Origin: Nocardiopsis trehalosi NBRC 14201
Lineage (GTDB): Bacteria; Actinomycetota; Actinomycetes; Streptosporangiales; Streptosporangiaceae
Direction of reading: 5' to 3'
Length of the DNA: 64,000 bases
NCBI RefSeq assembly: GCF_001552555.1
Contig: NZ_BCRK01000010.1
Location: 1-64,000 of the forward strand
Notes under the pieces: generated by a model
What the model was told of the DNA's origin: nothing
Databases searched by the model: none
What the model saw: only the letters and a program-made list of their open reading frames with translations
Part shown: positions 1-64,000 of the stretch, piece by piece
Layout: each line of letters begins with the position of its first letter
Position numbering within the stretch: position 1 is the first letter of the stretch
Made by a program: the position numbers and the translations under genes

Positions 1-5
1 CGCTT

Positions 6-35
6 GTGGCGGGCCGTGGATGTGCGGCCCGCCAC
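6..35 (-). terminator. Strong hairpin downstream of the first gene
   Basis: An 11-bp perfect stem (GTGGCGGGCCG / CGGCCCGCCAC) with an 8-nt loop lies about 30 bases past the stop codon of the minus-strand wHTH gene. There is no clear T tract, so intrinsic termination is inferred from the stem alone. It could also end a gene entering from the left. Confidence 0.55.
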
Positions 36-67
36 GAGGGTTAGCGTCCTCGGTGAAGTGCGCGTGG

Positions 68-757
68 TCAGGTGGTGATGCGGTAGCGGCGCGGGGCCTC
101 GCAGGTGAGTTCGGCTTCGCCGGTCTTGACCATGGAGGTCAGGGCGTTCTGGATGGCGCCGACCGACCGGCGCAGGGTGTGGCCGATCTCGGTGGGCCCG
201 AACTCGAGGTCGGGGTTGTCGCTGAGGACCGCCTTGACCATCAACCGCAGCTCGCCCGGCTGGAGGCGCCGCGTTCGGCTGACCGGGTTGATTTGCGAGG
301 GCACCGGCGCCTCGGGGTCGGAGAAGCTGTCAGGCCGTTCGGTCCGACCCGCAGGGGCGGGGGCGTTCGCCTCACCCGAGGTGGACGAGGACTGGCTCGC
401 GGTTCCGGCCGGTGCCGTCTCGTCGTCGGCGCCGGACGCACCGCTGTTGACCGCCGCGTCACCGGTGGAGACGGAAGGTACCGGGTCGGCGGGGGCGGCA
501 CTCTCAACAGCGGCAGCACCGCCGGCCTGGGCGGCCGCCCAGGTGTCCGGCAGGCGCCGGTTGCCCTCGCGGCCGCCGGGGGCCCGATGTGTCGCGCCCT
601 CGGCTTCCAGCGCCGCCAGGTGCTTGGCGACGGTCGAGCGGTTCAGTCCGGTGGCTTCCGCGAGGTCGGCCACGGTCGCCCCGGCGGTGTGCGTGGCCAG
701 AAGGGCAGCGATGCGGGCTCGGGTCTGCGCGGCAGCGGATCGGATGGTCTCGGTCAT
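68..757 (-). CDS. Two-winged-helix putative DNA-binding protein
   Basis: This 229-aa protein has a MarR/IclR-like helix-turn-helix near residues 12-45 (TVADLAEATGLNRSTVAKHL). A low-complexity Ala/Ser/Glu linker covers roughly residues 60-140. A second wHTH-like C-terminal segment contains FGPTEIGHTLRRSVGAIQNA. The ATG at 755-757 is preceded by GGAAAG and is preferred over the longer open frame, which reads through the neighbouring gene out of frame. Similar two-HTH proteins occur in actinobacterial plasmids and integrative elements. A regulator role is inferred from the HTHs; the target is unknown. It is the last gene of a five-gene minus-strand run. Confidence 0.7.
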   Translation of the reverse strand: MTETIRSAAAQTRARIAALLATHTAGATVADLAEATGLNRSTVAKHLAALEAEGATHRAPGGREGNRRLPDTWAAAQAGGAAAVESAAPADPVPSVSTGDAAVNSGASGADDETAPAGTASQSSSTSGEANAPAPAGRTERPDSFSDPEAPVPSQINPVSRTRRLQPGELRLMVKAVLSDNPDLEFGPTEIGHTLRRSVGAIQNALTSMVKTGEAELTCEAPRRYRITT

Positions 758-870
758 GGTGGTGCCTTTCCGTGGAAGTCGTTGGCCGGCGGGGCGTCGC
801 GCACGTGTGTCGGCGCCCCGGTGAGGGTGCGCAGCCGGGCGCGGCACGTACCGCGCCCGGCTGCGGCGCG

Positions 871-1488
871 TCAGGACGGTGCGGCGTTCAAGGCGGCGGT
901 CATCGCGGCGCCCATGGCTGCGGTGATCCCGCTGATGTTCCGGGCGCTGAGGTTCAGGGACATGCGCCACAGCAGGGCGTCGGTACCGGTGTCGGCGACG
1001 GCGACCTCGACCGGCCTGGTGTGGGCGAAGGTCACGGTGACGATGGCGGCCAACCCGGGGTTGCGTACGGCGCAGAAGTGGTCCCGTAGCCGAGGAAGTC
1101 CGTCGCGGCCCGTCAGGTACACCGGCGCCTCGTCCAGGTACACCTCGGCCGAGGCCAGGCGCTTCCGTAGCGGCAGGGCCAGTTGCGTCATGGCCTGGAT
1201 CTCCGGCCATTCCGCCAGGGACTCCGTGGCGAAGCCGGTCACTGCCTGGGCGAGGTAGGCGTCGTCGCAGGGGTGGCCGCTGGCTGCGGCCATCTCGGTG
1301 ATCATCACGAGTTCGCCGTGCCCCGCGATGATCATCCGCTCGGTGTCATAGGTCCCCGGAGCGAGGACCGTGACGGTGGCGGACGCGTCGTCCCAGGCGA
1401 GGAGGCTTCCCTTCGCGGCACGGCGCAGGCAGGCCACATGCTCAGGGGTGATGCGGATCCGAGGCTTGTCGGGCATAATCGTGCTCAC
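871..1488 (-). CDS. Hypothetical protein, paralogue of its upstream neighbour
   Basis: The product has 205 aa. The GTG start at 1486-1488 is chosen because TAGGAG lies about 7 bases upstream; an in-frame ATG four codons later is a weaker alternative. No signal peptide or membrane segment is seen. The N-terminal half aligns by eye with the next gene upstream: ITPEHVACLRR matches VTPQMIAKLRK, and IIAGHGELVM matches VIVYGHGDLL. The function is not recognised. The tandem paralogy and compact spacing suggest a duplicated accessory gene of a mobile element. Confidence 0.6.
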   Translation of the reverse strand: MSTIMPDKPRIRITPEHVACLRRAAKGSLLAWDDASATVTVLAPGTYDTERMIIAGHGELVMITEMAAASGHPCDDAYLAQAVTGFATESLAEWPEIQAMTQLALPLRKRLASAEVYLDEAPVYLTGRDGLPRLRDHFCAVRNPGLAAIVTVTFAHTRPVEVAVADTGTDALLWRMSLNLSARNISGITAAMGAAMTAALNAAPS

Positions 1489-1607
1489 AGCACGCTCCTA
1501 ACTACAGACGGTTATGTCGTGCGGCCCGCGCCCACCCCGGCTTCGAGGTGGAAGTCGCGCCGGCGTTCAGGCGCGGGCACTTTCGTCGTGGGCGGGCAGG
1601 CGCCGGA

Positions 1608-2246
1608 TCAGGGGCGCTGGGTATGTGCGGTGACGAACCAGCCGATCTCAGCGGCGCACATTCCGCCGTTGAATCGGTAGGGGTACTTGGCGATCCAGCT
1701 CTTCACATGGCCGTGCCCGTCGAAGACCCGCACGAGGAGTCGCCGCTGCCCGTGCTCGACCAGTTCGAGTTTGGTCGTGACCCTGACCTCGGGGGCGGCG
1801 GCGAAGGTGTAGTGGTCGCGGATGGCGTGCCGTCCCCCGACCATCAACCGGTCCGGGCGCCCGTTCAGGTGGAAGCGGTGGCGCGCCATCGCGTCGCGCA
1901 TCCCCCGGATGCTCGGAGTCGGAGCGGGGTGCTCGGTCCACTCCTGGATGAGGTCGCACGCGGTCTCATCGATCGCCTCCGCCAGCTCAGCCGAGGAGAG
2001 GTCGCCGGCGTAGAAGACTTCATCGTGGAGAAGGTCACCGTGCCCGTAGACGATGACCTCGGTCCGCTCGCTGAAAGCGACCGCATTGCCATGGGTGACG
2101 CGGTAGCGCCACATCTCCAGGTCGAACACGATGAGCGCCCCCGGTCCGGACTTGCGGAGTTTTGCGATCATCTGCGGGGTGACCTCGTTGTACGGCTCTC
2201 CCCGCAGGCAGAGACGGTCCGGAACGAGCATGGGTCCTGTGGTCAT
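1608..2246 (-). CDS. Hypothetical protein, paralogue of its downstream neighbour
   Basis: The product has 212 aa, is soluble, and has no recognised domain. It starts at an ATG with AGGAG about 10 bases upstream. It shares the layout of the downstream 205-aa protein: an N-terminal VTP...LRK segment, a central TEVIVYGHGDLL motif, then an acidic helix (SAELAEAIDETACDLIQEW). The C-terminus contains a strand-rich stretch ending NGGMCAAEIGWFV. The similarity is only partial, so the duplication is old. No function is proposed. Confidence 0.6.
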   Translation of the reverse strand: MTTGPMLVPDRLCLRGEPYNEVTPQMIAKLRKSGPGALIVFDLEMWRYRVTHGNAVAFSERTEVIVYGHGDLLHDEVFYAGDLSSAELAEAIDETACDLIQEWTEHPAPTPSIRGMRDAMARHRFHLNGRPDRLMVGGRHAIRDHYTFAAAPEVRVTTKLELVEHGQRRLLVRVFDGHGHVKSWIAKYPYRFNGGMCAAEIGWFVTAHTQRP

Positions 2247-2338
2247 GATGTGCTGCTCCTGATTTCGTCGTGGTGGCGTGGCCGCCCCTCCGCACTGTCG
2301 TGCGGCGCGGTCCTCTGCTTCTGGTGATTACGTCCAGG

Positions 2339-2704
2339 TCAGCCCTGTTGGGCGCCCGGCTTGTAGTGGTGGCGCACCGCGATGACCGCCTTGAGCGCAT
2401 CCCGGAACGCCGACCGGGCCTCGTCGAGGCGTTCGGTGAGTTCGCGGACGCGCGCCTGGGGCTCGCTGACTCCGCCGAAAGGGCCGGTCGCCCATCCCCC
2501 GTCGCGCTGATGGCGGGTTTGATGCCGGGCGGTCTCCCGCGCCACTTCGAGGCGCTGCTCGGCGACGCTCACCGCGCATTCCCGGTTGGCCAGGAGCCGT
2601 GCGAGCGGGGTCAGTACCGGGTCCTGGTGGTGGACATAGGGGTCATAGGCGCCGTTGAGGTGGGTGTTGACGAGCAAGGCGCAGTACGTGCTGGTCATCG
2701 CCAT
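2339..2704 (-). CDS. Small helical hypothetical protein
   Basis: This 121-aa protein starts at MAMTSTYC, chosen because GAAGGAG sits 7 bases before the ATG; the longer open frame is discarded. The second half is rich in Arg/Glu heptads (RVRELTERLDEARSAFRDAL), which predicts a coiled coil. It lies between the zinc-ribbon gene and the paralogue pair in the same direction, so it is probably cotranscribed with them. Function unknown. Confidence 0.6.
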   Translation of the reverse strand: MAMTSTYCALLVNTHLNGAYDPYVHHQDPVLTPLARLLANRECAVSVAEQRLEVARETARHQTRHQRDGGWATGPFGGVSEPQARVRELTERLDEARSAFRDALKAVIAVRHHYKPGAQQG

Positions 2705-2735
2705 GGGCTTCTCCTTCGGATTGCGGTGTTGCAGG

Positions 2736-2996
2736 TCAGGCGCGGTAGTCCAGGTCGTGCGGGCATCCGGTCGGGCACGCGTCCGACTCGTCGTCGCGTA
2801 CGCAGGGCGCGTCTTCGGCTTCCACCGGGCGGGATGGCCGGTAGCCCTCGATGCCGTCGGTCGGGCACAGCGGTTCACCGTCGAGGTGGCTGTGGCGAGG
2901 CCGCCGGACGATGGGGTTGATCCAGGAACGGGGAGGCACGTCCCGCGCGGGCTCGCCGCACACAGGGCAGTAGATTCCGGGGCGCAATTCAGGCAT
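2736..2996 (-). CDS. Small Cys-rich (zinc-ribbon-like) protein
   Basis: This 86-aa protein begins MPELRPGIYCPVCGEPAR. A CPVC knuckle is followed by further cysteines at the C-terminus (CVRDD, CPTGCPH), which suggests metal binding. The ATG is preceded by GAAAGG at good spacing, so the longer upstream extension is not used. It is the first gene of the minus-strand run. Small Cys-rich proteins of this sort are common in actinobacterial mobile elements; the role is unknown. Confidence 0.6.
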   Translation of the reverse strand: MPELRPGIYCPVCGEPARDVPPRSWINPIVRRPRHSHLDGEPLCPTDGIEGYRPSRPVEAEDAPCVRDDESDACPTGCPHDLDYRA

Positions 2997-3652
2997 GCCG
3001 AATAGACCTTTCTTCTCATGGTTGACAATGGCGTCTGATTCACCTTTGCGGTGTCGACCTTCGCTTGGGTTGTCCCGCCCAGTCAAGTCGCGGCGCGCTA
3101 TTCCTACGCGGCGTCTTTCCGGCGGCACTTCCCGGCGACGAACCCAATAGGAACTTGGGTTCAGCGAGAAGTCAAACGGTTCGGCGAAACTTCTTTGGAT
3201 TCCGTCCGACAAAGGGAGGAGATGCGCGTGCGCGAGGAAGGCCGGCGGACCGTTCCTTTCTCCGAACACCCGTGAGTTGGGAGATCTCGAAGAATGGAGG
3301 ATGCCCTTTATGGCCGGTTTGCGGCACCGCGGGCCGGGACGGTGAAGGCGGAGACCAGACGGAGCACGGGGAGAAGGGGAAGGAGGAGAGGACGAGGAGG
3401 AGGAAGACGGCAGAGCCAGGCGAGCGGCCGGCAAGGGCAGGCGGGCCACGAGGAGGCCGCCGTCCGCCCTCATACGCGAGCAGGGGACACCTTCCGTGTC
3501 CAGTCGGGGTTTCGACCGGAGCAGGGGTCAGCACGTTGGCCTGCGGTGCAACCCCCAGTGGAGCAGCTCCGATTCAAGACCGGAGCGGCAACCGGAGCAG
3601 GAACTGGAGCACTGTCCTTCAGGCTGTCCGAGGACCGCGGGCACAAGTCCGC
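2997..3652. other. Gene-free interval with a purine-rich tract
   Basis: No convincing gene is seen. The open frames here lack ribosome binding sites and read as low complexity. A G/A-rich tract of about 55 bases lies near 3369-3424. The interval should hold the promoter of the small-gene run to its left and the end of the pilus operon to its right. Confidence 0.5.
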
Positions 3653-6271
3653 TCAGGGTGTTGCCCGGCGGGCTCCACGCTTCCTGCTCAGGGGAGAGAT
3701 CGAGGTCAGGTCCTCCAGGAGCCGACCCGTCGCCGGACTCGGGGACGCGCCGATCTCCTGCATCCTCTCCACGAGAACCTGAAACGTGCGCTGGACCGCG
3801 TCGTTACGACCGATCAGCGCCTGCCTTCTCATGATTTCCTGGTAGAGGGCCTCGTTGTATTGATCGCAGGCGAGCGCCCGCTCCAGCCACTCGATCGAGT
3901 CCGGTTCATCGGAATAGGAGTCGGCGAGTTGGACGCAGATATCGGCCGCCATTCGACGATAGCGCTGGCGTTCGCTTTCCAGCCACATCGCATCGGTCGC
4001 CTTGAGAAGTTCCTCTTCGTAGATCCCGATGGCCGTTTTCAGATGGAGGTTCTTGGCGCCCTGGTCACATCCGCTGCGGGATTCCCGAAGGTGCTCTTCG
4101 AATTCCCAGAGGTCGACGTCGATGACGCCGGCGTCCAGGCGGTAGCGGTCACGGGTGACGTGGATGACGGCCGCCGTGTCGTCACCGATGGCCTGGCGCA
4201 CCGTCCTGCGGGCGTTGCTGGTGGCGGAATTGCGCAGTGCCTTGGAGGGGGCCGTACCGGTCTCGTCGGTGAGGACGTCGTTGATCTCGTCAAGTGTGGC
4301 GCCCTGGCGTCGCAGGGCGAGTAGGGCGAGCAGTGTGCGGGTCGAAGAGCGCACCCCTGAGGTGATCTCGCGACCGTCGGCGCCTTCGAGGACCACTTGG
4401 GGTGCGAAGAGCCGGAGGCGTGCACGCCTGGCGACAGGCGGAGCAGCGGACGACGATCGGCTTTCCGCATCTGATGGCGGACCGTGGAGGTGGTGGACGA
4501 GGTCCGCCTCGGATGCGCCCGCAGCGGAGGCGGGGTCCGGCGATGAGGCCGGCGGTTCAGGATCGGGGTCCGGGTCGTCGGAGGGCGCAGCGCTCTCTCC
4601 CAGCCCGTGTTCCTCGGGCGTATCCGTCGGCTCCCCCGGGGTCGACGCGGTCCGGCCCTGATGGGCGAAGCGGTGGCTCGGGTGCACGGGGGAGCCTCCG
4701 TCCGGCTTTCCTCGGGGGTCGATGGAGACGCTGGGGAGGTCGGGGCATGCTCCGGCGACCACGATCGCGAGCGCGTCGTCTCCGGACGCCACCTCGGTGA
4801 GACGCCGAGCCAGCGCAGGGTCATGGAACCCGTCGACGGCCACCAGCGCCGGCGTCAGGGGCGTGGGCTCCGTCGACTCGGCGTTCCTGCGCGCCGCCGA
4901 CAGGGAGTCTGCCTCCGCGTGCAGCAGGGCTTGAGAAGTGTCGGAGGCGATATGGAGGTGCCCGCCCGTCTCGCGCGGGAGTCCGACGCGGTCGGCGAGT
5001 GCCCGGGTGGTGATGACGCGGACCGCCTGGGCGCAGGCGTCACCGAGGAGGGCGGCCACCGCCTCGTCGGCGCCCGCGCCGGTGACCGACAGTCCGGACC
5101 CGGCGTCGCGGATCCGTCCGCCGAGAAGGACCTGGCCTTGGGCGTCGACGGCCGCAGGCGTGGCGCCCGCCTGCTCGTGCGTGGTGGGCCGGTCGGGTGC
5201 GTCTGCGGTGCCGACCGCCTCCTGATCCCCGTCTTCGTGAGGAGCGGAGTCGCCGGGCGAAGAATCGATGGAGGAACGCCGGCGAGGGCTCACGCCCCCG
5301 CGCGGGACGCGGCTGCCGCGTCGTCCGAGGGCGAACCCGACCCCCAGGCCCGCGATGGCGGTGCCCGTGGCGGCGAACACGGCCGGCGAGGGTTGGGAGT
5401 CGGGCTCGGCCTGCGCGGACGGGAGCGGCTCCGAATCCGGTGGGGCCGGGGGCTCGGCATCGGCACGCGGAGGTGCCGGCGCGGGGGCGAGGGTGTAGGT
5501 GATCTCGACTCGGCGCTCACCCGCGTACCCGAGCCCGGCGTCGTGCCTCGGTCGGGTATCGCCGCGGCCGTGCGTGCTGATGGCGATGTCGGAGCCGAGC
5601 CGCTCCCGGAGGTACTCTGCCGCGGCTTCGGCGCGGCGCTCGGACAGTTCCTGGTTGTGTTCGGCAGGACCGGCGGGGTCGCTGTGCCCGGTGACGGTGA
5701 TTCCGGCGGTGCGGTCACCGAGATGGTCGATGAGGTCCACGGTGGGAGCGAGCCCTTCGCGCATCTCCGCGGTGAGGTCCGCGGAGTCGAAGGCGAACCC
5801 GGAGAGCACACGGGTGCGCTCCACCGGTTCGTCCGCCGTCCGCTCGGCTGGGGCCGATCGCGCCGACGACGCGGTGGCCGTCTCTTCGACCGATCGGACA
5901 GAGGCGGGGGCGGATGGCGGCTCGGCGGCGGCGGTGCCGACCGTGGCGGCGGCCAGCCCGCTGCCGGCCACGGTCGCGGCGAGGAGGCGCAGCGGTTCCA
6001 GTCGCGGGAGATGCCCGCGCAGAAGCTGAATGACGTCGGTGGCGACGATCAGCACGAGGAGGCCCCACGCGCCCCACAACGCCGCGATCAACCCGGCGGC
6101 GGCCACGGGGGGTGGAAGCGTGAGCCCGCGCAGGTACATCTCCATCAGCGGCCACGTCACTTCCGTCCCGGCCAGCGGCCACTCCAGCCGGCTCAGGACC
6201 ACGGGCGGCCCGACGAGCAGCAGGAGGATGCAGGCGCACCCGATGGCCATCCGTGCACGCGCCGCCGCCAT
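3653..6271 (-). CDS. Membrane-anchored OmpA-like / BTAD regulator fusion of the pilus operon
   Basis: The protein has 872 aa. Three hydrophobic segments lie near residues 8-27, 58-82 and 95-112. An OmpA-like peptidoglycan-associated domain spans about 155-262, with the signature TGHSDPAG...NQELSERRAEAAAEYL. A long Pro/Ala/acid-rich linker follows. The C-terminal ~250 aa carries a winged-helix-like segment and a bacterial transcriptional activator domain (VIDVDLWEFEEHL, then TPR-like helices). The start has GGAAGGAGG upstream. Known relatives beside actinobacterial Tad loci join a LysM or similar domain to BTAD; here OmpA occupies that place. A cell-envelope-sensing regulator is the simplest reading, but it is inferred. 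It is the last gene of the operon, 24 bases after the TadG-like gene. Confidence 0.8.
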   Translation of the reverse strand: MAAARARMAIGCACILLLLVGPPVVLSRLEWPLAGTEVTWPLMEMYLRGLTLPPPVAAAGLIAALWGAWGLLVLIVATDVIQLLRGHLPRLEPLRLLAATVAGSGLAAATVGTAAAEPPSAPASVRSVEETATASSARSAPAERTADEPVERTRVLSGFAFDSADLTAEMREGLAPTVDLIDHLGDRTAGITVTGHSDPAGPAEHNQELSERRAEAAAEYLRERLGSDIAISTHGRGDTRPRHDAGLGYAGERRVEITYTLAPAPAPPRADAEPPAPPDSEPLPSAQAEPDSQPSPAVFAATGTAIAGLGVGFALGRRGSRVPRGGVSPRRRSSIDSSPGDSAPHEDGDQEAVGTADAPDRPTTHEQAGATPAAVDAQGQVLLGGRIRDAGSGLSVTGAGADEAVAALLGDACAQAVRVITTRALADRVGLPRETGGHLHIASDTSQALLHAEADSLSAARRNAESTEPTPLTPALVAVDGFHDPALARRLTEVASGDDALAIVVAGACPDLPSVSIDPRGKPDGGSPVHPSHRFAHQGRTASTPGEPTDTPEEHGLGESAAPSDDPDPDPEPPASSPDPASAAGASEADLVHHLHGPPSDAESRSSSAAPPVARRARLRLFAPQVVLEGADGREITSGVRSSTRTLLALLALRRQGATLDEINDVLTDETGTAPSKALRNSATSNARRTVRQAIGDDTAAVIHVTRDRYRLDAGVIDVDLWEFEEHLRESRSGCDQGAKNLHLKTAIGIYEEELLKATDAMWLESERQRYRRMAADICVQLADSYSDEPDSIEWLERALACDQYNEALYQEIMRRQALIGRNDAVQRTFQVLVERMQEIGASPSPATGRLLEDLTSISPLSRKRGARRATP

Positions 6272-6295
6272 GCGGGGCCTCCTTCCTCTCCGGTG

Positions 6296-6694
6296 CTAGG
6301 GCGTGATCGCCGCGGCCTGCGCCCGGGCGCGGGCCATGCCGTCCCCCAGCGGCAGGAACACGGTGGAGTAGGGGACCCGGGCCTCGACCGACACGGTCTG
6401 CCGGGTGGCGGTGACGGTGCCGGAGGCTCCGGCCTCGGCCAGGTACGCCTGGGCCTCCCGTTCCGCGGCGCGGGCGTCCAGGACGAGTTTGCTGTCGCCG
6501 GTGGTGACCAGCGCCGCCATGTCGACCTGCTGCGCACCCAGGCGGGCCGCTTCCTGGGCGAGCGCCATAGCCCGGGTCCTGTCGATGAGCATGGTGCCGC
6601 CGTCGGCGACCAGCCCGAGGCAGGTGAGAACGGCGGTGGCGAGGACGAGCACGAAGGCCGTGACCTGACCGCCGTCGTGCGTTCCGGATCTCAC
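6296..6694 (-). CDS. TadG/TadE-like pseudopilin or secretion protein
   Basis: This 132-aa protein has one N-terminal hydrophobic segment immediately after a short basic/polar start (GGQVTAFVLVLATAVLTCLG). A helical region rich in Ala follows (AQEAARLGAQQVD), as in the Rv3654/TadG-like minor pilins of actinobacteria. The GTG start overlaps the preceding stop as GTGA, which implies translational coupling. It is probably an inner-membrane or pilus-associated component of the Tad system. Confidence 0.75.
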   Translation of the reverse strand: MRSGTHDGGQVTAFVLVLATAVLTCLGLVADGGTMLIDRTRAMALAQEAARLGAQQVDMAALVTTGDSKLVLDARAAEREAQAYLAEAGASGTVTATRQTVSVEARVPYSTVFLPLGDGMARARAQAAAITP

Positions 6695-7128
6695 GGCGTG
6701 TGCTCCTCGCTCTTGTAGGTGTCGATCGGTGAGGTGGCGCGCGCCGTGATGTCGGTGCTGCCCGGCAGGCCGAGCAGCGCGAGGTCGGCCAGCGCGACGG
6801 TGCAGGTGACCTCCGCCGCCGTCCAGGCTCCACGTCGCAGTCCGGCGGTCTCCAGCCGCAACCGGTGGTCGGCGCAGGACAACCCTCGCTGTTCCAGTGC
6901 CGCCTGCGCCGCGGCGGAGGCGAAACCGCGCGCCCGGGTGTCGTCGTCCGCGATCGAGGCCGTTCGAGCGGCGTTGTGCGCGGCCGACTCCACGGCCATG
7001 CGCGCGGCGACGTAGCGTCCCGCCAGAACCATGACCAGGGCGGCGGCGATCAGAACGGGCGCCGCCATCATCAGCTCGACCGGTGCGCTCCCGGACTCGG
7101 CGTCGGCGGATGGGCGCCGGCGCCTCAC
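6691..7128 (-). CDS. TadE-like minor pilin
   Basis: This 145-aa protein begins with a basic leader (RRRRPSADAESGSAPVELMM) and runs directly into a hydrophobic helix, the TadE pattern of G-x-x-x-V-E preceding the membrane segment. The region after the helix is Ala-rich, with two cysteines (SCADH, EVTCTV) that could pair outside the membrane. The GTG start overlaps the upstream gene as GTGA. Pseudopilins of this family are needed for Flp pilus assembly. Confidence 0.8.
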   Translation of the reverse strand: MRRRRPSADAESGSAPVELMMAAPVLIAAALVMVLAGRYVAARMAVESAAHNAARTASIADDDTRARGFASAAAQAALEQRGLSCADHRLRLETAGLRRGAWTAAEVTCTVALADLALLGLPGSTDITARATSPIDTYKSEEHTP

Positions 7129-7505
7129 GGTCCGGGCTCCCGGCGTTCGACGGGGCCGCTCTGGTGGGCGCTGACGGATGGCTTCCAGCCGGGGACCAGG
7201 CTGAGGGTGGTGGCCCGCACGTGAACGTCGGTACGGGCCTCCCCCCGTTCGACGGTGACCCGTGGGTCGTCCAGGAGGCGTCCGCCGAGGTGGTCGAGGC
7301 TGCGCCGGGCGGCCGCGTGCCCTTGTTTGGCCGTGGCCCCATGGGCGCGGGCCGCGGCCAGGGCGTGGTCGGCCACACTCTGGGCGCGGGCGTGCGCATG
7401 GGTCCACAATCCGATCTGGAGGACGGTGAGGATCATGGCGAAGGCCAGCGGAAGGCTGAGCACCAGCTCGACGCTTCCGCGTTCGCCGGCCCGCCCTCGC
7501 GTCAC
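7125..7505 (-). CDS. TadE-like minor pilin
   Basis: This 126-aa protein has the TadE signature ERGSVELVLSLP leading into a single membrane helix, then a 95-aa soluble part. The start codon is GTG, overlapping the end of the Flp pilin gene as GTGA; longer frames extending upstream are shadows. It is the first of three consecutive TadE/G-like genes following the pilin. Confidence 0.8.
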   Translation of the reverse strand: MTRGRAGERGSVELVLSLPLAFAMILTVLQIGLWTHAHARAQSVADHALAAARAHGATAKQGHAAARRSLDHLGGRLLDDPRVTVERGEARTDVHVRATTLSLVPGWKPSVSAHQSGPVERREPGP

Positions 7506-7690
7506 TTGGCCAGGCCCAGATCGATCGATTCGGCGGCACCGGTGAAGGTGTCCATGAGGACGGCCCCGACCACGGTGGCGATGCCCACCACGATGGTGAT
7601 GCCGATGATGAACTCGGTGGTGTGGGAACCGCGGTCGTCGCGACGGGAAACCAGGGCCAGATACGGAAGCAGTGCGTTGAGGACACGCAT
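7502..7690 (-). CDS. flp: Flp/Tad major pilin (prepilin)
   Basis: This 62-aa protein, MRVLNALLPY..., has a prepilin-like site RG|SHTTEF. Cleavage after Gly would leave Glu at +5 and an aromatic at +6, followed by the hydrophobic helix IIGITIVVGIATVVGAVLM. The start is set by GAAGGAG 7 bases before the ATG. Size and motif fit actinobacterial Flp pilins. It lies between tadC and the tadE genes. The expected prepilin peptidase (TadV/CpaA) gene is not in the window. Confidence 0.85.
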   Translation of the reverse strand: MRVLNALLPYLALVSRRDDRGSHTTEFIIGITIVVGIATVVGAVLMDTFTGAAESIDLGLAK

Positions 7691-7735
7691 CGAGGACTCC
7701 TTCGGTCGGTGGAGTACTGGGGACGGGAACACGGG

Positions 7736-8620
7736 TCAGAAGCCGCTGACGATGTGGATGAGCGCCGGGTACCCGATGAGCAGCAGGAAGCCGAGGACGA
7801 GGACCATGACCGGCAGGGACATGCGCTCGGTGGCCGCCTGGCAGGCCGCGTCGGCGGCCGCGATGTCGCGGGTGCGCAGCGCTGCGGCCTTGGCGGCGAC
7901 CGAGGCGCGGACACGCGCCCCATCGGTGCCGGCGAGTTGAAGGGAGGCGGCGAACTCGGCCAGCTCCGGCACGCCGGTGCGGTGGGCGAGGTCCCCGAGG
8001 GCCTGCCAGGGCGATTGCCGGTGCATCGCCGCTGCGTGCAGCGCGAGCCGCACCCGTGCCGGCGCCCATCCTTCTCCGTAGGAGGCCGCCTGGGTCAGCG
8101 CTCCGGAGACCCCCGCTCCGCCGGCGAGCGCGATGACGACCACGTCGGCGAAGACGGAGGTCGCCGCACGAAGCTCGGCCCGCCGCCGGCGGGCGTGCTC
8201 GATGACCGCGATGTCGGGCGCGGTCCAGCAGGCGACCGCGATCCCCGCCGCGACGACCAGCAGAGTGGGCAAGGGAACCGGCAGCGCCAGCGCACCGACA
8301 ACGGTGGCGAGCACAAAGGGAACGGCTACGGCGGCCACCGCTGCGCTGGCCTTCTCCGCCAGGTAGTCGTCGGATCCGTGGTCGCTGAGGGCGAGGTCGC
8401 GGCGGATGCGGCGCGTGGGCAGGCCGACGGCCGCCAGGAACCCGGCGCCAGCACGCCCATAGCGGCGAGCCCACCCGCCGGTGTTCTCCCCCGTGGACTC
8501 GACGGCCGCCGACGGGACCGCCAGCAGCTCGGCGAGACGCGGCCTGCGCAGGCTGTAGGCCAGCAACCACACGCCCAGCCCTGTACCGGCACCGGTCAGC
8601 GCTGCCGTGAACACTGTCAT
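7736..8620 (-). CDS. tadC: Tad inner-membrane assembly protein TadC
   Basis: This 294-aa polytopic protein has a type II/IV secretion F-domain (GspF-like). An N-terminal membrane helix is followed by paired central helices near residues 95-130 and a C-terminal helix (LPVMVLVLGFLLLIGYP). The cytoplasmic F-domain contains the helix pair around GAGVSGALTQAAS. The ATG overlaps the tadB stop as ATGA. TadB and TadC form the membrane platform on which the ATPase acts to extrude Flp pili. Confidence 0.85.
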   Translation of the reverse strand: MTVFTAALTGAGTGLGVWLLAYSLRRPRLAELLAVPSAAVESTGENTGGWARRYGRAGAGFLAAVGLPTRRIRRDLALSDHGSDDYLAEKASAAVAAVAVPFVLATVVGALALPVPLPTLLVVAAGIAVACWTAPDIAVIEHARRRRAELRAATSVFADVVVIALAGGAGVSGALTQAASYGEGWAPARVRLALHAAAMHRQSPWQALGDLAHRTGVPELAEFAASLQLAGTDGARVRASVAAKAAALRTRDIAAADAACQAATERMSLPVMVLVLGFLLLIGYPALIHIVSGF

Positions 8621-9477
8621 GCCGGGCCTCCGGCCGACGGCCGCAGGAACCTTGCCCCCTGGACGGGGCGGGCCAGCCGCATCAGCCATACCACCGCCGC
8701 CGCCCAGATCGCCCCCACCCCGGCGAGCACGAACTGCCCGGCCAGGGTGTCGAAGGGGGTGAGGTAACCGCGGTTCAGGCCCACCATTCCGACCAGCATG
8801 AGCGCCGTCATCGCGATGATGATGCGCACCGAGGAACGCACGCGCGCCCGTCCGGCCGAGGTGCGCACGAGCATGGTGGCGCGATCGCGGGAGGACTCGG
8901 CGAGCCGGCTCAGCAGCGCGCTGAGATCGGCCGCGTGGCGCCCGTCGGCCGTGGACAGCGCGACGGCGACCAAGTCGGCCGTCGGGTTGTCGACCCGCTG
9001 CGCGAAGACGGCCATCGCCTGATGCACGTCCAACCCCGAGCGCAGCTGCCACGCCAGGTGGGCGACGTCGTCTCGGATCGCCGCCGGGGCGATGTCGGCG
9101 GTGGCGGCGATCGCGCTCTGCAGCCCGGACGCTCCGGAGATCATGTCGCGGAGCTGTTCGGTCCAGGCCGCGACGGCCTCCACCCGGCCGGCTTCGTCGG
9201 CCATCGCGCGGTCCGGGCCCAGGACCTCGGGCAGCCACCACAGCGCTGCGGCACCCAACAGCCCGGCCACCGGCCAGCCGGTGACCGCCCCGGCGCAGAG
9301 CCCGGCCGTCGCCGCGCAGCCCAGCCGCACCGCCACCCCGCGGCCCGCCGGGACCGAAGACACCATGCGCCGCAGCGGTTGCAGTGGTCCTCCGATGGCC
9401 AGGGCGCGGGCGAAGGCGAACACGCCCGCTCCGACGAGGGCGCCGGCCGAGGCCGTCGCCACCAGTTCCGTCTCCAT
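8617..9477 (-). CDS. tadB: Tad inner-membrane assembly protein TadB
   Basis: This 286-aa GspF-type platform protein has hydrophobic helices at the N-terminus (ATASAGALVGAGVFAFARAL), near residues 55-85 and at the C-terminus. A helical F-domain between them contains the segment MISGASGLQSAIAATADIAP. The start codon sits in a TGATG overlap with the ATPase gene. The usual TadA-TadB-TadC gene order supports the assignment. Confidence 0.85.
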   Translation of the reverse strand: METELVATASAGALVGAGVFAFARALAIGGPLQPLRRMVSSVPAGRGVAVRLGCAATAGLCAGAVTGWPVAGLLGAAALWWLPEVLGPDRAMADEAGRVEAVAAWTEQLRDMISGASGLQSAIAATADIAPAAIRDDVAHLAWQLRSGLDVHQAMAVFAQRVDNPTADLVAVALSTADGRHAADLSALLSRLAESSRDRATMLVRTSAGRARVRSSVRIIIAMTALMLVGMVGLNRGYLTPFDTLAGQFVLAGVGAIWAAAVVWLMRLARPVQGARFLRPSAGGPA

Positions 9478-10856
9478 CAGCTCCGCCCTCGCATTCGGGG
9501 CGGCTGTGCGATGGCGTCGGTGAAGTCGAAACCGTGGGCGGACAGCCGTTCCGCCAGCTCCGGGCTGGGCGGCACCCGCAGCTCCCCCTCGAAGCCGCCG
9601 CCGTCGCGCCGGTAGATCTCGTTGGAGACGACCTGCGGGCCTTCGGCCCCCACCACCTCGCGGATGCTGGCGACGTGGCGGCGGCCACGCGGCGGGGCCG
9701 CGATGTGGACCACCAGGTGCACCGCCGAGGCGATGAGGAGGTTGGTCGCCTCCAGGCTCAGGCGTTCCGGGCTCTGGGCGGTGTAGGCGGCGATCTTGGT
9801 GAAGACCTGCGCCGAGCTGCTCGCGTGGATGGTGGCCATCGACCCGTCGGTCCCCATGCTCATGGCGTTCAGCAGCGCGATCGTCTCCGGTCCGCGCGTC
9901 TCGCCGACGATCACCCGATCCGGTGACATCCGCAGTGCGTGGCGGACCAGGTCGGCCAGGGTGATCTCGCCGACTCCTTCGAGGTTGGCCGGACGGCCTT
10001 GGAGCACCACGCAGTCGGGGTGCGCCTGTTCGTCGCGGTCGAGGTTGAGTTCGAGGCTGTCCTCGATCGTCACGATGCGCTCGTGCGGGTCGATGGTGTC
10101 GGCCAGTGCCCGCAGCAGGGTGGTCTTGCCCGCGCCGGTGGCTCCGGCGATCACGATGTTCGCCCGTGCGGCGACCGACGCCGCGAGCAGCTTGTTCACC
10201 GTGGCGTCGACCATGCCGGCCTGGCGCAGATCGGCGAGAGTGAGCCTGTTCTCGGGGTGGCGGCGGATGGCGATCGAGACTCGGCGGGCCACGCTCATCA
10301 CCGCCGACAGGCGGGCGCCACCGGGCAGCTCCATGCTGAGCAGGGGCGCGGAGGAGTCGAAGCGCCGCTCCCCCGAAGCCGAATCCGCGGCGATCCGGCG
10401 CACCAGGGCGATCAGGTCCTCGTCGCGGCCGGCGATCGGCCGGCGGCGTTCGCGCCGCCCGCCGCCGAAGTCCAGGAACACCCGGTCCCCGGTGATGTGG
10501 ATGTTCTGCACCCCGGGTTCGGCCAGCAGCCCTTCGAGGGGACCCAGGCCGCAGACGCGTGCCAGCACCGCCGAGCGCAGCCACGCCTCCTGCGCGTCGG
10601 TGAGGACACCGCGGTTGGCGGCCAAGGCGCGGTGGGCGTAGGCGTCCAGGACCTGGCCGAGCACCCCGTCGACGCGGTTCCGGTATGCCTCCCCGGTGAC
10701 CGCCGGCCGAGCGAGCTCTTCGTCCTCAGCAGCGGCGCGGACGAGCCGCGCCGTCACCTCGGCGGTGACCTCGCGCACCAGGGGCTCGAACCTGGCGGCC
10801 GCGTCTCCCGCCTGCGCGACCGCGGGTGCCGTGGGCAGTACCTCCATCCGGGTCAC
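9477..10856 (-). CDS. tadA: Tad pilus assembly/secretion ATPase TadA (CpaF family)
   Basis: This 459-aa secretion ATPase of the VirB11/CpaF family has the Walker A motif GATGAGKTT at about residues 238-246. It also has the Asp box (IVTIEDSLELNL), Walker B (DRVIVGETRGPE) and the His box (MATIHASS). Length and motif order are normal for CpaF. It powers pilin polymerisation at the cytoplasmic face of the TadB/TadC platform. The GTG start overlaps the preceding TadZ-like gene as GTGA. Confidence 0.9.
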   Translation of the reverse strand: MTRMEVLPTAPAVAQAGDAAARFEPLVREVTAEVTARLVRAAAEDEELARPAVTGEAYRNRVDGVLGQVLDAYAHRALAANRGVLTDAQEAWLRSAVLARVCGLGPLEGLLAEPGVQNIHITGDRVFLDFGGGRRERRRPIAGRDEDLIALVRRIAADSASGERRFDSSAPLLSMELPGGARLSAVMSVARRVSIAIRRHPENRLTLADLRQAGMVDATVNKLLAASVAARANIVIAGATGAGKTTLLRALADTIDPHERIVTIEDSLELNLDRDEQAHPDCVVLQGRPANLEGVGEITLADLVRHALRMSPDRVIVGETRGPETIALLNAMSMGTDGSMATIHASSSAQVFTKIAAYTAQSPERLSLEATNLLIASAVHLVVHIAAPPRGRRHVASIREVVGAEGPQVVSNEIYRRDGGGFEGELRVPPSPELAERLSAHGFDFTDAIAQPPRMRGRS

Positions 10857-11710
10857 GCCACCGCCCCCAACGCGTCCGGCCCGTGGGTGCGGGAAGGCAC
10901 TGCGGCGGACGCCGGGTGGGAAACGGCGCTCGGGGCCATGTCATCGAGGTGTTCGGCGAGCGCCCGCGCCGCGCGCATCAGCGGATGGCCGCCGATCGTC
11001 TCCGGGTCGCGCCGATACCGCAGCCAGGCGCCGGCCCGCCCCCACCACGAAGCCCACCGCGCCTCCTCGCCACGGATCACCGCGGCGCCGCCGGGGTCAT
11101 CGGGGATGCGCGCCCAGATGGGCGGCGCGGTGGCCTCGGCGAACTCGTCGTCGCTGAATCGGCGCCCTCTCACCGCCAACCCCACGCTGCAGCCGCGCTG
11201 CTCCAGAGCGGTGAAGACGGCGGCACACTCCACGACGCGTTTCACCTGGGCCACGTCGTCGCCGCAGAGCACCACGACGACCGCGTCCGCCTGCATCAGC
11301 AGCCGGGCGCCCGCACTACCGGGCAGAACGCGTCCGACGTCGACGACCGTGAGCGGTCCCCGCGCCAGGCATCCGCGGCGCTCCGCCAGCAGGCGCACCG
11401 CACCCGTCACTGCATGCGGGGCGGACGGTGCCGTGATCACATGCAGTCCACCGGACACCTCCACCGCATGGCGCAGCAGCGGGTTGTCCCCGCCGTCGGC
11501 GTCCGCAGCCGTTCGGCGGCTCGCCGCGGCCAGTGACAGCAGCCCCCGCTCCGCACGCGTGTTGTGCCAGACCGCGAAGTCGCCACCGGAGGCGTCGGCT
11601 TCAACGAGGACGGGCACGGTGAGCGGGGCCGCCGGCCAGCACGCCGTCAGGGCGGCGGCCAGCGTCGACACCCCCGGCGCACCCGATAGGGAACACACCG
11701 CGACGATCAT
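10853..11710 (-). CDS. TadZ/CpaE-like ParA-superfamily protein
   Basis: This 285-aa protein starts MIVAVCSLSGAPGVSTLAAA, a deviant Walker A in which the usual K-G-G-x-G-K-[ST] has lost its lysines. A conserved Asp block (VLVEADASGGDFAVW) and TVVDVGRVLP resemble the switch regions of MinD/ParA proteins. Position directly before tadA fits TadZ/CpaE, which localises the pilus machine. The missing P-loop lysines suggest weak or absent ATPase activity, as reported for several TadZ proteins. Confidence 0.75.
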   Translation of the reverse strand: MIVAVCSLSGAPGVSTLAAALTACWPAAPLTVPVLVEADASGGDFAVWHNTRAERGLLSLAAASRRTAADADGGDNPLLRHAVEVSGGLHVITAPSAPHAVTGAVRLLAERRGCLARGPLTVVDVGRVLPGSAGARLLMQADAVVVVLCGDDVAQVKRVVECAAVFTALEQRGCSVGLAVRGRRFSDDEFAEATAPPIWARIPDDPGGAAVIRGEEARWASWWGRAGAWLRYRRDPETIGGHPLMRAARALAEHLDDMAPSAVSHPASAAVPSRTHGPDALGAVA

Positions 11711-12434
11711 GCTTCCTCCTGCTCATGGCCATGGACCAGCACCAGCCGCACGTTCTCGGACCCCGCTGCGGCGACGAGCGGCGCGTCCGCACGCGCCATA
11801 CCGAGTTCGACGGTCGTCTCGGCCGCTCCCTGCTCGACCGGCCTGCGCACCGTGTGCACCGTCGCCATCACCGGCACGCCGGGGATGGCCGCGGTGGGCT
11901 CGTCGCCTTCCTCGTCGTCCCGTGGCGCGGACAACGAACCGGCTTCGGTGATGACCACGCCCACCGCCGATCCCGCCGCGAGGGCGCTCGGCACCGTCGC
12001 CTCGGGAAGGGCGACCGCCACCACCGCCCGTCCCCGCTCCGGCCACTCGTCGGCACCCGCCAGCGCCGAACGCGGCAGGGGCGTCCCCGCACGCAGGGGT
12101 ATGGCGACCCTGCGTCCCAGGACGTCCGCCGACTCCGCCTCGACCAGTTCCAGCCCGTCCGTCCCGTGGAGGTCGGCCGCCCGCAGGTCCTCACTCGTCA
12201 GCACGTGCCCCGCGTCGACGTCGCGCGCCACGACGACGATCGGCACCGCCTCTTCCGGCTCGCCAACCCCACTGACGAAACCGCTCCCAACGTCACGAGT
12301 ACGGCCCCTGCTGCGGTCCACCTCCATTGACGGCGTCGGTGGGGAGGTGCATTCCGTCCGTCCCTACTCTTCCGACTTGATTTGTCTGTATTTGCGGCCA
12401 CGCCTTCCCCCGCCTGACGAAATGGGGCTCTCAC
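11707..12434 (-). pseudogene. SAF-domain (CpaB/RcpC-like) protein with an apparent -1 frameshift
   Basis: Two overlapping frames together make one SAF protein. Frame 1 starts at GTG 12434 (GTGA overlap with the upstream gene). It encodes a basic N-terminus and a membrane helix (WTAAGAVLVTLGAVSSVGLA), then loses homology. Frame 2 carries the SAF domain (VPIVVVARDVDAGHVLTSED) to the stop at 11707. The switch lies near 12245-12262, and a net -1 shift (for example one missing base) would join them. Within frame 2 an ATG at 12325 could start a 206-aa protein, but its first ~25 residues are the shadow of the helix. It is either a real lesion, a sequence error or, less likely, recoding. Confidence 0.7.
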
Positions 12435-13291
12435 GCCTCGGTGACGAGCGCCCGTACCTCCACGACTTCAGTCTCGGCTTGTGCCGACATCACCAGCGGG
12501 TCGAGCACGCCGGACTCCCCCGTTGAGGACTCCCATGCCACCTCCCAGGTCACGTCGACCACCACCGGGAACCGCCCACCCGGCCGATGGGCAGAGGATG
12601 AGCGGAACGTGTGGCCGCACGTCGGGGACTCGGCACCCGCAGTGTGCGCCGACGGATCGAACGGCTCACCAGACCCCTCGCACCTGACCGTGCTGCCGTC
12701 ACCCATCGACCACGCCGAACCGGTCGGCGTCGCCGTCACCGAGACCGATCCGCCCGAGACGGCCGCCTCTGCCGAGACCGGCGCCCACTGCTCCGCTGCC
12801 ACCCACATCCACATCGGCACGTGCACGACCTGCCGGGCGTTCAACGGCGGCGCGGCCGCCACCTCGGGCACAGGCAACCGGAGCGACGCCCGAGCCTCCT
12901 CCGCCAGGGCGGAGAAGTCCACCGGCACACCCCCGCCGACTTCGGCTCCGGCCACCGTCGCCGAGCACTCCGCGATCCCGGAGAAGGGAGTCAGGTCCCC
13001 CAGCGCACCGGGGCTTCCCGCCACGAACCCGGGGACCAGAAGGTCTTTGCGAACACACGACGGGCCACCGACCGGAACCGCACCGTCCGGCGAGGAACGG
13101 ACCGGCGCAGCACCCGAGCCGCTATGCGACTGCCCGCCTCCGCTGGAGCGCGCCGTCACTTCGCAGCCCGAGGCGTCGCACGAGGTGTGTCCTCGGAACT
13201 TGTCGCCGACATCTCCGGACGCCGCCCCCTGAGTAGCCGCGAAGCTGCAGAGCACCGCGCTGCCCAGGACCGCGATGCTCCTCCTCAGCAT
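12431..13291 (-). CDS. Secreted PKD-like protein of the pilus operon
   Basis: The 286-aa product has a signal peptide (MLRRSIAVLGSAVLCSFAAT, then a small-residue cleavage region). The mature part is Ser/Gly-rich at first and ends in a strand-rich domain with ATPTGSAWSMGDGSTVRC and a later CGHTFRSSS, a PKD-like pattern. Similar proteins precede the SAF and TadZ genes in Streptomyces-type Tad loci, often misannotated as ATP/GTP-binding. The ATG at 13289-13291 overlaps the preceding stop codon; a start 7 codons upstream is possible. It probably acts outside the membrane. Confidence 0.7.
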   Translation of the reverse strand: MLRRSIAVLGSAVLCSFAATQGAASGDVGDKFRGHTSCDASGCEVTARSSGGGQSHSGSGAAPVRSSPDGAVPVGGPSCVRKDLLVPGFVAGSPGALGDLTPFSGIAECSATVAGAEVGGGVPVDFSALAEEARASLRLPVPEVAAAPPLNARQVVHVPMWMWVAAEQWAPVSAEAAVSGGSVSVTATPTGSAWSMGDGSTVRCEGSGEPFDPSAHTAGAESPTCGHTFRSSSAHRPGGRFPVVVDVTWEVAWESSTGESGVLDPLVMSAQAETEVVEVRALVTEA

Positions 13292-13812
13292 CCGCCGTAG
13301 TCCCCGAACCACAGTTCCTGGACCTTCCAGGAGGAGCCGTCCGACGTGACGGTCACCCGGTGCGGACGGAAGTCGTCCGCCTCCGCCGATTCAGGCTCAA
13401 CCCCTTCGAGCACCCACTGCGAGTCGTCGGCGCAGTCCTCGATCACCACCGTCGGCGGACTGCCGTCCGGATCGCTCTCAACGACCTTGGGCTCCAGCAC
13501 GGGCTCGCCCGTCGCGGTCGCCCCGTCGAGCATGTCCCTGGCCAGCTCCAGCGCCTGCCCCTTCGCGTAGCGCTGCAGATAGGGATGATCAGTGGCCCCC
13601 TGGTGCGACCCCTCCACCACCGCGTCCATCAGCCCCTCATAGGCGGTGATGGCCAACCGTTCCGGTGTCTCCGCCGCTCCGGTCTCGGCCGTGTCGGACG
13701 GGCCGGGTGGATGGGACGCCTCCCCCTCTTCCGCCGGCGCGCACGAGACCGCGGTCGCGAGGACGACACACGCGATGGATGAGCTGCGGAGCAGCACGAA
13801 CACCCCCACCAT
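13285..13812 (-). CDS. Putative lipoprotein heading the pilus operon
   Basis: This 175-aa protein has a hydrophobic N-terminus ending in ATAVSCAPAEEG, a plausible but imperfect lipobox with the modified Cys. The mature part contains LAITAYEGLMDAVVEGSH and a C-terminal strand-rich domain (HRVTVTSDGSSWKVQELWFG), like small secreted proteins that accompany actinobacterial Tad loci. The ATG at 13810-13812 is taken; a GTG two codons upstream is also possible, and neither has a strong ribosome binding site. It overlaps the next gene by 7 bases. Confidence 0.65.
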   Translation of the reverse strand: MVGVFVLLRSSSIACVVLATAVSCAPAEEGEASHPPGPSDTAETGAAETPERLAITAYEGLMDAVVEGSHQGATDHPYLQRYAKGQALELARDMLDGATATGEPVLEPKVVESDPDGSPPTVVIEDCADDSQWVLEGVEPESAEADDFRPHRVTVTSDGSSWKVQELWFGDYGGC

Positions 13813-13930
13813 GAACACGGAGAGTAAAAGAGATGTTACTCGTTGGAATGCGGCTTGACTCTAACGATCCCCACCCCGCGCCACAACCCCAGTAGGGAGA
13901 AGGGGAATGTCAAGAAACCCACAGCCCACC

Positions 13931-14303
13931 GATGTCGCACGAATGAGAGTCCCCGCGCCGTTCCTGGGACACCAATCAGCAGCTCAAGCACATTGTGAGA
14001 CGCAGATAACTGGTTTCGGCGCATATCTCGTGAACGCCTCTTTCTCCACAAACGGCGGAGCATTAGCGAATTACCTGAACCGCAGATATACCTCGATCGC
14101 GATCCATCAGGAAGAAGACCCACATCACGCGCTTCGGCGCCCACACCGCCGACGAACCCGGCACCGCTCGAGGTGTTCAAGCCATAGCCACACCAGGCGC
14201 GCGCTGCCCCCGACGCTGTGGTGGTGGCGCACGGCAGGCATCGAAGTCCCCGGACGCGCGGAGGCTCCCTCAGCGGACCGCGGCCCGCCGGTAAACGGTA
14301 CGG
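13931..14303. repeat. Interspersed repeat, copy A (two halves split by about 240 bp)
   Basis: Bases 14211-14290 match 51231-51310 at 73 of 80 positions. Bases 13931-13970 match 51188-51227 at 33 of 40. In copy B the halves are 3 bases apart; here about 240 bases lie between them. The intervening sequence shows no gene or clear inverted ends. Both copies lie 120-180 bases upstream of a minus-strand gene and read in the same orientation relative to it. The rest of the 13813-14397 interval holds nothing else I recognise. Confidence 0.75.
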
Positions 14304-14397
14304 ACCGCTGACCCGCATGCCGGTTTCGTGGTGCCCGAAGCCGCAGTCGGCTTAGTGTTGTGGGTACCCGCCCGCCCCCGACTGCGGAGAGGCCAAC

Positions 14398-14598
14398 ATG
14401 CGACTGCGAATGCTCGGTACGACGTCAAAGGACGGCGACTGCCCCACCCTGTACGAGACTGAGACCGGCGACATCGTCGTCCAGGGGGACCGCCTCACCG
14501 ATCCCGAAGCCCTCGCCCAACTCGAAGACGTGAAGCCGGACGAGACGTTCGTCGTCGTCCCCCGGGCGCTCCTCACCCAGTACGCGCCCAAGGAGTAG
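14398..14598 (+). CDS. Small hypothetical protein in an XRE/DUF6879 operon
   Basis: The product has 66 aa. The ATG has GGAGAGG 5 bases upstream. Sequence features such as GTTSKDGDCPTLYETETGDI and QGDRLTDPEALAQL match the small proteins that in many actinomycetes precede a DUF6879 protein and an XRE/DUF5753 regulator. The next gene starts 3 bases after the stop. The role is unknown; by analogy with DUF397/BldB-type partners it may act with the XRE regulator. Confidence 0.75.
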   Translation: MRLRMLGTTSKDGDCPTLYETETGDIVVQGDRLTDPEALAQLEDVKPDETFVVVPRALLTQYAPKE

Positions 14599-14601
14599 GC
14601 G

Positions 14602-15129
14602 TTGCCCGACCTCATCAGCGGCCCCGCCATCACCGAGTTCTTCGCAGACGGCTTCGAACACACCGCCTGGCGCATGGAGACCAGACGCGCCTACGGAGTC
14701 GCCTCCGAGACCGAGGACTTCCAACGGTGGCTGAGAGGCGAGCATGTCCTGTCCGACCCGGGAAGGCCCTGGCTCCGCACCATCCGGAAGCTGACCTCCA
14801 GCGGGAAACGCGTGGAACGGGTGCGCCTCCTGGACGATCCGCCCACCGACTACCAGCGGTGGATCCTGGAGGACGTCTCCGACAACATCGACGCCGGCGA
14901 GGACATCCGGTACCTACCGCGTGCTGAGGCGGTCCGCCTTCCCCACGCACCACACAGGGATTTCTGGTTGTTCGATTCGCGCATGGCGGGGGTGTTCCAC
15001 TTCGACGGAGACCGGTCGCTCGGCATGGAGCTGACCGATGACCCCGCCACGGTGCTCGCCGGGTGCCAGATCCGGGACGCCGCTTGGCACTACGCTCGCC
15101 CCGTCGCAGCACTCAGCCTCAGCACATGA
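14602..15129 (+). CDS. DUF6879 family protein
   Basis: The product has 175 aa. It has the family pattern: FEHTAWRMETRRAYGVASE at the N-terminus, a basic segment with GKRVERVRLLDDPPTDYQRW, then EDIRYLPRAEAV and DFWLFDSR. It starts TTG (14602) directly after the 66-aa gene, and its stop overlaps the XRE gene start as ATGA. DUF6879 proteins travel with XRE/DUF5753 regulators in actinobacteria; their biochemical role is unknown. Confidence 0.8.
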   Translation: MPDLISGPAITEFFADGFEHTAWRMETRRAYGVASETEDFQRWLRGEHVLSDPGRPWLRTIRKLTSSGKRVERVRLLDDPPTDYQRWILEDVSDNIDAGEDIRYLPRAEAVRLPHAPHRDFWLFDSRMAGVFHFDGDRSLGMELTDDPATVLAGCQIRDAAWHYARPVAALSLST

Positions 15130-15968
15130 GCACGGATTTCCAACAGGCTCGTCTCGCCCTCGGAACGCGGCTTCGCGAACTGCGTTCCGAAGGCAGTCTC
15201 ACCGGCCGAGAGATGGCGTCGAAACTGGGGTGGCCGCACTCGAAGATCTCCAAACTCGAGAACGGCAAGCAGACGGCCACAGCGGAAGACGTCATCGCTT
15301 GGGCGGAGGCGTGCGGGCGCCCAGATGCAGCGAAGGAACTGAAGGCGCACCTTCGCGGCATGGAGACCCGGTACAGGACCTGGCGCCGCCAACTCGCCGG
15401 CGGTCACCAGGCACGCCAGCAGGCCGGGATCGCCGAGTCACAGCGGACCCGGCTGTTCCGGGGGTTCCAGGAGTCGGTCATCCCTGGGATCTTCCAGACC
15501 GCGGAGTACGCGCGGTGGATGTTCACGGTGAGCGCCGACTTCCACCAGTCACCGCGCGACACCGACGAGGCCGTCCGGGCACGCATCCGTCGCCAGGAGC
15601 TTCTCTATGAGCCCGGGCGGGAGTTCCGCTTCCTCGTATGGGAGGCGGCCCTGCGTATGCGGGTATGCCCTCCCGAGGTGATGGCCGGGCAATTGGATCG
15701 GCTCACCGGATTGATGGGGTTGAGCACGGTTTCGCTAGGGGTCATCCCGTTCAGCGCGCAGTTGGCGCTGCCGCCCTCCCACGGGTTCTGGATCTACGAC
15801 GACCGGCTGGTGATCGTGGAGAACCTCAACGCGGAGATGTGGTTGGACGACGCGGCCGACGTGGCGCTCTACGCCCGCGCCTGGAACAAGTTCCGCGAAT
15901 CGGCCGTCTACGGGCGGCCCGCTCACGCTCTCGTCGCCTCAGCGCGCTCCCTACTCGAAACTTCATAA
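15126..15968 (+). CDS. XRE-family regulator with DUF5753 domain
   Basis: This 280-aa protein has an N-terminal helix-turn-helix (LTGREMASKLGWPHSKISKL) at about residues 24-43. A DUF5753 ligand/partner domain follows, with the hallmark VIPGIFQTAEYARWM and later SLGVIPFSAQLALPPSHGF. The start is fixed by the ATGA overlap with the DUF6879 gene. Such regulators (WhiJ-like) normally work with a small partner from the same operon. Target unknown. Confidence 0.85.
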   Translation: MSTDFQQARLALGTRLRELRSEGSLTGREMASKLGWPHSKISKLENGKQTATAEDVIAWAEACGRPDAAKELKAHLRGMETRYRTWRRQLAGGHQARQQAGIAESQRTRLFRGFQESVIPGIFQTAEYARWMFTVSADFHQSPRDTDEAVRARIRRQELLYEPGREFRFLVWEAALRMRVCPPEVMAGQLDRLTGLMGLSTVSLGVIPFSAQLALPPSHGFWIYDDRLVIVENLNAEMWLDDAADVALYARAWNKFRESAVYGRPAHALVASARSLLETS

Positions 15969-16184
15969 CGAACTTCGGGAAACCTCTTGTTTGACCTGAG
16001 AAACTTCTAGAAACACACCTGCCGGGGAGAAACTTTCGGCCGTAGCGTCTCATCACCAGCTCTCAAGGGGTGATGACATGACGCGCATCCTGGCCTCTTC
16101 CCCTGCATCGCAGGGTGCCGGTTCTTCCGCAACTTCTCGACGCCACAGACTGCCGGCGGCCATCCGTCCGCTGGGATCGGCACG

Positions 16185-16619
16185 GTGAGCGCCATGCTGC
16201 GCCTGGAGCCGGGCCCTCGGAGCGAAGGCACCACGAGCGAACTCAACGCCGACCTGAGTGCTCCTCGGGAAAGCCGACGCTTGCTGTTGCGTGCTCTCAC
16301 CGACCATCCCACCTTGGACGATGCCCTTCTCGTCGTCTCCGAGCTGGTTACCAACGCTGTCGAGCACACGCTCAGCGGCCGCCCTGGCGGAACCGTCACC
16401 GTGACCACAGCTGCGACCGCCGCCCAGGTGTACATCGAGGTCACCGATGACGGCCCGAGAGCCGACGCCCCGAGCGTCCCCGCCCTCGTCGACCCGCTCG
16501 CCTGGGCGGAACACGGGCGTGGACTGCACCTGGTCGCCCGCTGTTCCTCCCACTGGGGCGTCGACCACCACGGCGACGGCCGCACCACGGTGTGGGCCGT
16601 CGTCCAGGGCGCAGGGTGA
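16185..16619 (+). CDS. RsbW/SpoIIAB-like ATP-binding protein
   Basis: This 144-aa HATPase_c protein has the N box (VVSELVTNAVEHT) with its conserved Asn, a G1-like DDGP motif (YIEVTDDGPRADA) and a G2-like HGRGLHLV loop. Single-domain ATPases of this kind act as anti-sigma factor kinases or as partners of XRE/DUF397 regulators in actinomycetes. The true start may be the ATG at 16194. It overlaps the next gene as GTGA. Confidence 0.8.
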   Translation: MSAMLRLEPGPRSEGTTSELNADLSAPRESRRLLLRALTDHPTLDDALLVVSELVTNAVEHTLSGRPGGTVTVTTAATAAQVYIEVTDDGPRADAPSVPALVDPLAWAEHGRGLHLVARCSSHWGVDHHGDGRTTVWAVVQGAG

Positions 16620-17074
16620 TCTCGGTGGCCAGCCCCGCCGCGTGCTGGCCCGGCCGGGCCATGATCCACGCCGACGATCCCGACGGGGCGGTGCCGCTGA
16701 CCGTGGAGCGGGTCCTCCCCCCGGAGCACGTGCTGGTGCGCGAGCCCCGCACCGAACAGGTGCGGCAAGTGCTGCTGAGGGACTTGGAGCCGCTGCACGC
16801 CGGCCACCTGTGCGCGCTGGCGCGGGCCTGGCCCGAGGGCACCCAGGTCCTGACCGGCGGCGGGCACATGTGCGAGGTCATCGGGTGGGAGCCCCACCGC
16901 TCGGCGTTCGGGCTGCTGTACCTGCGCGACATGGGCACCGGGCGCTTCACCGTCGCCCACTGCCGCGACGTGGTGCGCACCGTACCGGTCAACGCCGTCT
17001 CCCCGCCGCCGCTGCAGCGGGTGAAGTCGCGCCCCCACCCCCTGGTGGCCCGAACGACAGGAGCCGCCAGGTGA
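16616..17074 (+). CDS. Hypothetical protein coupled to the RsbW-like gene
   Basis: This protein of about 152 aa starts at a GTG in a GTGA overlap. No membrane segment or signal peptide is seen. It is soluble and rich in Arg/His, with segments such as VPLTVERVLPPEHVLVREP and GHLCALARAWPEGTQ. I do not recognise the family. Strict coupling to the anti-sigma-like ATPase suggests a joint role. Confidence 0.6.
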   Translation: MISVASPAACWPGRAMIHADDPDGAVPLTVERVLPPEHVLVREPRTEQVRQVLLRDLEPLHAGHLCALARAWPEGTQVLTGGGHMCEVIGWEPHRSAFGLLYLRDMGTGRFTVAHCRDVVRTVPVNAVSPPPLQRVKSRPHPLVARTTGAAR

Positions 17075-17200
17075 CCGGCCGGGCTCCTGCCTCCGACTGC
17101 CGCCCCGGAGGTGTGGTCCCCTCCCGGGCGGCCCGGGCCGCGGGGCACTCTCCCCCGCCCCGCGGCCCCTCCACCCCTCGACCGCACCCCTGGAGCCTGC

Positions 17201-17305
17201 ATGACCCCCGTCCGCCTGGCGCTGCTCACGCTCGTCCTGGCCGTGCTCGCCATCGGCCTCGGCCTGGCCGCCGCCGTCCTCGACACCGCCTTCGCCGTCC
17301 GCTGA
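17201..17305 (+). CDS. Very small single-pass membrane peptide
   Basis: This 34-aa peptide is almost entirely one hydrophobic helix (VRLALLTLVLAVLAIGLGLA). The ATG has a GGAG four to eight bases upstream (tggagcctgcATG). Small membrane peptides (Spd-like) are frequent in actinobacterial integrative elements, but sequence alone does not prove that homology. Confidence 0.5.
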   Translation: MTPVRLALLTLVLAVLAIGLGLAAAVLDTAFAVR

Positions 17306-17344
17306 CGCCCGCGCTAGAACGCCACCGCGAAAGGAACCGTTCGC

Positions 17345-17578
17345 ATGCTCCCGATGCCGAGCCCCCTACGCCCCACCGCCAGGAAACGGGCCCCGATCAC
17401 CGACGACGACCTCGTCGGCGGCCTGCTGACCACCGGCGAGGTGGCCCGGCTGTTCCGTGTCGACCCCAAGACCGTCTGCCGGTGGGCCGACCAAGGCCGG
17501 CTTCCGGCCATCCGGACGCCGGGTGGCCAGCGCCGCGTGCCCGCCGGCTTCGTCCACCGCCACCTCTCCCCGCCATGA
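17345..17578 (+). CDS. BldC/excisionase-like helix-turn-helix protein
   Basis: This 77-aa protein has a MerR-type winged helix: LLTTGEVARLFRVDPKTVCR, then WADQGRLPAIRTPGGQRRV. This is the HTH_17 pattern shared by BldC developmental regulators and by excisionases. The N-terminal ~20 residues are basic. It overlaps the next gene as ATGA. Without a neighbouring integrase a regulatory role is more likely than excision, but both remain open. Confidence 0.8.
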   Translation: MLPMPSPLRPTARKRAPITDDDLVGGLLTTGEVARLFRVDPKTVCRWADQGRLPAIRTPGGQRRVPAGFVHRHLSPP

Positions 17579-18288
17579 CCCACCGGCCCGCCTCGAACCG
17601 ACGCAGCAGCGCAACCCCGCCCACCACACGGGGGGCCGCGCACCCGCCGACCGACCCGACCAAGGACCCCGTTGTGCACGTGTTCGAAGCCCTGATCAAC
17701 GCCCGCGGCCGCGAACTGGACCGCGACGCCTACCGCCTCGACGCCGCCGCGGTGCGCGCCGACCCCGAGGCCACCGGCCCCTGCTACCGGCTCCAGCGCA
17801 CCCAGGACGTCCCCGACCCGCGCGACCCCGCCCGCCCCACCCTGCTCAGCGGCGACCTCGCCGCAGCGCGCAAGGCGTTCGCCGCGGAGCGTCCCGCGCT
17901 GCGCGAGGAGGCGCACCGCCTGAACTACCAGGGCATCGCCTACCACCGGCTCCGCATCATGGAGTACCCGTTGAGCGACTACGTCGCCTGGGAGGCGCTG
18001 AGTCTGGCCGAGTTCGCGGCCGCCGGCCATCCCATCCGGGTCCTGGACGCCGAACGGCTGGCCTCGTGGGAGGAACGCGGACGTCTGCCCGACGTCGTGG
18101 TCTACGGCCGCCGCGTGCTCTACCTGCTGCGCACCACCGCCGACGGCCACCCCGCCGGCGCCAAACGCATCGACAACCCCCCGCTGGCGTCCATGGTCAC
18201 CGAGGCCATGGCCGCCCTCTACGCCCAGGCCCAGCCCTTCCCCGACTGGTTCGACCGCGAGGTGGCGCACCGCCTCCCCGCTCTCTGA
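17575..18288 (+). CDS. DUF6879-like hypothetical protein
   Basis: The product has 237 aa. The C-terminal two thirds contain AYHRLRIMEYPLSDYVAWEA and HPIRVLDAERLASWEERG, resembling the core of DUF6879 proteins such as the one at 14.6 kb. The N-terminus is a disordered Pro/Thr-rich leader. The start is set by the ATGA overlap with the BldC-like gene. It appears to be a second DUF6879-type protein, here paired with a MerR-type instead of an XRE-type HTH protein. Confidence 0.6.
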   Translation: MTHRPASNRRSSATPPTTRGAAHPPTDPTKDPVVHVFEALINARGRELDRDAYRLDAAAVRADPEATGPCYRLQRTQDVPDPRDPARPTLLSGDLAAARKAFAAERPALREEAHRLNYQGIAYHRLRIMEYPLSDYVAWEALSLAEFAAAGHPIRVLDAERLASWEERGRLPDVVVYGRRVLYLLRTTADGHPAGAKRIDNPPLASMVTEAMAALYAQAQPFPDWFDREVAHRLPAL

Positions 18289-18412
18289 CCTCGGGCGGCG
18301 CTTCGGGCCGCCCACATCGCGGCCTCAAGCGCGCGCTTCGCCCGCTCGCCGAATCGAAGCCACGTCATCTGCACCGTCTGACCGTCGGACAGCCACGAGA
18401 AAGGAAAACGTC

Positions 18413-19270
18413 ATGACCAGCCTCCTTCCCGAACGAGTAGCCACCCCGCCTGTGGACATGCTCTGGCTCGACATCACCCGCAAATGCCAGTTGGAATGCG
18501 GCCACTGCTACAACGAGTCCGGCCCCGACGGCGGGCACGGACAGATGTCCAGCAGCGACTGGTGCACCGTCATCGACCAGGCCGTGCTCAGCGGGGTGCG
18601 CCGCATCCAGGTGATCGGCGGGGAACCCACCCTGCACCCGGACATGCTCGCCATCGTGGGCCACGCCCTCGACGCCGGCCTGGACGTCGAGGTCTACTCC
18701 AACCTCGTCCACGTCACCGACCGCATGTGGAAGGTGTTCCGCCGCCCCGGCATGTCGCTCGCCACGTCGTACTACTCCTCCACCGCCGCGGAACACGACG
18801 CCATGACGAACCGGCGCTCCCACGCGCGGACGCGCGCCAACATCGCCAAGGCGGTCTCCCTGGGCATCCGCCTGCGAGTCGGCATCGTCGCCGCCGACGA
18901 CACCGCCGAGACCCGGCGCGACCTGGAAGCCATGGGCGTCGCCCCAGAACGCATCCGCGTCGACCGGATCCGCGAGTTCGGCCGGGCCGGGCAGGACCAC
19001 GCCCCGGCGGTGGAGAACCTCTGCGGCAACTGCGGCACCGGCAAGGCCGCCGTCGGCCCCGACGGACGCGTCTCCCCGTGCGTGTTCTCCGCCGGGTGGA
19101 TGACCGTGGGAACCGTGCCCGAGACCCCGCTCGCCGATATCCTGACCGGACCCGAGATGGCGCAGGCCACCGCCACCATCCGGACCACCGTCCGCGACGC
19201 GCGCGGGTGCGACCCCGACGAGGAATGCACCCCCGGCGGCCCCCTGTCCGGGTGCAACCCGCGCTACTGA
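18413..19270 (+). CDS. Radical SAM enzyme with C-terminal SPASM-like cysteines
   Basis: This 285-aa protein has the radical SAM cluster motif CxxxCxxC at C25, C29 and C32 (CQLECGHC), followed by the GGEP motif (IQVIGGEPTLHP). The C-terminal region has a cysteine set (NLCGNCGTG, SPCVFSAG, GCDPDEEC, SGCNP) typical of SPASM/twitch auxiliary clusters. AGAAAGGAAA precedes the ATG. SPASM enzymes often modify peptides, but no precursor peptide is evident nearby. The adjacent phosphotransferase suggests a two-step modification; the substrate is unknown. Confidence 0.85.
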   Translation: MTSLLPERVATPPVDMLWLDITRKCQLECGHCYNESGPDGGHGQMSSSDWCTVIDQAVLSGVRRIQVIGGEPTLHPDMLAIVGHALDAGLDVEVYSNLVHVTDRMWKVFRRPGMSLATSYYSSTAAEHDAMTNRRSHARTRANIAKAVSLGIRLRVGIVAADDTAETRRDLEAMGVAPERIRVDRIREFGRAGQDHAPAVENLCGNCGTGKAAVGPDGRVSPCVFSAGWMTVGTVPETPLADILTGPEMAQATATIRTTVRDARGCDPDEECTPGGPLSGCNPRY

Positions 19271-19296
19271 CCCGCTCCCGACGCCGAGGACTCCTC

Positions 19297-20085
19297 ATGC
19301 CCACGATGGCCCCCGGGCTGGTGGAGCTGATCCGGCCGCACACCGGGCCGGTGACGGCCGCACGCTCCGCCGGCGGCCACTCCTCCGACCTCGCGGCCAT
19401 CGTGGAGGCCGAGCAGGGGCGGTTCTTCGTCAAGGCGATGAAGAACCGCCCCGGCGGCCGCCGCGACTCCCTCACCCGCGAACGCCTGATCGCCCCCCAC
19501 CTGGCAGGGGTGGCGCCCGCCCTGCTCTGGCACGCCGAAGACGACGCCTGGCTCGCCTTGGGCTTCGAGGTGGTAGAGGGCCGCCACCCCGACATCACCC
19601 CCGGCTCCCCCGACCTGCCGGTCGTGGCCGACCTGATCGACCGCATCGGCCACCTACCGCTGCCCGACGTGGCCCGCGACTGGCCCGAGACCCGGTGGGA
19701 CCGGTTCACCTCCGAAGCCGACGCCGCCCTGTTCGCCGGGGAGACCCTGCTCTACACCGACATCCACCCGAGCAACATCATCATCGGAACGTCCGGGGTG
19801 TGGGCGGTGGACTGGGCCTGGCCCACCCGCGGCGCCGCCTTCATCGACCCCGCGATTCTGGTCGTCCAACTCGTCGCGGCCGGGCACCCGCCGGCCGACG
19901 CCGAGGACTGGGCTTCCCGATGTGCTGCGTGGGTGAAGGCGGATTCCGTGGCGGTGGACGCGTTCGCCGCCGCCTCGGTTCGCATGCACACCGCCTTCGC
20001 CGAGAAACGCCCATACGCCGCCTGGCTCCGCGCCATGGCCGACGCCGCCACCGAGTGGGCCGGCCACCGCGGAGTCGACGTGTGA
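19297..20085 (+). CDS. Aminoglycoside-phosphotransferase-fold kinase
   Basis: The product has 262 aa. It has an APH-type catalytic loop (LLYTDIHPSNIIIG, with a D-x-H-x-x-N pattern) and the metal-binding VWAVDWAWPTRG. An N-lobe lysine is found in FFVKAMKNRP. It lies 26 bases after the radical SAM gene and is probably cotranscribed. Members of this fold phosphorylate antibiotics, sugars or choline-like compounds, so the name does not imply drug resistance. The pairing with a SPASM radical SAM enzyme suggests a shared product. Confidence 0.75.
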   Translation: MPTMAPGLVELIRPHTGPVTAARSAGGHSSDLAAIVEAEQGRFFVKAMKNRPGGRRDSLTRERLIAPHLAGVAPALLWHAEDDAWLALGFEVVEGRHPDITPGSPDLPVVADLIDRIGHLPLPDVARDWPETRWDRFTSEADAALFAGETLLYTDIHPSNIIIGTSGVWAVDWAWPTRGAAFIDPAILVVQLVAAGHPPADAEDWASRCAAWVKADSVAVDAFAAASVRMHTAFAEKRPYAAWLRAMADAATEWAGHRGVDV

Positions 20086-20177
20086 TCAGCCGCGGCAAGC
20101 GGAGTTGCACACTCGTCGTGATCCCAGCCGCTCGCCCGACCGCCAGACGATGAGCACATTGAGGCCTTGACGACCGA

Positions 20178-20208
20178 AGGCCCCGGCCGGATCATCCGGC
20201 CGGGGCCT
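20178..20208. terminator. Bidirectional hairpin between convergent genes
   Basis: A 14-bp perfect stem (AGGCCCCGGCCGGA / TCCGGCCGGGGCCT) with a 3-nt loop lies between the plus-strand kinase gene and the minus-strand DUF397 gene. Position and stability fit a shared terminator. Confidence 0.8.
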
Positions 20209-20246
20209 CTGCATGCTTATCTCCACGCGCGCGGGGAGGAATACGA

Positions 20247-20438
20247 CTATACGCGAGAGTTCACCAACGCAACGAAGCCCGCCCATTCGGTTTCCGAGAA
20301 GCAGAGCACGGGTCCGCTCCTATTCTTCGAGTCGCGCATGAGTGTCCGCCTGTCATGGAGCGCGAACTCTACACAGTCTGCGCTGTGTGTATATGAGCTG
20401 GTCCGCCAGTTGGGAGCGGAGAGGGACACATCGCTCAT
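20247..20438 (-). CDS. DUF397 domain protein (XRE partner)
   Basis: This 63-aa protein has the classic DUF397 pattern: NWRTSSYTHSADCVEFA, RDSKNRSGPVLCF, then EWAGFVALV. It lies downstream of the XRE/DUF5753 gene on the same strand, the usual WhiJ-type pairing in actinomycetes. There the small protein modulates or antagonises the DNA-binding partner. Base composition here is visibly more A/T-rich than the flanks. Confidence 0.9.
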   Translation of the reverse strand: MSDVSLSAPNWRTSSYTHSADCVEFALHDRRTLMRDSKNRSGPVLCFSETEWAGFVALVNSRV

Positions 20439-20627
20439 CTCGATCCTTTTCTGCAGCGGGGTCGACGGCTGACCAATCGAGCCCGTTGATCAGCGCTTCG
20501 AACAGCCTGCCGTGGGGGCCAGCGGACTGAACTGCCGATCATTCTAGAGCCGAGACAACAGATGCACCAGGCGATGTCCGACTCCCGCCGTTGTCATCCT
20601 CAGGATAAGCGAGCCGCGAACATCCCG

Positions 20628-21506
20628 TCATTTCCCCTTTGGCCGCAAATCTTCCAGGACCTGCTTCAGCTTGGCCCGCGAGCGACCACAATCGAGCGCG
20701 TGATTCTCGATCAGGTCACCGAAGACTTGCTGGCATGCAGCCACAGACTTCGGATCGAAGGTGATCTCGCACGTCCTGCGAGACTCCATGTAAAGCACGT
20801 CCTCGAGGTCTCCATGAAACCCGAGGATAGTGAACGGCCCCTTGAGGCCACCATGAAATCCGCTACCGAAAGGTATGACGTGCAGGCTTATGTTTGGCTC
20901 TTCCGAGATGCTGATCAGGTGTTCTATCTGCTCCAGCATGAGGTGGAGCTTCTGTTCACCTCCGACCCATCGGTGGATCACCGCCTCGTCTAGTACGTAC
21001 ACCTCTTCGGGAGGGTTGCTGCGTTCACGAATTTTCCCCTGCCGGGCCATCCGGATGTCGACCACCGACTTAGAGCGATCGGGCGCCCATAGCCGCGCAA
21101 CCTCCTCGGCATAGGGGCGCGTCTGCAGCAATCCAGGTATGACCGCGGTTTGAGAGTGCTTTATGGTGGCTGCCCCTGCTTCGTATCCGACGTACCGCAA
21201 GTACCCTTCAGACACATCTTCACGATACTTATCCCACCATGCCCTTGTTTTAGATAGAGTCGCCAGCTCTTTGAGGTTTCGACCGATTTTGTCCTCATCT
21301 GCACCGTACAGATGAAGAAGGGCCATGAGGTCGGCCTTCTTGATCCCCTGCTTGCCGCTCTCCAGCCGCATGACCTTCGCATGCGACCAGTCGAGGCCAT
21401 GCGCGACGGCCTCCTGAGTCATTCCATAGCTTCTGCGAAGTTTGACGAGTTCCCGGGTCAGAAGTGCGCGCTGTATCACAGGTCCGTACTCGGATGCTGA
21501 TTCCAT
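20628..21506 (-). CDS. XRE-family regulator with DUF5753 domain
   Basis: This 292-aa protein has an HTH in the first 60 residues (MTQEAVAHGLDWSHAKVMRL), then a DUF5753 domain (TAVIPGLLQTRPYAEEVARL; SLHVIPFGSGFHGG). It pairs with the DUF397 gene downstream. The ATG has a GGGGTA stretch upstream. Codon use is more A/T-tolerant than in the neighbouring genes, which suggests separate acquisition. Confidence 0.85.
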   Translation of the reverse strand: MESASEYGPVIQRALLTRELVKLRRSYGMTQEAVAHGLDWSHAKVMRLESGKQGIKKADLMALLHLYGADEDKIGRNLKELATLSKTRAWWDKYREDVSEGYLRYVGYEAGAATIKHSQTAVIPGLLQTRPYAEEVARLWAPDRSKSVVDIRMARQGKIRERSNPPEEVYVLDEAVIHRWVGGEQKLHLMLEQIEHLISISEEPNISLHVIPFGSGFHGGLKGPFTILGFHGDLEDVLYMESRRTCEITFDPKSVAACQQVFGDLIENHALDCGRSRAKLKQVLEDLRPKGK

Positions 21507-21923
21507 CGCCTGTACCCCTTCCCATCGGTAACCTTGGCATATGGAACCTTACAACGAGTTGGGCCGCAGTATGCTGACACCGTCGGAACCTCCCTTACTT
21601 CCAAGAAGAGGCTTGGGAGAATGATGCCCTAGCATGCGACATGGCAGCCCGTCAGATCGAACTGCGCGAAAAGCAAGAAGCCCCACGAATCCACCAGATC
21701 GATCAGATTGGGACACATGGGGCGCGACAGAGAGGCAACGCGCAGGAAGCTGACGTCAGGCCCGTGGCGTCGCGACGGTATTATCGCTTGTCCGATACGC
21801 CGTGCGAGTGGCACATAATCAAGTCCGGCGACGCAGAAGATCACCGAACCGGCCTTCATGAGGCCGTTCCCCTCCGGCCGGGGGGAACAGTCGGGCGCAA
21901 TGCCCCATCATGAAGGAGGCAAT
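21507..21923. other. Divergent control region, no convincing gene
   Basis: Two overlapping open frames (plus 21641-21913, minus 21629-21859) lack ribosome binding sites and recognisable motifs, so they are not called. A 7-bp hairpin (GTTCCCC / GGGGAAC, 21866-21888) lies just upstream of the small gene at 21924. Promoters for the XRE gene (leftward) and the small gene (rightward) must lie here. Confidence 0.5.
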
Positions 21924-22124
21924 GTGAAAAAATACGTTAGAAGGCGGTACGTTGGCCGCCACCGAAAGGAGGAAGCGCCCGCCAAGAATCACGGTTGGAT
22001 CTGCCTGGTCCCCGCGCTCACATACCCAGCCAAGGCCATAATCGCCACCGCTGCGTGGGACGCCCTGTCAGCCGCATGGGAGGTTCTCAAAACGATATGG
22101 GACGGACTCCGAGAGGGCCTTTAA
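21924..22124 (+). CDS. 66-aa orphan peptide with basic head and amphipathic tail
   Basis: The GTG start is preceded by GAAGGAGG at ideal spacing, and a clear terminator follows 22 bases after the stop, so this looks like a genuine monocistronic unit. The first ~22 residues are strongly basic (VKKYVRRRYVGRHRKEEAPA). The rest is hydrophobic to amphipathic (WICLVPALTYPAKAIIATAA; AAWEVLKTIWDGL). No family is recognised. A membrane-active peptide, bacteriocin-like product or phage-type accessory are possibilities; none is supported beyond composition. Confidence 0.6.
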   Translation: MKKYVRRRYVGRHRKEEAPAKNHGWICLVPALTYPAKAIIATAAWDALSAAWEVLKTIWDGLREGL

Positions 22125-22146
22125 CAGCCCCCCCGGAGCCCATCTA

Positions 22147-22192
22147 GCGGGAGTCGCGTTAGTCTCGCAAACGGGCGCGGCTCCCGCCGTTT
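22147..22192 (+). terminator. Rho-independent-type terminator of the orphan peptide gene
   Basis: A 12-bp stem (GCGGGAGTCGCG / CGCGGCTCCCGC, one G-T pair) with a 17-nt loop is followed by CGTTTTCC. Confidence 0.75.
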
Positions 22193-22891
22193 TCCGCGTC
22201 GACAAAAGGGATACACCCAGTTCAGTCGACGCCCGTTCACTTTAGCTCGGACCCAAGCGCTATAGCCGAGGAAGTGGTGCCTCAACCACGGGGACGTTAC
22301 CCCCGGCCGCGTCTCGGGACATGCGCAAACTTCGCGTACGGGAATCGAGAACCCAAGTACGGCTAGACATATGCGGACAAAGCTCAGATATCGTACCAAA
22401 AAGTATCTGTTGGTGGGTTACAGCATCCTGGCCGACGTGGTTGTAGTTTAGGCCGGTCGACAACCAGCGCAAACTGCGGCCCGGAAACCGCGTGTGGACG
22501 GTGGGCGCCGACGCGGCAGGCTGCTGGACCCCGGCTTTTCGGACTCACGGCCTTAGCGAGACCGGTAAGCAGAGACGGTGGGAGCGGCGCCTCCTTCGGA
22601 CCGCTCAGGGGGTGGAACGCCATGCGCCGTCAGACCTGTACGACCATGAGCTGGGGGGATTCCGCAGCAACGTCGGCCGGCACATTGCAGAGCGATCCAC
22701 TCCTCAGGCTCCACCGGGAGGCCGGCGTGCACGGCGTCATGCTCCGGAGGCGCGCCGCCTACCGGCCCAGTAGGTGCCTCAGAGGCCAATACCATCCCCC
22801 GGCGACAAGCCACAATCGAAATGTCTTCGCCGACTATGCGTCCCTACATCCGGGACAGAGACACACCCTGCTCGAGAGGTGCCAACGAGGG
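22193..22891. other. About 700 bp without a recognisable gene
   Basis: Open frames on both strands are short, lack ribosome binding sites and do not match known motifs. Base composition is mixed. It separates the regulator block from the distal end of the conjugation operon and may be decayed mobile DNA. Confidence 0.45.
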
Positions 22892-23944
22892 TCAAGTCGG
22901 TCGAACAGCCCCCATGAACAAGGGGCCGTAGAAGTCGCCGACCACGGGTTCGGTGCGGATGGTCTTGCCGGTGGAGGGGGCGTTCACCATCCGGCCTTCG
23001 CCGATGTACATGGTGACGTGGGTGGGGGCCGGGCCGGGGGCGTACTGGCTGGTGTCGTAGAAGAGCAGGTCGCCGGGTTGCAGGTCGTCCAGGGCGACGG
23101 GGGTCCCGGCGCGGTACTGGTCGGTGGTGACCCGGGGGATGGTGACGCCGGCCTCCTGCCAGGCCCGCATGACAAGCCCGGAGCAGTCGAATCCGCCGGG
23201 GCCCGTTCCGCCCCACACGTAGGGTTTGCCGACCTGCTTCAGCGCCCACTCCACGGCTGTCCGGCCCTGGCGGCTCCCCGCCTTCCCCGATGCGGCGGCG
23301 AGGCCCGAGGCAGTGTAGGCGTCGATGTGGTGGATGACCTCGTCCACGTAGGCGTGGGAGCGGTTGTATCGGTACAGGGCGGCGCGCAGCTGCGCGCGGT
23401 CGGTGAAGTCGACGGTGTGGTCGGCGTCGCTCAAGCACAGCAGGACCGCGGTGGACAGGGCGGCGTCGTAGGCGTTGTGGGGGTCGGCCCGGCCGTCGCC
23501 GTTGGCGTCGGTGCCGTAGGCGGCCCAGGTGGCGGGCAGGTGCTGGGTGGGGCCGACGGCGCGGTCGTAGTGGGTGTCGTGGTCGAGTTCGCCGCCGTCG
23601 GTGTCGAAGTGCGGGGTGGTGTTGCCGCCGGCGCCGCTGCCGTCGAGGCGGGGGCCGATGATGGGCGGGACGATGTCGCCGTTGCGCTTGATGGTGCTTC
23701 CGTGGGCGTGGTGGGATTCCACGCGGCCGATGCCGGCGAGGACGGCCCAGGTCATCCCCGTGCAGTCCGGGTGCAGAAGCGCGAGACGGCCGGGAGCGCG
23801 CGCGTAGGCGTCGAGAAGGACGTCGGGGATGCCGGGGACGTTGGCGGGGACGCCGCCGCGTGACAGGGAGCCGGTGGCCATGGCGGTCAGCAGCACCGGC
23901 AGCAGTAGGAACCCGGCGGTCAGTGCGACGGCGGTCTTGAGCAC
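22892..23944 (-). CDS. Lytic transglycosylase / NlpC-P60 cell-wall hydrolase of the conjugation operon
   Basis: This 350-aa protein begins with a hydrophobic export segment (AVALTAGFLLLPVLLTAMAT). A lysozyme-like transglycosylase domain follows, with the catalytic-type Glu in GIGRVESHHAH and AVGPTQHLPATW. It ends in an NlpC/P60 peptidase with FDCSGLVMRAWQ and a downstream THVTMYIG His. VirB1/TcpG-type enzymes like this open peptidoglycan for the conjugation channel in Gram-positives. The GTG start is preceded by GAGGAAG. It is the last gene of the type IV secretion operon. Confidence 0.85.
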   Translation of the reverse strand: MLKTAVALTAGFLLLPVLLTAMATGSLSRGGVPANVPGIPDVLLDAYARAPGRLALLHPDCTGMTWAVLAGIGRVESHHAHGSTIKRNGDIVPPIIGPRLDGSGAGGNTTPHFDTDGGELDHDTHYDRAVGPTQHLPATWAAYGTDANGDGRADPHNAYDAALSTAVLLCLSDADHTVDFTDRAQLRAALYRYNRSHAYVDEVIHHIDAYTASGLAAASGKAGSRQGRTAVEWALKQVGKPYVWGGTGPGGFDCSGLVMRAWQEAGVTIPRVTTDQYRAGTPVALDDLQPGDLLFYDTSQYAPGPAPTHVTMYIGEGRMVNAPSTGKTIRTEPVVGDFYGPLFMGAVRPT

Positions 23945-23991
23945 GGGTGAGCGCTTCCTCGGAGGGGTTTCGGCCGCCGGGCGGCGGCGGT

Positions 23992-24810
23992 TCAGGTCGC
24001 GAGGTCGGCGAGGCGCTTTCGGGTGTCGTCCCGGGTGCCGCGCCAGACGGTGCGGGCGGGGCCGGGGCCGTCGAGGAGCGCATGGGTGCTGAGGTGGATG
24101 GGGACCTCGGCGGTGTGGTGGGCGTCGAGCGTCCGGGCGAGGTTGCGTTCGCGGGTGTGCCCGGGGGCCACGAACAGGAGCCGGGAAGGCAGTCCGGTAG
24201 CGGATGCGAGATCGGCGTAGCCCGCGATCTTGTCCTCGACGCGGGCGAGGGTCTCGGTGCCGTTGTCGTATTCGAGGAAGGCGTCGAGGACCACACCGTT
24301 CTGCTTCCACCGCAGGTAGGCATCGGGGCGGATGTAGCGGCCCCAGCGGCGGGCGGACTCGGTCTCGCCCCGCCACCTCTGGAGTTCGGCGCCGGGGGTG
24401 GTACGGGCGGCGTGGGCGAAGGCGACGTAGCAGCCGGTCAGGCCGACGATGTGGCGCAGGCGGCTGGAGGCGGCGACGCCGATCGCGGTCGCGTAGGTGT
24501 AGCCGAGGTCCTTGACGGTGGTGCCGTGGTGCTGGGCCAGGACGTGGGCGCCGGCGGGGGCCAGGACCCAGTGGGCGGGGGCGCTGCCGGTGGCCGCGAG
24601 AGGGCGGAAGCGCACGATGGCGTGCAGCCGGTGCAGCAGGAGGAGCCGCCTGCGGGCGTTGCGGGCGTGGGGCCCGCTGAACAGCAGGCGCCCGACCTGG
24701 GTGGTGGTCATGACGCGGTGGGTGTGCAGGGCCTGGAGCAGGACGCGGTCGCGGTCGGTGAGTCGGGCGGCCAGGGCCGCGACGGCGGCCGGGTGCGGGG
24801 TGCGCTGCAC
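23992..24810 (-). CDS. Replication-relaxation family protein
   Basis: This 272-aa protein matches the actinobacterial Replic_Relax family: a winged-helix N-terminal region (DRVLLQALHTHRVMTTTQVG; LFSGPHARNARRRL), then a nuclease-like fold with PDAYLRWKQNG and AFLEYDNGTETLARVEDKIA. The GTG start has GGGAG upstream. The family sits beside VirD4/TraG-like coupling proteins on conjugative elements, where it is thought to act on the plasmid or transfer DNA. Role by family and context, not proven. Confidence 0.8.
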   Translation of the reverse strand: MQRTPHPAAVAALAARLTDRDRVLLQALHTHRVMTTTQVGRLLFSGPHARNARRRLLLLHRLHAIVRFRPLAATGSAPAHWVLAPAGAHVLAQHHGTTVKDLGYTYATAIGVAASSRLRHIVGLTGCYVAFAHAARTTPGAELQRWRGETESARRWGRYIRPDAYLRWKQNGVVLDAFLEYDNGTETLARVEDKIAGYADLASATGLPSRLLFVAPGHTRERNLARTLDAHHTAEVPIHLSTHALLDGPGPARTVWRGTRDDTRKRLADLAT

Positions 24811-24827
24811 GCTGGTGTCTCCCTCGG

Positions 24828-27152
24828 TCAGCGGTCGTCGTGGATGAGGCCGGTTGCGGGCGAGGAGGGGGCGTGCCTGCGGGCGGCGGTGCGGACCTGG
24901 GTGGCGCGGCCGGGGATGAGCGGGGCGAGCGGCCGGGTGCGCAGGGTGGCGGCGGGTTGCTCCTTGGCTCCGACGAGGGGACGCACGGCGGCCTGGTACG
25001 CGCCCAGGTGCGTGAGGTCGTAGGCGCGCAGCGAGGGCAGGGTGTGGTCTTCGAGCTGGGCCGCGTCGTCCGGCGAGCAGGTGAAGTAGATCTTGGTGCG
25101 GGCGTTCGCCGACAGCGCCTTGCGCAGGTCGCCCGGGAGCTGGCCGAGTTCCTGGTGGGCCAGGGTGAGGCCGAGGTGGTAGCCGCGGGCCTCGGCGAGC
25201 ATGTCGGCGAGGCTGCCCGGCATGTTGAGGAAGTTGTGGCACTCGTCGATGTAGGCGGCCACGTCCGCCCGCCGCTGCTCCTGCTGGTGGACGCGGGCGG
25301 TGACGGTCTGCCACGTCGCGGCCAGGGCGAAGGAGCCGATGAGCGAGCTGGTGTCCTCGCCGAGGCGGCCCTTGGGCAGGCGCATCAGCACGAGGCCGCC
25401 GGTGTCGAACAGCTCGGCCAGGTCGATGGTGGAGGGCCCGGAGGCGATCACCTGGCGGACCCAGGGGCGCAGCAGCGCGGTGCGCAGCTTGTTGAGGACG
25501 GGGCCGGTGGCGGCGGAGCGCGCGGAAAGGCTCAGGCCGCTGTACCAATTCCAGAAGTCGTTCAGGGCCTCGTCCCGCCGGCATCCCGCGGTGAGGCGGC
25601 GGCGGAGGTCGTCGTCGGTGAGGAGCCGGGGGATGTGGCCGAGGGTGAGGTGGGGATCCCGGGCGCGGGTGAGGGTGAGGGTGGCGGCGCGCAGGATGTC
25701 GTCGGTGCGCGGCCCCCACCACTGGGCGTAGATGCGGTGGAAGATGCCGGTGACGGTGTCGCTGGTGACGTCGGGGTCGCCGCCGTGCAGCAGGTTCAAC
25801 CGCGGCGGCGGGGCGTTGTCGTCGGGGTCGAACAGGACCACCCGGTCGACGGCCTGCTCCGGCAGGCGGGCCAGGACGTCGCTGATCAGGTCGCCGCGCG
25901 GGTCGATCACCAGCGCGGCGCGGCCGGCCTGGGCGTCTTGGAGGACGAGGTTGGCGAGCAGCGTGGACTTCCCGGAGCCGGTCTTGCCCAGAACGTGGGT
26001 GTGCTGGCGGGACTCGGCCACACCGACGGCGATGCCGCGCGCCGCCCCGGTGTCGGCTTCACCGAGAAGCCGGGTGTGCTCTCCACCGGAAGGGATGGTT
26101 GGCGAGGGAGCGATTCGTCGGGCTCCCGCGCGAGCAAGCCCCGGAACGCACGTGTCGGTGGGCAGGTGGGCGACGGCGGCGAGTTCGGGCACCGACAGCA
26201 GGTAGCCGCGGGCGAGGTAGCGGTGGCGCGCCCACAGCCGGGGCTTCCACATCCGGACGCGGCGCAGGTGGTTGGTGCCGGAGCTGAAGGCCGCGAAGGC
26301 GCCGGCGACGCCGGCGGCGCGTCCGCGCAGCCGTTCGCGGGCCTGCTCGGTGCCGGTACCGGTGCTGAGGAGGTAGCTGATGTGGCAGGCCAGTCGGGGG
26401 GAGGCCGCCTTGGTCAGGATCTGGCGGATGTTGTCGCCGGCGTCGGGCCACGTGTGGCCCGGGGTGCGGGCGGGCTGGGGGGCGAGGGCGTCGAGCAGCA
26501 GGGCGGCGCTGCCGGTGGAACGGCGGATGTGGGCGGCGGCCTGGCGGGCGCGGGCGGTGCGTCGCCCGGTGGCGGGCCGGGCGCACACGCGCACGCTCAC
26601 CTGCTGGTCGGGGTCCAGGTCGGTGACCGCGCCCAGCAGCGCGCGCAGCGGGTCGTCGGTGAAGCGGGTGCGCAGCGGGTACTCGTCGCCGCGGGCCAGG
26701 CGCAGCCACCCCCCGGTCTGTGCCGCACCGGTCTCCAAGGACGGAGCGTCGGGCCTGGTGCGGGTGGTGGCGCCCGGCCAGGCGGCGGCGACGGCCCGTT
26801 CCACCACGCCGGGCGGGACCGCGCCGGGAACCCAGATGTGGACCCGGATACCGGCGGCGGTGGCGGTGTACTCCCACGCCAGGTGCGGTTGGTCGAAGGG
26901 GCGGCGCCAGCGGGGCCTGAGCAGGCCGATGGTGTGGGTCCAGAAGGCGTGCGCGGAGTCGAGGGTGGCCTCGGGCGGCGCCAGGATCTCCACCAGGCGG
27001 GCGTCGCGGTGCAGGCGGCGATGGCGCAGCAGGCGGACCCCGAGGACGCCGACCACGTACCCGATCGCGGTGAGTGCGGCGGCGGTCAGCACCGGTTCCC
27101 AGAGCCCGGCGAGCACCTGCCCCGGGACGGCGGTCGGCCACGGTCCGTTCAC
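24828..27152 (-). CDS. VirD4/TraG-like coupling ATPase
   Basis: This 774-aa protein has two N-terminal hydrophobic stretches (near residues 20-45). A large extracytoplasmic or accessory region follows, then an AAA+ motor with Walker A LGKTGSGKST at about residues 388-397 and Walker B ALVIDPRGD. A TraM-recognition-like C-terminal half contains AAYIDECHNFLN and LTLAHQELGQLPGDL. Coupling proteins of this class present DNA to the type IV channel. The GTG start overlaps the VirB4 stop as GTGA. Confidence 0.85.
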   Translation of the reverse strand: MNGPWPTAVPGQVLAGLWEPVLTAAALTAIGYVVGVLGVRLLRHRRLHRDARLVEILAPPEATLDSAHAFWTHTIGLLRPRWRRPFDQPHLAWEYTATAAGIRVHIWVPGAVPPGVVERAVAAAWPGATTRTRPDAPSLETGAAQTGGWLRLARGDEYPLRTRFTDDPLRALLGAVTDLDPDQQVSVRVCARPATGRRTARARQAAAHIRRSTGSAALLLDALAPQPARTPGHTWPDAGDNIRQILTKAASPRLACHISYLLSTGTGTEQARERLRGRAAGVAGAFAAFSSGTNHLRRVRMWKPRLWARHRYLARGYLLSVPELAAVAHLPTDTCVPGLARAGARRIAPSPTIPSGGEHTRLLGEADTGAARGIAVGVAESRQHTHVLGKTGSGKSTLLANLVLQDAQAGRAALVIDPRGDLISDVLARLPEQAVDRVVLFDPDDNAPPPRLNLLHGGDPDVTSDTVTGIFHRIYAQWWGPRTDDILRAATLTLTRARDPHLTLGHIPRLLTDDDLRRRLTAGCRRDEALNDFWNWYSGLSLSARSAATGPVLNKLRTALLRPWVRQVIASGPSTIDLAELFDTGGLVLMRLPKGRLGEDTSSLIGSFALAATWQTVTARVHQQEQRRADVAAYIDECHNFLNMPGSLADMLAEARGYHLGLTLAHQELGQLPGDLRKALSANARTKIYFTCSPDDAAQLEDHTLPSLRAYDLTHLGAYQAAVRPLVGAKEQPAATLRTRPLAPLIPGRATQVRTAARRHAPSSPATGLIHDDR

Positions 27153-28945
27153 CGCTCCGGCCCGTCGAAGAGCGCTTCCTCGCCGTCGGGGCCGCCGGCG
27201 TGGCGGTGGAGGGCGGCGAGTTGGGCGGGGTCGGAGGTAATGAGCGCGTCCTCCTGCGGGGAGGCCAGGGCGCGGAAGCCGACCCGCTGGTTCCCGGCGA
27301 GCAGGAGGGCTTCACCGCGTTGGGCGGTGGAGACGATCTGGCGTTCGCCGTGGGAGAGCTGGAAGGCGTCGGTGACGGCGTCCAGGTTCTGCGGGGCCTG
27401 CCTCAAGAGGATCTGGGTGGCGGCGTTGGCGGCTATGGAGCGCCCCAGGTCGGTGGCGAGGACGTCGCCGACGTCCTGGGTGACCAAGGTGAGTCCGGCC
27501 CAGTGCTTGCGGGCGGCTTTGGCGAACCGGTAGAGGTACTTCGCCCCCACCGGGTTCTGCAGGAGCAGCCACCCCTCGTCCACCGTGATCATGCGCGGGC
27601 GGCGCTGGGCCGGGTCGGTGATGGTGCGCCACAGGGCGTCCAGGGCGAGCAGCAGTCCGGCGGTCTTGACCTCGTCGGGCAGGTGGCGCAGGCACACCAC
27701 GCTGAGGTGGCCGTCGAAGCGGCCGGTGGTGGGGCCGTCGAACAGGTCGGCGTGGGAGCCGGTGACGTAAGGGGCGAGCTTGGCCGCCAGCTCTCGCCCT
27801 TCCTTGTCGGTATCGGCGTCCAGGGCGGTGGCGAGGTCGGCCAGCAACGGCGGGGTGCGGTTCCAGGTACGGGGGTCGCGGGTGATGCCGACGGCGGCGT
27901 AGGCGGTGAGGATGGCCCGGTCCAGGGCGCCGGTCTCGTGGGGGGTCAACGCGCCGACCATGGCCGCGATCAGGGTGTGCAGGAACAGGGCCCGGTGGGT
28001 GAACGCCTGGGCGTCGCCGTCGGCGGGCAGGTCGAGGGGGTTGATCCGGCCCTCCGGCGTGCCGAGCGGGATGCGGACGCCTCCCACGGCTTCGGCCAGG
28101 CGCGCGTACTCGTCTTCGGGGTCGATGACCGCGACGTCGACGCCCGCCATGAGGGAGCGCAGGATCTCCAGTTTGGCCAGGTAGGACTTGCCCGCCCCGG
28201 AGCGGGCGAGGATCACGGCGTTGTGGTTGTCCAGGCCGCCGCAGAACCGGTCCCACAGCACCAGGCCGGTCGAGTGGGTGTTGGCGCCGTAGACGACCGC
28301 GGTCTCGCCCAGTTCCGCGTCGAGTTCGGGGGAGGTGAAGGGCAGGGCGGCGGCGATGGCGTCGGTGTCCATGGTGCGGCCCATGGCCAGGGTGTCGGTT
28401 CCCAGCGGGAGGGTGGCGATCCAGCCCTGGAGGCTGCGGAACGTCGCCGGTGCGGTGTCGACCAGCATGGACGACGCCAGCGCTCGGACGTAGGCGAGCT
28501 CAGTGTCCAGGGCGGCGGGGTCGGGGGCGTGGACGGTGAGGTAGAAGGCGAGGCGGAAGAGTCGGGAGCACCCGGTGGCGATGCGTTCGGCGAGGTCGCC
28601 GGCGTCGGCGGTCGCGGCGGTCTGGAGGGGGTCCTCCACCCGGCCGCGGGTGGCGTCCAGGCGCCACGCCGATTCCAGGCGGGCGCGGCGCTTGCGCAGG
28701 CGGGAGGCGGCGATCCCGGCGGGCACGGGCAGGATGTGCAGGGCGGCGTCCATGCGCCCGGGGTAGTGCAGCAGCGGTTCCGCCCACCCGGCGTGGACGT
28801 CGCGGGGATATCCGGTGACGATGAGCGTCTGGCACACCCCGCCCTCGACGGACAGGCGCCTCGCGCCGATCTCCACGGCCGGGCCGCCCAGCTCCGTCGA
28901 CTCCCCCTTCGCGGGCTTCCACAGGCGGTGCACGGGTCGCCTCAC
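27149..28945 (-). CDS. VirB4-like conjugation ATPase
   Basis: This 598-aa protein has Walker A (ARSGAGKSYLAKLE) around residues 247-254, Walker B (VAVIDPEDEYARL) and a second Asp/Glu box (RMITVDEGWLLLQ). A C-terminal TQDVGDVL block is conserved in VirB4/TraE proteins. The GTG start is set by the GTGA overlap with the PrgI gene. It energises assembly of the type IV channel at the inner membrane. Confidence 0.9.
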   Translation of the reverse strand: MRRPVHRLWKPAKGESTELGGPAVEIGARRLSVEGGVCQTLIVTGYPRDVHAGWAEPLLHYPGRMDAALHILPVPAGIAASRLRKRRARLESAWRLDATRGRVEDPLQTAATADAGDLAERIATGCSRLFRLAFYLTVHAPDPAALDTELAYVRALASSMLVDTAPATFRSLQGWIATLPLGTDTLAMGRTMDTDAIAAALPFTSPELDAELGETAVVYGANTHSTGLVLWDRFCGGLDNHNAVILARSGAGKSYLAKLEILRSLMAGVDVAVIDPEDEYARLAEAVGGVRIPLGTPEGRINPLDLPADGDAQAFTHRALFLHTLIAAMVGALTPHETGALDRAILTAYAAVGITRDPRTWNRTPPLLADLATALDADTDKEGRELAAKLAPYVTGSHADLFDGPTTGRFDGHLSVVCLRHLPDEVKTAGLLLALDALWRTITDPAQRRPRMITVDEGWLLLQNPVGAKYLYRFAKAARKHWAGLTLVTQDVGDVLATDLGRSIAANAATQILLRQAPQNLDAVTDAFQLSHGERQIVSTAQRGEALLLAGNQRVGFRALASPQEDALITSDPAQLAALHRHAGGPDGEEALFDGPER

Positions 28946-29853
28946 CCCTCTTCCGGGGCCGTGTCGGCGGGCGTGCTGTAGGCGGGGGCGAAGCAGGAGC
29001 GGATGACCTGCTCGCAGGTCTCCCGGTCGCAGACGTCGGCGCGGATGCCGATCCCGCCCAGGGCCGCGGCCAGGGTGTCCGCCGCGCGGATCGCACCGGC
29101 CGCGGAACGCGCACCGCGCGCGCCGGTGGTCACCACGACCAGGACGCGGCGCTGGGTGAGTTCCCGGTGGTCCTGGAGCTCGTCCAGGAAGTCCGCGTGG
29201 TCGAGGGCGGCCTCCTCCAGGCCGGGGTGGGGCAGGCGGGGGGCGTCGGCGCGGAGTCGCCGGGTGAGAGGGGCGAGGTCGAAGGCGCGGCCTTGGACGA
29301 TGATCTGCACGGGGTCGCTCAGCGAGTCGAGGACCGCGGCGAAGGCGGTGATCATGGAGTCCTGTTCGCGGCCGGAGGCCAGGTGGAAGTTCACCGTGGA
29401 GCAGGCGATGATCGCCGCGTGGCGCTCCCCGAGGTCGATGGCGCCCTCGTCGGTGATCGCCGAAGCGGGCAGCCGCAGCGGATGCAGCCGTGGCCCGCGA
29501 GGGGCCTTGGGCGCCCACCACGGGATGTCCGGCAGCCCGTCGGGGGCGCCCACCCGGCGCTTTCCCGAGCCCGCCCACCGCAGAGCGGACCAGGCGAGGC
29601 GGTCGATGCCGGTGCCGTCGCGCTGGGCGAGGGCGACCACCAGCGCCACGGCGGCGACCGGGACCGTGCACCCGGCCAGCACCGCCGGCTCGACGGTGTC
29701 CTTGAGCAGGAGGAAGCCGGCCCACAGGGCGAGCAGCACCGGGGTCAGGATGAGGAGCTGGCGTCCGCTCAGCCCGAAGGCGAGGGGTTCGGGCCGGTCG
29801 ATGTCGGCGGGGATGCGGGCCCGCCACTGCGAAGCCTCGTCGGCTGCGACCAC
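28942..29853 (-). CDS. PrgI-family conjugation membrane protein
   Basis: This 303-aa protein has two adjacent helices near residues 32-74 (LILTPVLLALWAGFLLL; VAAVALVVALAQRDG) after an IPADIDRPEP leader, the hallmark of PrgI. The C-terminal ~200 aa is cytoplasmic and resembles the N-terminal region of VirB4-type proteins (AIIACSTVNFHLASGREQDS). The GTG start has AGGAAGGA upstream. The order PrgI then VirB4 is standard in Gram-positive T4SS. Confidence 0.85.
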   Translation of the reverse strand: MVAADEASQWRARIPADIDRPEPLAFGLSGRQLLILTPVLLALWAGFLLLKDTVEPAVLAGCTVPVAAVALVVALAQRDGTGIDRLAWSALRWAGSGKRRVGAPDGLPDIPWWAPKAPRGPRLHPLRLPASAITDEGAIDLGERHAAIIACSTVNFHLASGREQDSMITAFAAVLDSLSDPVQIIVQGRAFDLAPLTRRLRADAPRLPHPGLEEAALDHADFLDELQDHRELTQRRVLVVVTTGARGARSAAGAIRAADTLAAALGGIGIRADVCDRETCEQVIRSCFAPAYSTPADTAPEEG

Positions 29854-29855
29854 GG

Positions 29856-31706
29856 TCAGTCCTTCCTGCGCGGTTTCCGGGTGGAGGTGGTGAAGGGCAG
29901 GCCGCGTTGCACCCAGTGCTTCCTGGGGTTGGGGAACAGGCTCCGCTGCCCTTTCAGCCGCGGCGGTGCCGTGGGCGGTGGCGCGTCGAAGACCTCACCG
30001 AGGCGCTGGCCCCGGGGCCGACCGGGGTGGCGCTGGGGTGGCGGGGTGGGCAGGACGCCTTGGCGCCACCGCTGCGCCACCGGCTGCTGCTGGGCCGGGC
30101 CGGGCGGGGTGATGGGGCGGAACAGCTCCTGCTGCTCACCGCGCGGTCGGCGGGGGAACCGGCCGTCGCCGAGCGACGGACGGGGCGGAGTCCCCGGGTG
30201 GGGGCGGGGCGGCGGTGGGTCGCCTGGGTCGGGGGCAGCGGGCAGCGCGCGGGGTCCGGTGATCTGGCGCCTCGCCGAGGTGGGCACCGCCCCGGGAACG
30301 GGCGGTTCGGAGCGATGCCGGTACCACCAGATGTTGGGCTGCAGCGGCTGCACCCCGGTGCCCGGGGCAGCGCCCACGGCGGCGCGGGGGCGCCCGCCCA
30401 CACCGGTCGGTCGTAGCCGGGTGAGGGTGGCCCGCGCGCCGGGGCGCCGGGCGGCTGAACCCATGTGGACCGGTTCGCCGCCGCGCAACCGCAGCCCCTT
30501 GATGCCCCGGTACAGCAGCATCATCGCCACCGTCCGCCCCAGCCCCACGATCGGCGAGGCCCCCAGGCGCGGCGACCACACCAGTTTCCAGATCCAGAAC
30601 GGTATGCGGATCTGCAGGTAGAGCATCACCAGGAACAGGATCAGGCTGTAGAACACCCCGCCGGTCCCTGTGGCGCCCTGCGCGGTGGCGACCATCAGGC
30701 GCGAGGCCACCATCGCCGAAGGGCCCACCGCCGCGCCCGGAACCGGGCCGGCTCCGGCCTCCAGGCCCTCGAAGCTGCCGAAGTAGGTGAACTGGCCTTC
30801 GAAGAACAGCCGCATGAACGCGATGAAGGCGATCGACTGGCAGATCGGCACCGCGCACAGCCCGACCATCGACCGCCACCACAGCTCCGCCAGCCGGTTG
30901 GTGGCGGGCACGGCGTGGAACATCAGCAGCAGCGGCGCGGCGATCACCAGCACGATCGACAACACGATGCGCACCATGTCCATCACCGCCCACACCACCA
31001 GAAGGACCACGGCGGCCACCAGCAGCAGCAGGATGAACACCACCGCTTCCATCAGCAGCACGTCCATACGCTCGTGCAGGTTGCGCGCCGCCTCCTCGGG
31101 ATTGACGCCGTCGGAGGCCACGGCGGCGGAGACGCCGTTGGCCGCGGTGAACATCTCCTCCACGATCCACAGGGAGAAGTTGGAGGCGGCGAAGGCGAAC
31201 ACGATCCGGCCCAGCACCTCGCCGGCGCCGGAGCGTTTCTGCCACGTCTCCTGGCCCATCACCACGGCGCCGCCGATCATGACCAGCAGCACGAACAGGG
31301 TGTTGGAGGTGATGAGGACCCCGCGCCACAGCTCTTCGACGCCATCGGTGGGCATGGGGACGCGGAACGCCTGCTTCGCCAGCCATCCGAACAGCGGGTT
31401 CAGCGCGTCGGAGACCAGGTCGTGGAACCAGTTGGAGACGTGGCAGGACACCTCCAGCATCCCGCAGTCCAGCGGGCCGCCCTCGGCCTCCTCGGCAGGC
31501 TCCGGCTCCGGTTGGTCCTCCGGGTCGGGAGGTGGCGGTCCCGGGGACGGGTCGGGCTCGGGGAACTCGGGTTCGGGTTCGGGCGGTGGGGGCGGGGAGG
31601 GTTCGGGTCCCGGTTCGATCGGGCCCGGCTGCGGCGGCTCGGGCTCCGGCGGCCGCGGGGCCGGGCCGGGCTGCACGTCGGGCTCGGGGAGGGCGGGCAG
31701 CGGCAT
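29856..31706 (-). CDS. VirB6/TrbL-like polytopic channel protein with proline-rich ends
   Basis: The protein has 616 aa. The first ~75 residues are a Pro/Glu/Asp repeat tract (for example PEPEPPQPGPIEPGPEPSP). A Cys-bearing segment (LDCGMLEVSCHVSNW) follows, then about six membrane helices between roughly residues 110 and 430, including VFILLLLVAAVVLLVVWAVM. The last ~170 residues are basic and Pro-rich (RPRGEQQELFRPITPPGPAQ). The ATG has GGGGAAG upstream. The topology fits VirB6/TrbL channel subunits. The proline tract may span the thick actinobacterial wall. Confidence 0.8.
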   Translation of the reverse strand: MPLPALPEPDVQPGPAPRPPEPEPPQPGPIEPGPEPSPPPPPEPEPEFPEPDPSPGPPPPDPEDQPEPEPAEEAEGGPLDCGMLEVSCHVSNWFHDLVSDALNPLFGWLAKQAFRVPMPTDGVEELWRGVLITSNTLFVLLVMIGGAVVMGQETWQKRSGAGEVLGRIVFAFAASNFSLWIVEEMFTAANGVSAAVASDGVNPEEAARNLHERMDVLLMEAVVFILLLLVAAVVLLVVWAVMDMVRIVLSIVLVIAAPLLLMFHAVPATNRLAELWWRSMVGLCAVPICQSIAFIAFMRLFFEGQFTYFGSFEGLEAGAGPVPGAAVGPSAMVASRLMVATAQGATGTGGVFYSLILFLVMLYLQIRIPFWIWKLVWSPRLGASPIVGLGRTVAMMLLYRGIKGLRLRGGEPVHMGSAARRPGARATLTRLRPTGVGGRPRAAVGAAPGTGVQPLQPNIWWYRHRSEPPVPGAVPTSARRQITGPRALPAAPDPGDPPPPRPHPGTPPRPSLGDGRFPRRPRGEQQELFRPITPPGPAQQQPVAQRWRQGVLPTPPPQRHPGRPRGQRLGEVFDAPPPTAPPRLKGQRSLFPNPRKHWVQRGLPFTTSTRKPRRKD

Positions 31707-31708
31707 GC

Positions 31709-32107
31709 TCACTTCCCCGCGCCTTTGACGATGTAATCCAGAACCACCATCAGCGCCGTGGCCAGGATCGCGATGCCGTAGCCCACGGCTGCGCCGCCCA
31801 GCGCCTTCTTCGCCCGGTCGATCTCGCTGGGGTCGCCGCCGGCCAGCATCCACCGCAGTCCCCCGACGGTAAGCAGCAGCGTCGCGAACGCCGAAGCCAA
31901 GGCGATGATGACGTTGCGCAGGCGCTCCACCACCTCTTCGAGGTCCGCGGTGGACTGGCCCGCCGGGTCTTCGCCTTGGGCCCAGGCGGCCTCCCCCAGC
32001 CCGGCGGCCACCCAGCCCGCGGCGGCGATACCGGCCACGGCCGCGACCACGGCGGCCCGCCGCCGCGCCTCCGGCTTCGGGTCCGCCCGCCCGTTCTCCA
32101 CCGCCAC
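31709..32107 (-). CDS. VirB2/TrbC-like pilin-type subunit
   Basis: This 132-aa protein has a basic head, then a signal-like helix ending AAWAQ (probable cleavage after AWA). Two hydrophobic helices follow (LRNVIIALASAFATLLLTVG; GGAAVGYGIAILATALMVVL) around a short basic loop (GGDPSEIDRAKKALGG), which is the TrbC/VirB2 pattern. A GTG at 32107 behind a GGGGGTGGGG stretch is chosen; the longer frame adds a non-hydrophobic leader. It stops 2 bases before the VirB6-like gene. Confidence 0.75.
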   Translation of the reverse strand: MAVENGRADPKPEARRRAAVVAAVAGIAAAGWVAAGLGEAAWAQGEDPAGQSTADLEEVVERLRNVIIALASAFATLLLTVGGLRWMLAGGDPSEIDRAKKALGGAAVGYGIAILATALMVVLDYIVKGAGK

Positions 32108-32276
32108 GCCCCACCCCCGCTCTCGCCGTGCCGTCCAGGTGAGTTCCGGGGCCGCGCCGCTCGTGCAGCGGGCGGGCTTCCCCCTCTCGGCATTCGGGTG
32201 ACAACCGACCGATCCCGTCAGGGCGAGTGACGAGTGGTCCCCCGTCGACCGCGGAGCGGCCCCGGAACTCAACCCC

Positions 32277-33092
32277 CTATGAAGCCCGCCCCAGCCCCGG
32301 GTGCGACACCGGCTCCTCGGAAGGCTGCAAGCCGACCACCTCGGCGCTTGTTGGCGAGTCCTGGGCGTCAGCGGAGCCGGCTGCGGTCACCCGGCCTTCA
32401 CGCACGGCCCGGGCCAACCGGGACTCGGCGCGTTCCCGCCGCTTGGCCGCGGTCTTGTAGGCGACCCCGAGGTCGGTGGCGATGCGGTGCAGCTCGGCGC
32501 CGTCCAGCCGGGACGCGCCGATCAGCTCCGCCTCGGACGCGCTGAGCACGCCCTGGTGGACCGCGTCGGCCAGGACCATGTCGGGGTGGCCCCACGGGCG
32601 GCGCGACATCCGCGCCTCCGGGACCTCCGCGCAGGGCTCGGGGCGCTCCGCCTCTCGGCGGCGGGCCTTCAGGCCGGCGCGCTGGGCCCGGCACCGCAGG
32701 TAGAACGCCAGGCGCGCGTAGGCCGGGTTGATCGTGCGCACGGCCTCCATGAACCCGATGAGGATCTCCGCCTCCACCTCCTCGACCCCCGAGGTACCGA
32801 GCCCACGGGTGGTCCGGGAGGCGACCGAACGCAGCCCCGGCATCCCCAACCCGATCGCCCCGACCATCCACTCCTGCGACACCCGCGCCGAGGCGAGCAC
32901 CCGCCGCCACACCCCGTCGCGCACCGCGTGCGGCGTCGCACGGTGCATCAGCACATCGCGCAGCTCCAGCAGGCTGAACTCCCGGTCCGCCAACCACCCA
33001 TCGGCCTCCCGCCCCTGCATGCGAAGCGCCTCCGGTGCCAGCCGCAGGAACTCCCGCTCGGCCGAGCGCAGCGGCGACGACATCTCCCCCAT
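32277..33092 (-). CDS. Sigma-factor-like regulator heading the conjugation operon
   Basis: This 271-aa protein has a C-terminal region resembling sigma-70 region 4: VLSASEAELIGASRLDGAEL, then HRIATDLGVAYKTAAKRRER. The middle (EEVEAEILIGFMEAVRTINP) resembles region 2 helices. GGGGGAG precedes the ATG. Proteins of this type sit at the head of actinobacterial T4SS clusters. It could direct or modulate transcription of the transfer genes, which run in the same direction from 170 bases downstream; this is inference. Confidence 0.65.
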   Translation of the reverse strand: MGEMSSPLRSAEREFLRLAPEALRMQGREADGWLADREFSLLELRDVLMHRATPHAVRDGVWRRVLASARVSQEWMVGAIGLGMPGLRSVASRTTRGLGTSGVEEVEAEILIGFMEAVRTINPAYARLAFYLRCRAQRAGLKARRREAERPEPCAEVPEARMSRRPWGHPDMVLADAVHQGVLSASEAELIGASRLDGAELHRIATDLGVAYKTAAKRRERAESRLARAVREGRVTAAGSADAQDSPTSAEVVGLQPSEEPVSHPGLGRAS

Positions 33093-33117
33093 CGCAGACT
33101 CCCCCTCGTGGTGACGT

Positions 33118-33127
33118 CGAACGTTCG
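33118..33127. promoter_or_regulatory. Palindrome upstream of the sigma-like gene
   Basis: A 10-bp perfect palindrome, CGAACGTTCG, lies 26 bases before the start codon. Its position fits an operator or autoregulatory site. It lacks the 4-nt spacer of a LexA box. Confidence 0.35.
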
Positions 33128-33437
33128 TCGACGCCGACCACGGAAGACGGGCCCGCTATCACCGAGCAGACGGGCGGCTGCCGCGCGACGACCCGAGAGC
33201 GGTCACACGGCTGACACGAAGCAACCGACCGCCGCCCGCGAAGAACCAGATATTCGCGTCGGCACCGCCGCCGCTGACAGCCTCATGACCACCCCCGTGT
33301 CAGCCCCGAGCACACCCGATGAGCTGCAAGAACACCCCAGGACCGCTGGCCGCGCACCACGCAGAAGCACCTCACTGCCACCGTCCCGCCATCCAGCTCG
33401 CTGAGACGCCCGGGGAAGAAACCCGAAAAGTGCTGGA

Positions 33438-33470
33438 GAAAAGCAAAGGGGGCGGGCCCCCGCCCGCCCC
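33438..33470 (-). terminator. Intrinsic terminator of the gene at 33.5 kb
   Basis: A 9-bp G/C stem (GGGGCGGGC / GCCCGCCCC, 4-nt loop) is followed on the minus strand by TTTGCTTTT. It lies 28 bases beyond the stop of the minus-strand gene. Confidence 0.85.
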
Positions 33471-33498
33471 ACATGCTGCTCCGCTACCCCCGTTAGCC

Positions 33499-33978
33499 TC
33501 AGGCCGCCACCGCGCGCCCCACCTCAACCTCCGCCGAAGCGACCTCGGCGAGCAGCCGCGACGCCGCCCCCACCGGATCACCCGCCGCCCAGACCACCTC
33601 CCGGCCATCCCGGCCGCGCCAGGTGAACGCCCCACCCCAGCACCACACCGTCACCCCGCCGGGCAGCGACAGCACCGACACCTTCGCATGCACCGCCCCG
33701 TACACCCGGACCAGCCCGCGACGCCGCAACTCCGCGAACAACGCCTGCGCCGACCCCACCGGATCGGACGGCCCAGCCATCTCCCGCCGAAGGGCAGACG
33801 ACGCCCGCCCCGTCGAAGCCGCCCGCCACCCTCCCATCGCGTCGGCGGCACCGCGCTGCGTCGGAACGGCCGCCACAACCGACCCCGCACCCCTGCGACG
33901 TCGCCCGCCGGCGCTGTAGGCACCCGCCGCCCCGCTAACGCCCCACGCCCCCGCCGACCGCGTCTCTGCCACCCGCAT
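33499..33978 (-). CDS. Hypothetical protein common to actinobacterial mobile elements
   Basis: This 159-aa protein has an N-terminal half that is disordered and Ala/Gly/Arg-rich. The C-terminal ~90 aa are compact: AQALFAELRRRGLVRVYGAV, a strand pair VTVWCWGGAFTWRGRDG, then AAGDPVGAASRLLAEV. Similar short domains occur in Streptomyces-type integrative elements, without known function. The ATG at 33976-33978 is chosen for the GGGGGAC upstream. Confidence 0.6.
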   Translation of the reverse strand: MRVAETRSAGAWGVSGAAGAYSAGGRRRRGAGSVVAAVPTQRGAADAMGGWRAASTGRASSALRREMAGPSDPVGSAQALFAELRRRGLVRVYGAVHAKVSVLSLPGGVTVWCWGGAFTWRGRDGREVVWAAGDPVGAASRLLAEVASAEVEVGRAVAA

Positions 33979-34583
33979 GACGTCCCCCGTCCTGCCCAGC
34001 GCCGCCGAACGCAGCGCGACCAGAACCATCAACCCGCAGGTCAACGAGAACCTTCAACCCCTCGCTCAAAAAACCTTCGGTCATTGTGGCCGCCAAACCT
34101 TAGACAGCGAAGACCCGGCCGCAGCGCCGCCACATGCATCATCATTGGGCCCTTCCCAGTCTGGCCGCTGGACAGGCCAGTTGGACTGGCAGACAGGTGA
34201 TTTCCCTGGTGAATGTGTCCCCGAGCTGAGAAGGCTGTCAACCGGTCTCACGCCAGGATCCGGGCCCTGGTCGATCAAGACGTCGCCACCGTCAAGTCCT
34301 GGCGACCCCTCCGCTAGCTGCGGTGCCCGGACCCTCGCGTCACAAGCCTCGTTAGGACCATCTTGACCTCCCGTTAGGCCACCTCAGGCCCATGAAAGAG
34401 AAGGCTCGCTGACAATCAGCCACGACTCTAAGGTCGCTATCTGAGCCGCGGAGGGAAGTTGCCGCTGGCGGTGCGGCAACCCTCGTGAAGCACTGCCGCC
34501 CCAGCAGCCTCACGAAGACTCGCCACCGGAGCGCCACCAGACAACAACTGTTGTACAAAGCGCTTCCTTCAGACGTGTTCCGT
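33979..34583. other. About 600 bp without a recognisable gene
   Basis: No open frame here has a ribosome binding site or recognisable motif. It contains stretches more A/T-rich than the flanks and marks the border between the conjugation block and the defence block. Confidence 0.45.
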
Positions 34584-37427
34584 CTACTGGGATTCGTCAT
34601 TGGCGGCCGTCTCGCCGGAAGCCAGGGCAGCAGCGAGAGCGGCGGTGGGTGGAGCGTTCTCGGTCCGCTCCGGTTCAGCTGCTTCGTGGTAAGCAACGAA
34701 TCGCACACCTCCAGATTGGAGGCGGTTGTAGTAGTAGCAGCCGCTGTACGAGCCGAACGCTGCAGGGTGCATCACGATAAGCGGTGCGAGGGGGAGCGCA
34801 CGGCCAGCTTCTCGTGAGAGGAGGTACAGTCCGCTTTCCTCCATGGCCATGTTGATCGGGATTTGCTCCTGCCTGAAGGGAGTGTTAGGCCCCATGGCTA
34901 GTTCCACCTCATGGTGAAATACCCTGTTTCTAATCCGTGCGGCGCCGGCACGTACGAGAGCAAAGTCGTGCCAGCCGGCACCGATCAGGCTGCGCAGGGT
35001 GTGGACGTGACCGGTCAGGATGACGAGCTGCTCCTTGAGTGAAGCGTCGGTTGTCGTACCTGAGTGGCCTTTCCAGACATTTCGCTGTTGGTTCACCTCC
35101 CCGAACAGCTTGGTGAGATCGGCGCTGAGGAGGGTGTCCAGGAAATCTGGTGGCGCATCAGCAAAGGCGGCTCGTGCTCGTGCCTGCTCGTCGGTGTCGG
35201 TTCCGGTCAATGCGGTGCAATATCTCTTGTTGAGCCGTTGCAGGATTATGTTCCAGACACCGAGGCCGGCGTGCTCGGGTTTGAGTCCCACGGAGCTAAA
35301 TTGCTTGGCGAGTTCGGGAAGTTCCTGCTCAATCCGTGAACGGTCCTGGAGTAGGGCTGACACGCTCACGGTGGCGTGGAATTGGATGGTGGCTTCCCAG
35401 AAGTGGAACATCTGAGCACTGCGGGCGTGCAGGTTGATATCACCTTTGGACTCGTATGTCCAGAGGGCACTGGCCATGGGGAAGGGCAGATTGATCGCCC
35501 ATTGAGCGAGATCTGCTGACGGAACAAGGCCGCTGGCTTCGCGGTAGATGTCGGATCGCTTTTTGGGTTCGTTCCAGAGCTCTCGGTGGGAGGCGCCCAG
35601 GTGACGGCGGGCTGCGACAAGCGCCCGTTCCGCGCGGGCCATTTCCCTCTGGACGGGGAGGTCTGGCAGGACGACGAGGAGATCGTCAGCCATGCGCCAA
35701 GCCTGCGTGAGGCTGACGGCGCGGGGGCTGACATAGCTGTCGCCTCCGGAGCCGACAGCTGTCGAGCGCAGGTTCCTGCCGAGAGGGGAATTGAGCCACC
35801 CTGCCAGGTATTCGCCGTCCGTGTACGCGCTCCTGGGCCGAATCACGAGCACCCGGTTGTTGGGAGCGACTTCGCCAGGGTCCCCGGCCACCGCGTCCAG
35901 GTGCGGCTCGATGGGGACGACAACAGCCTGCTCCCCGGTGACGGCCGACAGCATGGCGGCTCGCCCGGCGGCCTTGGCCGAGGGAATGTAGCAGAAGTGC
36001 TCGGTGAGCTCGGTGAGACGGGCGGTCTTCCAGCCGAGCTGAGTGAGTGCTCGCAGCGCACGCGGAGTTCGGTCTGTGGCGAAGACGCGCTCCACGTCGA
36101 ACCGTGCGAACGGTGGTCTGGCCACCTCCGTCACGGTCGGTGACACAGTGGCGTACCGAGTGTCGCGCCAGGCTTCGGTGGTGGAGGTCGCCGGCACGAA
36201 CTTGGTCAGACGCGGAACATCGCCCGGCTCGCACCTGCTGGTGACCGCGGTGGCGTGATGGGTGACGTTGACCTGCCGAAACGACAAATCCCTTGCTGCG
36301 GCTGTTCGGCTGTAGGTCGTCGGGCCCGCATGCCTCAGGCTGCGGGACAGCTCATTGAGAGCTGCCTCGCTGATCGTGCGGCGTTCGAGTCGACGGCCGT
36401 CCCCCTCCTGATACAAACCGCGGAGATCGATGAACTGCACCTTGTGTCGACGTGCCGCAGGCTTCCGGTTGGAAAAGACCAAGGCATACAGCCGAACTTC
36501 GGTGTTGGTGCTGAGCCCTTCGGGCAGCACGACCACGGCGTCTAAAAGATCCTGATCGAGCAGCCATGCACGGATGGCGCTGCCACCCGCGTCGTACAGC
36601 GTTCCGGTGGTGGTGAACATGATGCCCCGGCCGCCGCCGTCCGCCGGATCCCGAAGCTTACTGACCATAATCTGGGCGAACAGGAGCGAAGCGTCGTCGA
36701 GCTGTGGAAGCCCGGCGGGGTAGCGGCCTTCCGGTCGGGCGGCGGCCTCGGCTGCGCATTCCTCGTAGCTTCCCCGCCAGGACCGGTTGTACGGAATCTC
36801 GGCCACCGCGTAGTCGAATCGGCGGTCGGGGAAGGCGTCCTGTGCGAGCGAGTCAGCATGGCTGAACCTGGAATCGGCACCCAGGAAGAAAGCGTGGGCA
36901 CGGGCACGCTGGACAGGCGCCGCGTTGATGTCCTGGCCGTTGACGGTGACAGCCGTTCCGGTCTGGTCGGCCAGCGCCTGCGCCGCGTCCAGCGCCAGGG
37001 TGGCAAAGCCGCACGCCGGATCGTAGAGACGTACCGCCTCCGTTCGGCTCTCGTGCGCGTCCGCGGTAAGGGCGGTTTTGGCAACCTCGACGAGCGAGGC
37101 CGACGTGGTGAACTCGCGGTGGCCCGAGGACAGGTCGGGACGGAGCAGGAGACGGGCATAGCGACGCAGCTGGGTCGGCGTGTAGTTGTTCAGTTCCTGT
37201 TGCTCACCGTCCAGCAGTGAGTCCAACTCAGGGGTTCTGTGTCGTGCATACTCCGCGGAACGCTGAAGGTCGTCGAGTTCTGGTGCAGGCAGGCTCGTGG
37301 TCCGGGTTCGCCATTCGACAGCGTTCCACAGCAGCGCGTCGGCCATGCCGCCGTGATGCGGGTGTCCCCGGAGCGAATCCAGAAGATGCCACAGGCGCTG
37401 TTCGACCGTCCGTTGCTCGTTCGCCAT
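34584..37427 (-). CDS. Fused N6-adenine methylase-like / specificity-like protein with HEPN-like tail
   Basis: The product has 947 aa. The N-terminal half is HsdM-like: motif I LYDPACGFATL (residues 136-140 DPACG), then RFDYAVAEIPYNRS where type I enzymes have NPP[FY]. The Asn is Glu210 and the first Pro is Ile211, so catalysis is doubtful. The middle (~450-640) resembles HsdS target-recognition segments (NRVLVIRPRSAYTDGEYLAG; LVVLPDLPVQREM). The C-terminal part has two RN-x3/4-H motifs, QQRNVWKGHSG (782-788) and RIRNRVFHHEVEL (833-838), the pattern of HEPN RNases. The ATG has AGGGGG upstream; an upstream extension is possible. It diverges from the type III R-M pair. Confidence 0.75.
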   Translation of the reverse strand: MANEQRTVEQRLWHLLDSLRGHPHHGGMADALLWNAVEWRTRTTSLPAPELDDLQRSAEYARHRTPELDSLLDGEQQELNNYTPTQLRRYARLLLRPDLSSGHREFTTSASLVEVAKTALTADAHESRTEAVRLYDPACGFATLALDAAQALADQTGTAVTVNGQDINAAPVQRARAHAFFLGADSRFSHADSLAQDAFPDRRFDYAVAEIPYNRSWRGSYEECAAEAAARPEGRYPAGLPQLDDASLLFAQIMVSKLRDPADGGGRGIMFTTTGTLYDAGGSAIRAWLLDQDLLDAVVVLPEGLSTNTEVRLYALVFSNRKPAARRHKVQFIDLRGLYQEGDGRRLERRTISEAALNELSRSLRHAGPTTYSRTAAARDLSFRQVNVTHHATAVTSRCEPGDVPRLTKFVPATSTTEAWRDTRYATVSPTVTEVARPPFARFDVERVFATDRTPRALRALTQLGWKTARLTELTEHFCYIPSAKAAGRAAMLSAVTGEQAVVVPIEPHLDAVAGDPGEVAPNNRVLVIRPRSAYTDGEYLAGWLNSPLGRNLRSTAVGSGGDSYVSPRAVSLTQAWRMADDLLVVLPDLPVQREMARAERALVAARRHLGASHRELWNEPKKRSDIYREASGLVPSADLAQWAINLPFPMASALWTYESKGDINLHARSAQMFHFWEATIQFHATVSVSALLQDRSRIEQELPELAKQFSSVGLKPEHAGLGVWNIILQRLNKRYCTALTGTDTDEQARARAAFADAPPDFLDTLLSADLTKLFGEVNQQRNVWKGHSGTTTDASLKEQLVILTGHVHTLRSLIGAGWHDFALVRAGAARIRNRVFHHEVELAMGPNTPFRQEQIPINMAMEESGLYLLSREAGRALPLAPLIVMHPAAFGSYSGCYYYNRLQSGGVRFVAYHEAAEPERTENAPPTAALAAALASGETAANDESQ

Positions 37428-37619
37428 GCGGAGCCCCCTGGGTGGTCGAGTGCGTCCCCGACTGACCGGGGGCTGCCCTCTGACCGTGAACGTCGGCATT
37501 CAGCATAGGGGAATAAACCTACTAGCGGTTGCTGCGACCTTGACAAATGCGTCGAACAGGGCGGGTTGGACACTGAGCCTTTTCCATCATCGGTCTGATC
37601 TGGGCCAAATGCAGGGACG

Positions 37620-37950
37620 GGACGGCTCGGACAAGGCGTAGTGCCATAGCAGACGTCTTCGGGCAACCTCGGCGCCGGCGTGGTGAGTGAGGTGATGGCG
37701 GTCGTGGTTGGTGAGCAAGTCGTGCACGGACTACTGGCAACGGCGGGGTGGGCGGTGATCAGGCGGGCGGCGGCCAGGTCCTCCAGCGCGTCCTTGGCAT
37801 CGTTGGCGTCGATCCGGTTAGGGCGGCGGCCGCGGTGGAGATGTCGGAGCCGGGGGTTGAGTCCCAACGGGGCAAACTCGGGTCCGGTCGGGGGTGAGGC
37901 GCTGGAGCGACAAGCCGAAGACCGCCTCCACCGTGCGTTCGCCATCGTCT
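37620..37950 (-). pseudogene. Decayed AfsR/SARP-type (NB-ARC-TPR) regulator fragment
   Basis: Reading the minus strand across frames gives consecutive pieces of the post-NB-ARC region: DDGERTVEAVFGLSLQRLTP, then TPGSDISTAAAALTG, then DANDAKDALEDLAAARLITA, then VHDLLTNHDRHH...RRLLWHYAL. These follow the order seen in AfsR-like regulators (LSLxxL, PGxD, LxxLxxxxLI, HDLL). At least two frame changes separate them and neither end is present. It is a relic lying between the two divergent restriction genes. Confidence 0.65.
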
Positions 37951-38138
37951 AAGCAGTCCAGGCGCCGACCGTGGTCGCCAGGCGACGCGCCAGCTAGGTC
38001 GGGGGCCTACTGGCCAGCCCGCAGCACCGGCGACTCGAGACCGCCCGTCGCTGTCGGCGGCGGCCGGTACCTTTGCAGTGAGCGTTGTGGTCCGCGTCTG
38101 CATCGCGGGCCGATCGAGGTGCATGGGAGTGGTCGCGG

Positions 38139-39731
38139 GTGACGAGTGGGCGCCTGACCCTGTCGTGGGTCGGCAGGGATGAGGCCCTGTGGATCACGGC
38201 GGACGGCGGATACGAATGGGTTTCACGGCAAGACCCACGGGTTACCGAAGTGCGACTATTGCAGGAAACCGGCAAGGCTGGCGATGTGAGCGGCACCGCG
38301 GCGGACAACCTTTTCATTCACGGCGACAGCTATGATGCCCTGCACGCTCTTGTTCGTAACCCAGAGTACGGTCATCAATACCGTGGCAAGGTAAAACTCG
38401 TCTACATCGATCCGCCATTCAACACGGGCCAGGCTTTCCAGCACTACGACGATGCGCTCGAGCATTCTGTCTGGCTCACGATGATGCGTGACCGACTTCT
38501 GCTTATCCGTGACCTTCTTGCACCTGGCGGATCGGTCTGGGTGCATCTGGACGATGCTGAGATGGCGTACTGCCGTGTTCTCATGGACGAGATCTTCGGG
38601 CGTGGCAACTTTGTCGGGACTGTCGTCTGGCAGAAGATCCACGCTCGCAACAACTCCGCCCAGCATCTCTCCTCGGTGCATGACTACCTCCTCGTCTACG
38701 CCCGCTCCAAGAGCGATCTCGTGCTCAACAAAATCGATCGCACCGAGCTGAGCGACCAGGAGTTCTGGAACCCGGACAACGACCCTCGTGGCCCCTGGCG
38801 CAGGTCGGACCTCACGGCCTCCCACGCATACGAGGACGGCCGCTACGAGGTGGTCGGCCCACACGGCGATGTGTTTTCCCCGCGAGGCAACCGTTGGTGG
38901 TCGTGCTCAAGGGAGACATTCGACGCACTGCGTGAGGATAACCGGATCTGGTGGGGGAAGACTGGGCGCACTTTCCCGTTCCGAAAGCGTTTCCAGTCGG
39001 AACTGGGTGGCCTCGTGCCAACCACTTTCTGGACCCACGATGAGGTCGGCGACAACCGCCAGGCGAAGACCGAGGTGACCAAGCTCTTCGACCGGTCGCG
39101 GATCTTCTCAACCCCGAAGCCTGAGGCGCTCTTGAAGCGCGTTATCCAGATCGCCACTGACCCGGGCGACGTTGTCGTCGATGTGTTCGCCGGCTCGGGC
39201 ACGACCGCTGCCGTAGCTCACAAGATGGGACGTCGTTGGGTGACTGCCGAGATCCTTGAAGAGACGGCTGAGACCTTCACCCGTCCCCGTTTGGAGAAGG
39301 TCGTCGCCGGCGACGACCTGGGAGGCATCACGAAGACCGTTGGTTGGGAAGGCGGAGGCGGCTTCAGGAGCCTCAAGGCATCGCCGTCCGCGTTTGATTT
39401 CGCTGATGGCCGAGTCTTTCTCGCGGATTGGGTTGAAGGCGAAGACTTTGCTGCCGTCGTCGCAGCCCAGTTGGGCTTCATGTACGACAGCGCCGACGGT
39501 GGGCCGTTCTGCGGCACGAAGGGACGTGCTCGGCTGGCGGTTGTCGACGGGGTTGTGGACGAGGTTGTGGCCCGAGGCGTTATTGGGAGATTGGACGAGG
39601 GAGAACGAGCGGTGATCGTCGGCAGGGGCGCCACGCCGGAAGCTCAGAGTCTCATTGCCGAGTTGAGCCCAGGGTCCAAGGTGCTTAAGGCGCCTCGCGA
39701 CCTGGTGCGTCGCGGAAAGGCTGTGCGATGA
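38139..39731 (+). CDS. mod: Type III-like DNA methyltransferase (Mod, beta class)
   Basis: This 530-aa protein has catalytic motif IV VYIDPPFNTG (DPPF at 91-94), ahead of the SAM-binding motif I VDVFAGSGTT (350-354), i.e. beta-class order. The variable region between them is the target-recognition part. The GTG at 38139 is the likely start, since no upstream ATG in frame is credible. Its stop overlaps the next gene as ATGA. Base composition is lower in G+C than in the conjugation block. It should methylate adenine at the site cut by the neighbouring Res. Confidence 0.85.
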   Translation: MTSGRLTLSWVGRDEALWITADGGYEWVSRQDPRVTEVRLLQETGKAGDVSGTAADNLFIHGDSYDALHALVRNPEYGHQYRGKVKLVYIDPPFNTGQAFQHYDDALEHSVWLTMMRDRLLLIRDLLAPGGSVWVHLDDAEMAYCRVLMDEIFGRGNFVGTVVWQKIHARNNSAQHLSSVHDYLLVYARSKSDLVLNKIDRTELSDQEFWNPDNDPRGPWRRSDLTASHAYEDGRYEVVGPHGDVFSPRGNRWWSCSRETFDALREDNRIWWGKTGRTFPFRKRFQSELGGLVPTTFWTHDEVGDNRQAKTEVTKLFDRSRIFSTPKPEALLKRVIQIATDPGDVVVDVFAGSGTTAAVAHKMGRRWVTAEILEETAETFTRPRLEKVVAGDDLGGITKTVGWEGGGGFRSLKASPSAFDFADGRVFLADWVEGEDFAAVVAAQLGFMYDSADGGPFCGTKGRARLAVVDGVVDEVVARGVIGRLDEGERAVIVGRGATPEAQSLIAELSPGSKVLKAPRDLVRRGKAVR

Positions 39732-42151
39732 CCTGGATCGACTATGACTCCTCGCTCGTGGACGACATCGCGGCGAGGTTGGACCTTCGGGCACCCAATG
39801 CGTCGGCCGTTCGTGCGGTTGCAGAAGCGATCGCGGACGGGGACGGCCGCGAAGTGGTGTGTGACCTGGCGACGGGCGTCGGTAAGACATACATCCTTGC
39901 CGGCCTGGTGGACTACCTGGCAGCACAGGGAGTTCGGAACATCCTGGTCGTCACGCCCGGCACGACGATCCAAGATAAGACGGTTGCCAACTTCACTCCC
40001 GGGCACGCGAAGTTTGTGAACGGTAGTGACGTCGAGCCGTTGGTGATCACCTCGGAGAACTTCTCGCGAGGGCAGGTGGGCGACGCCCTGCACGACGACA
40101 CGGTCACTAAGCTATTCGTCTTCAATGTGCAGCAGTTGATCCGGCCCAGCGACAAGACGTCTAGACGGGTCCGGGCCCAAGACGAGTTCATCGGCACGGG
40201 TCTCTACCAGCACCTTCAGCAGGTAGAGGACCTCGTCGTCATCGCGGACGAGCACCACGTCTACAGCTCAAGGGCCAAGTCGTTTAAGCAAGCCATCGAG
40301 GACCTGGGCGCGCGGGCAGTCGTCGGGCTCACCGCAACACCTGCACCAGGTGTCAAGCCGATCTTCCAGTACTCCCTCGCCGAGGCCATTGCCGACGGCT
40401 TCGTGAAGATCCCTGTGATCGTCTACCGCCCGGATGGCCGGAAAAACGAGAGCACAATCCTTGCCGACGCTTGCCACCTGCTGCGGATAAAGGACGCCGC
40501 CTGGACTTCCTGGGCAGAAACACAGGGCAGGACCCCGGTGCACCCTGTGCTGTTCGTGGTATGTCGAGACATCCCCGATGCCGAGCGTGTCGCGAACAGG
40601 CTGACAGCCGACGACATGTTTCCCGACGAGGGGCAGGTGCTCACCATCACCTCGCAGTCGAGCGACACCGCACTGCGGGCCCTGGCTGAGGTGGAAGAGG
40701 CCGACTCGCCGGTTCGCGTCGTGGTCTCAGTGAACAAGCTGAAGGAGGGCTGGGACGTCAAGAACATCGGCGTCATCGTCGGCCTGCGCGCTCTCGCGTC
40801 GGAGACCCTGACGGAACAGGTCCTCGGCCGAGGGCTGCGTTTGCCTTACGGTCGCCGGGTTGGTACCCCCATGGTGGACACGGTTGACCTTGTTGCCCAC
40901 GAGTCCTACCGGCAGTTGCTGGCCAATAAGGACGCGCTGCTGCAGCAGGTTCTGCCCGCTGATGGCGGTGATCTGGACAAGGACCGTCCGCAGCCGGCCC
41001 CTGTTGCGAACCACCCGAGCGGCGGCGATGGACAGCAGATCCTGACCTTTACGTCCCATCCGCGTGTCATCGGTGACGACTTGGTGGACGGCTCTCCGTT
41101 GCTCCACGTGGAGTCGTTTGACGCGGCCATGGCGCAAGGCGAGCGTGACACGAAGGCCGTTGCAACGCTTCGTACCAAGGTCCCCGGCGCGCCGACGATC
41201 CGCTTCCCCAGGCGTGAGCGGGAAATACTTCCTGTGCGTTTCTCCTTCAGCTACATCGACAACGCGGCCGCGCGGTCTGAAGGTGCCGCGTATAAGCACG
41301 AGTTCAAGGTCCCGTTGGTGCGACAGGCGGTCGACGCCCAGCGCGGCATGGACAGCAAGGTGGACACGTTTGTAACGGCAGCCGAATCGGTTGACGCCAC
41401 CCAGAAGTTTATTTCAATCTCCGAACTCCGCAACGATCTTTTCGATCGAATCTGGAACAGCGATCACGTGGAGGAGACCCTTGCGGAATCCCGAGCGGCC
41501 GATCGTGTTGTCCGCGAGTTCTTGGCGGGAGCCGGCGTCACCGCGGAAAATCAGGAACACGAGTGGAGTGAACTGCGTGCCGCCCAGGCAGCCGCTGCCC
41601 TCGGTAAGTTGGTCAAGACCGCCTACGACAACCGTAAGTCTCAGCCCACTTACGCCTTCCGTCCGGTGAACGTCCCGACTGTACCCCCACCGCCCATGCC
41701 CTCAAACATCGTCAGTAAGTGGGCAGATTTCCGTAAGGACTTTTGGTACGAGGGCTGGGAGCACTCGGTCGAACCGGTTGCCTCCTTCGACGCCGGCAGC
41801 ACCGAGTACGCCCTGGCGCACCTGTTCGACGCGAGCCCCAGCGTCCAGTGGTGGCTGCGCAACTACGACCCGGGGCCCATCTGGATCGAGCGGGACAACG
41901 GGAAGAAGTACTATCCGGACTTCATCGTCCTCGACACCGAGGGAACGTACTGGGTCGTGGAGGGCAAGGCCAACGACCGAGCGAACGATTCCGAGGTGCT
42001 GGAGAAGCGGCGAGCTGCCGAGGATTGGGCGCGCTTCGTCCGGGATCATGGCGAGTTCGGCACGTGGCGGTACATCTTCGCGACCGAGAAGATCATCAAA
42101 GATGCCAAGGGATCGTGGGAGTCTCTGATCGCGTTGGCCAAGCCGGAATGA
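39728..42151 (+). CDS. res: Type III-like restriction helicase-nuclease (Res)
   Basis: This 807-aa superfamily 2 helicase has Walker A LATGVGKT (47-54), DEHH box VIADEHHVYS (174-177), motif III GLTATP (200-205), a switch motif LKEGWDVKN and motif VI VLGRGLRLP. The C-terminus has a PD-(D/E)xK-type nuclease core, YYPDFIVL then WVVEGKAND (PD 730-731, E745-G-K747). Domain order and coupling to mod fit type III Res. The intact motifs suggest an active restriction system. Confidence 0.85.
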   Translation: MTWIDYDSSLVDDIAARLDLRAPNASAVRAVAEAIADGDGREVVCDLATGVGKTYILAGLVDYLAAQGVRNILVVTPGTTIQDKTVANFTPGHAKFVNGSDVEPLVITSENFSRGQVGDALHDDTVTKLFVFNVQQLIRPSDKTSRRVRAQDEFIGTGLYQHLQQVEDLVVIADEHHVYSSRAKSFKQAIEDLGARAVVGLTATPAPGVKPIFQYSLAEAIADGFVKIPVIVYRPDGRKNESTILADACHLLRIKDAAWTSWAETQGRTPVHPVLFVVCRDIPDAERVANRLTADDMFPDEGQVLTITSQSSDTALRALAEVEEADSPVRVVVSVNKLKEGWDVKNIGVIVGLRALASETLTEQVLGRGLRLPYGRRVGTPMVDTVDLVAHESYRQLLANKDALLQQVLPADGGDLDKDRPQPAPVANHPSGGDGQQILTFTSHPRVIGDDLVDGSPLLHVESFDAAMAQGERDTKAVATLRTKVPGAPTIRFPRREREILPVRFSFSYIDNAAARSEGAAYKHEFKVPLVRQAVDAQRGMDSKVDTFVTAAESVDATQKFISISELRNDLFDRIWNSDHVEETLAESRAADRVVREFLAGAGVTAENQEHEWSELRAAQAAAALGKLVKTAYDNRKSQPTYAFRPVNVPTVPPPPMPSNIVSKWADFRKDFWYEGWEHSVEPVASFDAGSTEYALAHLFDASPSVQWWLRNYDPGPIWIERDNGKKYYPDFIVLDTEGTYWVVEGKANDRANDSEVLEKRRAAEDWARFVRDHGEFGTWRYIFATEKIIKDAKGSWESLIALAKPE

Positions 42152-42878
42152 TCGGCCCTGCTGCGAGAGGGGCAGAGCGCACCGGACGGGCTTCCTGAGA
42201 GGGTGCGTTCTCTCTCGATGTCCCCCAACCCATGGATCCCTATCAGGGTGCGACCACAATTGGTCACGCAGTGCTTTCAGATATAGGGCTGGCTTCGGCG
42301 TTACTTGCAGCCGCGCTACTGCCAGCCTCCCTGGTCCGAGCCGCCCCCTCGTGTGACGCCGACGCCCATCTTCCCGCGTCCGCGGCAACGCCGGCCGGAT
42401 GCCCAAGCGCCAGCCTCCGGGTCCACACCCTCCCACCGCAGCCCCAGCGCCCCCCTACGCCCAGGCCGATGCCGAGCGTCACCCCCCACAGCGAGACAAC
42501 CGGTCGCCTGTCGCCACCGCGAACGGACCGTCAAGCGCAGGGACGTGGTCACGCTGCTTCCCGGCATAGCGATCCGCCCGCTCCCCGTAGGGGCCACCGC
42601 AGCTTGCCCGTCCTCGGCATAGCCCACAAACACGGCGCGGCCGTTGGACAGCTGCATCCTCTCGGGTCGACGTGCGGAACCACACGGCTTCAGTCGGCAT
42701 CGCGGAAAGCGCCGCCCGGAGCCGGACGCCGGCGCAGACCGGACCTAAAGCCACCGAACGAGATGTCCTATATGGAGCTAATCACTTCACTCGCGCATTG
42801 TGTAACGCTACGGTTGGTCACCGACGAAATGTGACGAACCACCGTCATCCCACCATGCCGTGAGGAGCCCACGCCCCT
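42152..42878. other. About 730 bp without a confident gene
   Basis: A 200-codon plus-strand frame (42232-42834) is Pro/Ala/Arg-rich, has no ribosome binding site and overlaps equally poor minus-strand frames, so it is not called. The promoter for the toxin module to the right must be here. The sequence just before 42879 is more A/T-rich, consistent with that. Confidence 0.45.
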
Positions 42879-43247
42879 GTGTCCCGAGCCCTGCCCACCG
42901 AACTCAAGGCCGCCCGCGTCCTGCTGTTCCTCACCTCGGCACTGGCGTTCTTCCTCTTCTACGTGCTCATCGTCGCCGACGCCGACCAGCCCACCCTCTA
43001 CCTCGGCTTCTTCGCCTACATCGGGCAGGGCACCGCCGCCCTCGCCCTCGGCCTGCTGCTGCCCCACGGCGGGTCCCGCGTCCTGTACGCCCTGTGGGCC
43101 TACACCGCGGTGATCCTGGCCTGGAGCCTGCTCACCCTGATCCGCGGCGACCTCAACGGCCTCACCCAGGCACTACTGCCCGGCATCGTCCTGGCCCTCT
43201 CCCTGCGCCCGGCCGCCCGCACCCACCTGCGCACCCCCACGACCTGA
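42879..43247 (+). CDS. Small four-helix membrane protein, partner of pilin-type HINT toxin 1
   Basis: This 122-aa protein has four hydrophobic segments (for example VLLFLTSALAFFLFYVLIV and LLPGIVLALSL). GAGGAG lies upstream of the GTG start. It is a paralogue of the 118-aa gene at 49135-49491: both end in SLLTL/ALLTL..GD....TQ.LLP..VL.L.LRP.AR. Each stands directly upstream of a prepilin-HINT toxin. Possible roles are an accessory for membrane insertion or export of the toxin, or an envelope-located protector; this is inference from the duplicated arrangement. Confidence 0.7.
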   Translation: MSRALPTELKAARVLLFLTSALAFFLFYVLIVADADQPTLYLGFFAYIGQGTAALALGLLLPHGGSRVLYALWAYTAVILAWSLLTLIRGDLNGLTQALLPGIVLALSLRPAARTHLRTPTT

Positions 43248-43312
43248 CCCCCAGGCGCCCCCACCGCCCCACCCCCCACGGCCACCTTCTCCCCCCGAGG
43301 TGAACCCCCTCC

Positions 43313-45181
43313 GTGCTGCGCAGCATCCACGACCCTGACCGCGGCGCCGGCTACGTCGAGTACGGCGCCGTCATCCTGCTCGTGGCCGCCATCGCCGCCA
43401 CCGTCATCGGCTCCGGCATCACCGGCCGCATCCAACAGATGATCACCGGCGCCGTCGACTCCGTCGGTCAACCCCAGGCCGACGACCGCGACAGACCGGA
43501 CAGCACCGAAGCGCCGGACGACCCCGCCGACCCACCCAGCGCGCCCGACGCCCCGGGGATCACGCCCGCCTTCTCCCAGGACACCCGCCCGTCCTTCGCC
43601 CCGTTGGGCCTGGGCAGCCTGCTGCCCGGCGTCGACGGCTCCCGCCTCACCTACGCCTACTCCACCGGTGACCTGCGCGAGGACGTCACCGGACTGTTCG
43701 ACGACGCGCTCGCCTCCCAGCACCGCGCGTTCGGCGAAGGCCTGGAGATCGGCCACGAGACGATCACCGGGCCGATCAACCTCGCCGAAGACCTCATCGA
43801 CGACCCTCTGGGGACGGTGCAGCGCGGTGTGGACGGCGCCGCTGAGCGCTTCACCGGCATGGGCACCGCCGCCTGGTCGACATTCCAGGAGTCCACGGAC
43901 CTCGCCTTCCAGGGCTACCAAGACGGCCAGCTGCTCGGCGGCATCTTCGACAGCGGCCTGCACCTGGGCGGGTGGGGGCTGCGCCAGGGGCTCGAGCTGG
44001 GGTTGGGTGACGAGGCCGTCGAGCACTTCGCCAACGGCGAGATCGAGCAGGGCGCCGCACGGACGGGTGTCACGGTCGCGTCCTGGCTCATCGCCGGGCC
44101 GGCCGGAAGGATCGGCCTGAGCGGTCTGCGGCTGCTACCGGAATGGACCGGCTCCGCACGCGGCCCGGAACCCGGCAGCAGCCCTCTAGCGAACGGCCCC
44201 GACCGCGACCCGCCGGGCGAGGACACCTCGACCACCGCAGGAGAGGACGAGGACACCGACCGCGGCAGCGAACCCTGCGCCCCCAGCAACAGCTTCATCC
44301 CGGGCACCGCGGTCCTGCTGGCCGACGGCACCACCGCCCCCATCGAGGACGTCGCCGTAGGCGACGACGTGCTGGCCTTCGACCCCCTCACCGGGGAGGA
44401 AGGACCGCGCGAGGTCACCGACACCATCACCGGCGACGGCCACAAGCCCCTGGTCACCCTCACCATCGACACCGGCGACGGCACCGACACCCTCACCGCC
44501 ACCGACGAACACCCCTTCTGGGTCCCCGAACAGGCCCAGTGGGTCGACGCCATCGACCTCACCCCCGGCACCTGGCTGCGCACCTCCACCGGCACCTGGA
44601 CCCAGATCACCGCCGTCGACGTCCACGAGACCCCCGACCAGCGCGTCCACAACCTCACCATCGCCGATCTCCACACCTACTACGTAGGGGTCGACGGCGT
44701 CGGTTGGCTCGTCCACAACGACAACGGTCGTGAGAGCAGCTGTCCTGATTGGCTCCGCGACCGCCTGGAGGCGGGGAATAACTTCAACCGGGAGAGGGAA
44801 GCCCACTACACCAGACTCGGAGGCGCCAACGAGGTCCACGTCGGCCCCCGAACCTCAGGCAACCAGTACCAGCGTGTCGATTCCTACATACCTGGTAGGG
44901 AGATCGTCTCTCGTAAGTACACTCAACTGTCAGAGATCCAAGAATCCACCGCCTTCAACTACCTGCGGGAACTCGCAAGAGACTACGGGCCGGGCACCCC
45001 GATCGCCGACACGCCGACCAACCGGCGGGATCTTCCGGAGGACCTGATCGGCGAAGAGCTTGATGGCCAGATGTACCTGGAGGTTCCGGTTCAGAACAGC
45101 ACCGTTCCGGACTCGGTCATCAGCGAAGCCAACCGTTTGGGCATCATCATCCGAGACGAGAACGGCCACATATGGAGATGA
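43313..45181 (+). CDS. Polymorphic toxin 1: prepilin-like N-terminus, HINT domain, nuclease-like tip
   Basis: The protein has 622 aa. Residues 1-45 match a Flp prepilin: RG|AGYVEYGAVILLVAAIA, with Glu at +5 and Tyr at +6 of the predicted cleavage. Residues ~46-321 are an acidic, helical linker. A HINT (hedgehog/intein) domain spans ~322-469, from C-x9-G (CAPSNSFIPGTAVLLADGTT) through TDEHPFWVPE to WLVHN, the self-cleavage signature. The tip (470-622) has NQYQRVDSYIPGREIVSRKY, with D523, E530 and K535 resembling restriction-endonuclease-fold actinobacterial toxins. It starts at GTG. The tip is visibly more A/T-rich than the rest, as expected for swapped tips. Confidence 0.85.
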   Translation: MLRSIHDPDRGAGYVEYGAVILLVAAIAATVIGSGITGRIQQMITGAVDSVGQPQADDRDRPDSTEAPDDPADPPSAPDAPGITPAFSQDTRPSFAPLGLGSLLPGVDGSRLTYAYSTGDLREDVTGLFDDALASQHRAFGEGLEIGHETITGPINLAEDLIDDPLGTVQRGVDGAAERFTGMGTAAWSTFQESTDLAFQGYQDGQLLGGIFDSGLHLGGWGLRQGLELGLGDEAVEHFANGEIEQGAARTGVTVASWLIAGPAGRIGLSGLRLLPEWTGSARGPEPGSSPLANGPDRDPPGEDTSTTAGEDEDTDRGSEPCAPSNSFIPGTAVLLADGTTAPIEDVAVGDDVLAFDPLTGEEGPREVTDTITGDGHKPLVTLTIDTGDGTDTLTATDEHPFWVPEQAQWVDAIDLTPGTWLRTSTGTWTQITAVDVHETPDQRVHNLTIADLHTYYVGVDGVGWLVHNDNGRESSCPDWLRDRLEAGNNFNREREAHYTRLGGANEVHVGPRTSGNQYQRVDSYIPGREIVSRKYTQLSEIQESTAFNYLRELARDYGPGTPIADTPTNRRDLPEDLIGEELDGQMYLEVPVQNSTVPDSVISEANRLGIIIRDENGHIWR

Positions 45182-45225
45182 TGCGGGAGCGGTGGCCAGC
45201 ACGGACACGGAAGTGAGATGCGATT

Positions 45226-45741
45226 ATGGAAACATCTGAAGTCACTTACTGCTATCGGTGGAACCCGATGGACGCGAAGCCGGGAAGCCCCATTACAGTG
45301 GATGAGGCGCGCGATCGGGATGCGGTCGGCGAGGAATACACCGCTGTCGTACCCCGATCCGGTCACCCCTACCCGACCCTGGTAACGATCGTATGGAAGA
45401 ACGACTACTGCAGCACCATATTCTTGGACGAATATGGAAGACAAGCAGTGAAGTACGTCTTCAAGAAGATGGGGGACCAGCTTTTTCTTAGCCGCATCCT
45501 CATGCATACATACCCCAACAAGAAACGCGGACTCGTCGTATCCGATGCAGTACGCATGGAGGATGTCAAAATGCGCCCCGATGGATATTCCAAGCGCGTA
45601 ATCACGGACGACGAGAAACAGGAAAGAATCACAGACGAATACTCGGATGTTCCGACAGACGCCAACTGGGAGCCTATACCGAAATTCGGCGAATGGGACT
45701 CTATCGCCCGATTCGAACGGTCCGGCCGCGCGAACGCGTAA
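45226..45741 (+). CDS. Probable immunity protein for toxin 1
   Basis: The product has 171 aa, is soluble and starts 44 bases after the toxin stop. It has an aromatic, strand-rich N-terminus (TYCYRWNPMDAKPGSP; PTLVTIVWKNDYCSTIF). It is more A/T-rich than its surroundings, matching the toxin tip. I do not recognise the family; immunity is inferred from position directly after the tip. Confidence 0.65.
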   Translation: METSEVTYCYRWNPMDAKPGSPITVDEARDRDAVGEEYTAVVPRSGHPYPTLVTIVWKNDYCSTIFLDEYGRQAVKYVFKKMGDQLFLSRILMHTYPNKKRGLVVSDAVRMEDVKMRPDGYSKRVITDDEKQERITDEYSDVPTDANWEPIPKFGEWDSIARFERSGRANA

Positions 45742-46217
45742 TCTACTGGAAGCACCAGCACTATAGCGAAGCCAGGATCAAAGGGAATTTTCCTATCTCG
45801 CCCGACCACGCCTGGCCGTGCCCCTGCTGTGGGTACCTCGCGCTTCCTTATGGACCGGGTCAGTACGAGATTTGTCCTGTGTGCGGGTGGGAGGACGACC
45901 GCCTTCAGCTCAGGTGGCCATCGATGACCGGCGGCGCCAACAAGCCCAGCCTGATCGAGGCCCAGAAGAACTTCGCCGACTTCGGGGCGAGCACCAGGGC
46001 ACGTCTCACCCGAGGCGCACCGAGCCGTGCCTCCGACCATCCCCGCGAACCCTTCTGGCGGATGATCGACCTGCGGGTGGATGATTTCGAGCAGCCCGGG
46101 GAGCACGAAGCACCCCTGCCGGCGGACTTGGCGGTCCTCTACTGGTGGCGACCGACGTTCTGGCGTCTCGACCGACGAAACAGTCAGGAGAACGCGCAGC
46201 GGAAGCCCACGGGGTGA
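45693..46217 (+). CDS. Cysteine-rich CPCC family protein (immunity-associated)
   Basis: This 174-aa protein has the CPCC family core WPCPCCGYLALPYGPGQYEI, then CPVCGWEDDRLQLRWP and GGANKPSLIEAQKNFADFGA. This zinc-ribbon-like family is a known companion of actinobacterial polymorphic toxins and nearby immunity genes. The ATG at 45693 overlaps the preceding gene by 49 bases in another frame; no better start is seen. It is the last gene before the tRNA remnant. Confidence 0.8.
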   Translation: MGLYRPIRTVRPRERVIYWKHQHYSEARIKGNFPISPDHAWPCPCCGYLALPYGPGQYEICPVCGWEDDRLQLRWPSMTGGANKPSLIEAQKNFADFGASTRARLTRGAPSRASDHPREPFWRMIDLRVDDFEQPGEHEAPLPADLAVLYWWRPTFWRLDRRNSQENAQRKPTG

Positions 46218-46538
46218 AGTACGGCCATCCACCGTGAGCTGCGGTGAATTCCGGGAGGGGGTCCTTGGGCTTCCGCGGGAGCTGCGCCGCTGGGACGGCC
46301 GGAAGCGCAGAACGGCCGTGGGGCCCGAGGTCGGCCACGAGTCCGCCGGATCGGGGGCCAGCCGCCGCGTGATACCGCCTGCGGGCCGTGACGTGCGCCC
46401 TGTGTGCTCCGATTGTGCTCGGTGGTCTTGGTCCTGGGCGGGGCGGTTCGGCATCGGGTGGCAGCGGCTGGCGGTGCGTGGGGGATACGGCGGCAGGAAA
46501 CGGCACATCCCACGCCGGGGCGGCACTTCTCCAGGGCA

Positions 46539-46583
46539 CTTTTAATCCGCGGGTTCAGGGTTCGATCCCCTGGGGGGCCACCA
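46539..46583 (+). tRNA. 3' half of a tRNA-Lys(TTT) gene, probable attachment-site remnant
   Basis: From the anticodon loop (CTTTTAA, 46539-46545) onward every tRNA part is present. There is a 3' anticodon stem (TCCGC), a 5-nt variable loop, a T arm (CAGGG-TTCGATC-CCCTG, 46556-46572), a 3' acceptor strand GGGGGCC, a discriminator A and an encoded CCA. Upstream there is no D arm and no matching 5' acceptor (GGCCCCC), and the 5' anticodon stem pairs only at 3 of 5 positions. Such fragments are left when elements integrate into tRNA genes. The polarity places the integrated element to the left. Confidence 0.8.
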
Positions 46584-47069
46584 GGCAAGACACCCCTTCC
46601 GGTGGTGGTCATCCGGGGGCGCCGGTTGCAGTTCTAGTTGCAGTTCCTGCCCCAGGGCGGTCACGCTCACAGGGCCGCCCGTCCGTTCGGCGGCCCGCGC
46701 CTCCCGCCGTGCGCGACTCGCGGGAGTATGACCTCGACCAGGAGGAATACACCTCCGGCGGTCCCTGTACGGGTGCCACCCGTGCTACTGAAGCGGCCCG
46801 ACGCCGAGGGCTCCTCATACAGCGCCGAAGGCGGTGCGAGAGGGCGTGTCCGCGGGTGCCCACGCAGGTGGCGTGCCGTGCCGAAGAGTGCGGCTGCTCG
46901 CGACCCAGGTGTCGAGCGGGAGCGACGCACCGGAGGACGATCCGTCGTCACAAGGGTGACGGTCGGTTTGTGCCCGGACAGGCGTCTCCCGCGGCCGGGC
47001 CCGACGCGCCTGTCCGGTGTCAGCTCGGCCGGGGTGAGGAACCGGGGGCTGAGGGACGACGGAGCGGGG
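46584..47069. other. Gene-free interval with a tandem 10-mer
   Basis: No supported gene is seen. Just after the tRNA remnant there is a tandem GTTGCAGTTC (46625-46634 and 46637-46646, separated by TA), which could be an arm-type recombinase site. The remainder is the region downstream of the immunity gene of module 2. Confidence 0.45.
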
Positions 47070-47411
47070 TCATCCGGAGAACGCGTCCGGGCGGCCGTCG
47101 AGGAACTCGTCCAGGAGGGTGAAGAACGTGGACACGGCACGCGCGTCGTCGTCGCCCGAGAGGGCGTGCCAGTCCACCCCTGACCAGGGTTCGAACCCGG
47201 CTTCACGGAGGACGAGCACCGGCCAGACCAGGTTCCACCCGCCCTGGTCGGACCGGCTCGCGATCCATTCGCTGAAGCCTTCGAGAAGCTGCTTCCCGCT
47301 CCCCAGATCGAGGCCGTTGAAGAACGCCACGTACTCCCCGAACGACCCGTCGAGCCCGCAGGAAGAGGGCCGGAGCCTGGCGTTTCTGACGATCTGCCCG
47401 GTCGGCGACAT
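47070..47411 (-). CDS. Probable immunity protein for toxin 2
   Basis: This 113-aa protein starts 10 bases after the toxin stop, with GGAGGGACG before the ATG. It is an acidic, helical soluble protein (YVAFFNGLDLGSGKQLLEGF; FFTLLDEFLDGRP). No family is recognised. Position immediately downstream of the papain-like toxin tip is the basis for calling it immunity. Confidence 0.7.
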   Translation of the reverse strand: MSPTGQIVRNARLRPSSCGLDGSFGEYVAFFNGLDLGSGKQLLEGFSEWIASRSDQGGWNLVWPVLVLREAGFEPWSGVDWHALSGDDDARAVSTFFTLLDEFLDGRPDAFSG

Positions 47412-47421
47412 CGTCCCTCCC

Positions 47422-49101
47422 TCACTCCCCCGGGGTGAACGTGTAGCCGCCACTGTCCGGATTCGGCGCCAGTGAACCACGGGTCGTCACCGTCGTCTCG
47501 CCCGCGTCCTCCCACTGCGACATGTACGTCTCCAGGGGTTCTCCCGTCCTGTCGGTCCAGGCGTCGTAGACCCGCCCGTCCTTGATCACGGCGTAGTGGA
47601 CGTTCCACTGCACCTCCTGATCACGGTACTTCCAGAGCTGGCGCGCGTAGGGCGGAGGGGCGATCCGCAGCACCTCGCCGCCGCCCAGGCGGTCGATGAT
47701 CTCCAGCGCGCAGGCCTCGCACCCGCCCCTGTCGCCGGGGATTTCCGAGGGGTCCCTGGGCTCCCACGAGTCGCCCAGGTCGCCGCATTCCGGCGGCGTG
47801 TTGTGCACCAGCAGCGAGGTGTCCCCCGCCGACACGTAGTAGGTGTGCAGGTCGGCGACGGTGAGGTTGTGGACGCGTTGTTCGGCGACCCGCTCGGTGT
47901 CGACGGCGGTGGCCTGGGTCCAGGTGCCGGCCGAGGTGCGCAGCCAGGTGCCCGGCTCCAGGTCGGCGGCCTCGACCCACGCGGCCTGTTCCGGGACCCA
48001 GAAGGGGTGGGCGTCGGTGGCGGTGATCGTGTCGGCGCCGCCCTGGCCGTCGTCGACGGTGAGGGTGACCAGCGTCTTGGCGCCGCTGCCGGTGATGAGG
48101 TCGGTGACCTCGCGGGGCCCCTCCTCCCCGGTCAGCGGGTCGAACGCGAGGACCTCGTCGCCGACGGCGACGTCCTCGATGGGCAGGGTGGTGCCGTCGG
48201 CGAGCAGGACGGGGGTGCCGGGCACGAAGCTGGACGGGCGCGTGCACGACGGGCTGTCCTGGTCCTCCTGGTCCTGGTCGTCGGCCTGCTGCTGGTCGTC
48301 GCCGTCCTCGTCATCGTTGTCGCTGCCGCGGTCGCCGTTGTCGCCGTCGGCGATGTCGCCCAGGCGGTCGAGCTTCTTGCCCCACCCGAAGTAGGGGATG
48401 AGCGCGACCGCGTTCTCGGCCACGCCCTGGCCGACGGCCTCCAGGTAGTTGCCGTTGCTCCAGTTCTCCTGGGTCTCCTCACTGAACAGGGCGTCGGTGA
48501 CCCACCCGAGGGGGTCCTCGGTCACCTGGTCCCAGGTGCCGGTCACCCCGTCGACCAGCCCGTTCCAGGTGTCGGAGGCCCACTGGCCCGGGTCGTCCCA
48601 CAGGCGCTGGGCGCCGTCGACCAGGCCGTCCCAGGCGTCGACCACGCCGTCCCAGGTGTCGGTGGCGGCGTTCCAGACGCCGGTGCCGAAGTCGGCGAAG
48701 CCGCCGCCGATGTCGCTGAGCCCGTCGCCCACCGAGGACCAGAACCCGCCGCCGTCGTCACCGCCGTCGTCGCCGCCGTCGTCGTCGGCGGGCGGGTCCT
48801 GGCCGTCGTCCTCGTCGGAGACCTGCGTGATCTCGGGGCCGGCCGGGGCGTCCTCGCCCGGTTCCCGCCCGTCGTCGCCTTCCTCGCCGCTGTCGCCCTC
48901 CGGCCCGTCGTCGCCCTCCCCGTCACCTTCCCCGACCTCGCCGCTGCCGACGGCGTCGACGGCGGAGGCGATGAGCGAGGACACGCGGCCGGGCAGGCCG
49001 CCGGCGATGACCGCGGCGGTGATGGCGGCGACGAGCAGGATGACGGTGGCGTACTCGGTGAAGCCGGCGCCGCGTTCGGGGTCGTGGATGCGTCGGAGCA
49101 T
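47422..49101 (-). CDS. Polymorphic toxin 2: prepilin-like N-terminus, HINT domain, papain-like tip
   Basis: The protein has 559 aa. It begins with a Flp-like prepilin segment, RG|AGFTEYATVILLVAAITA, with Glu at +5 and Tyr at +6. A long Asp/Gly-rich acidic linker and Trp-rich repeats (WDGVVDAWDGLVDG) follow. The HINT domain lies at ~286-434 (CTRPSSFVPGTPVLLADGTT ... TDAHPFWVPE ... LLVHN). The tip (435-559) has RGGCEACALEII (C461, C464), QWNVHYAVI (H502) and RVYDAW (D513), the Cys-His-Asp order of papain-fold toxins such as deamidases. The HINT DNA is closely similar to toxin 1, in opposite orientation. Its immunity gene follows. Confidence 0.85.
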   Translation of the reverse strand: MLRRIHDPERGAGFTEYATVILLVAAITAAVIAGGLPGRVSSLIASAVDAVGSGEVGEGDGEGDDGPEGDSGEEGDDGREPGEDAPAGPEITQVSDEDDGQDPPADDDGGDDGGDDGGGFWSSVGDGLSDIGGGFADFGTGVWNAATDTWDGVVDAWDGLVDGAQRLWDDPGQWASDTWNGLVDGVTGTWDQVTEDPLGWVTDALFSEETQENWSNGNYLEAVGQGVAENAVALIPYFGWGKKLDRLGDIADGDNGDRGSDNDDEDGDDQQQADDQDQEDQDSPSCTRPSSFVPGTPVLLADGTTLPIEDVAVGDEVLAFDPLTGEEGPREVTDLITGSGAKTLVTLTVDDGQGGADTITATDAHPFWVPEQAAWVEAADLEPGTWLRTSAGTWTQATAVDTERVAEQRVHNLTVADLHTYYVSAGDTSLLVHNTPPECGDLGDSWEPRDPSEIPGDRGGCEACALEIIDRLGGGEVLRIAPPPYARQLWKYRDQEVQWNVHYAVIKDGRVYDAWTDRTGEPLETYMSQWEDAGETTVTTRGSLAPNPDSGGYTFTPGE

Positions 49102-49134
49102 GGGGGCAGCCTCAGGCAGCGGGTCGGCGGGAGG

Positions 49135-49491
49135 TCAGCGGAGGAAGAAGGCGCGCGCCGTGGGTCGCAGGAGCAGGACGAGGATCACCGCGGGCAGGAT
49201 GAGCTGGGTCCAGCGCCCGTCGCCGCCGAGGGTCAGCAGGGCGTAGAGGCAGAGCAGGGCCTCCACGGCGAGGATCGACCAGAACACCACGCGGCCGTTG
49301 CGGCGGATGAACACCGCGAGCAGGATCTGGGCCACCCCGGGCAGCGACGCCATGGCGTTGTAGCCGAGTTCGTAGGCGGAGATTCCGGTGAGCATGAGCA
49401 TGGACAGCGCGATCAGCAGGGTCAGCCCACCGGAGAGGTAGAGCAGTGCGCGCAGCCAGCGCACGGACGCGGGCAGGGGACGATCGGGCAT
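49135..49491 (-). CDS. Small four-helix membrane protein, partner of toxin 2
   Basis: The product has 118 aa, with four hydrophobic segments (LLYLSGGLTLLIALSMLML; VVFWSILAVEALLCLYALL) and a basic end. It is a paralogue of the 122-aa protein at 42879-43247, sharing the layout and the LLTL...TQ.ILPA.ILVLLLRP.AR ending. It stands upstream of toxin 2 in the same direction, 33 bases before it, mirroring module 1. Confidence 0.7.
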   Translation of the reverse strand: MPDRPLPASVRWLRALLYLSGGLTLLIALSMLMLTGISAYELGYNAMASLPGVAQILLAVFIRRNGRVVFWSILAVEALLCLYALLTLGGDGRWTQLILPAVILVLLLRPTARAFFLR

Positions 49492-49538
49492 GGCACCGCT
49501 TCTGGGAGAGGAGTCGCTCGGTCAGAACCGATCGTTTC

Positions 49539-49567
49539 AAAAAGCTTATCCCCGGTAAGCGCTTTTT
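49539..49567 (-). terminator. Terminator of the pentapeptide-repeat gene
   Basis: On the minus strand, AAAAAGCGCTTA - loop - TAAGCTTTTT forms a hairpin with a 2-nt bulge that ends in a T run. It lies between the stop of the pentapeptide-repeat gene and the toxin 2 module. Confidence 0.75.
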
Positions 49568-49694
49568 GCCGGACCCGGCCAGTCCGATTCCGGACAGGAT
49601 CGGTGGACGGCCGCTGAAACCGCTGCCGGACTAGTGAGCCGTCAGGCGAGCGGTTGAGTGCCCCGCCTACGCCGACGGACTGCGCCCGCTGACG

Positions 49695-51008
49695 TCAGGT
49701 ACCGGCGGCGCGCATCCCCTCCGGCCACCACGAGTCCGGCATGACCAAGGACGTGGGCTTGCCGTCCGCGACCATCATCAGCAGCCCTGCCGGTCGCTTC
49801 CCCGTGGCGTTCTCGAAGGAGACCTCGGTGCCGGAGAGCGTGGCGTCGGTGAAGACGACGCCGTCTCCGATCGCCGCGTCGTGGAAGTCGAGCACGCCGC
49901 GGGTGAACTCGGTGTTCTCGAAGGACAGCGTTCCATCGCCCTCGAACGTCGAGTAGTACGCGCCGATGCTGCTGTGGAAGAAGCGGGTGCGGAAGAAGAC
50001 GACGGCGCCGCCGGTGAAGCGGGCGCGGCCGAAGCCCACCAGGGTCGTTGAGAACTGCGCGCGGGAGAAGAGGACGGTGCCGTGGGCGAATTCGGCGCCG
50101 TCGAAGAGAACGGAGCCGTCCTCGAAGACGGCACGGCTGAAGTCGCCGCCGTCGAAGACGGCACCGCGGAAGTCGTAGTCCTTGCCCCGCCAGCGTCGGC
50201 TGGTGCGCAGTCCGTTGGCGACGGCGCGGATGGTGGTGTGGCGGACCTCCCGGCTCGCGGCGAAGTCGCGTTCGCGCCGGCGGTGGTCGGCGATCTGGTC
50301 GGGAGAGGCGTCGGAGGGCAGGGGGCCGGGGGCGGGTTCGTAGGGCATACGGAGATAGGAGCAGAGGACGTCGATGACGGTCTGCACCAGGTCGTCGCGG
50401 CCGGCGGGGGCGTCGTCGGCGAGGCGGGCGAGGGCGTGGACACCGGCCAGGCGCACGGCGGGCTGCTCGCTGCCGAGCTGCTCGGCGGCGGCGGTGAAGC
50501 GCTCGCTGAACAGCCGGACGTCCTCTCGGACGGCGTCGGCCTCGGTGGCGCGCTGGCGGCGGTAGCCGATGACGAGGAAGGCGACGCCGCCGAGTCCGGC
50601 GACGATGGCGAAGGCGCGGGTGGCGATGGCGTCCAGGGCGCGGGGGGAGAGCCGCTGGGGCGCGTCGAGGGGCGGGGAGCCCAGGGCGGCCCAGGTGAGG
50701 GCGACGATGGCGGCGACCGCTGCGGCGGCCGCGATCCAGGCGGCGAGGATGAGCCAGCCCAGCCGGAACGGTGCTCGCCGCCGGGAGCGGATGACGGCGA
50801 GGGCGATGGCCAGGATGACCGCGTTCACCGCCACCGACCTGATGTGCTCCCACGGAAGGGGATCGGGAAGGGGGAGGAGGTCGGCGAGGGGGGCGAACAG
50901 CGGCCAGGCGGTGACGGCGAGCAGGAGCACCGCGAGGACGGCGGTGGAGTACATCGCCCGCGGCAGGCCCTCGCGGACGAGGAAGCGGGCGTAGCGGAGG
51001 AAGCGCAT
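49695..51008 (-). CDS. Membrane-anchored pentapeptide-repeat protein
   Basis: The product has 437 aa. Several N-terminal helices (STAVLAVLLLAVTAWPLFA; SVAVNAVILAIALAVI; further ones to ~150) precede a coiled helix (ERFTAAAEQLGSEQPAVRLA). A C-terminal pentapeptide-repeat beta helix follows, FRGAVFDGGDFSRAVFEDGS and onward to about residue 400. This architecture is common in actinomycetes; function unknown. The ATG at 51006-51008 is taken because upstream sequence belongs to the intergenic repeat. Confidence 0.8.
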   Translation of the reverse strand: MRFLRYARFLVREGLPRAMYSTAVLAVLLLAVTAWPLFAPLADLLPLPDPLPWEHIRSVAVNAVILAIALAVIRSRRRAPFRLGWLILAAWIAAAAAVAAIVALTWAALGSPPLDAPQRLSPRALDAIATRAFAIVAGLGGVAFLVIGYRRQRATEADAVREDVRLFSERFTAAAEQLGSEQPAVRLAGVHALARLADDAPAGRDDLVQTVIDVLCSYLRMPYEPAPGPLPSDASPDQIADHRRRERDFAASREVRHTTIRAVANGLRTSRRWRGKDYDFRGAVFDGGDFSRAVFEDGSVLFDGAEFAHGTVLFSRAQFSTTLVGFGRARFTGGAVVFFRTRFFHSSIGAYYSTFEGDGTLSFENTEFTRGVLDFHDAAIGDGVVFTDATLSGTEVSFENATGKRPAGLLMMVADGKPTSLVMPDSWWPEGMRAAGT

Positions 51009-51187
51009 AACCGGCACGGTAGGCCGCTGCCGCCCCGAACGGCCCGGGGCCGCCGGTTCCGGCCTCACGCGGCCACGCCGACGTGGTTCAGGGCACGGGC
51101 CCGTCTGTCCACCTGTCACCGAAGTGGTGACGGCCCCGGCAGGGCGACGGAAGACGGTCGGCGGCCCTGGCGGCCCCGGCTGCCACG

Positions 51188-51323
51188 GATGTCCCACGGA
51201 TGAGAGTTCCCGAGCCGTTCTCGGGTCCCTCGGCGCCGTGGTGGTGACGCACGGCGGGCATCGAGGTCCCCGGACGCACGGAGGTTCCCTCAGCGGACCG
51301 CGGCCCGCCGGTAGCGGTACGGA
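51188..51323. repeat. Interspersed repeat, copy B (contiguous)
   Basis: It is homologous to copy A at 13.9-14.3 kb (73/80 and 33/40 matching positions in two blocks). Here the two blocks are 3 bases apart. It lies upstream of the pentapeptide-repeat gene and includes a small hairpin (CCCGAG-CCGTT-CTCGGG). Confidence 0.75.
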
Positions 51324-51386
51324 CGGCGGCCTCCTGTCCGCACCGGGGCGTTTGACGGCGCTCCGGCGCCGTGGTGGTATCAACGC

Positions 51387-51704
51387 ATGCTGATGTCACC
51401 GAAGGACGACGCCGCCGAAGCAGCCGTGCAGCTCTTCGGTGATCCGCTGCGGGCGCGCATCGTCCGGCTGCTGGCCACGGAGCAGATGTGCACCTGCCAT
51501 CTGATCGAGGAGACGGGCGCTCGGCAGCCCACCATCAGCCACCACCTGAGGATCCTCCGCGAGGCCGGCCTGGTCGAGACCGAGCCCCGCGGACGGTTCA
51601 CCTACTACCGCCTGCGCCCGGACGCCGTCTCCGGACTGGCCGACGCCCTGCGCGACCTCGCCGCCGGCGCCGAGCAGGCACGCGGGAGGTACCGCCCGTG
51701 CTGA
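51387..51704 (+). CDS. arsR: ArsR/SmtB-family arsenic-responsive repressor
   Basis: This 105-aa winged-helix protein has a cysteine pair MCTCHL at the start of the sensing helix and the recognition helix RQPTISHHLRILREAGLVE. A C-terminal Cys follows. A short dyad ATCAACGCATGCTGAT overlaps the start region and could be its operator. Alternative starts are the ATGs at 51387 and 51393. It lies upstream of arsC (convergent) and acr3. Confidence 0.8.
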   Translation: MLMSPKDDAAEAAVQLFGDPLRARIVRLLATEQMCTCHLIEETGARQPTISHHLRILREAGLVETEPRGRFTYYRLRPDAVSGLADALRDLAAGAEQARGRYRPC

Positions 51705-51793
51705 ACTCCGCGGACCCCGGGTCCCCGCTCTCGGGTCCGCCGGGCGTGCGCGGCGCGGGCGGCACGGGGTGAGCGGGCCCGCTCGGGAACGCC

Positions 51794-52207
51794 TCAGTTC
51801 CGGGCGGGCACGCCGAGTTCGGCGAGGAGCCCTTCGACGCGGCGGCGGATGTCGTCGCGGATGGGACGGACGGCGTCGATGCCCTGGCCGGCAGGGTCGT
51901 CGAGCCTCCAGTCGAGGTAGCGCTTGCCGGGGAAGATGGGGCAGGCGTCGCCGCAGCCCATGGTGATGACCACGTCACTGGCCTCGACGGCGTCGGTGGT
52001 GAGGACCTTGGGCCGCTCGGCGGCGATGTCGATGCCCAGTTCGGCCATGGCCTGGACCGCGACCGGGTTGACGGCGTCGGCGGGCTCGGATCCGGCGGAG
52101 CGGACCTCGACGCGGTCGCCGCCGAGGTGGGCGAGCAGGCCGGCCGCCATCTGCGACCGCCCGGCGTTGTGGACACAGACGAACAGCACACTCGGTTTGC
52201 CCGGCAC
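51794..52207 (-). CDS. arsC: Arsenate reductase, low-molecular-weight phosphatase fold
   Basis: This 137-aa protein has the P-loop CVHNAGRS (C11-x5-R17) of thioredoxin/mycothiol-linked arsenate reductases. It also has VEVRSAGSEPADAVNP and a second cysteine pair in MGCGDACPIF. It is transcribed away from acr3 across the operator at 52.29 kb. GTG start. It reduces arsenate to arsenite for export by Acr3. Confidence 0.88.
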   Translation of the reverse strand: MPGKPSVLFVCVHNAGRSQMAAGLLAHLGGDRVEVRSAGSEPADAVNPVAVQAMAELGIDIAAERPKVLTTDAVEASDVVITMGCGDACPIFPGKRYLDWRLDDPAGQGIDAVRPIRDDIRRRVEGLLAELGVPARN

Positions 52208-52290
52208 GGGACGGCCTCTCTCTGCGACCTCGGATGGAGCGCTGCGGCGCGGCCGCGCGGGCGGCGCCGCATCGAAACCTATCAGCCATG

Positions 52291-52302
52291 ATTGATATCA
52301 AT
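52291..52302. promoter_or_regulatory. Probable ArsR operator between arsC and acr3
   Basis: A perfect 12-bp palindrome, ATTGATATCAAT, sits in the A/T-rich centre of the divergent control region, followed by ATCAACGTCGAT. ATCAA/TTGAT half sites are typical of ArsR operators. Confidence 0.7.
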
Positions 52303-52367
52303 CAACGTCGATGTATGGTGTGCGAGGTCGTCACCCCGCACACCTGGACACATCTGGAGGAACTTCC

Positions 52368-53465
52368 ATGGCTCAGCCCGAGGCCGAAGCCGCGGCTCCG
52401 ATCGCCGCACGCCCGGCACGGCTGTCGACGCTGGACCGCTTCCTGCCCGTCTGGATCGGCATCGCCATGGCCGCGGGGCTGGTCCTGGGGCGCTGGGTGC
52501 CCGGCCTGCAGTCCGCCCTGGACGCGATCCAGGTCGGCGGAATCTCGGTGCCGATCGCCATCGGCCTGCTGGTCATGATGTACCCCGTCCTGGCCAAGGT
52601 CCGCTACGACCGCCTCGACACCGTCACCCGCGACCGCCGGCTGCTCGCCTCCTCCCTCGTGCTGAACTGGCTGGTGGGTCCGGCCCTGATGTTCGCCCTG
52701 GCCTGGATCCTCCTCCCCGACCTGCCCGAGTTCCGCACCGGTCTGATCATCGTCGGCCTGGCCCGCTGTATCGCCATGGTCATCATCTGGAACGACCTGG
52801 CCTGCGGTGACCGCGAGGCGGCCGCGGTCCTCGTCGCGCTGAACTCCCTGTTCCAGGTCCTCGCCTTCGGCGTGCTCGGCTGGTTCTACCTCGACCTGCT
52901 GCCCGGGTGGCTGGGCCTGGACCAGAACGGCATCGACGTCTCCCCGTGGCACATCGCCGCGATGGTGCTGGTCTTCCTCGGCGTCCCGCTGGCCGCCGGC
53001 TTCCTGACCCGGGTCCTGGGCGAGCGCGCCAAGGGCCGCACCTGGTACGAGGAGCGGTTCCTGCCCCGCATCGGCCCGCTGGCGCTGTACGGGCTGCTGT
53101 TCACCATCGTCATGCTCTTCGCCCTCCAGGGCGGGGCCATCACCTCCCGGCCCCTGGACGTCGCGCGCATCGCCGTCCCGCTGCTGGTCTACTTCGTCCT
53201 CATGTGGGGGCTGTCCATGCTCCTGGGGCGCGCCATCCGCCTGTCCTACGAGCGGTCGACCACGCTGGCCTTCACCGCGGCGGGCAACAACTTCGAGCTG
53301 GCCATCGCGGTGGCGATCGGGGTGTTCGGGGTGGCCTCGGGCCAGGCGCTGGCCGGGGTCGTGGGCCCGCTCATCGAGGTGCCGGTGCTGGTCGGGCTGG
53401 TCTACGTCTCCCTCTGGGCACGGCGCCTCTTCCCGGAACGGGCCGGGGTGCGCGGTCCCGCCTGA
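52368..53465 (+). CDS. acr3: Arsenite efflux permease Acr3
   Basis: This 365-aa protein has ten hydrophobic segments and the family motif RCIAMVIIWNDLACGD, with the functional membrane Cys. LVMMYPVLAKVRYDRL and TLAFTAAGNNFELAIAVAIG are also typical. TGGAGG precedes the ATG. It exports arsenite using the proton gradient. Confidence 0.92.
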   Translation: MAQPEAEAAAPIAARPARLSTLDRFLPVWIGIAMAAGLVLGRWVPGLQSALDAIQVGGISVPIAIGLLVMMYPVLAKVRYDRLDTVTRDRRLLASSLVLNWLVGPALMFALAWILLPDLPEFRTGLIIVGLARCIAMVIIWNDLACGDREAAAVLVALNSLFQVLAFGVLGWFYLDLLPGWLGLDQNGIDVSPWHIAAMVLVFLGVPLAAGFLTRVLGERAKGRTWYEERFLPRIGPLALYGLLFTIVMLFALQGGAITSRPLDVARIAVPLLVYFVLMWGLSMLLGRAIRLSYERSTTLAFTAAGNNFELAIAVAIGVFGVASGQALAGVVGPLIEVPVLVGLVYVSLWARRLFPERAGVRGPA

Positions 53466-53537
53466 GCCGGTCGGCGGAGGGGCGGGGCCATCACCGGCGG
53501 CGCGCCCTACCGGGATGCCGGGACGGCGCGGCCCCGG

Positions 53538-54581
53538 TCACCCCCGCACCCCCAAGCGCCGCAGGACATACCGGGCATCGCGGCCGACCCCCCGCAGCGT
53601 CGCCGAGGCGAAGCCGCGCTGGAACTCCAACCCCACGTAGCCCAGGCCGGGGACCGTGGTGGAGACCCCGCCCCGGTGCAGCGGCGCCCTGTTCGGGTCC
53701 AGGGCGCCCGTGTCCTCCAGGTAGTCGAGCGCCGGGCGGTAGCCGGTGGCGAGGATGACCGTGTCGACGCGCTCCACACCGCCGTCGGCCCACTGCACCT
53801 TCTCGCCCTCCAACCGGGTGAACATCCCACGCCGGTCGGGGTTGCCGGAGGCGAAGGCGGCCCGGTAGCGGCCGCGGTCGTTGACCAGGGTGGGCCCCTT
53901 CTGCCAGAGGCGGCGCAGGGGCGCGGCGTCCAGGCCGGTGCGCACGAACCACCAGTGCACGTCCCGGCCCAGGATGCGCGGGTTCTGCCAGGCCACGGGG
54001 GTGCGGGTGGCCAGGGTGACCCGGGCCACGCCGGCGAGTTCCGCGGCGATCTGCACACCGGAGTTGCCGCCGCCGACCACCACGATCCGCTGCCCGGCGA
54101 ACGGCTCGGGCGCGCGGTAGTCGGCGGTGTGCAGCACGGTGCCGGTGAAGGCGTCCAGGCCCGGGATCTCCGGCCGGTGCGGGCGGGAGAAGCCCCCGGT
54201 CGCCGCCACCAGAGCGGTGCCGGTGAAGCGCTCGCCCGTGCTCGTGGCGACCGCGAATCCGGCGCTGCCGGCCGTGACGCACCGCACGCGCCGCCGGTAG
54301 CGGATGTCGGCGTCCAGGCCGGCGGCGTAGGCGCGCAGGTAGTCGACGACCTCGTCGCGGTGGGGGTAGCGGTCCGGCGCACCGGGCAGGGCGCGGCCCG
54401 GGAGGGCGGAGAACCGCGCGGGGGAGAACAGGGTGAGGCTGTCGTAGTAGTGCGGCCACGACCCGCCGGGGCCCTCGGCGGCGTCCAGGATCAGCGGGCG
54501 GACACCCCTCTGGGCGGCGGCGTGGGCCGCGGCGAGGCCGGACTGGCCGCCGCCGACGATGATCAGGGGGGATGCGGGCAT
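53538..54581 (-). CDS. arsO: ArsO-like flavin monooxygenase
   Basis: This 347-aa two-dinucleotide-binding-domain protein has an N-terminal FAD site (LIIVGGGQSGLAAAHAAA) and a second Rossmann motif (IVVVGGGNSGVQIAAELA). A conserved ATGYRP segment follows. AGGAG lies before the ATG. ArsO-type genes sit in actinobacterial ars clusters and are linked to arsenite or organoarsenical oxidation; the exact substrate is uncertain. Confidence 0.75.
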   Translation of the reverse strand: MPASPLIIVGGGQSGLAAAHAAAQRGVRPLILDAAEGPGGSWPHYYDSLTLFSPARFSALPGRALPGAPDRYPHRDEVVDYLRAYAAGLDADIRYRRRVRCVTAGSAGFAVATSTGERFTGTALVAATGGFSRPHRPEIPGLDAFTGTVLHTADYRAPEPFAGQRIVVVGGGNSGVQIAAELAGVARVTLATRTPVAWQNPRILGRDVHWWFVRTGLDAAPLRRLWQKGPTLVNDRGRYRAAFASGNPDRRGMFTRLEGEKVQWADGGVERVDTVILATGYRPALDYLEDTGALDPNRAPLHRGGVSTTVPGLGYVGLEFQRGFASATLRGVGRDARYVLRRLGVRG

Positions 54582-54838
54582 CGGGGAACTCCTGGTACAC
54601 GGGGAATCGGGCATGCGGAAGCCGGGTGCGCGGCCCATGGGGCCGTACACCCCGGCAGGGGTGGAGCAGGGTCAGGCAGCAGCGGGCCCGTGGCGGGCGG
54701 GTCAGCGGCGCGGCGGGCGCGCCGATGCCCGTCGGGGGTGGCGGACACGGCGGGGGTGGCGCACAACGGCCAGGGCCCGGCGCGTCCGGCGCCGGTCGGG
54801 GCCCGCCCGCGCGGCGGGTCCCGACCGGACCCGCTGTG

Positions 54839-56179
54839 TCACCTCAGCAGGGAGGCGGAGGGCTGGACCAGCTCGATGGTCTCCGGGCCCGTGCCGCAGC
54901 AGCCGCCGGCGGACTCCGCGGCGGGCGCGTCGAAGAGCCCGGAGCCGCCGCACACGCCGGTCTCCGGCAGCGTCAGCTCCACCCTCGCTGCGGCCTCGTG
55001 GTCGCCCGCGAGCTGCGCGGCGATGCTGCGCACCTGCTCGAACCCCGTCAGCGCGAGGAAGGTGGGCGCGCGGCCGTAGGACTTCATCCCGGCCAGGTAG
55101 AACCCCGGCTCCGGGTGGGACAGCTCCCGGACGCCGTGCGGGTAGACGGTGCCGCAGGAGTGGACGTTCGGGTCGATCAGCGGCGCCAGTTCCACCGGCG
55201 CCTGCAGCGCGGCGTCCAGGCCCAGGCGGATCTCCGACAGCGGTGCCAGGTCCGGGCGGAACCCGGTCACCGCCACCACCTCGTCCACCGGCTCCAGCGC
55301 CCGCCCGCCGTCGTCGGTCAGCACGACGCCGGCGTCGGAGAGCCGGACCTCTGCGGTGCGGAACCCGGTGACGACCTCGATGCGCCCGGCCTCCACGGCC
55401 CTGCGTGCCCGCTCGCCGAGAGCGCCCCGCGCCGCGAGCTGGTCGGCGGCGCCGCCGCCGAACGCGTCGCCGACCTCGCCGCGGCGCAGCACCCACACCG
55501 CACGGGTGTCCGGCGCCTCTTCGGCGAGTTCGGCCAGCGCCACCAGGGCGGTCAGCGCCGAGTGCCCCCGGCCGGCCACGGCCGTGCGCCGACCCGCGTG
55601 GCGGGCGCGGACCGCGGGATCGGCCAGGTCGGGGACGCGGTAGGAGATCCGCTGGGCCGCGTCCGCCTCACCGACAGCGGGGAGGCCGTCGCCGCCCAGG
55701 GGGTTGGGGGTGCCCCAGGTGCCGGAGGCGTCGATGACCGCGCGGGCCAGGACGCGCTCCTCGCGGCCCTGCGCCGTTCGCACGTGGACGGTGAACGGCT
55801 GCTCAGCACGCGCGGCGTCGACCACCCGGTCGCGCCCCCGGCGGCTCACCCCGGTGACCTCCGCGCCGAAGCGCACCCGATCGCCCAGGGCCGCGGCCAG
55901 CGGCCCGAGGTACGATTCCGCCCACTCCGCGCCGGTGGGGTAGCCGCCATCGGCGGGGCGCCGCCAGCCGGTGGCGGCGAGGAGCGCCTCGGCGGCCGGG
56001 TCGACCAGGTCGCGCCACATGGAGAACAGCCGCACGTGGCCCCATTCGCGCACCGCCGCGCCCGCCGCCGCGCCCTTCTCCAGGACGACGACGGGCAGGC
56101 CCCGCTGGTGCAGGTGCGCCGCCGCTGCCAGCCCCACCGGTCCGGCCCCGACGACCGCGACCGGAAGTCCCTCTGCCAT
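54839..56179 (-). CDS. FAD-dependent oxidoreductase with Cys-rich tail, arsenic cluster
   Basis: This 446-aa protein starts MAEGLPVAVVGAGPVGLAAA (FAD-binding GxGPxG), contains an NAD(P)-type region (TAVAGRGHSALTALVALAEL) and the EVVAVTGFRPD segment. It ends with cysteine clusters (GVCGGSG and GGCCGTG) that could bind a metalloid. It lies divergent from the ArsR-ArsN fusion. The Cys tail distinguishes it from the ArsO-like neighbour. Substrate unknown; arsenic-related by context. Confidence 0.75.
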   Translation of the reverse strand: MAEGLPVAVVGAGPVGLAAAAHLHQRGLPVVVLEKGAAAGAAVREWGHVRLFSMWRDLVDPAAEALLAATGWRRPADGGYPTGAEWAESYLGPLAAALGDRVRFGAEVTGVSRRGRDRVVDAARAEQPFTVHVRTAQGREERVLARAVIDASGTWGTPNPLGGDGLPAVGEADAAQRISYRVPDLADPAVRARHAGRRTAVAGRGHSALTALVALAELAEEAPDTRAVWVLRRGEVGDAFGGGAADQLAARGALGERARRAVEAGRIEVVTGFRTAEVRLSDAGVVLTDDGGRALEPVDEVVAVTGFRPDLAPLSEIRLGLDAALQAPVELAPLIDPNVHSCGTVYPHGVRELSHPEPGFYLAGMKSYGRAPTFLALTGFEQVRSIAAQLAGDHEAAARVELTLPETGVCGGSGLFDAPAAESAGGCCGTGPETIELVQPSASLLR

Positions 56180-56190
56180 GACGCCACCTT

Positions 56191-56263
56191 TCATCGATTT
56201 CCGTCGATCGATGCCGACTTTATCGACTGGCGTCGATCGATACAACCATCGATCATGGTCGAT
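56191..56263. promoter_or_regulatory. ATCGAT-rich divergent operator region
   Basis: Six ATCGAT/GATCGATC-type half sites occur in about 75 bases, including two CGTCGATCGAT dyads. They lie between the divergent flavoprotein and ArsR-ArsN genes. This fits ArsR-type repression by the fusion protein. Confidence 0.6.
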
Positions 56264-56272
56264 ACTGAGGAC

Positions 56273-57124
56273 ATGACCGTGACGCCGACCGCCGCCCCGC
56301 TGCCCACGCTCCCGTCGACCGAAGCCGAGACCTTCGCCGCCTGGTTCGCCTGCCTGGCCGAACCCACCCGGGTCCGACTGCTGCACACCATCGCCGCGGC
56401 ACCGCGCGCGGCCACCGTGGGCGAACTGGCCGACTCCCTCGGCATCGGCCAGCCCACCGTCTCCCACCACCTGCGCAAGCTCGCCGAGGTCGGCTTCGTC
56501 ACCCTGACCAAGCACGGCACCTCCACCCGTGTCATGGTCAACCCCGCCTGCTGCACCGGCCTGCCCCACGCGGCCGACGCCGTGATGGGCATGCTGGCGT
56601 CCCGCCCCTGCTGCCCCACCGACCTCCCCGCCGACGTGGCGGTGCGCACCATGGAACCGGGCGACCTGGAGGCGGTGCGCCGCGTCTACGCCGAGGGCAT
56701 CGCCACCGGCGACGCCACCTTCGAGACCGAGGTCCCCGACGCCGACGCGCTCGCCGCGCGCTGGCCGGCCGGCCACCGGTGGGTGGCCGAGATCGACGGC
56801 GAGGTGGTCGGCTGGGCCGCGCTCTCCCCCGCCTCGCCCCGCGAGGTCTACGCCGGCGTGGCCGAGACCTCGGTCTACGTCGCCGAGGCCGCCCGCGGCC
56901 GCGGTGTCGGCAAGGCGCTCATCCACCGCCAGGTGACCGCCGCCGACGCCGACGGCCTGTGGACCCTGCAGACCTCGATCTTCCCCGAGAACAAGGCGAG
57001 CCTCGCGCTGCACCACAGCGCGGGCTTCCGCACCGTCGGCGTCCGTGAACGCATCGCCCGCCACCACGGCGCCTGGCGCGACACCGTCCTGATGGAGCGC
57101 CGCCGGACCGACCGCGGATGCTGA
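56273..57124 (+). CDS. ArsR-ArsN fusion: metalloregulator joined to GNAT acetyltransferase
   Basis: The product has 283 aa. Residues ~20-90 form an ArsR winged helix (LADSLGIGQPTVSHHLRKLA). Vicinal cysteines C93-C94 and C113-C114 follow. Residues ~123-283 are a GNAT domain with acetyl-CoA loop AARGRGVGKALIH and FPENKASLALHHSAGFRTVG, as in ArsN. ArsN1 proteins acetylate amino-acid arsenicals such as arsinothricin. TGAGG precedes the ATG. Sensor and enzyme in one chain is unusual in the main literature, though related fusions exist in actinomycetes. Confidence 0.85.
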   Translation: MTVTPTAAPLPTLPSTEAETFAAWFACLAEPTRVRLLHTIAAAPRAATVGELADSLGIGQPTVSHHLRKLAEVGFVTLTKHGTSTRVMVNPACCTGLPHAADAVMGMLASRPCCPTDLPADVAVRTMEPGDLEAVRRVYAEGIATGDATFETEVPDADALAARWPAGHRWVAEIDGEVVGWAALSPASPREVYAGVAETSVYVAEAARGRGVGKALIHRQVTAADADGLWTLQTSIFPENKASLALHHSAGFRTVGVRERIARHHGAWRDTVLMERRRTDRGC

Positions 57125-57279
57125 CGGAGCCCGCAGCGGCCCGATGAGCGCTGGGGCCAGGGGGCCGCGCGGGTTCCGACGGCCCCGGCGCGGACGGCCG
57201 CGCCGGTGGCGGCGATGCCGCCGTCCGACCGGCGCCCCGCCCCGCCGAACCCGTCGGCGACGCTCCGCGACGGCCGTCC

Positions 57280-57990
57280 CTACGCGTGGCGGCTCCCGCC
57301 GCCGCGGTCCGGCCCCCGCACCGCCGTGGCGTCGGGTTCCCGGGCGGGGGGAGCGAGGACCACGCAGCAGCGGCCCGGGCGGGGCGCCGGCACCGCCCGA
57401 TCGGGTGGCTGCCCGCCCGCTTCGAGCAGGCCCCGTACCAGGTGCAGGTTCAGCCGGCACACCAGTTCCGGGTGTTCGCGGGCGAGGCGGTGGAAGGGGC
57501 AGTTGCGGAGGTCGATGCCGTTCTCGGCGGTCGTCGCGGGCTCGTAGCCGCAGCCGCGCAGCGCGGCGATCAGGTCCGTGCCGCCCGCCGACCGGCCGGC
57601 CGAACGCGCGGCCTGCGCCACCGCCTCCCGTACGCCGCCGGAGCCGTCGGCGGCGACCGCCTCGGCCAGCACACCGGCCAGCAGGCCGTAGTCGCGGGGC
57701 GGCACGTTGACGGACAGTTCGTGGTCCGTCCGCGTGTAGCGCTTGGCGGGGCGGCCCCCGCCGCGTCCGGCGGCGCGCGCGTAGCTGGTGGCGAGGAAGC
57801 CCGCGCCCGCCAGTTTGTCCAGGTGGTAGGCCGCCAGCGTGCGACTGATCCCGGCCGCCTTCGCCGCGTCCTCCCGGCCGACCGGTTCGTCGCACGTGCG
57901 CACGTACTCGTACAGGCGGCGCCGCACCGGGTCGTCCAGGCTGCTCAGTCCGCTGAGGGCGTCCCTGTGATGGTCCTGGTTCGTACCCAC
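57280..57990 (-). CDS. SufR-like iron-sulfur-type transcription regulator
   Basis: The product has 236 aa. An N-terminal wHTH (AAKAAGISRTLAAYHLDKLA) is followed by a helical core and a Cys set: RGCGYE, DLRNCPFHRLA, HPELVC and GRCCVVLAP. NCPFH to VC is C-x13-C, as in SufR. The GTG start lacks a ribosome binding site; TTGTCA and TTACTT sit upstream at promoter-like spacing, so the message may be leaderless. It diverges from the folate pair and may control it. Confidence 0.7.
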   Translation of the reverse strand: MGTNQDHHRDALSGLSSLDDPVRRRLYEYVRTCDEPVGREDAAKAAGISRTLAAYHLDKLAGAGFLATSYARAAGRGGGRPAKRYTRTDHELSVNVPPRDYGLLAGVLAEAVAADGSGGVREAVAQAARSAGRSAGGTDLIAALRGCGYEPATTAENGIDLRNCPFHRLAREHPELVCRLNLHLVRGLLEAGGQPPDRAVPAPRPGRCCVVLAPPAREPDATAVRGPDRGGGSRHA

Positions 57991-58197
57991 ACCGTCAAAG
58001 TAACACCAACAGGAATTGACAAATGAACGGCGAGCTGGCCAGTCTGCAGGACAACGGACCTTGTCGACGTGGAGGCGCCATGGCTGCTCCTGCCCCCTGG
58101 GTCGGCCGCGCGTATCGCGGCCCGGCCGACCCCGCCGGTGACGCACCCCACCACTGGTGAGCACCCCGACCGGACAGGAACAGGAGACACTCCCAGC

Positions 58198-59073
58198 ATG
58201 CACACGACAGCAGTCGACCTGGAGTTCCGGGGCCGTCGCATCACCAGCGACCGGCCGCTGGTGATGGCCATCGTCAACCGGACACCCGACTCCTTCTACG
58301 ACCAGGGCGCCACCTTCGCCGCCGAGGCGGCCCAGGCGGCGATCACCCGGGCCGTCACCGAGGGCGCCGACATGATCGACATCGGCGGAGTCGCGGCCAG
58401 TCCCGGCGAGCACGTCAGCACCGATGAGGAGATCGCCCGCGTCGTCCCCCTGGTGGAGTGGGCCCGCGACCGCTATCCCGACCTCGTGATCAGCATCGAC
58501 ACGTGGCGGCACGAAGTCGGCGATGCCGCCTGCCGGGCCGGCGCGGACGTCCTCAACGACGCCTGGGCCGCGGCCGACCCGAAGATCCTCGCCGTGGCCG
58601 CCGCCCACGGCGCCGGCTACGTGTGCGCCCACACCGGCGGACGCACGCCCCGCGCCGAACCCTTCCGCCCCGACTATCCCGACGTGGTGGCCGCCGTCCG
58701 CACAGCGGTCACCGAACTGGCCGCCCGGGCCGAGGCCGCGGGCGTCCCCCGCGGCGGCATCCTCATCGACGGCACCGGATACGGCAAGAACACCACCGAC
58801 CACCTCCTGCTCCTGCGCAGCGTCCGGGAGTTCACCGAGTCCGGATGGCCGGTCCTGATGGCCCTGTCCAACAAGACGTTCGTCGGCGAGACCCTGGACG
58901 TGGGGCTGCAGGACCGGCTGACCGGCACCCTGGCCGCCACGGCCATCGCCGCCCGGGACGGCGCCGCCGTCTTCCGCGCCCACCAGGTCCTGCCCACCCG
59001 GCAGACCCTGGAGATGGCGGCCGCCGTCAACGGCACCCGTCCGCCCGCCCGCACCGGCACCTGGATCGCCTGA
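58198..59073 (+). CDS. folP2: Dihydropteroate synthase homologue, FolP2 type
   Basis: This 291-aa TIM-barrel protein has VMAIVNRTPDSFYDQGATF, the pterin/pABA loop in the variant form seen in mycobacterial FolP2 instead of the usual NVTPDSFSDGG. DMIDIGGVAASPGEHV and LISIDTWRHEV follow. ACAGGAGAC precedes the ATG. FolP2 proteins have been reported to lack standard DHPS activity in Mycobacterium leprae, so the reaction may differ. It overlaps the next gene (TGATG). Confidence 0.8.
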   Translation: MHTTAVDLEFRGRRITSDRPLVMAIVNRTPDSFYDQGATFAAEAAQAAITRAVTEGADMIDIGGVAASPGEHVSTDEEIARVVPLVEWARDRYPDLVISIDTWRHEVGDAACRAGADVLNDAWAAADPKILAVAAAHGAGYVCAHTGGRTPRAEPFRPDYPDVVAAVRTAVTELAARAEAAGVPRGGILIDGTGYGKNTTDHLLLLRSVREFTESGWPVLMALSNKTFVGETLDVGLQDRLTGTLAATAIAARDGAAVFRAHQVLPTRQTLEMAAAVNGTRPPARTGTWIA

Positions 59074-59816
59074 TGCACCAGATCTGGCCCACCGGAGACG
59101 CCCGCCCCATCGACGACGGCGAACTCGAACGCCTCTACACCTACCCCGACCGCCCACGCTGGCTGGTCGCCAACTTCGTCGCCAGCACCGACGGGGCCGT
59201 GGAGGTCGGCGGCAAGGCCCGACCCCTGTCGACCCCGCCCGACCGCAAGGTGCTGCAACTCGGCAGCGACCTGGCCGACGTGCTGCTGATCGGCGCCACC
59301 ACCGCCATGGTCGAGGACTTCCGCGGCGTCCACCCCGACCAGCACACCCTCGCCCGCCGGCACCGCCACGGTCTGGCCGACATCCCGCCCACCGCCGTGG
59401 TGACCACCGGCAGGAGCCTGCCCGCCGACGCCCCCGTCATCACCCAGGCGCGCGTCCCCACCCTCGTCCTCACCTGCGCCACCGCGCCGGACGCCACCCG
59501 ACGGGCGTGGACCGACTCCGGCGCGGAGGTCGTCATCGCGGGCGAGGAGACCGTCGACCTGGCCGCAGCCGTCGCCGCCCTCACCGAACGCGGTCTGCGG
59601 CGCATCGACTGCGAGGGAGGCCCCCACCTGTTCGGTGCCCTCACCGCCGCCGGCCTCGTCGACGAACTCCGCCTGACCATCTCCCCCCTGCTGACCGCAG
59701 GCCCCGCCGGCCGCATCGCCACCGGCCCACCCACCACCCCCGCGGACCTCACCCTGGCCACCGCACTCGCCGAAGACGACACCCTCCTCCTGCGCTACCT
59801 CACGCGACCCCGCTGA
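59073..59816 (+). CDS. RibD C-terminal / dihydrofolate-reductase-like protein
   Basis: This 247-aa protein has WLVANFVASTDGAVEVGGKA at the N-terminus, VLLIGATTAMVEDFRG, and RRIDCEGGPHLFGALTAAGL near the end, the RibD_C/DHFR-like reductase pattern. A full-length riboflavin RibD would also have a deaminase domain, which is absent. Actinobacterial proteins of this type can replace or bypass DHFR. Coupling to folP2 suggests a pterin or folate role. Confidence 0.8.
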   Translation: MHQIWPTGDARPIDDGELERLYTYPDRPRWLVANFVASTDGAVEVGGKARPLSTPPDRKVLQLGSDLADVLLIGATTAMVEDFRGVHPDQHTLARRHRHGLADIPPTAVVTTGRSLPADAPVITQARVPTLVLTCATAPDATRRAWTDSGAEVVIAGEETVDLAAAVAALTERGLRRIDCEGGPHLFGALTAAGLVDELRLTISPLLTAGPAGRIATGPPTTPADLTLATALAEDDTLLLRYLTRPR

Positions 59817-60384
59817 GGGTGGTGTCCTCGGTGCGCCGCGCGGTCAGAGCGGGGGCGCGGTCACGGACTGCCCTCTTCGCGCCATGGTCCGCATCCGACG
59901 GGAGTAGATGGACGCGAGCTCCCGCGCGTCGACGTCGGCTCGTTCCCCACCGTGGATCCGGCCCCGCCGGTCAGCGCCGACCCGCAAAGGCGGAGCACCT
60001 CCCTGCCCCCTGCGAGCAGTTCGGCGAGCACCATCCGATCCGAACCGATCAGTCTCCAATCCAGAACCCCGCCGGATCCCCAGTCCCGAGACCACCACAG
60101 CGCGCGCGTCCTTCACGCCCGGAATGGTCCTCCCTTGTCCTCCTCATCGGATGATCGAACCCCACTTCACGCCGATCCGGCAGCATGACGGAACCCGCGG
60201 GTCCGGCCACTGGGGCCGTGGCCGCCGGCGGCCACGGGCCGGGGGTGATCACCAGGTGGAGGGCACCTCGCAGTGACTGGCCGGAAACGTACGGTGCCAG
60301 GCCGTTGGGGTGGGGTGGGCTTCAGGGTGATGGTGCGGGCGGCACCATTCCGGGTGCGGTGGGTGCGCGCGTAGTTTCGGCCGG
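59817..60384. other. About 570 bp without a recognisable gene
   Basis: No open frame with a ribosome binding site or motif is seen. It should hold the promoter of the serine hydrolase gene and the terminator of the folate pair. Confidence 0.45.
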
Positions 60385-61992
60385 ATGTCGACAATGGTGA
60401 GTTGGGTGCAGCGGACCGCGGTCATCGGCGCCGTGGTCCTCGTGAGCGGGGTGGTGGCCGCGCCTGGTGGCGCGGCGGTGAACGACGTGGGCGCGGGGCC
60501 GGAGGCCGGGTCCGCCACGGACGGGGCGACGCCTGGAGGGCCGGCCACGGGCGAGGCGGCGGCCGCGGGTGAGGGCGCCGCGGCCGACGGCGGCGGGGAC
60601 GCGGCGGTCACGGCCGAGGAGGTGGCGGCGGTCGTCGACGACTTCCGGCGGACCTCCCGGGTCCCCGGGGTGGCGGTCGCGGTGACCCATGGGACCGGGG
60701 TCGTCCACGCCGACGGCTACGGGCGGACCGCCGACGGGGCGGAGGTCACCGGCCGGACGACCATGGCGGTCGCCTCCGTGAGCAAGTCGTTCACCGCCCT
60801 GACGGTGCTCCAGCTCGCGGAGGAGGGGGCGCTCGACCTGGACGACCCGGTGCGCGAGCACCTGCCGGAGTTCGCGCCGGACGATCCGCGCACCCGGGAC
60901 ATCACCGTGCGCCAGCTCCTCGACCAGACCTCGGGCCTGTCCGACACCGGGTTCGCCGCGTTCAGCGGTCCGCAGCCGGAGACGCTGCGGGAGCGCGTCG
61001 CCCAGATGCGGACGGCCGTGCCCGCGGCGGCCCCCGGCGAGCGGTACGAGTACCACAACCCCAACTACCAGGTGGCCGCGCGGCTCGTGGAGGTGGTGCG
61101 CGGCGAACCCTTCGCGGACGTGCTGGCGGAGCACGTGTTCGGCCCGCTGGGGATGGCGGACAGCGGCGCGGCCGACACCGCCGACGACCTGCCCCCGAGC
61201 GCGCGCGGCCACGTCCGGGTCGCCGGGATACCGCTGGCGGCACCGGAGCCGCCGGCGTTCGGCGGCGGCTCGGGCGGGGTGCTCAGCACCGCCGAGGACA
61301 TGGCCGCCTGGCTGATCGCGCAGAACAACGGCGGAGCGGCGGCCGACGGCGCCCGCGTCCTCTCCGAGGAGGGGATCGCCGCCTCCCACACGCCGTCCGA
61401 CGCGGGTTCCTACGCGCTCGGCTGGGACACGGGCACCACGGCCTCGGGCGCCCCGCTGGTGGAGCACGGCGGCGACCTGTTCACGTCGACCGCCTACCAG
61501 GCCCTGCTGCCCGCGTCCGGGTACGGCGTCGCGGTGATGGTGAACACCGCTTCGGGCCCCGACGCGCACGCTCTGGGCGCCCTGCTGGTGGACCTGGTCG
61601 ACGGGGCGGACGTGCCCGCCCCGCCCTCGCCTTGGGGCGGTGCGGCGGTCGACGCCGCCCTGCTCGTGGCGGCGGCGGGTTCGGCCGCTGCGGCCGGCCT
61701 CGGGGTGCGGCGCGCGGCCGGCTGGGCGCGGCGCCGCGCCGGCCGGCCGTGGTGGGCCGCCGTCCGGTCGCTGCCGCTGGCGGCGCCCGCCGTGCTGTTC
61801 GGGAGCGTCCACCTCGTCATGGGCGCGCTCTACCGGGGCCGGGACGTGGCCTGGATCCAGATGGCCTATCTGGCCCCGGCGTTCATGCTGCTGCTCGGCG
61901 TCGCCGCCCTGAGCGGGGCCGCCGTCCTGGCCGCCCGCACCGCCGCGGTGACCCGTCTGCGCCGCACATCCCGCCGGACGGCCGAGGGCTGA
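60385..61992 (+). CDS. Membrane serine hydrolase, beta-lactamase/PBP4* fold
   Basis: The product has 535 aa. A signal-anchor (TAVIGAVVLVSGVVAAPGGA) and an Ala/Gly-rich linker to ~75 precede a class C beta-lactamase-like domain. SxxK lies at S131-V-S-K134, Y-x-N at Y223-H-N225 and HGG in VEHGGDLF. Three or four C-terminal membrane helices follow. It probably acts on envelope peptides or D-amino-acid substrates; not necessarily beta-lactams. Confidence 0.85.
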   Translation: MSTMVSWVQRTAVIGAVVLVSGVVAAPGGAAVNDVGAGPEAGSATDGATPGGPATGEAAAAGEGAAADGGGDAAVTAEEVAAVVDDFRRTSRVPGVAVAVTHGTGVVHADGYGRTADGAEVTGRTTMAVASVSKSFTALTVLQLAEEGALDLDDPVREHLPEFAPDDPRTRDITVRQLLDQTSGLSDTGFAAFSGPQPETLRERVAQMRTAVPAAAPGERYEYHNPNYQVAARLVEVVRGEPFADVLAEHVFGPLGMADSGAADTADDLPPSARGHVRVAGIPLAAPEPPAFGGGSGGVLSTAEDMAAWLIAQNNGGAAADGARVLSEEGIAASHTPSDAGSYALGWDTGTTASGAPLVEHGGDLFTSTAYQALLPASGYGVAVMVNTASGPDAHALGALLVDLVDGADVPAPPSPWGGAAVDAALLVAAAGSAAAAGLGVRRAAGWARRRAGRPWWAAVRSLPLAAPAVLFGSVHLVMGALYRGRDVAWIQMAYLAPAFMLLLGVAALSGAAVLAARTAAVTRLRRTSRRTAEG

Positions 61993-62639
61993 CGCGGCGG
62001 GCGTCCTGGCACCGTCGGGCGGTCCCCGTCCGCCCGGCGGCGCGGCGCACGGCCGGGGCCGGCACGACCCCGCACGCCGGTCGGGGACCGAGCGCTCCCC
62101 CGGCGGGAACGCGGGCCGGTTCGGCGACCGGATGCGGGCGCGGCCCGCGAAGGCGTGCAGGCCCTGCCCGCGAGGCAGGCGAGGTGGCCGCGCGAGGGCC
62201 TGGACGCGTCCCGCCACACGGGTACGGTGGGGCGGCGTACCTCCGGCTGCCGGATGGGGACGACGCCCGGCCGCCTCCGTACCGCCGGGCGGAGGTCGGA
62301 GGCCGACGCGGCCCGCGAAGGCGGGAAGCCCTGGCGAAGAGCGGGCGAGGTGGCGGTGCTCGCGAGTGGGGGCCGCCGTCGCCGGGCGGGGGGACCTGGT
62401 GGCCCGGCCGGGCGGGGCGGAGGGCTCGGGGCGGGTGGGGTTGCGGGGGCCCGCGTGGCCTCCGGAGTTCCGCCCGGACATCGGGGCGGATGGCCGCCCT
62501 GGCCTGCGGGTTCGTCGTTCGCGGCACGCGGCCGGGCGGGTTGCGGGCGTTCCGGCCGTCCACAGGTGGTTTCGGCGCTATTGACTCTGCGGATCTTTCC
62601 GTCCACGGTGCGTACAGGACTCCCCACGATTGGAGGACC
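61993..62639. other. GC-rich intergenic region with degenerate direct repeats
   Basis: No gene is supported. A segment near 62139-62193 (CGGCCCGCGAAGGCG ... GGCGAGGTGG) recurs in degenerate form near 62306-62358. The promoter for the downstream amidase is expected close to 62600-62640, where the sequence is more A/T-rich. Confidence 0.5.
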
Positions 62640-64000
62640 ATGCCGCAACCGGACAAGTACGTCTCCCGTTCGGAGCTGGGTTGGGGCGCTTCGCCGGCCT
62701 CGTACGCGAACCCCCGCGACGGCCTGTGCATCCACTACGACTCCGTCGACCAGAACCTGGCCGGCAAACCGCACTCCGCGTGTGTCTCCTACTGGAAGGC
62801 CACCCGGTCGTTCCACACCGGCCCATCGCGGGGCTGGGCCGACATCGGCTACTGCGTCGACGAGGCCACCGAGATCCTCACCGGCGAGGGCTGGCGCCAC
62901 CACCGCGACCTCCGGGCCGGCGACCCCGTGCTCACCCTCGACCACACCACCGGCACCGCGCGGTGGAGCCCACTGCTCTCGGTCAACGTCTTCCCCGCGC
63001 TCCCCCGCACCCTGATCCGCATGGAGGGCCACGGGCACTCGTCGCTGACCACGGCGGCGCACCGCTGGCCGGTCGAGCACGTGCCCGCCGCACCCGGCTC
63101 CGCCCCACCCGAACGGCGCTGGGCCACCAGCGCCACCCTGGCCGAGGGCGACCTCGTCCCGCTCGCGGCGCCCTGCGCCGACCTCCCCACCGAGGCGAAG
63201 TGGGCCGACCCCCTGGTCTCCCTGGTCGCCGCGGCCTGCGCCTCCCCCGACCACGACGATCCCGCCGCGCCCCGGCCGGTCCGCCCCGGCGACACCGCGC
63301 GGGTCCGCGCCGACCTCGCCGCGGTGTTCGGGCCGCCGGCCGACGGCATCCCCGGACCCGGCGCCGGCGCCTGGCGCGAGGTCCCCGGCGCGGCCCCGCG
63401 CTTCGCCCTGTCGGCCGACGCCCGCGCGGTGCTCGCCGCCGCAGCACCGGGCGGGGTGCCCGGCGGCGCGTTCCTCCGCTCCCTCACCCGCGCCCAACTC
63501 GCCCTGTTCCTCGACACCGCGCTGCCGTCCGGCACCGGGCCGCGCGTCCCGCTCCGCCGCGCCGCCGCCGACGCGGTCCAGTTCGCGGCGGTGCTCGCGG
63601 GGTGGGCCACGGCCGTGCGGCCGCACGCCGGCGGCTGGGTGGTCGAGCGGCTGCCCGACGACCGCCTGGCACCGGGGGGCGGGGCCGCCGGGGTGCGCCC
63701 GGTGGTCGGCACCGCCGCCCACGACGGCCCCGTGTGGTGCCCCACCACGCCCGATTCCACCTGGCTGGCGCGCCGCGACGGCACGGTGTACTTCACCGGC
63801 AACTCGTTCATGGCCTGCCCGCACGGCTACGTGCTGGAGGGCCGCGGCCTGTTCAAGCAGCAGGCGGCGCAGCCGGGCGGCAACTCCACCTACTACTCCT
63901 GCACCCTGGCCACCGGGCCGACCGACGAGATCACCCCGGACCAGATCAACGCCGTCCGCCAGTTGCGGCAGTGGCTGATGGAGCCCGAGTCCAGCATCGC
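62640..64000 (+). CDS. PGRP-type N-acetylmuramoyl-L-alanine amidase interrupted by an intein (partial)
   Basis: Perfect TTGGAGGACC precedes the ATG. The N-extein, SELGWGASPASYANPRDGLC, then IHYDS and RSFHTG.SRGWADIGY, is a peptidoglycan-recognition amidase. It resumes after the intein as S-FMACPHGYVLEGRGLF, which completes the DIGY-x-F...GRGL motif. The C-terminus runs off the window. The hydrolase probably cleaves the MurNAc-L-Ala bond and is only active after splicing. Such amidases are common in actinobacterial phages and genomes. Confidence 0.85.
   Translation, partial: MPQPDKYVSRSELGWGASPASYANPRDGLCIHYDSVDQNLAGKPHSACVSYWKATRSFHTGPSRGWADIGYCVDEATEILTGEGWRHHRDLRAGDPVLTLDHTTGTARWSPLLSVNVFPALPRTLIRMEGHGHSSLTTAAHRWPVEHVPAAPGSAPPERRWATSATLAEGDLVPLAAPCADLPTEAKWADPLVSLVAAACASPDHDDPAAPRPVRPGDTARVRADLAAVFGPPADGIPGPGAGAWREVPGAAPRFALSADARAVLAAAAPGGVPGGAFLRSLTRAQLALFLDTALPSGTGPRVPLRRAAADAVQFAAVLAGWATAVRPHAGGWVVERLPDDRLAPGGGAAGVRPVVGTAAHDGPVWCPTTPDSTWLARRDGTVYFTGNSFMACPHGYVLEGRGLFKQQAAQPGGNSTYYSCTLATGPTDEITPDQINAVRQLRQWLMEPESSI
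62853..63803 (+). other. Intein in the amidase, with decayed homing-endonuclease region
   Basis: Residues 72-388 (317 aa). It starts C72 (CVDEATEILTGEGW), with block B as SSLTTAAHRW (T-x-x-H). It ends TWLARRDGTVYFTGN|S, so the penultimate residue is Gly, not the usual His, and the +1 residue is Ser. The middle (residues ~175-350) resembles LAGLIDADG endonuclease segments (AFLRSLTRAQLALFLDTALP) without convincing catalytic acids. The insertion is exactly in the GWADIGY-SFMACP site. Confidence 0.85.

Follow-up and report, generated by a model that had tools for sequence, protein, structure and literature searches.

Gene organization at the locus

The window analyzed here, a 64,000-nt stretch of the Nocardiopsis trehalosi NBRC 14201 genome, contains on its minus strand an ORF (34584-37427) encoding a 947-aa protein, whose orthologues align from the same start codon. 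From the amino terminus this protein comprises a degenerate HsdM-like methylase, a region with some likeness to an HsdS half, an alpha-helical C-terminal domain bearing the pattern RNxWxGHxG, and a beta tail. Transcribed divergently from it, on the plus strand, are the genes of a type III restriction-modification (R-M) pair: mod (38085-39731; PADLOC MTase_III, 2e-141), given here by its ORF bounds with a true start probably slightly further in, and res (39728-42151; PADLOC REase_III, 5.8e-60). These three genes have third-position G+C values of 0.73-0.78, below those of most neighbours, and are flanked by conjugation genes (24.8-32.2 kb) on one side and a HINT-domain protein on the other. By virtue of this composition and position, they resemble a defence segment that has been acquired and lies within a conjugative element.

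The conjugation genes (24828-32204, minus strand) encode a TraG/TrwB-like coupling protein, a VirB4-like ATPase and a TrbL/VirB6-like protein, the last scoring below the Pfam cut-off. On the other side lie two HINT-domain (PT-HINT) proteins in opposite orientation (43313-45181, plus strand; 47422-49101, minus strand), both with a pilin-like hydrophobic N-terminus (RxIHDPxRGAGxxEYxxVILLVAAI) and each beside a membrane-like protein of about 120 aa; these are possible secreted polymorphic toxins.

Occurrence and integrity of the family

Close orthologues of the 947-aa protein (65-86% identity) are present in genomes of Streptomyces and on three plasmids of that genus, and distant relatives (21-31%) in Mycobacteriales and other actinobacteria. 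The family is nonetheless rare: it was found in about three of 395 class-level genomes, not counting the window's own, as five intact copies among 251 genomes from a single actinobacterial family, and as a single other match, a kinase fusion described below, among 343 genomes of the window's own family. A phylum-wide sample of 396 genomes yielded no other copy, and the phages and viral contigs searched yielded no relatives. Weak matches in two genomes, G203 and G132 (E-values of 0.003-0.009), were taken as chance, that in G203 falling within a DinG-like helicase ORF.

Two of about fourteen copies are broken, and the gene is intact in at least ten sequences. The copy on a Gordonia plasmid (L022:9902-12421) is split by one in-frame TAG and annotated as two N-6 DNA methylases, and one Streptomyces copy (L017:8001-10830) has an apparent frameshift near residue 126. 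Short C-terminal fragments of the family in other actinobacteria (L049, L050, L033) are apparently decayed copies. The TAG and the frameshift are what might commend the notion that the gene is a remnant or artefact, a decaying HsdM fusion. That notion is scarcely credible given the number of intact sequences and the ratios of nonsynonymous to synonymous substitution (dN/dS), which in five pairs tested range from 0.09 to 0.30 over the methylase, HsdS-like and C-terminal domains (0.12-0.30 for the methylase; 0.09-0.27 for the linker and putative HEPN part). All parts of the protein are thus under purifying selection and the degenerate methylase domain is not decaying; on these ratios we reject a pseudogene.

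A methylase domain with a family-wide loss of motif IV

Residues 105-390 (36258-37115; this and all following segments of the protein are on the minus strand) have the fold of an N6-adenine methylase (PF02384, 1.7e-26) and are catalytically degenerate. The Pfam N6_Mtase match covers residues 106-351 of the 947-aa protein, which has no Pfam match past it, and the domain was found in all 11 members checked. Among solved structures, the best relatives of the family profile are M subunits of type I enzymes, such as that of EcoR124II (6.6e-23). Preceding the methylase, residues 1-104 (37116-37427) form a helical N-terminus, which is absent from the Mycobacteriales members in the family alignment (L031, L045-L048). 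An HMM of HsdM N-termini gave low-scoring matches to the Streptomyces members, at residues 2-37 and in a single register, so that the first 35 or so residues bear a weak resemblance to the HsdM N-terminal motif in Streptomyces members only; HsdM_N (PF12161) itself had no Pfam match in 11 members.

The initial annotation had described a methylase that keeps DPACG and replaces NPP[FY] with EIPY. Both features are present, motif I at residues 136-140 (37008-37022) and motif IV at residues 210-213 (36789-36800), and the degeneracy of motif IV extends throughout the family. We compared this motif by alignment and tree in 12 family members and 20 ordinary type I and related methylases: NPP[FY] is present in all 20 of the latter and in none of the 12, where it is replaced by EIPY (five members), DAPW or DSPW (six) or DVPM (one). 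The 12 form a single clade with support of 100/99. In most members the glycine-rich stretch of motif I has changed as well, the DPACGTGG of HsdM reading DPACGFAT or DPACGSAT in Streptomyces and FAT replacing TGG in the window protein, and L032 lacks the D. Homologues with NPPF restored and RNxxxH absent, which would have spoken against the initial annotation, did not turn up: none of the 12 has NPP[FY], and 11 members without exception share R782 and H788 of the C-terminal motif discussed below.

From the family-wide loss of motif IV we infer that methylation activity has been lost. It is very unlikely that the protein is a still-active methyltransferase with an unusual motif IV, its C-terminal region serving for binding only. 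Such a reading could draw on the closeness of the Mycobacteriales DAPW to DPPW, on the capacity of D or E at the first position still to hold the amino group, and on the retention of an aromatic residue of motif IV in 11 of 12 members and of part of motif I. Against it, no member has an intact [DNS]PP[FYW], the motif opening with E or D and having I, A, S or V where the first P would stand; TGG is missing from motif I in Streptomyces, as is D in L032; and, as shown below, operons that carry the gene already encode an intact HsdM with NPP[FY].

Weak likeness to one HsdS half

An HsdS-like half had been described as fused to the methylase. That description survives in a weaker form: residues 391-603 (35619-36257) weakly resemble the final part of one HsdS target-recognition half. 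Using hhalign, a profile of residues 391-640 aligned with the final part of each HsdS half-repeat, at the same position in both, scoring 27.0 and 26.7 against 11-17 for controls, and Methylase_S (PF01420) had no match in any of 11 members at E-values of 1 or less. We therefore ascribe to residues 391-640 a weak, profile-level likeness to one HsdS half.

A portable C-terminal module with a putative HEPN active site

Residues 604-820 (34968-35618) comprise a coiled linker and an all-alpha, putative HEPN-type RNase domain, delimited by the family alignment and by a module shared with a kinase protein (below); its helices are seen in low-confidence models only. A beta-rich C-terminal tail (residues 821-921; 34665-34967), conserved in all architectures, travels with it. 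Two HEPN-like motifs had been noted in this part of the protein, and their fates differ. The first, RNVWKGH at residues 782-788 (35064-35084), lies in the all-alpha region and is conserved in relatives as RNxWxGHxG. All of 11 members, with identity as low as 21%, have R782, H788 and G790, and the kinase fusion likewise has R782 and H788; N783, W785 and G787 are conserved in at least 90% of the 11. N783 is present in all members except L032, which has T in a shifted RTAGAH form. The second motif, RNRVFHH at residues 833-839 (34911-34931), reads RNGVFHH or RNGVHHH in other Streptomyces and is gone outside that genus; we rejected it as a catalytic site, and it is probably not catalytic. Motifs of this kind arise often by chance, shuffles of residues 640-900 containing two Rx4-6H patterns in 59% of cases and at least one RNx3-4H in 4.3%, and so are weak evidence by themselves; the case for the first rests on its conservation.

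Catalytic HEPN domains are recognized by an Rx4-6H motif at the end of helix 3 of a helical bundle, a polar residue (N, D or H) directly after the R, and a conserved acidic residue upstream (PMC3710099). The family has R-N-x4-H, with the polar N following R782, and an acidic residue upstream of it, E659, that is invariant. In low-confidence AlphaFold2 models, helices at 771-786 and 794-815 flank the motif, placing it at a helix end and the start of a loop; these models, built on five similar sequences, had pLDDT values of 37.6 and 34.0, too poor for a fold search. The domain matched no Pfam family or PDB chain, and PB2 matches in the PDB search, at E-values of 0.4 and above, were attributed to chance. 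Compared by hhalign with sets representing Swt1, Abi_C, HEPN and Abi_2, it scored no better than controls, and known HEPN families likewise missed each other. On conserved residues, then, the domain probably belongs to the HEPN RNase superfamily, and a HEPN fold and cleavage of RNA, which is metal-independent in that superfamily, are predicted for it.

The same module occurs in an entirely different setting. In genome G1109, a tandem Ser/Thr kinase protein (L079:8213-10864, minus strand) carries about 320 C-terminal residues, including RNNWIGHGG, behind a pair of protein kinase domains such as PADLOC lists under PD-T4-6; its gene has no restriction genes near it. This segment is 31% identical to that of the Gordonia copy (3e-33), and it lacks H684, leaving R782 and H788 as the best active-site candidates. 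By this comparison the C-terminal 320 or so residues form a portable module, in keeping with a transferable effector, and the kinase protein is a putative second sensor for the same putative effector.

Recurrent association with type I restriction operons

The type III pair beside the window gene, which the initial annotation had singled out, is indeed present at 38085-42151; it is absent beside every other copy examined and was rejected as a conserved or meaningful partner. The recurring partner is a type I system. At four loci (L022, L031, L046 and L047) the family gene is the fourth, after hsdM-hsdS-hsdR, and at L032 it overlaps the end of an hsdR that is truncated by the contig edge, leaving only the C-terminus; in these five relatives the spacing from hsdR is -23 to +4 bp. 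The operons have, next to the family gene, an HsdM of their own that is intact and retains NPP[FY]. HsdR of L046 is 49% identical to that of L031, and HsdR of L047 only 23% over part of its length, whereas the fourth proteins of these loci are 62-65% identical (65% for L047 with L031). Since the HsdRs are more divergent than the fourth proteins, the gene has joined type I systems on more than one occasion. At L019, type I hsdS-hsdR and a kinase gene lie nearby, the order within L019:11004-18794 (minus strand) being hsdS-hsdR, a Ser/Thr kinase bearing TPR-like repeats, and a protein of 263 aa that has no Pfam match. SIR2-like proteins are encoded downstream of the fourth gene at two unrelated loci (L032:4814-6103 and L022:14076-15608, both plus strand).

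About half of the copies, that of the window included, have no type I genes in the surrounding DNA examined; these include L016, L018, L021, L045 and L048, some with short flanks. The window's own genome does encode type I hsdM and hsdR on another contig (C91, L073; 2332-11146, plus strand), which could serve the window protein in trans. On that contig a 756-aa second methylase precedes hsdM and hsdR; its N-terminus (AEISRLAGVTRATVSNWRRR) reads as helix-turn-helix-like. The interpretation given in the initial annotation is partly supported, its restriction link moving from type III to type I.

The solitary copies bear on the proposal, put forward in the initial annotation, of a stand-alone sensor of DNA modification, in which the dead methylase and HsdS-like half would bind a site whose methylation gates the fused RNase, independently of any restriction complex. 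The flanks of L016, L021, L045 and L048 and the purifying selection on a degenerate methylase fold are consistent with it. We nevertheless consider it unlikely: it leaves unexplained the recurrent position right behind hsdR of unrelated type I systems, and a single weak HsdS-like half that diverges no faster than the rest of the protein is unlike the usual sequence-reading domain. Operon position and the HsdM-like body would accord with a non-catalytic regulator, a dominant decoy subunit that tempers type I restriction and whose alpha domain binds RNA or protein and does not cut; non-catalytic RNA binders do exist among HEPN domains (PMC3710099). An R/H pair conserved this exactly, however, is what catalytic HEPN domains typically show, and the module is also found on a kinase whose surroundings lack restriction genes, making this regulator quite improbable.

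A possible restriction-linked effector

PrrC is a HEPN RNase that is inactive while held by the type I enzyme of its operon and is released by a phage anti-restriction peptide (PMC3710099). By analogy, we tentatively favour, at somewhat less than even likelihood, the interpretation that the family encodes a latent, restriction-linked toxic effector, in which a dead HsdM/HsdS-like body monitors type I restriction, or its DNA, and is joined to a PrrC-like putative RNase. The body, its methylation lost, would dock as a decoy subunit on the type I R-M complex or on the DNA which that complex guards, being held by, or competing for, the partners of the type I enzyme, and the C-terminal HEPN-type RNase would be kept inactive while docked. 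Disabling of the complex by a phage anti-restriction protein, or its encounter with DNA beyond its handling, would be the trigger; the released RNase would then cut cellular RNA, stopping phage growth at the sacrifice of the cell. The logic would be that of PrrC with EcoprrI, the dead methylase standing in for the ABC ATPase of PrrC. The window copy, having no adjacent type I operon, would act alone, in partnership with the type I system encoded on another contig of its genome, or together with its divergent type III neighbours.

A broader generalization, more doubtful still, is that the family typifies a class of restriction guards, in which a dead HsdM/HsdS mimic coupled to a portable HEPN-type RNase senses attack on type I restriction and responds by abortive infection. 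DNA-mimicking anti-restriction proteins that bind HsdM/HsdS would then bind the mimic too, and the same RNase module would be wired to kinases elsewhere.

Relation to known systems and implications

Like PrrC, which is encoded in type I R-M operons, and like RloC, the family protein has a regulatory body ahead of a C-terminal HEPN-type RNase, putative in this case. Embedding in a type I operon as with PrrC applies to L022, L031, L046 and L047, and to L032 behind its cut-off hsdR, and not to the window, where the neighbour is type III. The body itself differs, being an SbcC/Rad50-like ABC ATPase in PrrC and RloC and a degenerate HsdM/HsdS-like protein here; in contrast to the N-terminal ABC ATPase of PrrC and RloC, no ATPase family is among the Pfam matches of any member. 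HsdM shares with the family an N6_Mtase domain of about 30% identity, and differs in that the family protein has lost motif IV, has a degenerate motif I and a fused C-terminal module, and stands beside the HsdM of the operon and does not replace it. Dead methylases are also found among degenerate methyltransferase partners such as METTL14 of eukaryotic RNA methylation, a nucleic acid-binding scaffold in which E likewise opens motif IV (EPPL) and which, unlike the family protein, has no nuclease module.

Coupling of HEPN-type effectors to DNA restriction is also seen in HEPN fusions to the DUF499/HmaC-type ATPases of BREX-related systems and in other R-M-linked HEPN clades (PMC3710099, PMC12839542), whose fusion partner is a nuclease, helicase or ATPase, in contrast to the methylase-like partner here. 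A 2013 survey stated that fusions of restriction-linked HEPN domains are to nucleases, helicases and ATPases, 'but not to the methylases' (PMC3710099), and the open-access literature, represented mostly by titles, abstracts and term counts, yielded no later report of a HEPN-methylase fusion. With its putative HEPN domain, the family appears to contradict that statement; while being an exception to the rule it fits the reason behind it, because its methylase part has lost the catalytic motif.

Until now PrrC has served as the model of how a type I operon can conceal a second line of defence. The family defines an effector module that Pfam does not list and that is combined with different sensors, and, if our interpretation is true, it offers a simple way to sense anti-restriction proteins by mimicry. 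In the actinobacteria that carry it, the gene may provide a backup alarm, halting the cell once restriction has been disabled by phages.

What the first reader, a model, noticed from the sequence alone, without database searches (positions are those of the whole stretch)
43313..49101. HINT polymorphic toxins fused to Flp-type prepilin N-termini
Both large toxins begin with the same cleavage signature as the Flp pilin at 7.5 kb (RG, four residues, E, then Y/F; then a hydrophobic helix): RG|AGYVEY, RG|AGFTEY and RG|SHTTEF. A HINT domain and a variable toxin tip follow. Polymorphic toxins are usually exported by Sec/type VII/T6SS-type routes. A prepilin leader suggests processing by a prepilin peptidase and display or release via a Tad-type machine, with HINT releasing the tip.
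Basis: partly seen in the sequence, partly recalled or inferred. Interest (0 to 1): 0.88.

Follow-up and report, generated by a model that had tools for sequence, protein, structure and literature searches.

The report
Bacterial toxins built onto pilus subunits
Two toxin genes in this actinomycete start with a complete subunit of a surface pilus, as do many toxins and enzymes in its relatives, which suggests that a pilus-building machine is used to display or deliver toxins to neighbouring cells.

Summary
T1 (43313-45181 +) and T2 (49101-47422 -) are HINT polymorphic toxins whose first ~52 residues form a Flp-type (type IVc) prepilin domain. A profile of 18 short Tad pilins from relatives finds T1 (E 7e-18), T2 (2e-13) and nothing else at E<=10 among 664 window frames, not even the window's own Flp at 7.5 kb. 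The matching pilus is a second Tad system ('Tad-II', working name) on another contig of this genome. Sixteen long open frames here match the domain: six with HINT, others including an ADP-ribosyltransferase and a calpain-type protease. Of 150 family genomes, own included, 34 have strong domain matches; all 34 are among the 44 with Tad-II, none among the other 106. Some genes lie in arrays beside Tad-II; others do not. T2's tip, with a related immunity gene, also rides on Rhs-like, ALF-repeat and Sec-type carriers, so the pilin domain occupies the trafficking slot. A four-TM gene precedes one subclass (28 of 32). Prepilin cleavage, Tad export and killing are inferred. One printed phrase names Flp pilins on ARC toxins (PMC12605009).

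The parts
43313..45181 (+). T1: Flp-pilin-domain HINT polymorphic toxin, 622 aa
43313..43468 (+). T1 leader MLRSIHDPDRG and Flp pilin domain (residues 1-52; predicted cleavage after G11; predicted helices 14-33 and 36-51)
   Evidence: (low confidence); cleavage inferred from the motif
44276..44722 (+). T1 HINT domain; C322, T397, H400, H468, N469 invariant in the 12-sequence A7 alignment
44723..45178 (+). T1 tip, about 150 aa, no Pfam family; one weak plasmid match (35% identity over 54%)
45226..45741 (+). hypothetical protein directly downstream of T1, candidate immunity protein (position only)
45693..46217 (+). Cys_rich_CPCC protein (PF14206, E 4e-27), second candidate immunity protein of T1 (position only)
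42879..43247 (+). 4-TM companion protein upstream of T1 (122 aa)
47422..49101 (-). T2: Flp-pilin-domain HINT polymorphic toxin, 559 aa
48943..49101 (-). T2 leader MLRRIHDPERG and Flp pilin domain (residues 1-53; predicted helices 14-33 and 36-52)
   Evidence: cleavage inferred from the motif
47800..48246 (-). T2 HINT domain (C286, T362, H365, H433, N434 invariant in the 19-sequence A6 alignment); best fold matches are BIL and intein structures
47425..47799 (-). T2 tip (residues 435-559), also found on Rhs-like, ALF-repeat and Sec-type carriers
47070..47411 (-). T2 immunity protein (MSPTGQ...); a homologue (55% identity) follows the same tip on a Streptomyces plasmid
49135..49491 (-). 4-TM companion protein upstream of T2 (118 aa), homologous to the one upstream of T1
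7502..7732 (-). Flp pilin of the window's own Tad locus (weak DUF4244 match, under the cut-off); shares only the motif with T1 and T2
6296..12327 (-). Window's own Tad locus (Tad-I, working name): SAF/CpaB-like, a 284-aa frame without a Pfam match, TadA ATPase (T2SSE 5e-38), two T2SSF-like frames (one just under the cut-off), Flp, TadE-like, TadE/G-like

Best explanation
T1 and T2 are polymorphic toxins whose trafficking domain is a Flp-type type IVc pilin domain related to the major pilin of a Tad subtype (Tad-II) encoded elsewhere in the genome. Proposed working: the protein is inserted in the membrane as a prepilin; the prepilin peptidase (G000:C183) cuts after the invariant G; the Tad-II ATPase and platform extract it into, or through, the pilus as a modular minor pilin, so that linker, HINT and tip are carried across the wall; HINT self-cleavage at its C-terminal HN frees the tip at or in a neighbouring cell; the adjacent immunity gene protects the producer. 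Shown here: the pilin domain and its homology to Tad-II pilins, conserved G-1 and Y+6 and mostly E+5, conserved HINT residues, sharing of the T2 tip and immunity gene between carriers, co-occurrence and partial linkage with Tad-II. Inferred: cleavage, Tad-dependent export, pilus incorporation, HINT release, killing.
For: Profile from 18 Tad-II short pilins (no toxins, none from this genome) finds T1 7e-18, T2 2e-13, and only these among 664 window frames. 6 of 7 PT-HINT proteins of the genome carry the domain. 16 of the 17 matches with E<1e-7 in the genome lie in frames of 374-1343 aa. HINT-only retrieval from named genomes: 18 of 79 loci have the domain, all 18 with G, E, Y at -1, +5, +6, all in order Streptosporangiales. 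34 of 34 genomes with strong matches (E<1e-7) have the Tad-II TadA; 0 of 106 without it have one. On seven large contigs 15 of 42 listed long-frame matches lie within 50 kb of TadA-II, 0.7 expected if uniform. Arrays beside Tad-II loci in several relatives. Pfam on 96 relatives' proteins: 46 PT-HINT, 9 calpain, deaminases, CdiA-type RNase A, Cytotoxic, Tox-REase-3, several Ntox. T2 tip and immunity on other carriers. Prepilin peptidase present.
Against: No experiment exists. In one genome (G071) 0 of 13 listed long-frame genes on the main contig lie within 50 kb of Tad-II. The genomes with both are related, so the co-occurrence test is not phylogenetically independent. E+5 is replaced (N, Q, S, T or G) in a minority, for example in G037, G050 and G065. 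At E<=0.01, 15 genomes without Tad-II also have weak matches. PF01478 is in 142 of 150 genomes and so says little. My script called a short Flp pilin in only 16 of 27 fetched loci with TadA-II. The Tad-II contig of this genome ends in the gene after TadC, so its own major pilin was not seen. AlphaFold confidence is low for the N-terminus, the linker and the tips. No Gram-positive Tad pilus is known to me to carry 500-residue cargo (recalled).
Confidence: 0.62

Rival explanations
1. The N-terminus is a class III (prepilin-type) signal that is inserted and perhaps cut by the peptidase, but only anchors the toxin in the membrane or wall; HINT or other proteolysis releases the tip, and the Tad machine is not needed for delivery.
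For: Many genes lie far from the Tad locus (27 of 42 listed; 0 of 13 near it in G071). The peptidase is nearly universal in the family. A single TM-like segment follows the motif in T1 and T2. E+5 is lost in some relatives. Archaea use class III signals for non-pilus proteins (recalled).
Against: Conservation and homology reach over the whole ~45-residue pilin, including the stretch predicted as a second helix, not just the cleavage signal. Strong matches occur only with one Tad subtype although the peptidase is almost everywhere. Arrays sit beside Tad-II in several relatives.
Confidence: 0.25
2. The N-terminus is an ordinary Sec signal anchor that resembles a prepilin by chance.
For: Short charged leader followed by a hydrophobic helix, as in any signal anchor.
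Against: Invariant G and Y and near-invariant E across 112 aligned long proteins, although the pattern used to place starts favours G; a profile of true Tad pilins finds T1 and T2; all 25 motif-bearing genes of 308 are of pilin-type families.
Confidence: 0.03
3. These are structural or adhesive modular pilins of Tad-II whose C-terminal domains act on self, wall or surface rather than as injected toxins.
For: Long Flp-domain proteins without recognised toxin domains, and SGNH-hydrolase-like ones (by eye), exist outside the family, several in stretches that also hold a TadA-II-type gene. Precedent in modular pilins with binding modules (PMC8179133, passages read).
Against: T1/T2-type proteins have HINT, known toxin families and, for T2, a shared immunity gene.
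Confidence: 0.1

Closest known systems
Polymorphic toxin systems (Zhang et al. 2012, PMC3482391; only searched for five pilus words)
   Same: Trafficking domain, HINT processing domain, variable tip, adjacent immunity gene, tips shared between carriers (family features recalled)
   Different: The N-terminal trafficking domain here is a Flp pilin. The paper has 0 whole-word uses of pilin, Flp, Tad, pilus or pili in the part held (300,000 of 357,715 characters)
ARC toxin survey (PMC12605009; section 8 and passages read)
   Same: One sentence lists Flp pilins among elements fused to ARC toxin domains
   Different: Its main text has 0 uses of 'tad' and 0 of 'tight adherence'; no link to a pilus machine, linkage test, distribution test or companion gene in what I read
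Kil system of Myxococcus: Tad pilus with variable minor-pilin tips that mediates contact killing (PMC12075869 and PMC8460266; passages read)
   Same: A Tad pilus used for killing; large minor pilins with variable C-terminal parts
   Different: The Kil tips are complexes of separate minor pilins likened to TadE/F/G; the earlier paper says the toxin remains to be discovered. Here toxins are fused to a Flp-type pilin in monoderm actinomycetes
Modular type IV pilins (PilB of Streptococcus sanguinis, PMC8179133; passages read)
   Same: A functional module grafted on a pilin module and presumed to be shown at the pilus tip
   Different: That survey used the IPR012902 signature, which is not the Flp signature (recalled); modules named in the passages are binding domains and peptidases, not polymorphic toxins

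Membership tests
Polymorphic toxin system | Variable C-terminal tip exchanged between carriers | tested here: met
   T2 tip on Rhs-like, ALF-repeat, Sec-type and other Flp-N carriers; T1 tip only one weak match
Polymorphic toxin system | Immunity gene directly downstream | tested here: met
   T2: homologous downstream gene on two other carriers (55% and 31% identity), similar-looking ones by eye in six more. T1: candidates by position only
Polymorphic toxin system | Processing domain (HINT) with its active-site residues | tested here: met
   PF07591 E 7e-18 and 2.5e-18; Cys, T-x-x-H and terminal HN invariant in the alignments; which residues are catalytic is recalled
Polymorphic toxin system | Toxic activity of the tip | not testable with these tools
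   needs expression
Flp-type (type IVc) pilin | G at -1, E at +5, Y or F at +6, then a hydrophobic helix | tested here: met
   T1, T2; G 84/84, E 78/84, Y 84/84 in long proteins (retrieved with a motif-bearing profile); 18/18 in HINT-only retrieval
Flp-type (type IVc) pilin | Homology over the whole pilin to Tad pilins encoded in a tad locus | tested here: met
   pilin-only profile, E 7e-18 and 2e-13
Flp-type (type IVc) pilin | Small size (Flp = low molecular weight) | tested here: not met
   559 and 622 aa; only the N-terminal domain is Flp-like, so these are pilin-domain proteins, not Flp pilins proper
Flp-type (type IVc) pilin | Cleavage by a prepilin peptidase | not testable with these tools
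   a peptidase gene is present
Tad (type IVc) pilus substrate | Genome has the matching Tad machine | tested here: met
   G000:C54 TadA-II, 86% identity to the array-linked one; RcpC, TadZ-like ATPase, TadE (just under cut-off), two T2SSF; major pilin not seen because the contig ends
Tad (type IVc) pilus substrate | Co-occurrence restricted to genomes with the machine | tested here: met
   34 of 44 against 0 of 106 at E<1e-7; 44 of 44 against 15 of 106 at E<=0.01; not phylogenetically independent, and some matches are the short pilins themselves
Tad (type IVc) pilus substrate | Polymerised in or exported by the pilus | not testable with these tools
   needs gene removal and pilus preparation
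Kil system | Kil gene clusters with tip complexes and needleless T3SS | not tested
   no kil genes were searched for

The most novel reading that the evidence does not exclude
Tad-II is a dedicated protein-delivery machine in monoderm actinomycetes. Its cargo proteins (HINT toxins, ADP-ribosyltransferase, calpain-type proteases, deaminases, nucleases) are covalently built as pilins and carried out on the pilus as interchangeable warheads, with a 4-TM partner dedicated to the LRRIHDP subclass. This would be a Tad-based contact-killing system whose toxins are known from sequence.
Probability: 0.5. Interest if true: 0.92.

Novelty: new variant of a known kind. Interest (0 to 1): 0.83.

Why it matters
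Tad pili have been shown to mediate contact killing in Myxococcus, but the toxin was reported as not yet found (PMC8460266, passage). Here toxins are fused to a Tad pilin, in a monoderm phylum, in organisms that include Thermobifida fusca and several Nocardiopsis species. If the route holds, it adds a trafficking mode to polymorphic toxins, gives a simple signature (Flp domain at the start of a long frame) for finding Tad cargo, and makes a direct genetic test possible. If only the anchor reading holds, it is still a class III signal used for toxins.

Tried and rejected
Rejected: chance motif; plain Sec anchor; the window's own Tad locus as the closest relative of the domain; prepilin peptidase as a discriminating marker (142 of 150 genomes).

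Led nowhere or weak: T1 tip has no Pfam match at E<=10, no PDB match better than E 0.6 and one weak plasmid match. T2 tip has no Pfam match, one PDB match at E 0.58, and a model of middling confidence. The AlphaFold model of T1 is poor (mean pLDDT 51.5); only the T2 model was compared with the PDB, and the 50 matches shown, as far as I can judge, are to the HINT/intein fold. NCBIfam added only weak intein matches. A script looking for the T2 tip by a hand-made pattern printed nothing and was replaced by tblastn. Literature: searches listed no paper that, by title or abstract start, describes Flp-pilin polymorphic toxins as a system (lists partly shown: 20 of 193, 15 of 18, 15 of 21, 10 of 18 and 10 of 31); one search found the one ARC phrase. 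A passage of PMC8416519 on archaeal pilins had no bearing. The library is open-access PMC only.

Rows dropped: 141 profile hits were reduced to 111 distinct (84 long, 27 short, some of the short cut by a locus end). Of 117 long proteins, five low-scoring or doubtful ones were left out of A3 (112), and this genome's 16 were then left out of A4 (96) for the size limit; 23 of the 117 are cut by a locus end. In one search, 2 of 117 were skipped for short upstream sequence, and HINT was judged there by a letter pattern, not by Pfam. In one search, L098 and L109 are cut at the contig start and their N-termini are unseen; many long frames run off the locus edge. G and Y invariance in A3 is partly favoured by the pattern used to place starts. 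The match lists are capped, so linkage counts use listed rows only.
Full report
Observation. T1 (43313-45181 +) and T2 (49101-47422 -) start MLR(S/R)IHDP(D/E)RG|AG(Y/F)(V/T)EY followed by a hydrophobic stretch, carry PT-HINT, and end in unrelated tips; BLAST aligns only the HINT region at high score. Each has one TM-like segment, directly after the motif. The motif with a following hydrophobic stretch occurs in 25 of 308 genes called in the window and 22 other loci (one counted twice), and on inspection all 25 are Flp- or TadE-type proteins.

The genome. A PT-HINT search finds 7 proteins; 6 have this N-terminus (RG|AGFTEY, ANMVEY, AGYVEY twice, SG|AFKAEY, RG|ASMTEY) and the 7th is an Rhs-like protein. 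A profile of the six N-termini (A1) finds 17 places with E<1e-7 in the genome, 16 of them in frames of 374-1343 aa. Of the ten without HINT, one is an ADP-ribosyltransferase exoenzyme (E 3e-20), one a calpain-family protease (1.5e-21), one has a weak GDPD match (0.04), and the rest have no clear family; one of the ten was scanned only as a fragment cut by the contig end.

It is a pilin domain of one Tad subtype. Relatives in two genomes of one genus carry arrays of such genes beside a Tad locus, and others do in part. The Tad-II locus of this genome is on contig C54 (TadA 86% identical to the array-linked one; RcpC, TadZ-like ATPase, TadE just under the cut-off, two T2SSF); the contig ends in the gene after TadC, so the major pilin is not seen. 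In the loci read the order is CpaB/RcpC, TadZ, TadE, TadA, TadB, TadC, what look like two-component genes, Flp pilin, TadG-like, OmpA-like. In 27 fetched loci with TadA-II my script called a short Flp pilin in 16, in 15 of them 4.7-5.05 kb from TadA and in one 2.75 kb; in the other 11 none was called (contig or stretch ends in some, the crude caller or true absence in the rest). I took 18 short Flp pilins from such loci, two of them from stretches whose TadA lies in the neighbouring stretch, with no toxin and none from this genome. Their profile finds T1 (E 7e-18) and T2 (2e-13), and among 664 six-frame stretches of the window only these two at E<=10; the window's own Flp is not found.

Retrieval that does not depend on the N-terminus. 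A HINT-only alignment (A2) against named genomes gave 79 loci (the tool kept the best 80 of 415). 18 have the Flp domain (A1 profile), 17 of them also with a profile masked at the motif (E<1e-3); all 18 have G-1, E+5, Y+6. They are in Nocardiopsis, Murinocardiopsis, Allosalinactinospora, Thermobifida fusca and Actinorugispora (Nocardiopsidaceae, Nocardiopsis not looked up) and, four of them, in Allonocardiopsis (Streptosporangiales incertae sedis). Of the other 61, 48 lie in frames of 1000 aa or more; L098 and L109 are cut at the contig start and cannot be judged.

Distribution. In the same 150 family genomes, own included, the array-type TadA (586 bits or more, next value 415) is in 44. Domain matches with best E<1e-7 are in 34, all within those 44, and in 0 of the other 106. 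At E<=0.01 the count is 59: all 44, plus 15 weak ones, 13 of which have another TadA type. By my count at least 26 of the 34 have a listed match in a frame of 230 aa or more (capped list); the rest may be short pilins or unlisted. Prepilin peptidase is in 142 of 150 and does not discriminate. Linkage: on seven large contigs (one length assumed) 15 of 42 listed long-frame matches lie within 50 kb of TadA-II against 0.7 expected, but G071 has 0 of 13. Tandem arrays and shared ancestry make these events non-independent.

Conservation. In 84 distinct long proteins of the loci then held, G-1 84, E+5 78, Y+6 84 (retrieved with a motif-bearing profile). In relatives such as G037, G050 and G065, E+5 is N, T, S or G, so E+5 is not absolute.

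Cargo. Of 96 long relatives, some cut by locus ends, 46 have PT-HINT, 9 calpain, 4 Abhydrolase_8, 4 Toxin-deaminase, 2 CdiA-CT RNase A, 2 XOO_2897 deaminase, and single ones Ntox28, Cytotoxic, Tox-REase-3, Ntox21, Ntox24 and Ntox50. Only one reached Flp_Fap at E<0.001, so the stock library mostly misses the N-terminus. Outside the family, the listed matches of a class-wide search of 296 genomes are mostly single ones in frames under 250 aa. Some long Flp-N proteins exist there too: a 440-510 aa family ending in [YF]LGAP...C and proteins that look SGNH-like, and TadA-II-type genes at 64-69% identity over more than 400 residues in five of the 14 stretches fetched. The pattern check flagged no HINT among the Flp-N genes it printed there; several long frames were not printed by that script.

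Tip and immunity. The T2 tip occurs in 5 Streptomyces plasmid records and 9 of 150 family genomes including this one: on Flp-N frames (G007, G023), a Rhs-like frame (G009), a Sec-signal-like HINT protein on a plasmid and an ALF-repeat protein. The next gene is related to the window's 47070-47411 protein in both plasmid cases compared (55% and 31% identity), and similar-looking genes follow in six genome loci (by eye). The Flp domain thus sits in the slot where other carriers have their export domain. T1's tip remains unidentified.

A companion gene. Directly upstream of T1 and of T2 lies a 4-TM protein of about 120 aa; the two are homologous (27% identity, E 3e-6). After removing duplicates a relative precedes 28 of 32 HINT toxins with the LRxIHDP leader, 0 of 9 with the RWVWRA leader, 2 of 8 other HINT ones and 4 of 66 non-HINT ones. 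I know of no name for it; it could be an insertion or release partner (inference).

Structure. AlphaFold gives helix 14-33 and helix 36-51/52 in both proteins with low to middling confidence, a long disordered linker, a helical region, HINT with high confidence in T2, and poor tips. T2's best PDB matches are bacterial intein-like and intein domains. The HINT residues named in the parts list are invariant in the alignments.

Mechanism. Shown: domain identity, motif conservation, conserved HINT residues, sharing of the T2 tip, co-occurrence and partial linkage. Inferred: cleavage after G11, extraction by Tad-II, display on or with the pilus, HINT release, uptake and killing. The main rival is a class III anchor without Tad; the full-length pilin homology and the Tad-subtype restriction speak against it, the unlinked genes and the variants without E+5 leave room for it.

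Prior art. The 2012 polymorphic toxin survey has no pilus words in the held text. One 2025 paper lists Flp pilins among elements fused to ARC domains. Kil papers show Tad-dependent killing with tip complexes and, in the earlier one, an unknown toxin. The PilB paper describes modular pilins. The listings of searches show no description of this system; subscription papers and preprints were not searched.

Noticed in passing
window 42879-43247 (+) and 49135-49491 (-): Homologous 4-TM proteins upstream of both toxins, tied to the LRRIHDP leader subclass (28 of 32) and not found before the RWVWRA subclass (0 of 9 HINT ones).
   Followed up: partly
L217, L220, L225, L230 and others outside the family; L050, L069, L077, L185 inside: A 440-510 aa Flp-N protein family ending in [YF]LGAP..R.F.E..C, in several stretches together with Tad genes; no Pfam family for the two of this genome that were scanned.
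   Followed up: partly
L218, L225, L227 (C-terminal ends): Flp-N proteins with an end that looks SGNH-hydrolase-like by eye (SFHPNAAGQRALA) in other actinomycete families.
   Followed up: no
L079 15108-15710 (+), L070 15311-15913 (-): 200-aa Flp-like protein at the end of the Tad-II locus; the L079 copy has a weak transglycosylase (SLT) match under the cut-off, perhaps a wall-opening enzyme for the pilus.
   Followed up: no
G050 (L033, L092): 43 domain matches in one genome, with variants such as RG|EGAVNY in which E+5 is replaced by N.
   Followed up: no
window 3653-6268 (-): Protein with OmpA and BTAD domains beside the window's Tad-I locus.
   Followed up: no
window 39728-42151 (+): 807-aa helicase-like protein resembling type III restriction subunits by eye, next to the toxin region.
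   Followed up: no
window 51387-53465: ArsR-, ArsC- and arsenite-permease-like genes by eye, an apparent arsenic resistance group.
   Followed up: no
L070 9286-9762 (+), L077 5244-5720 (+), L086 8266-8700 (+): Small lipoprotein-like proteins near Flp-N genes (by eye), possible immunity proteins.
   Followed up: no
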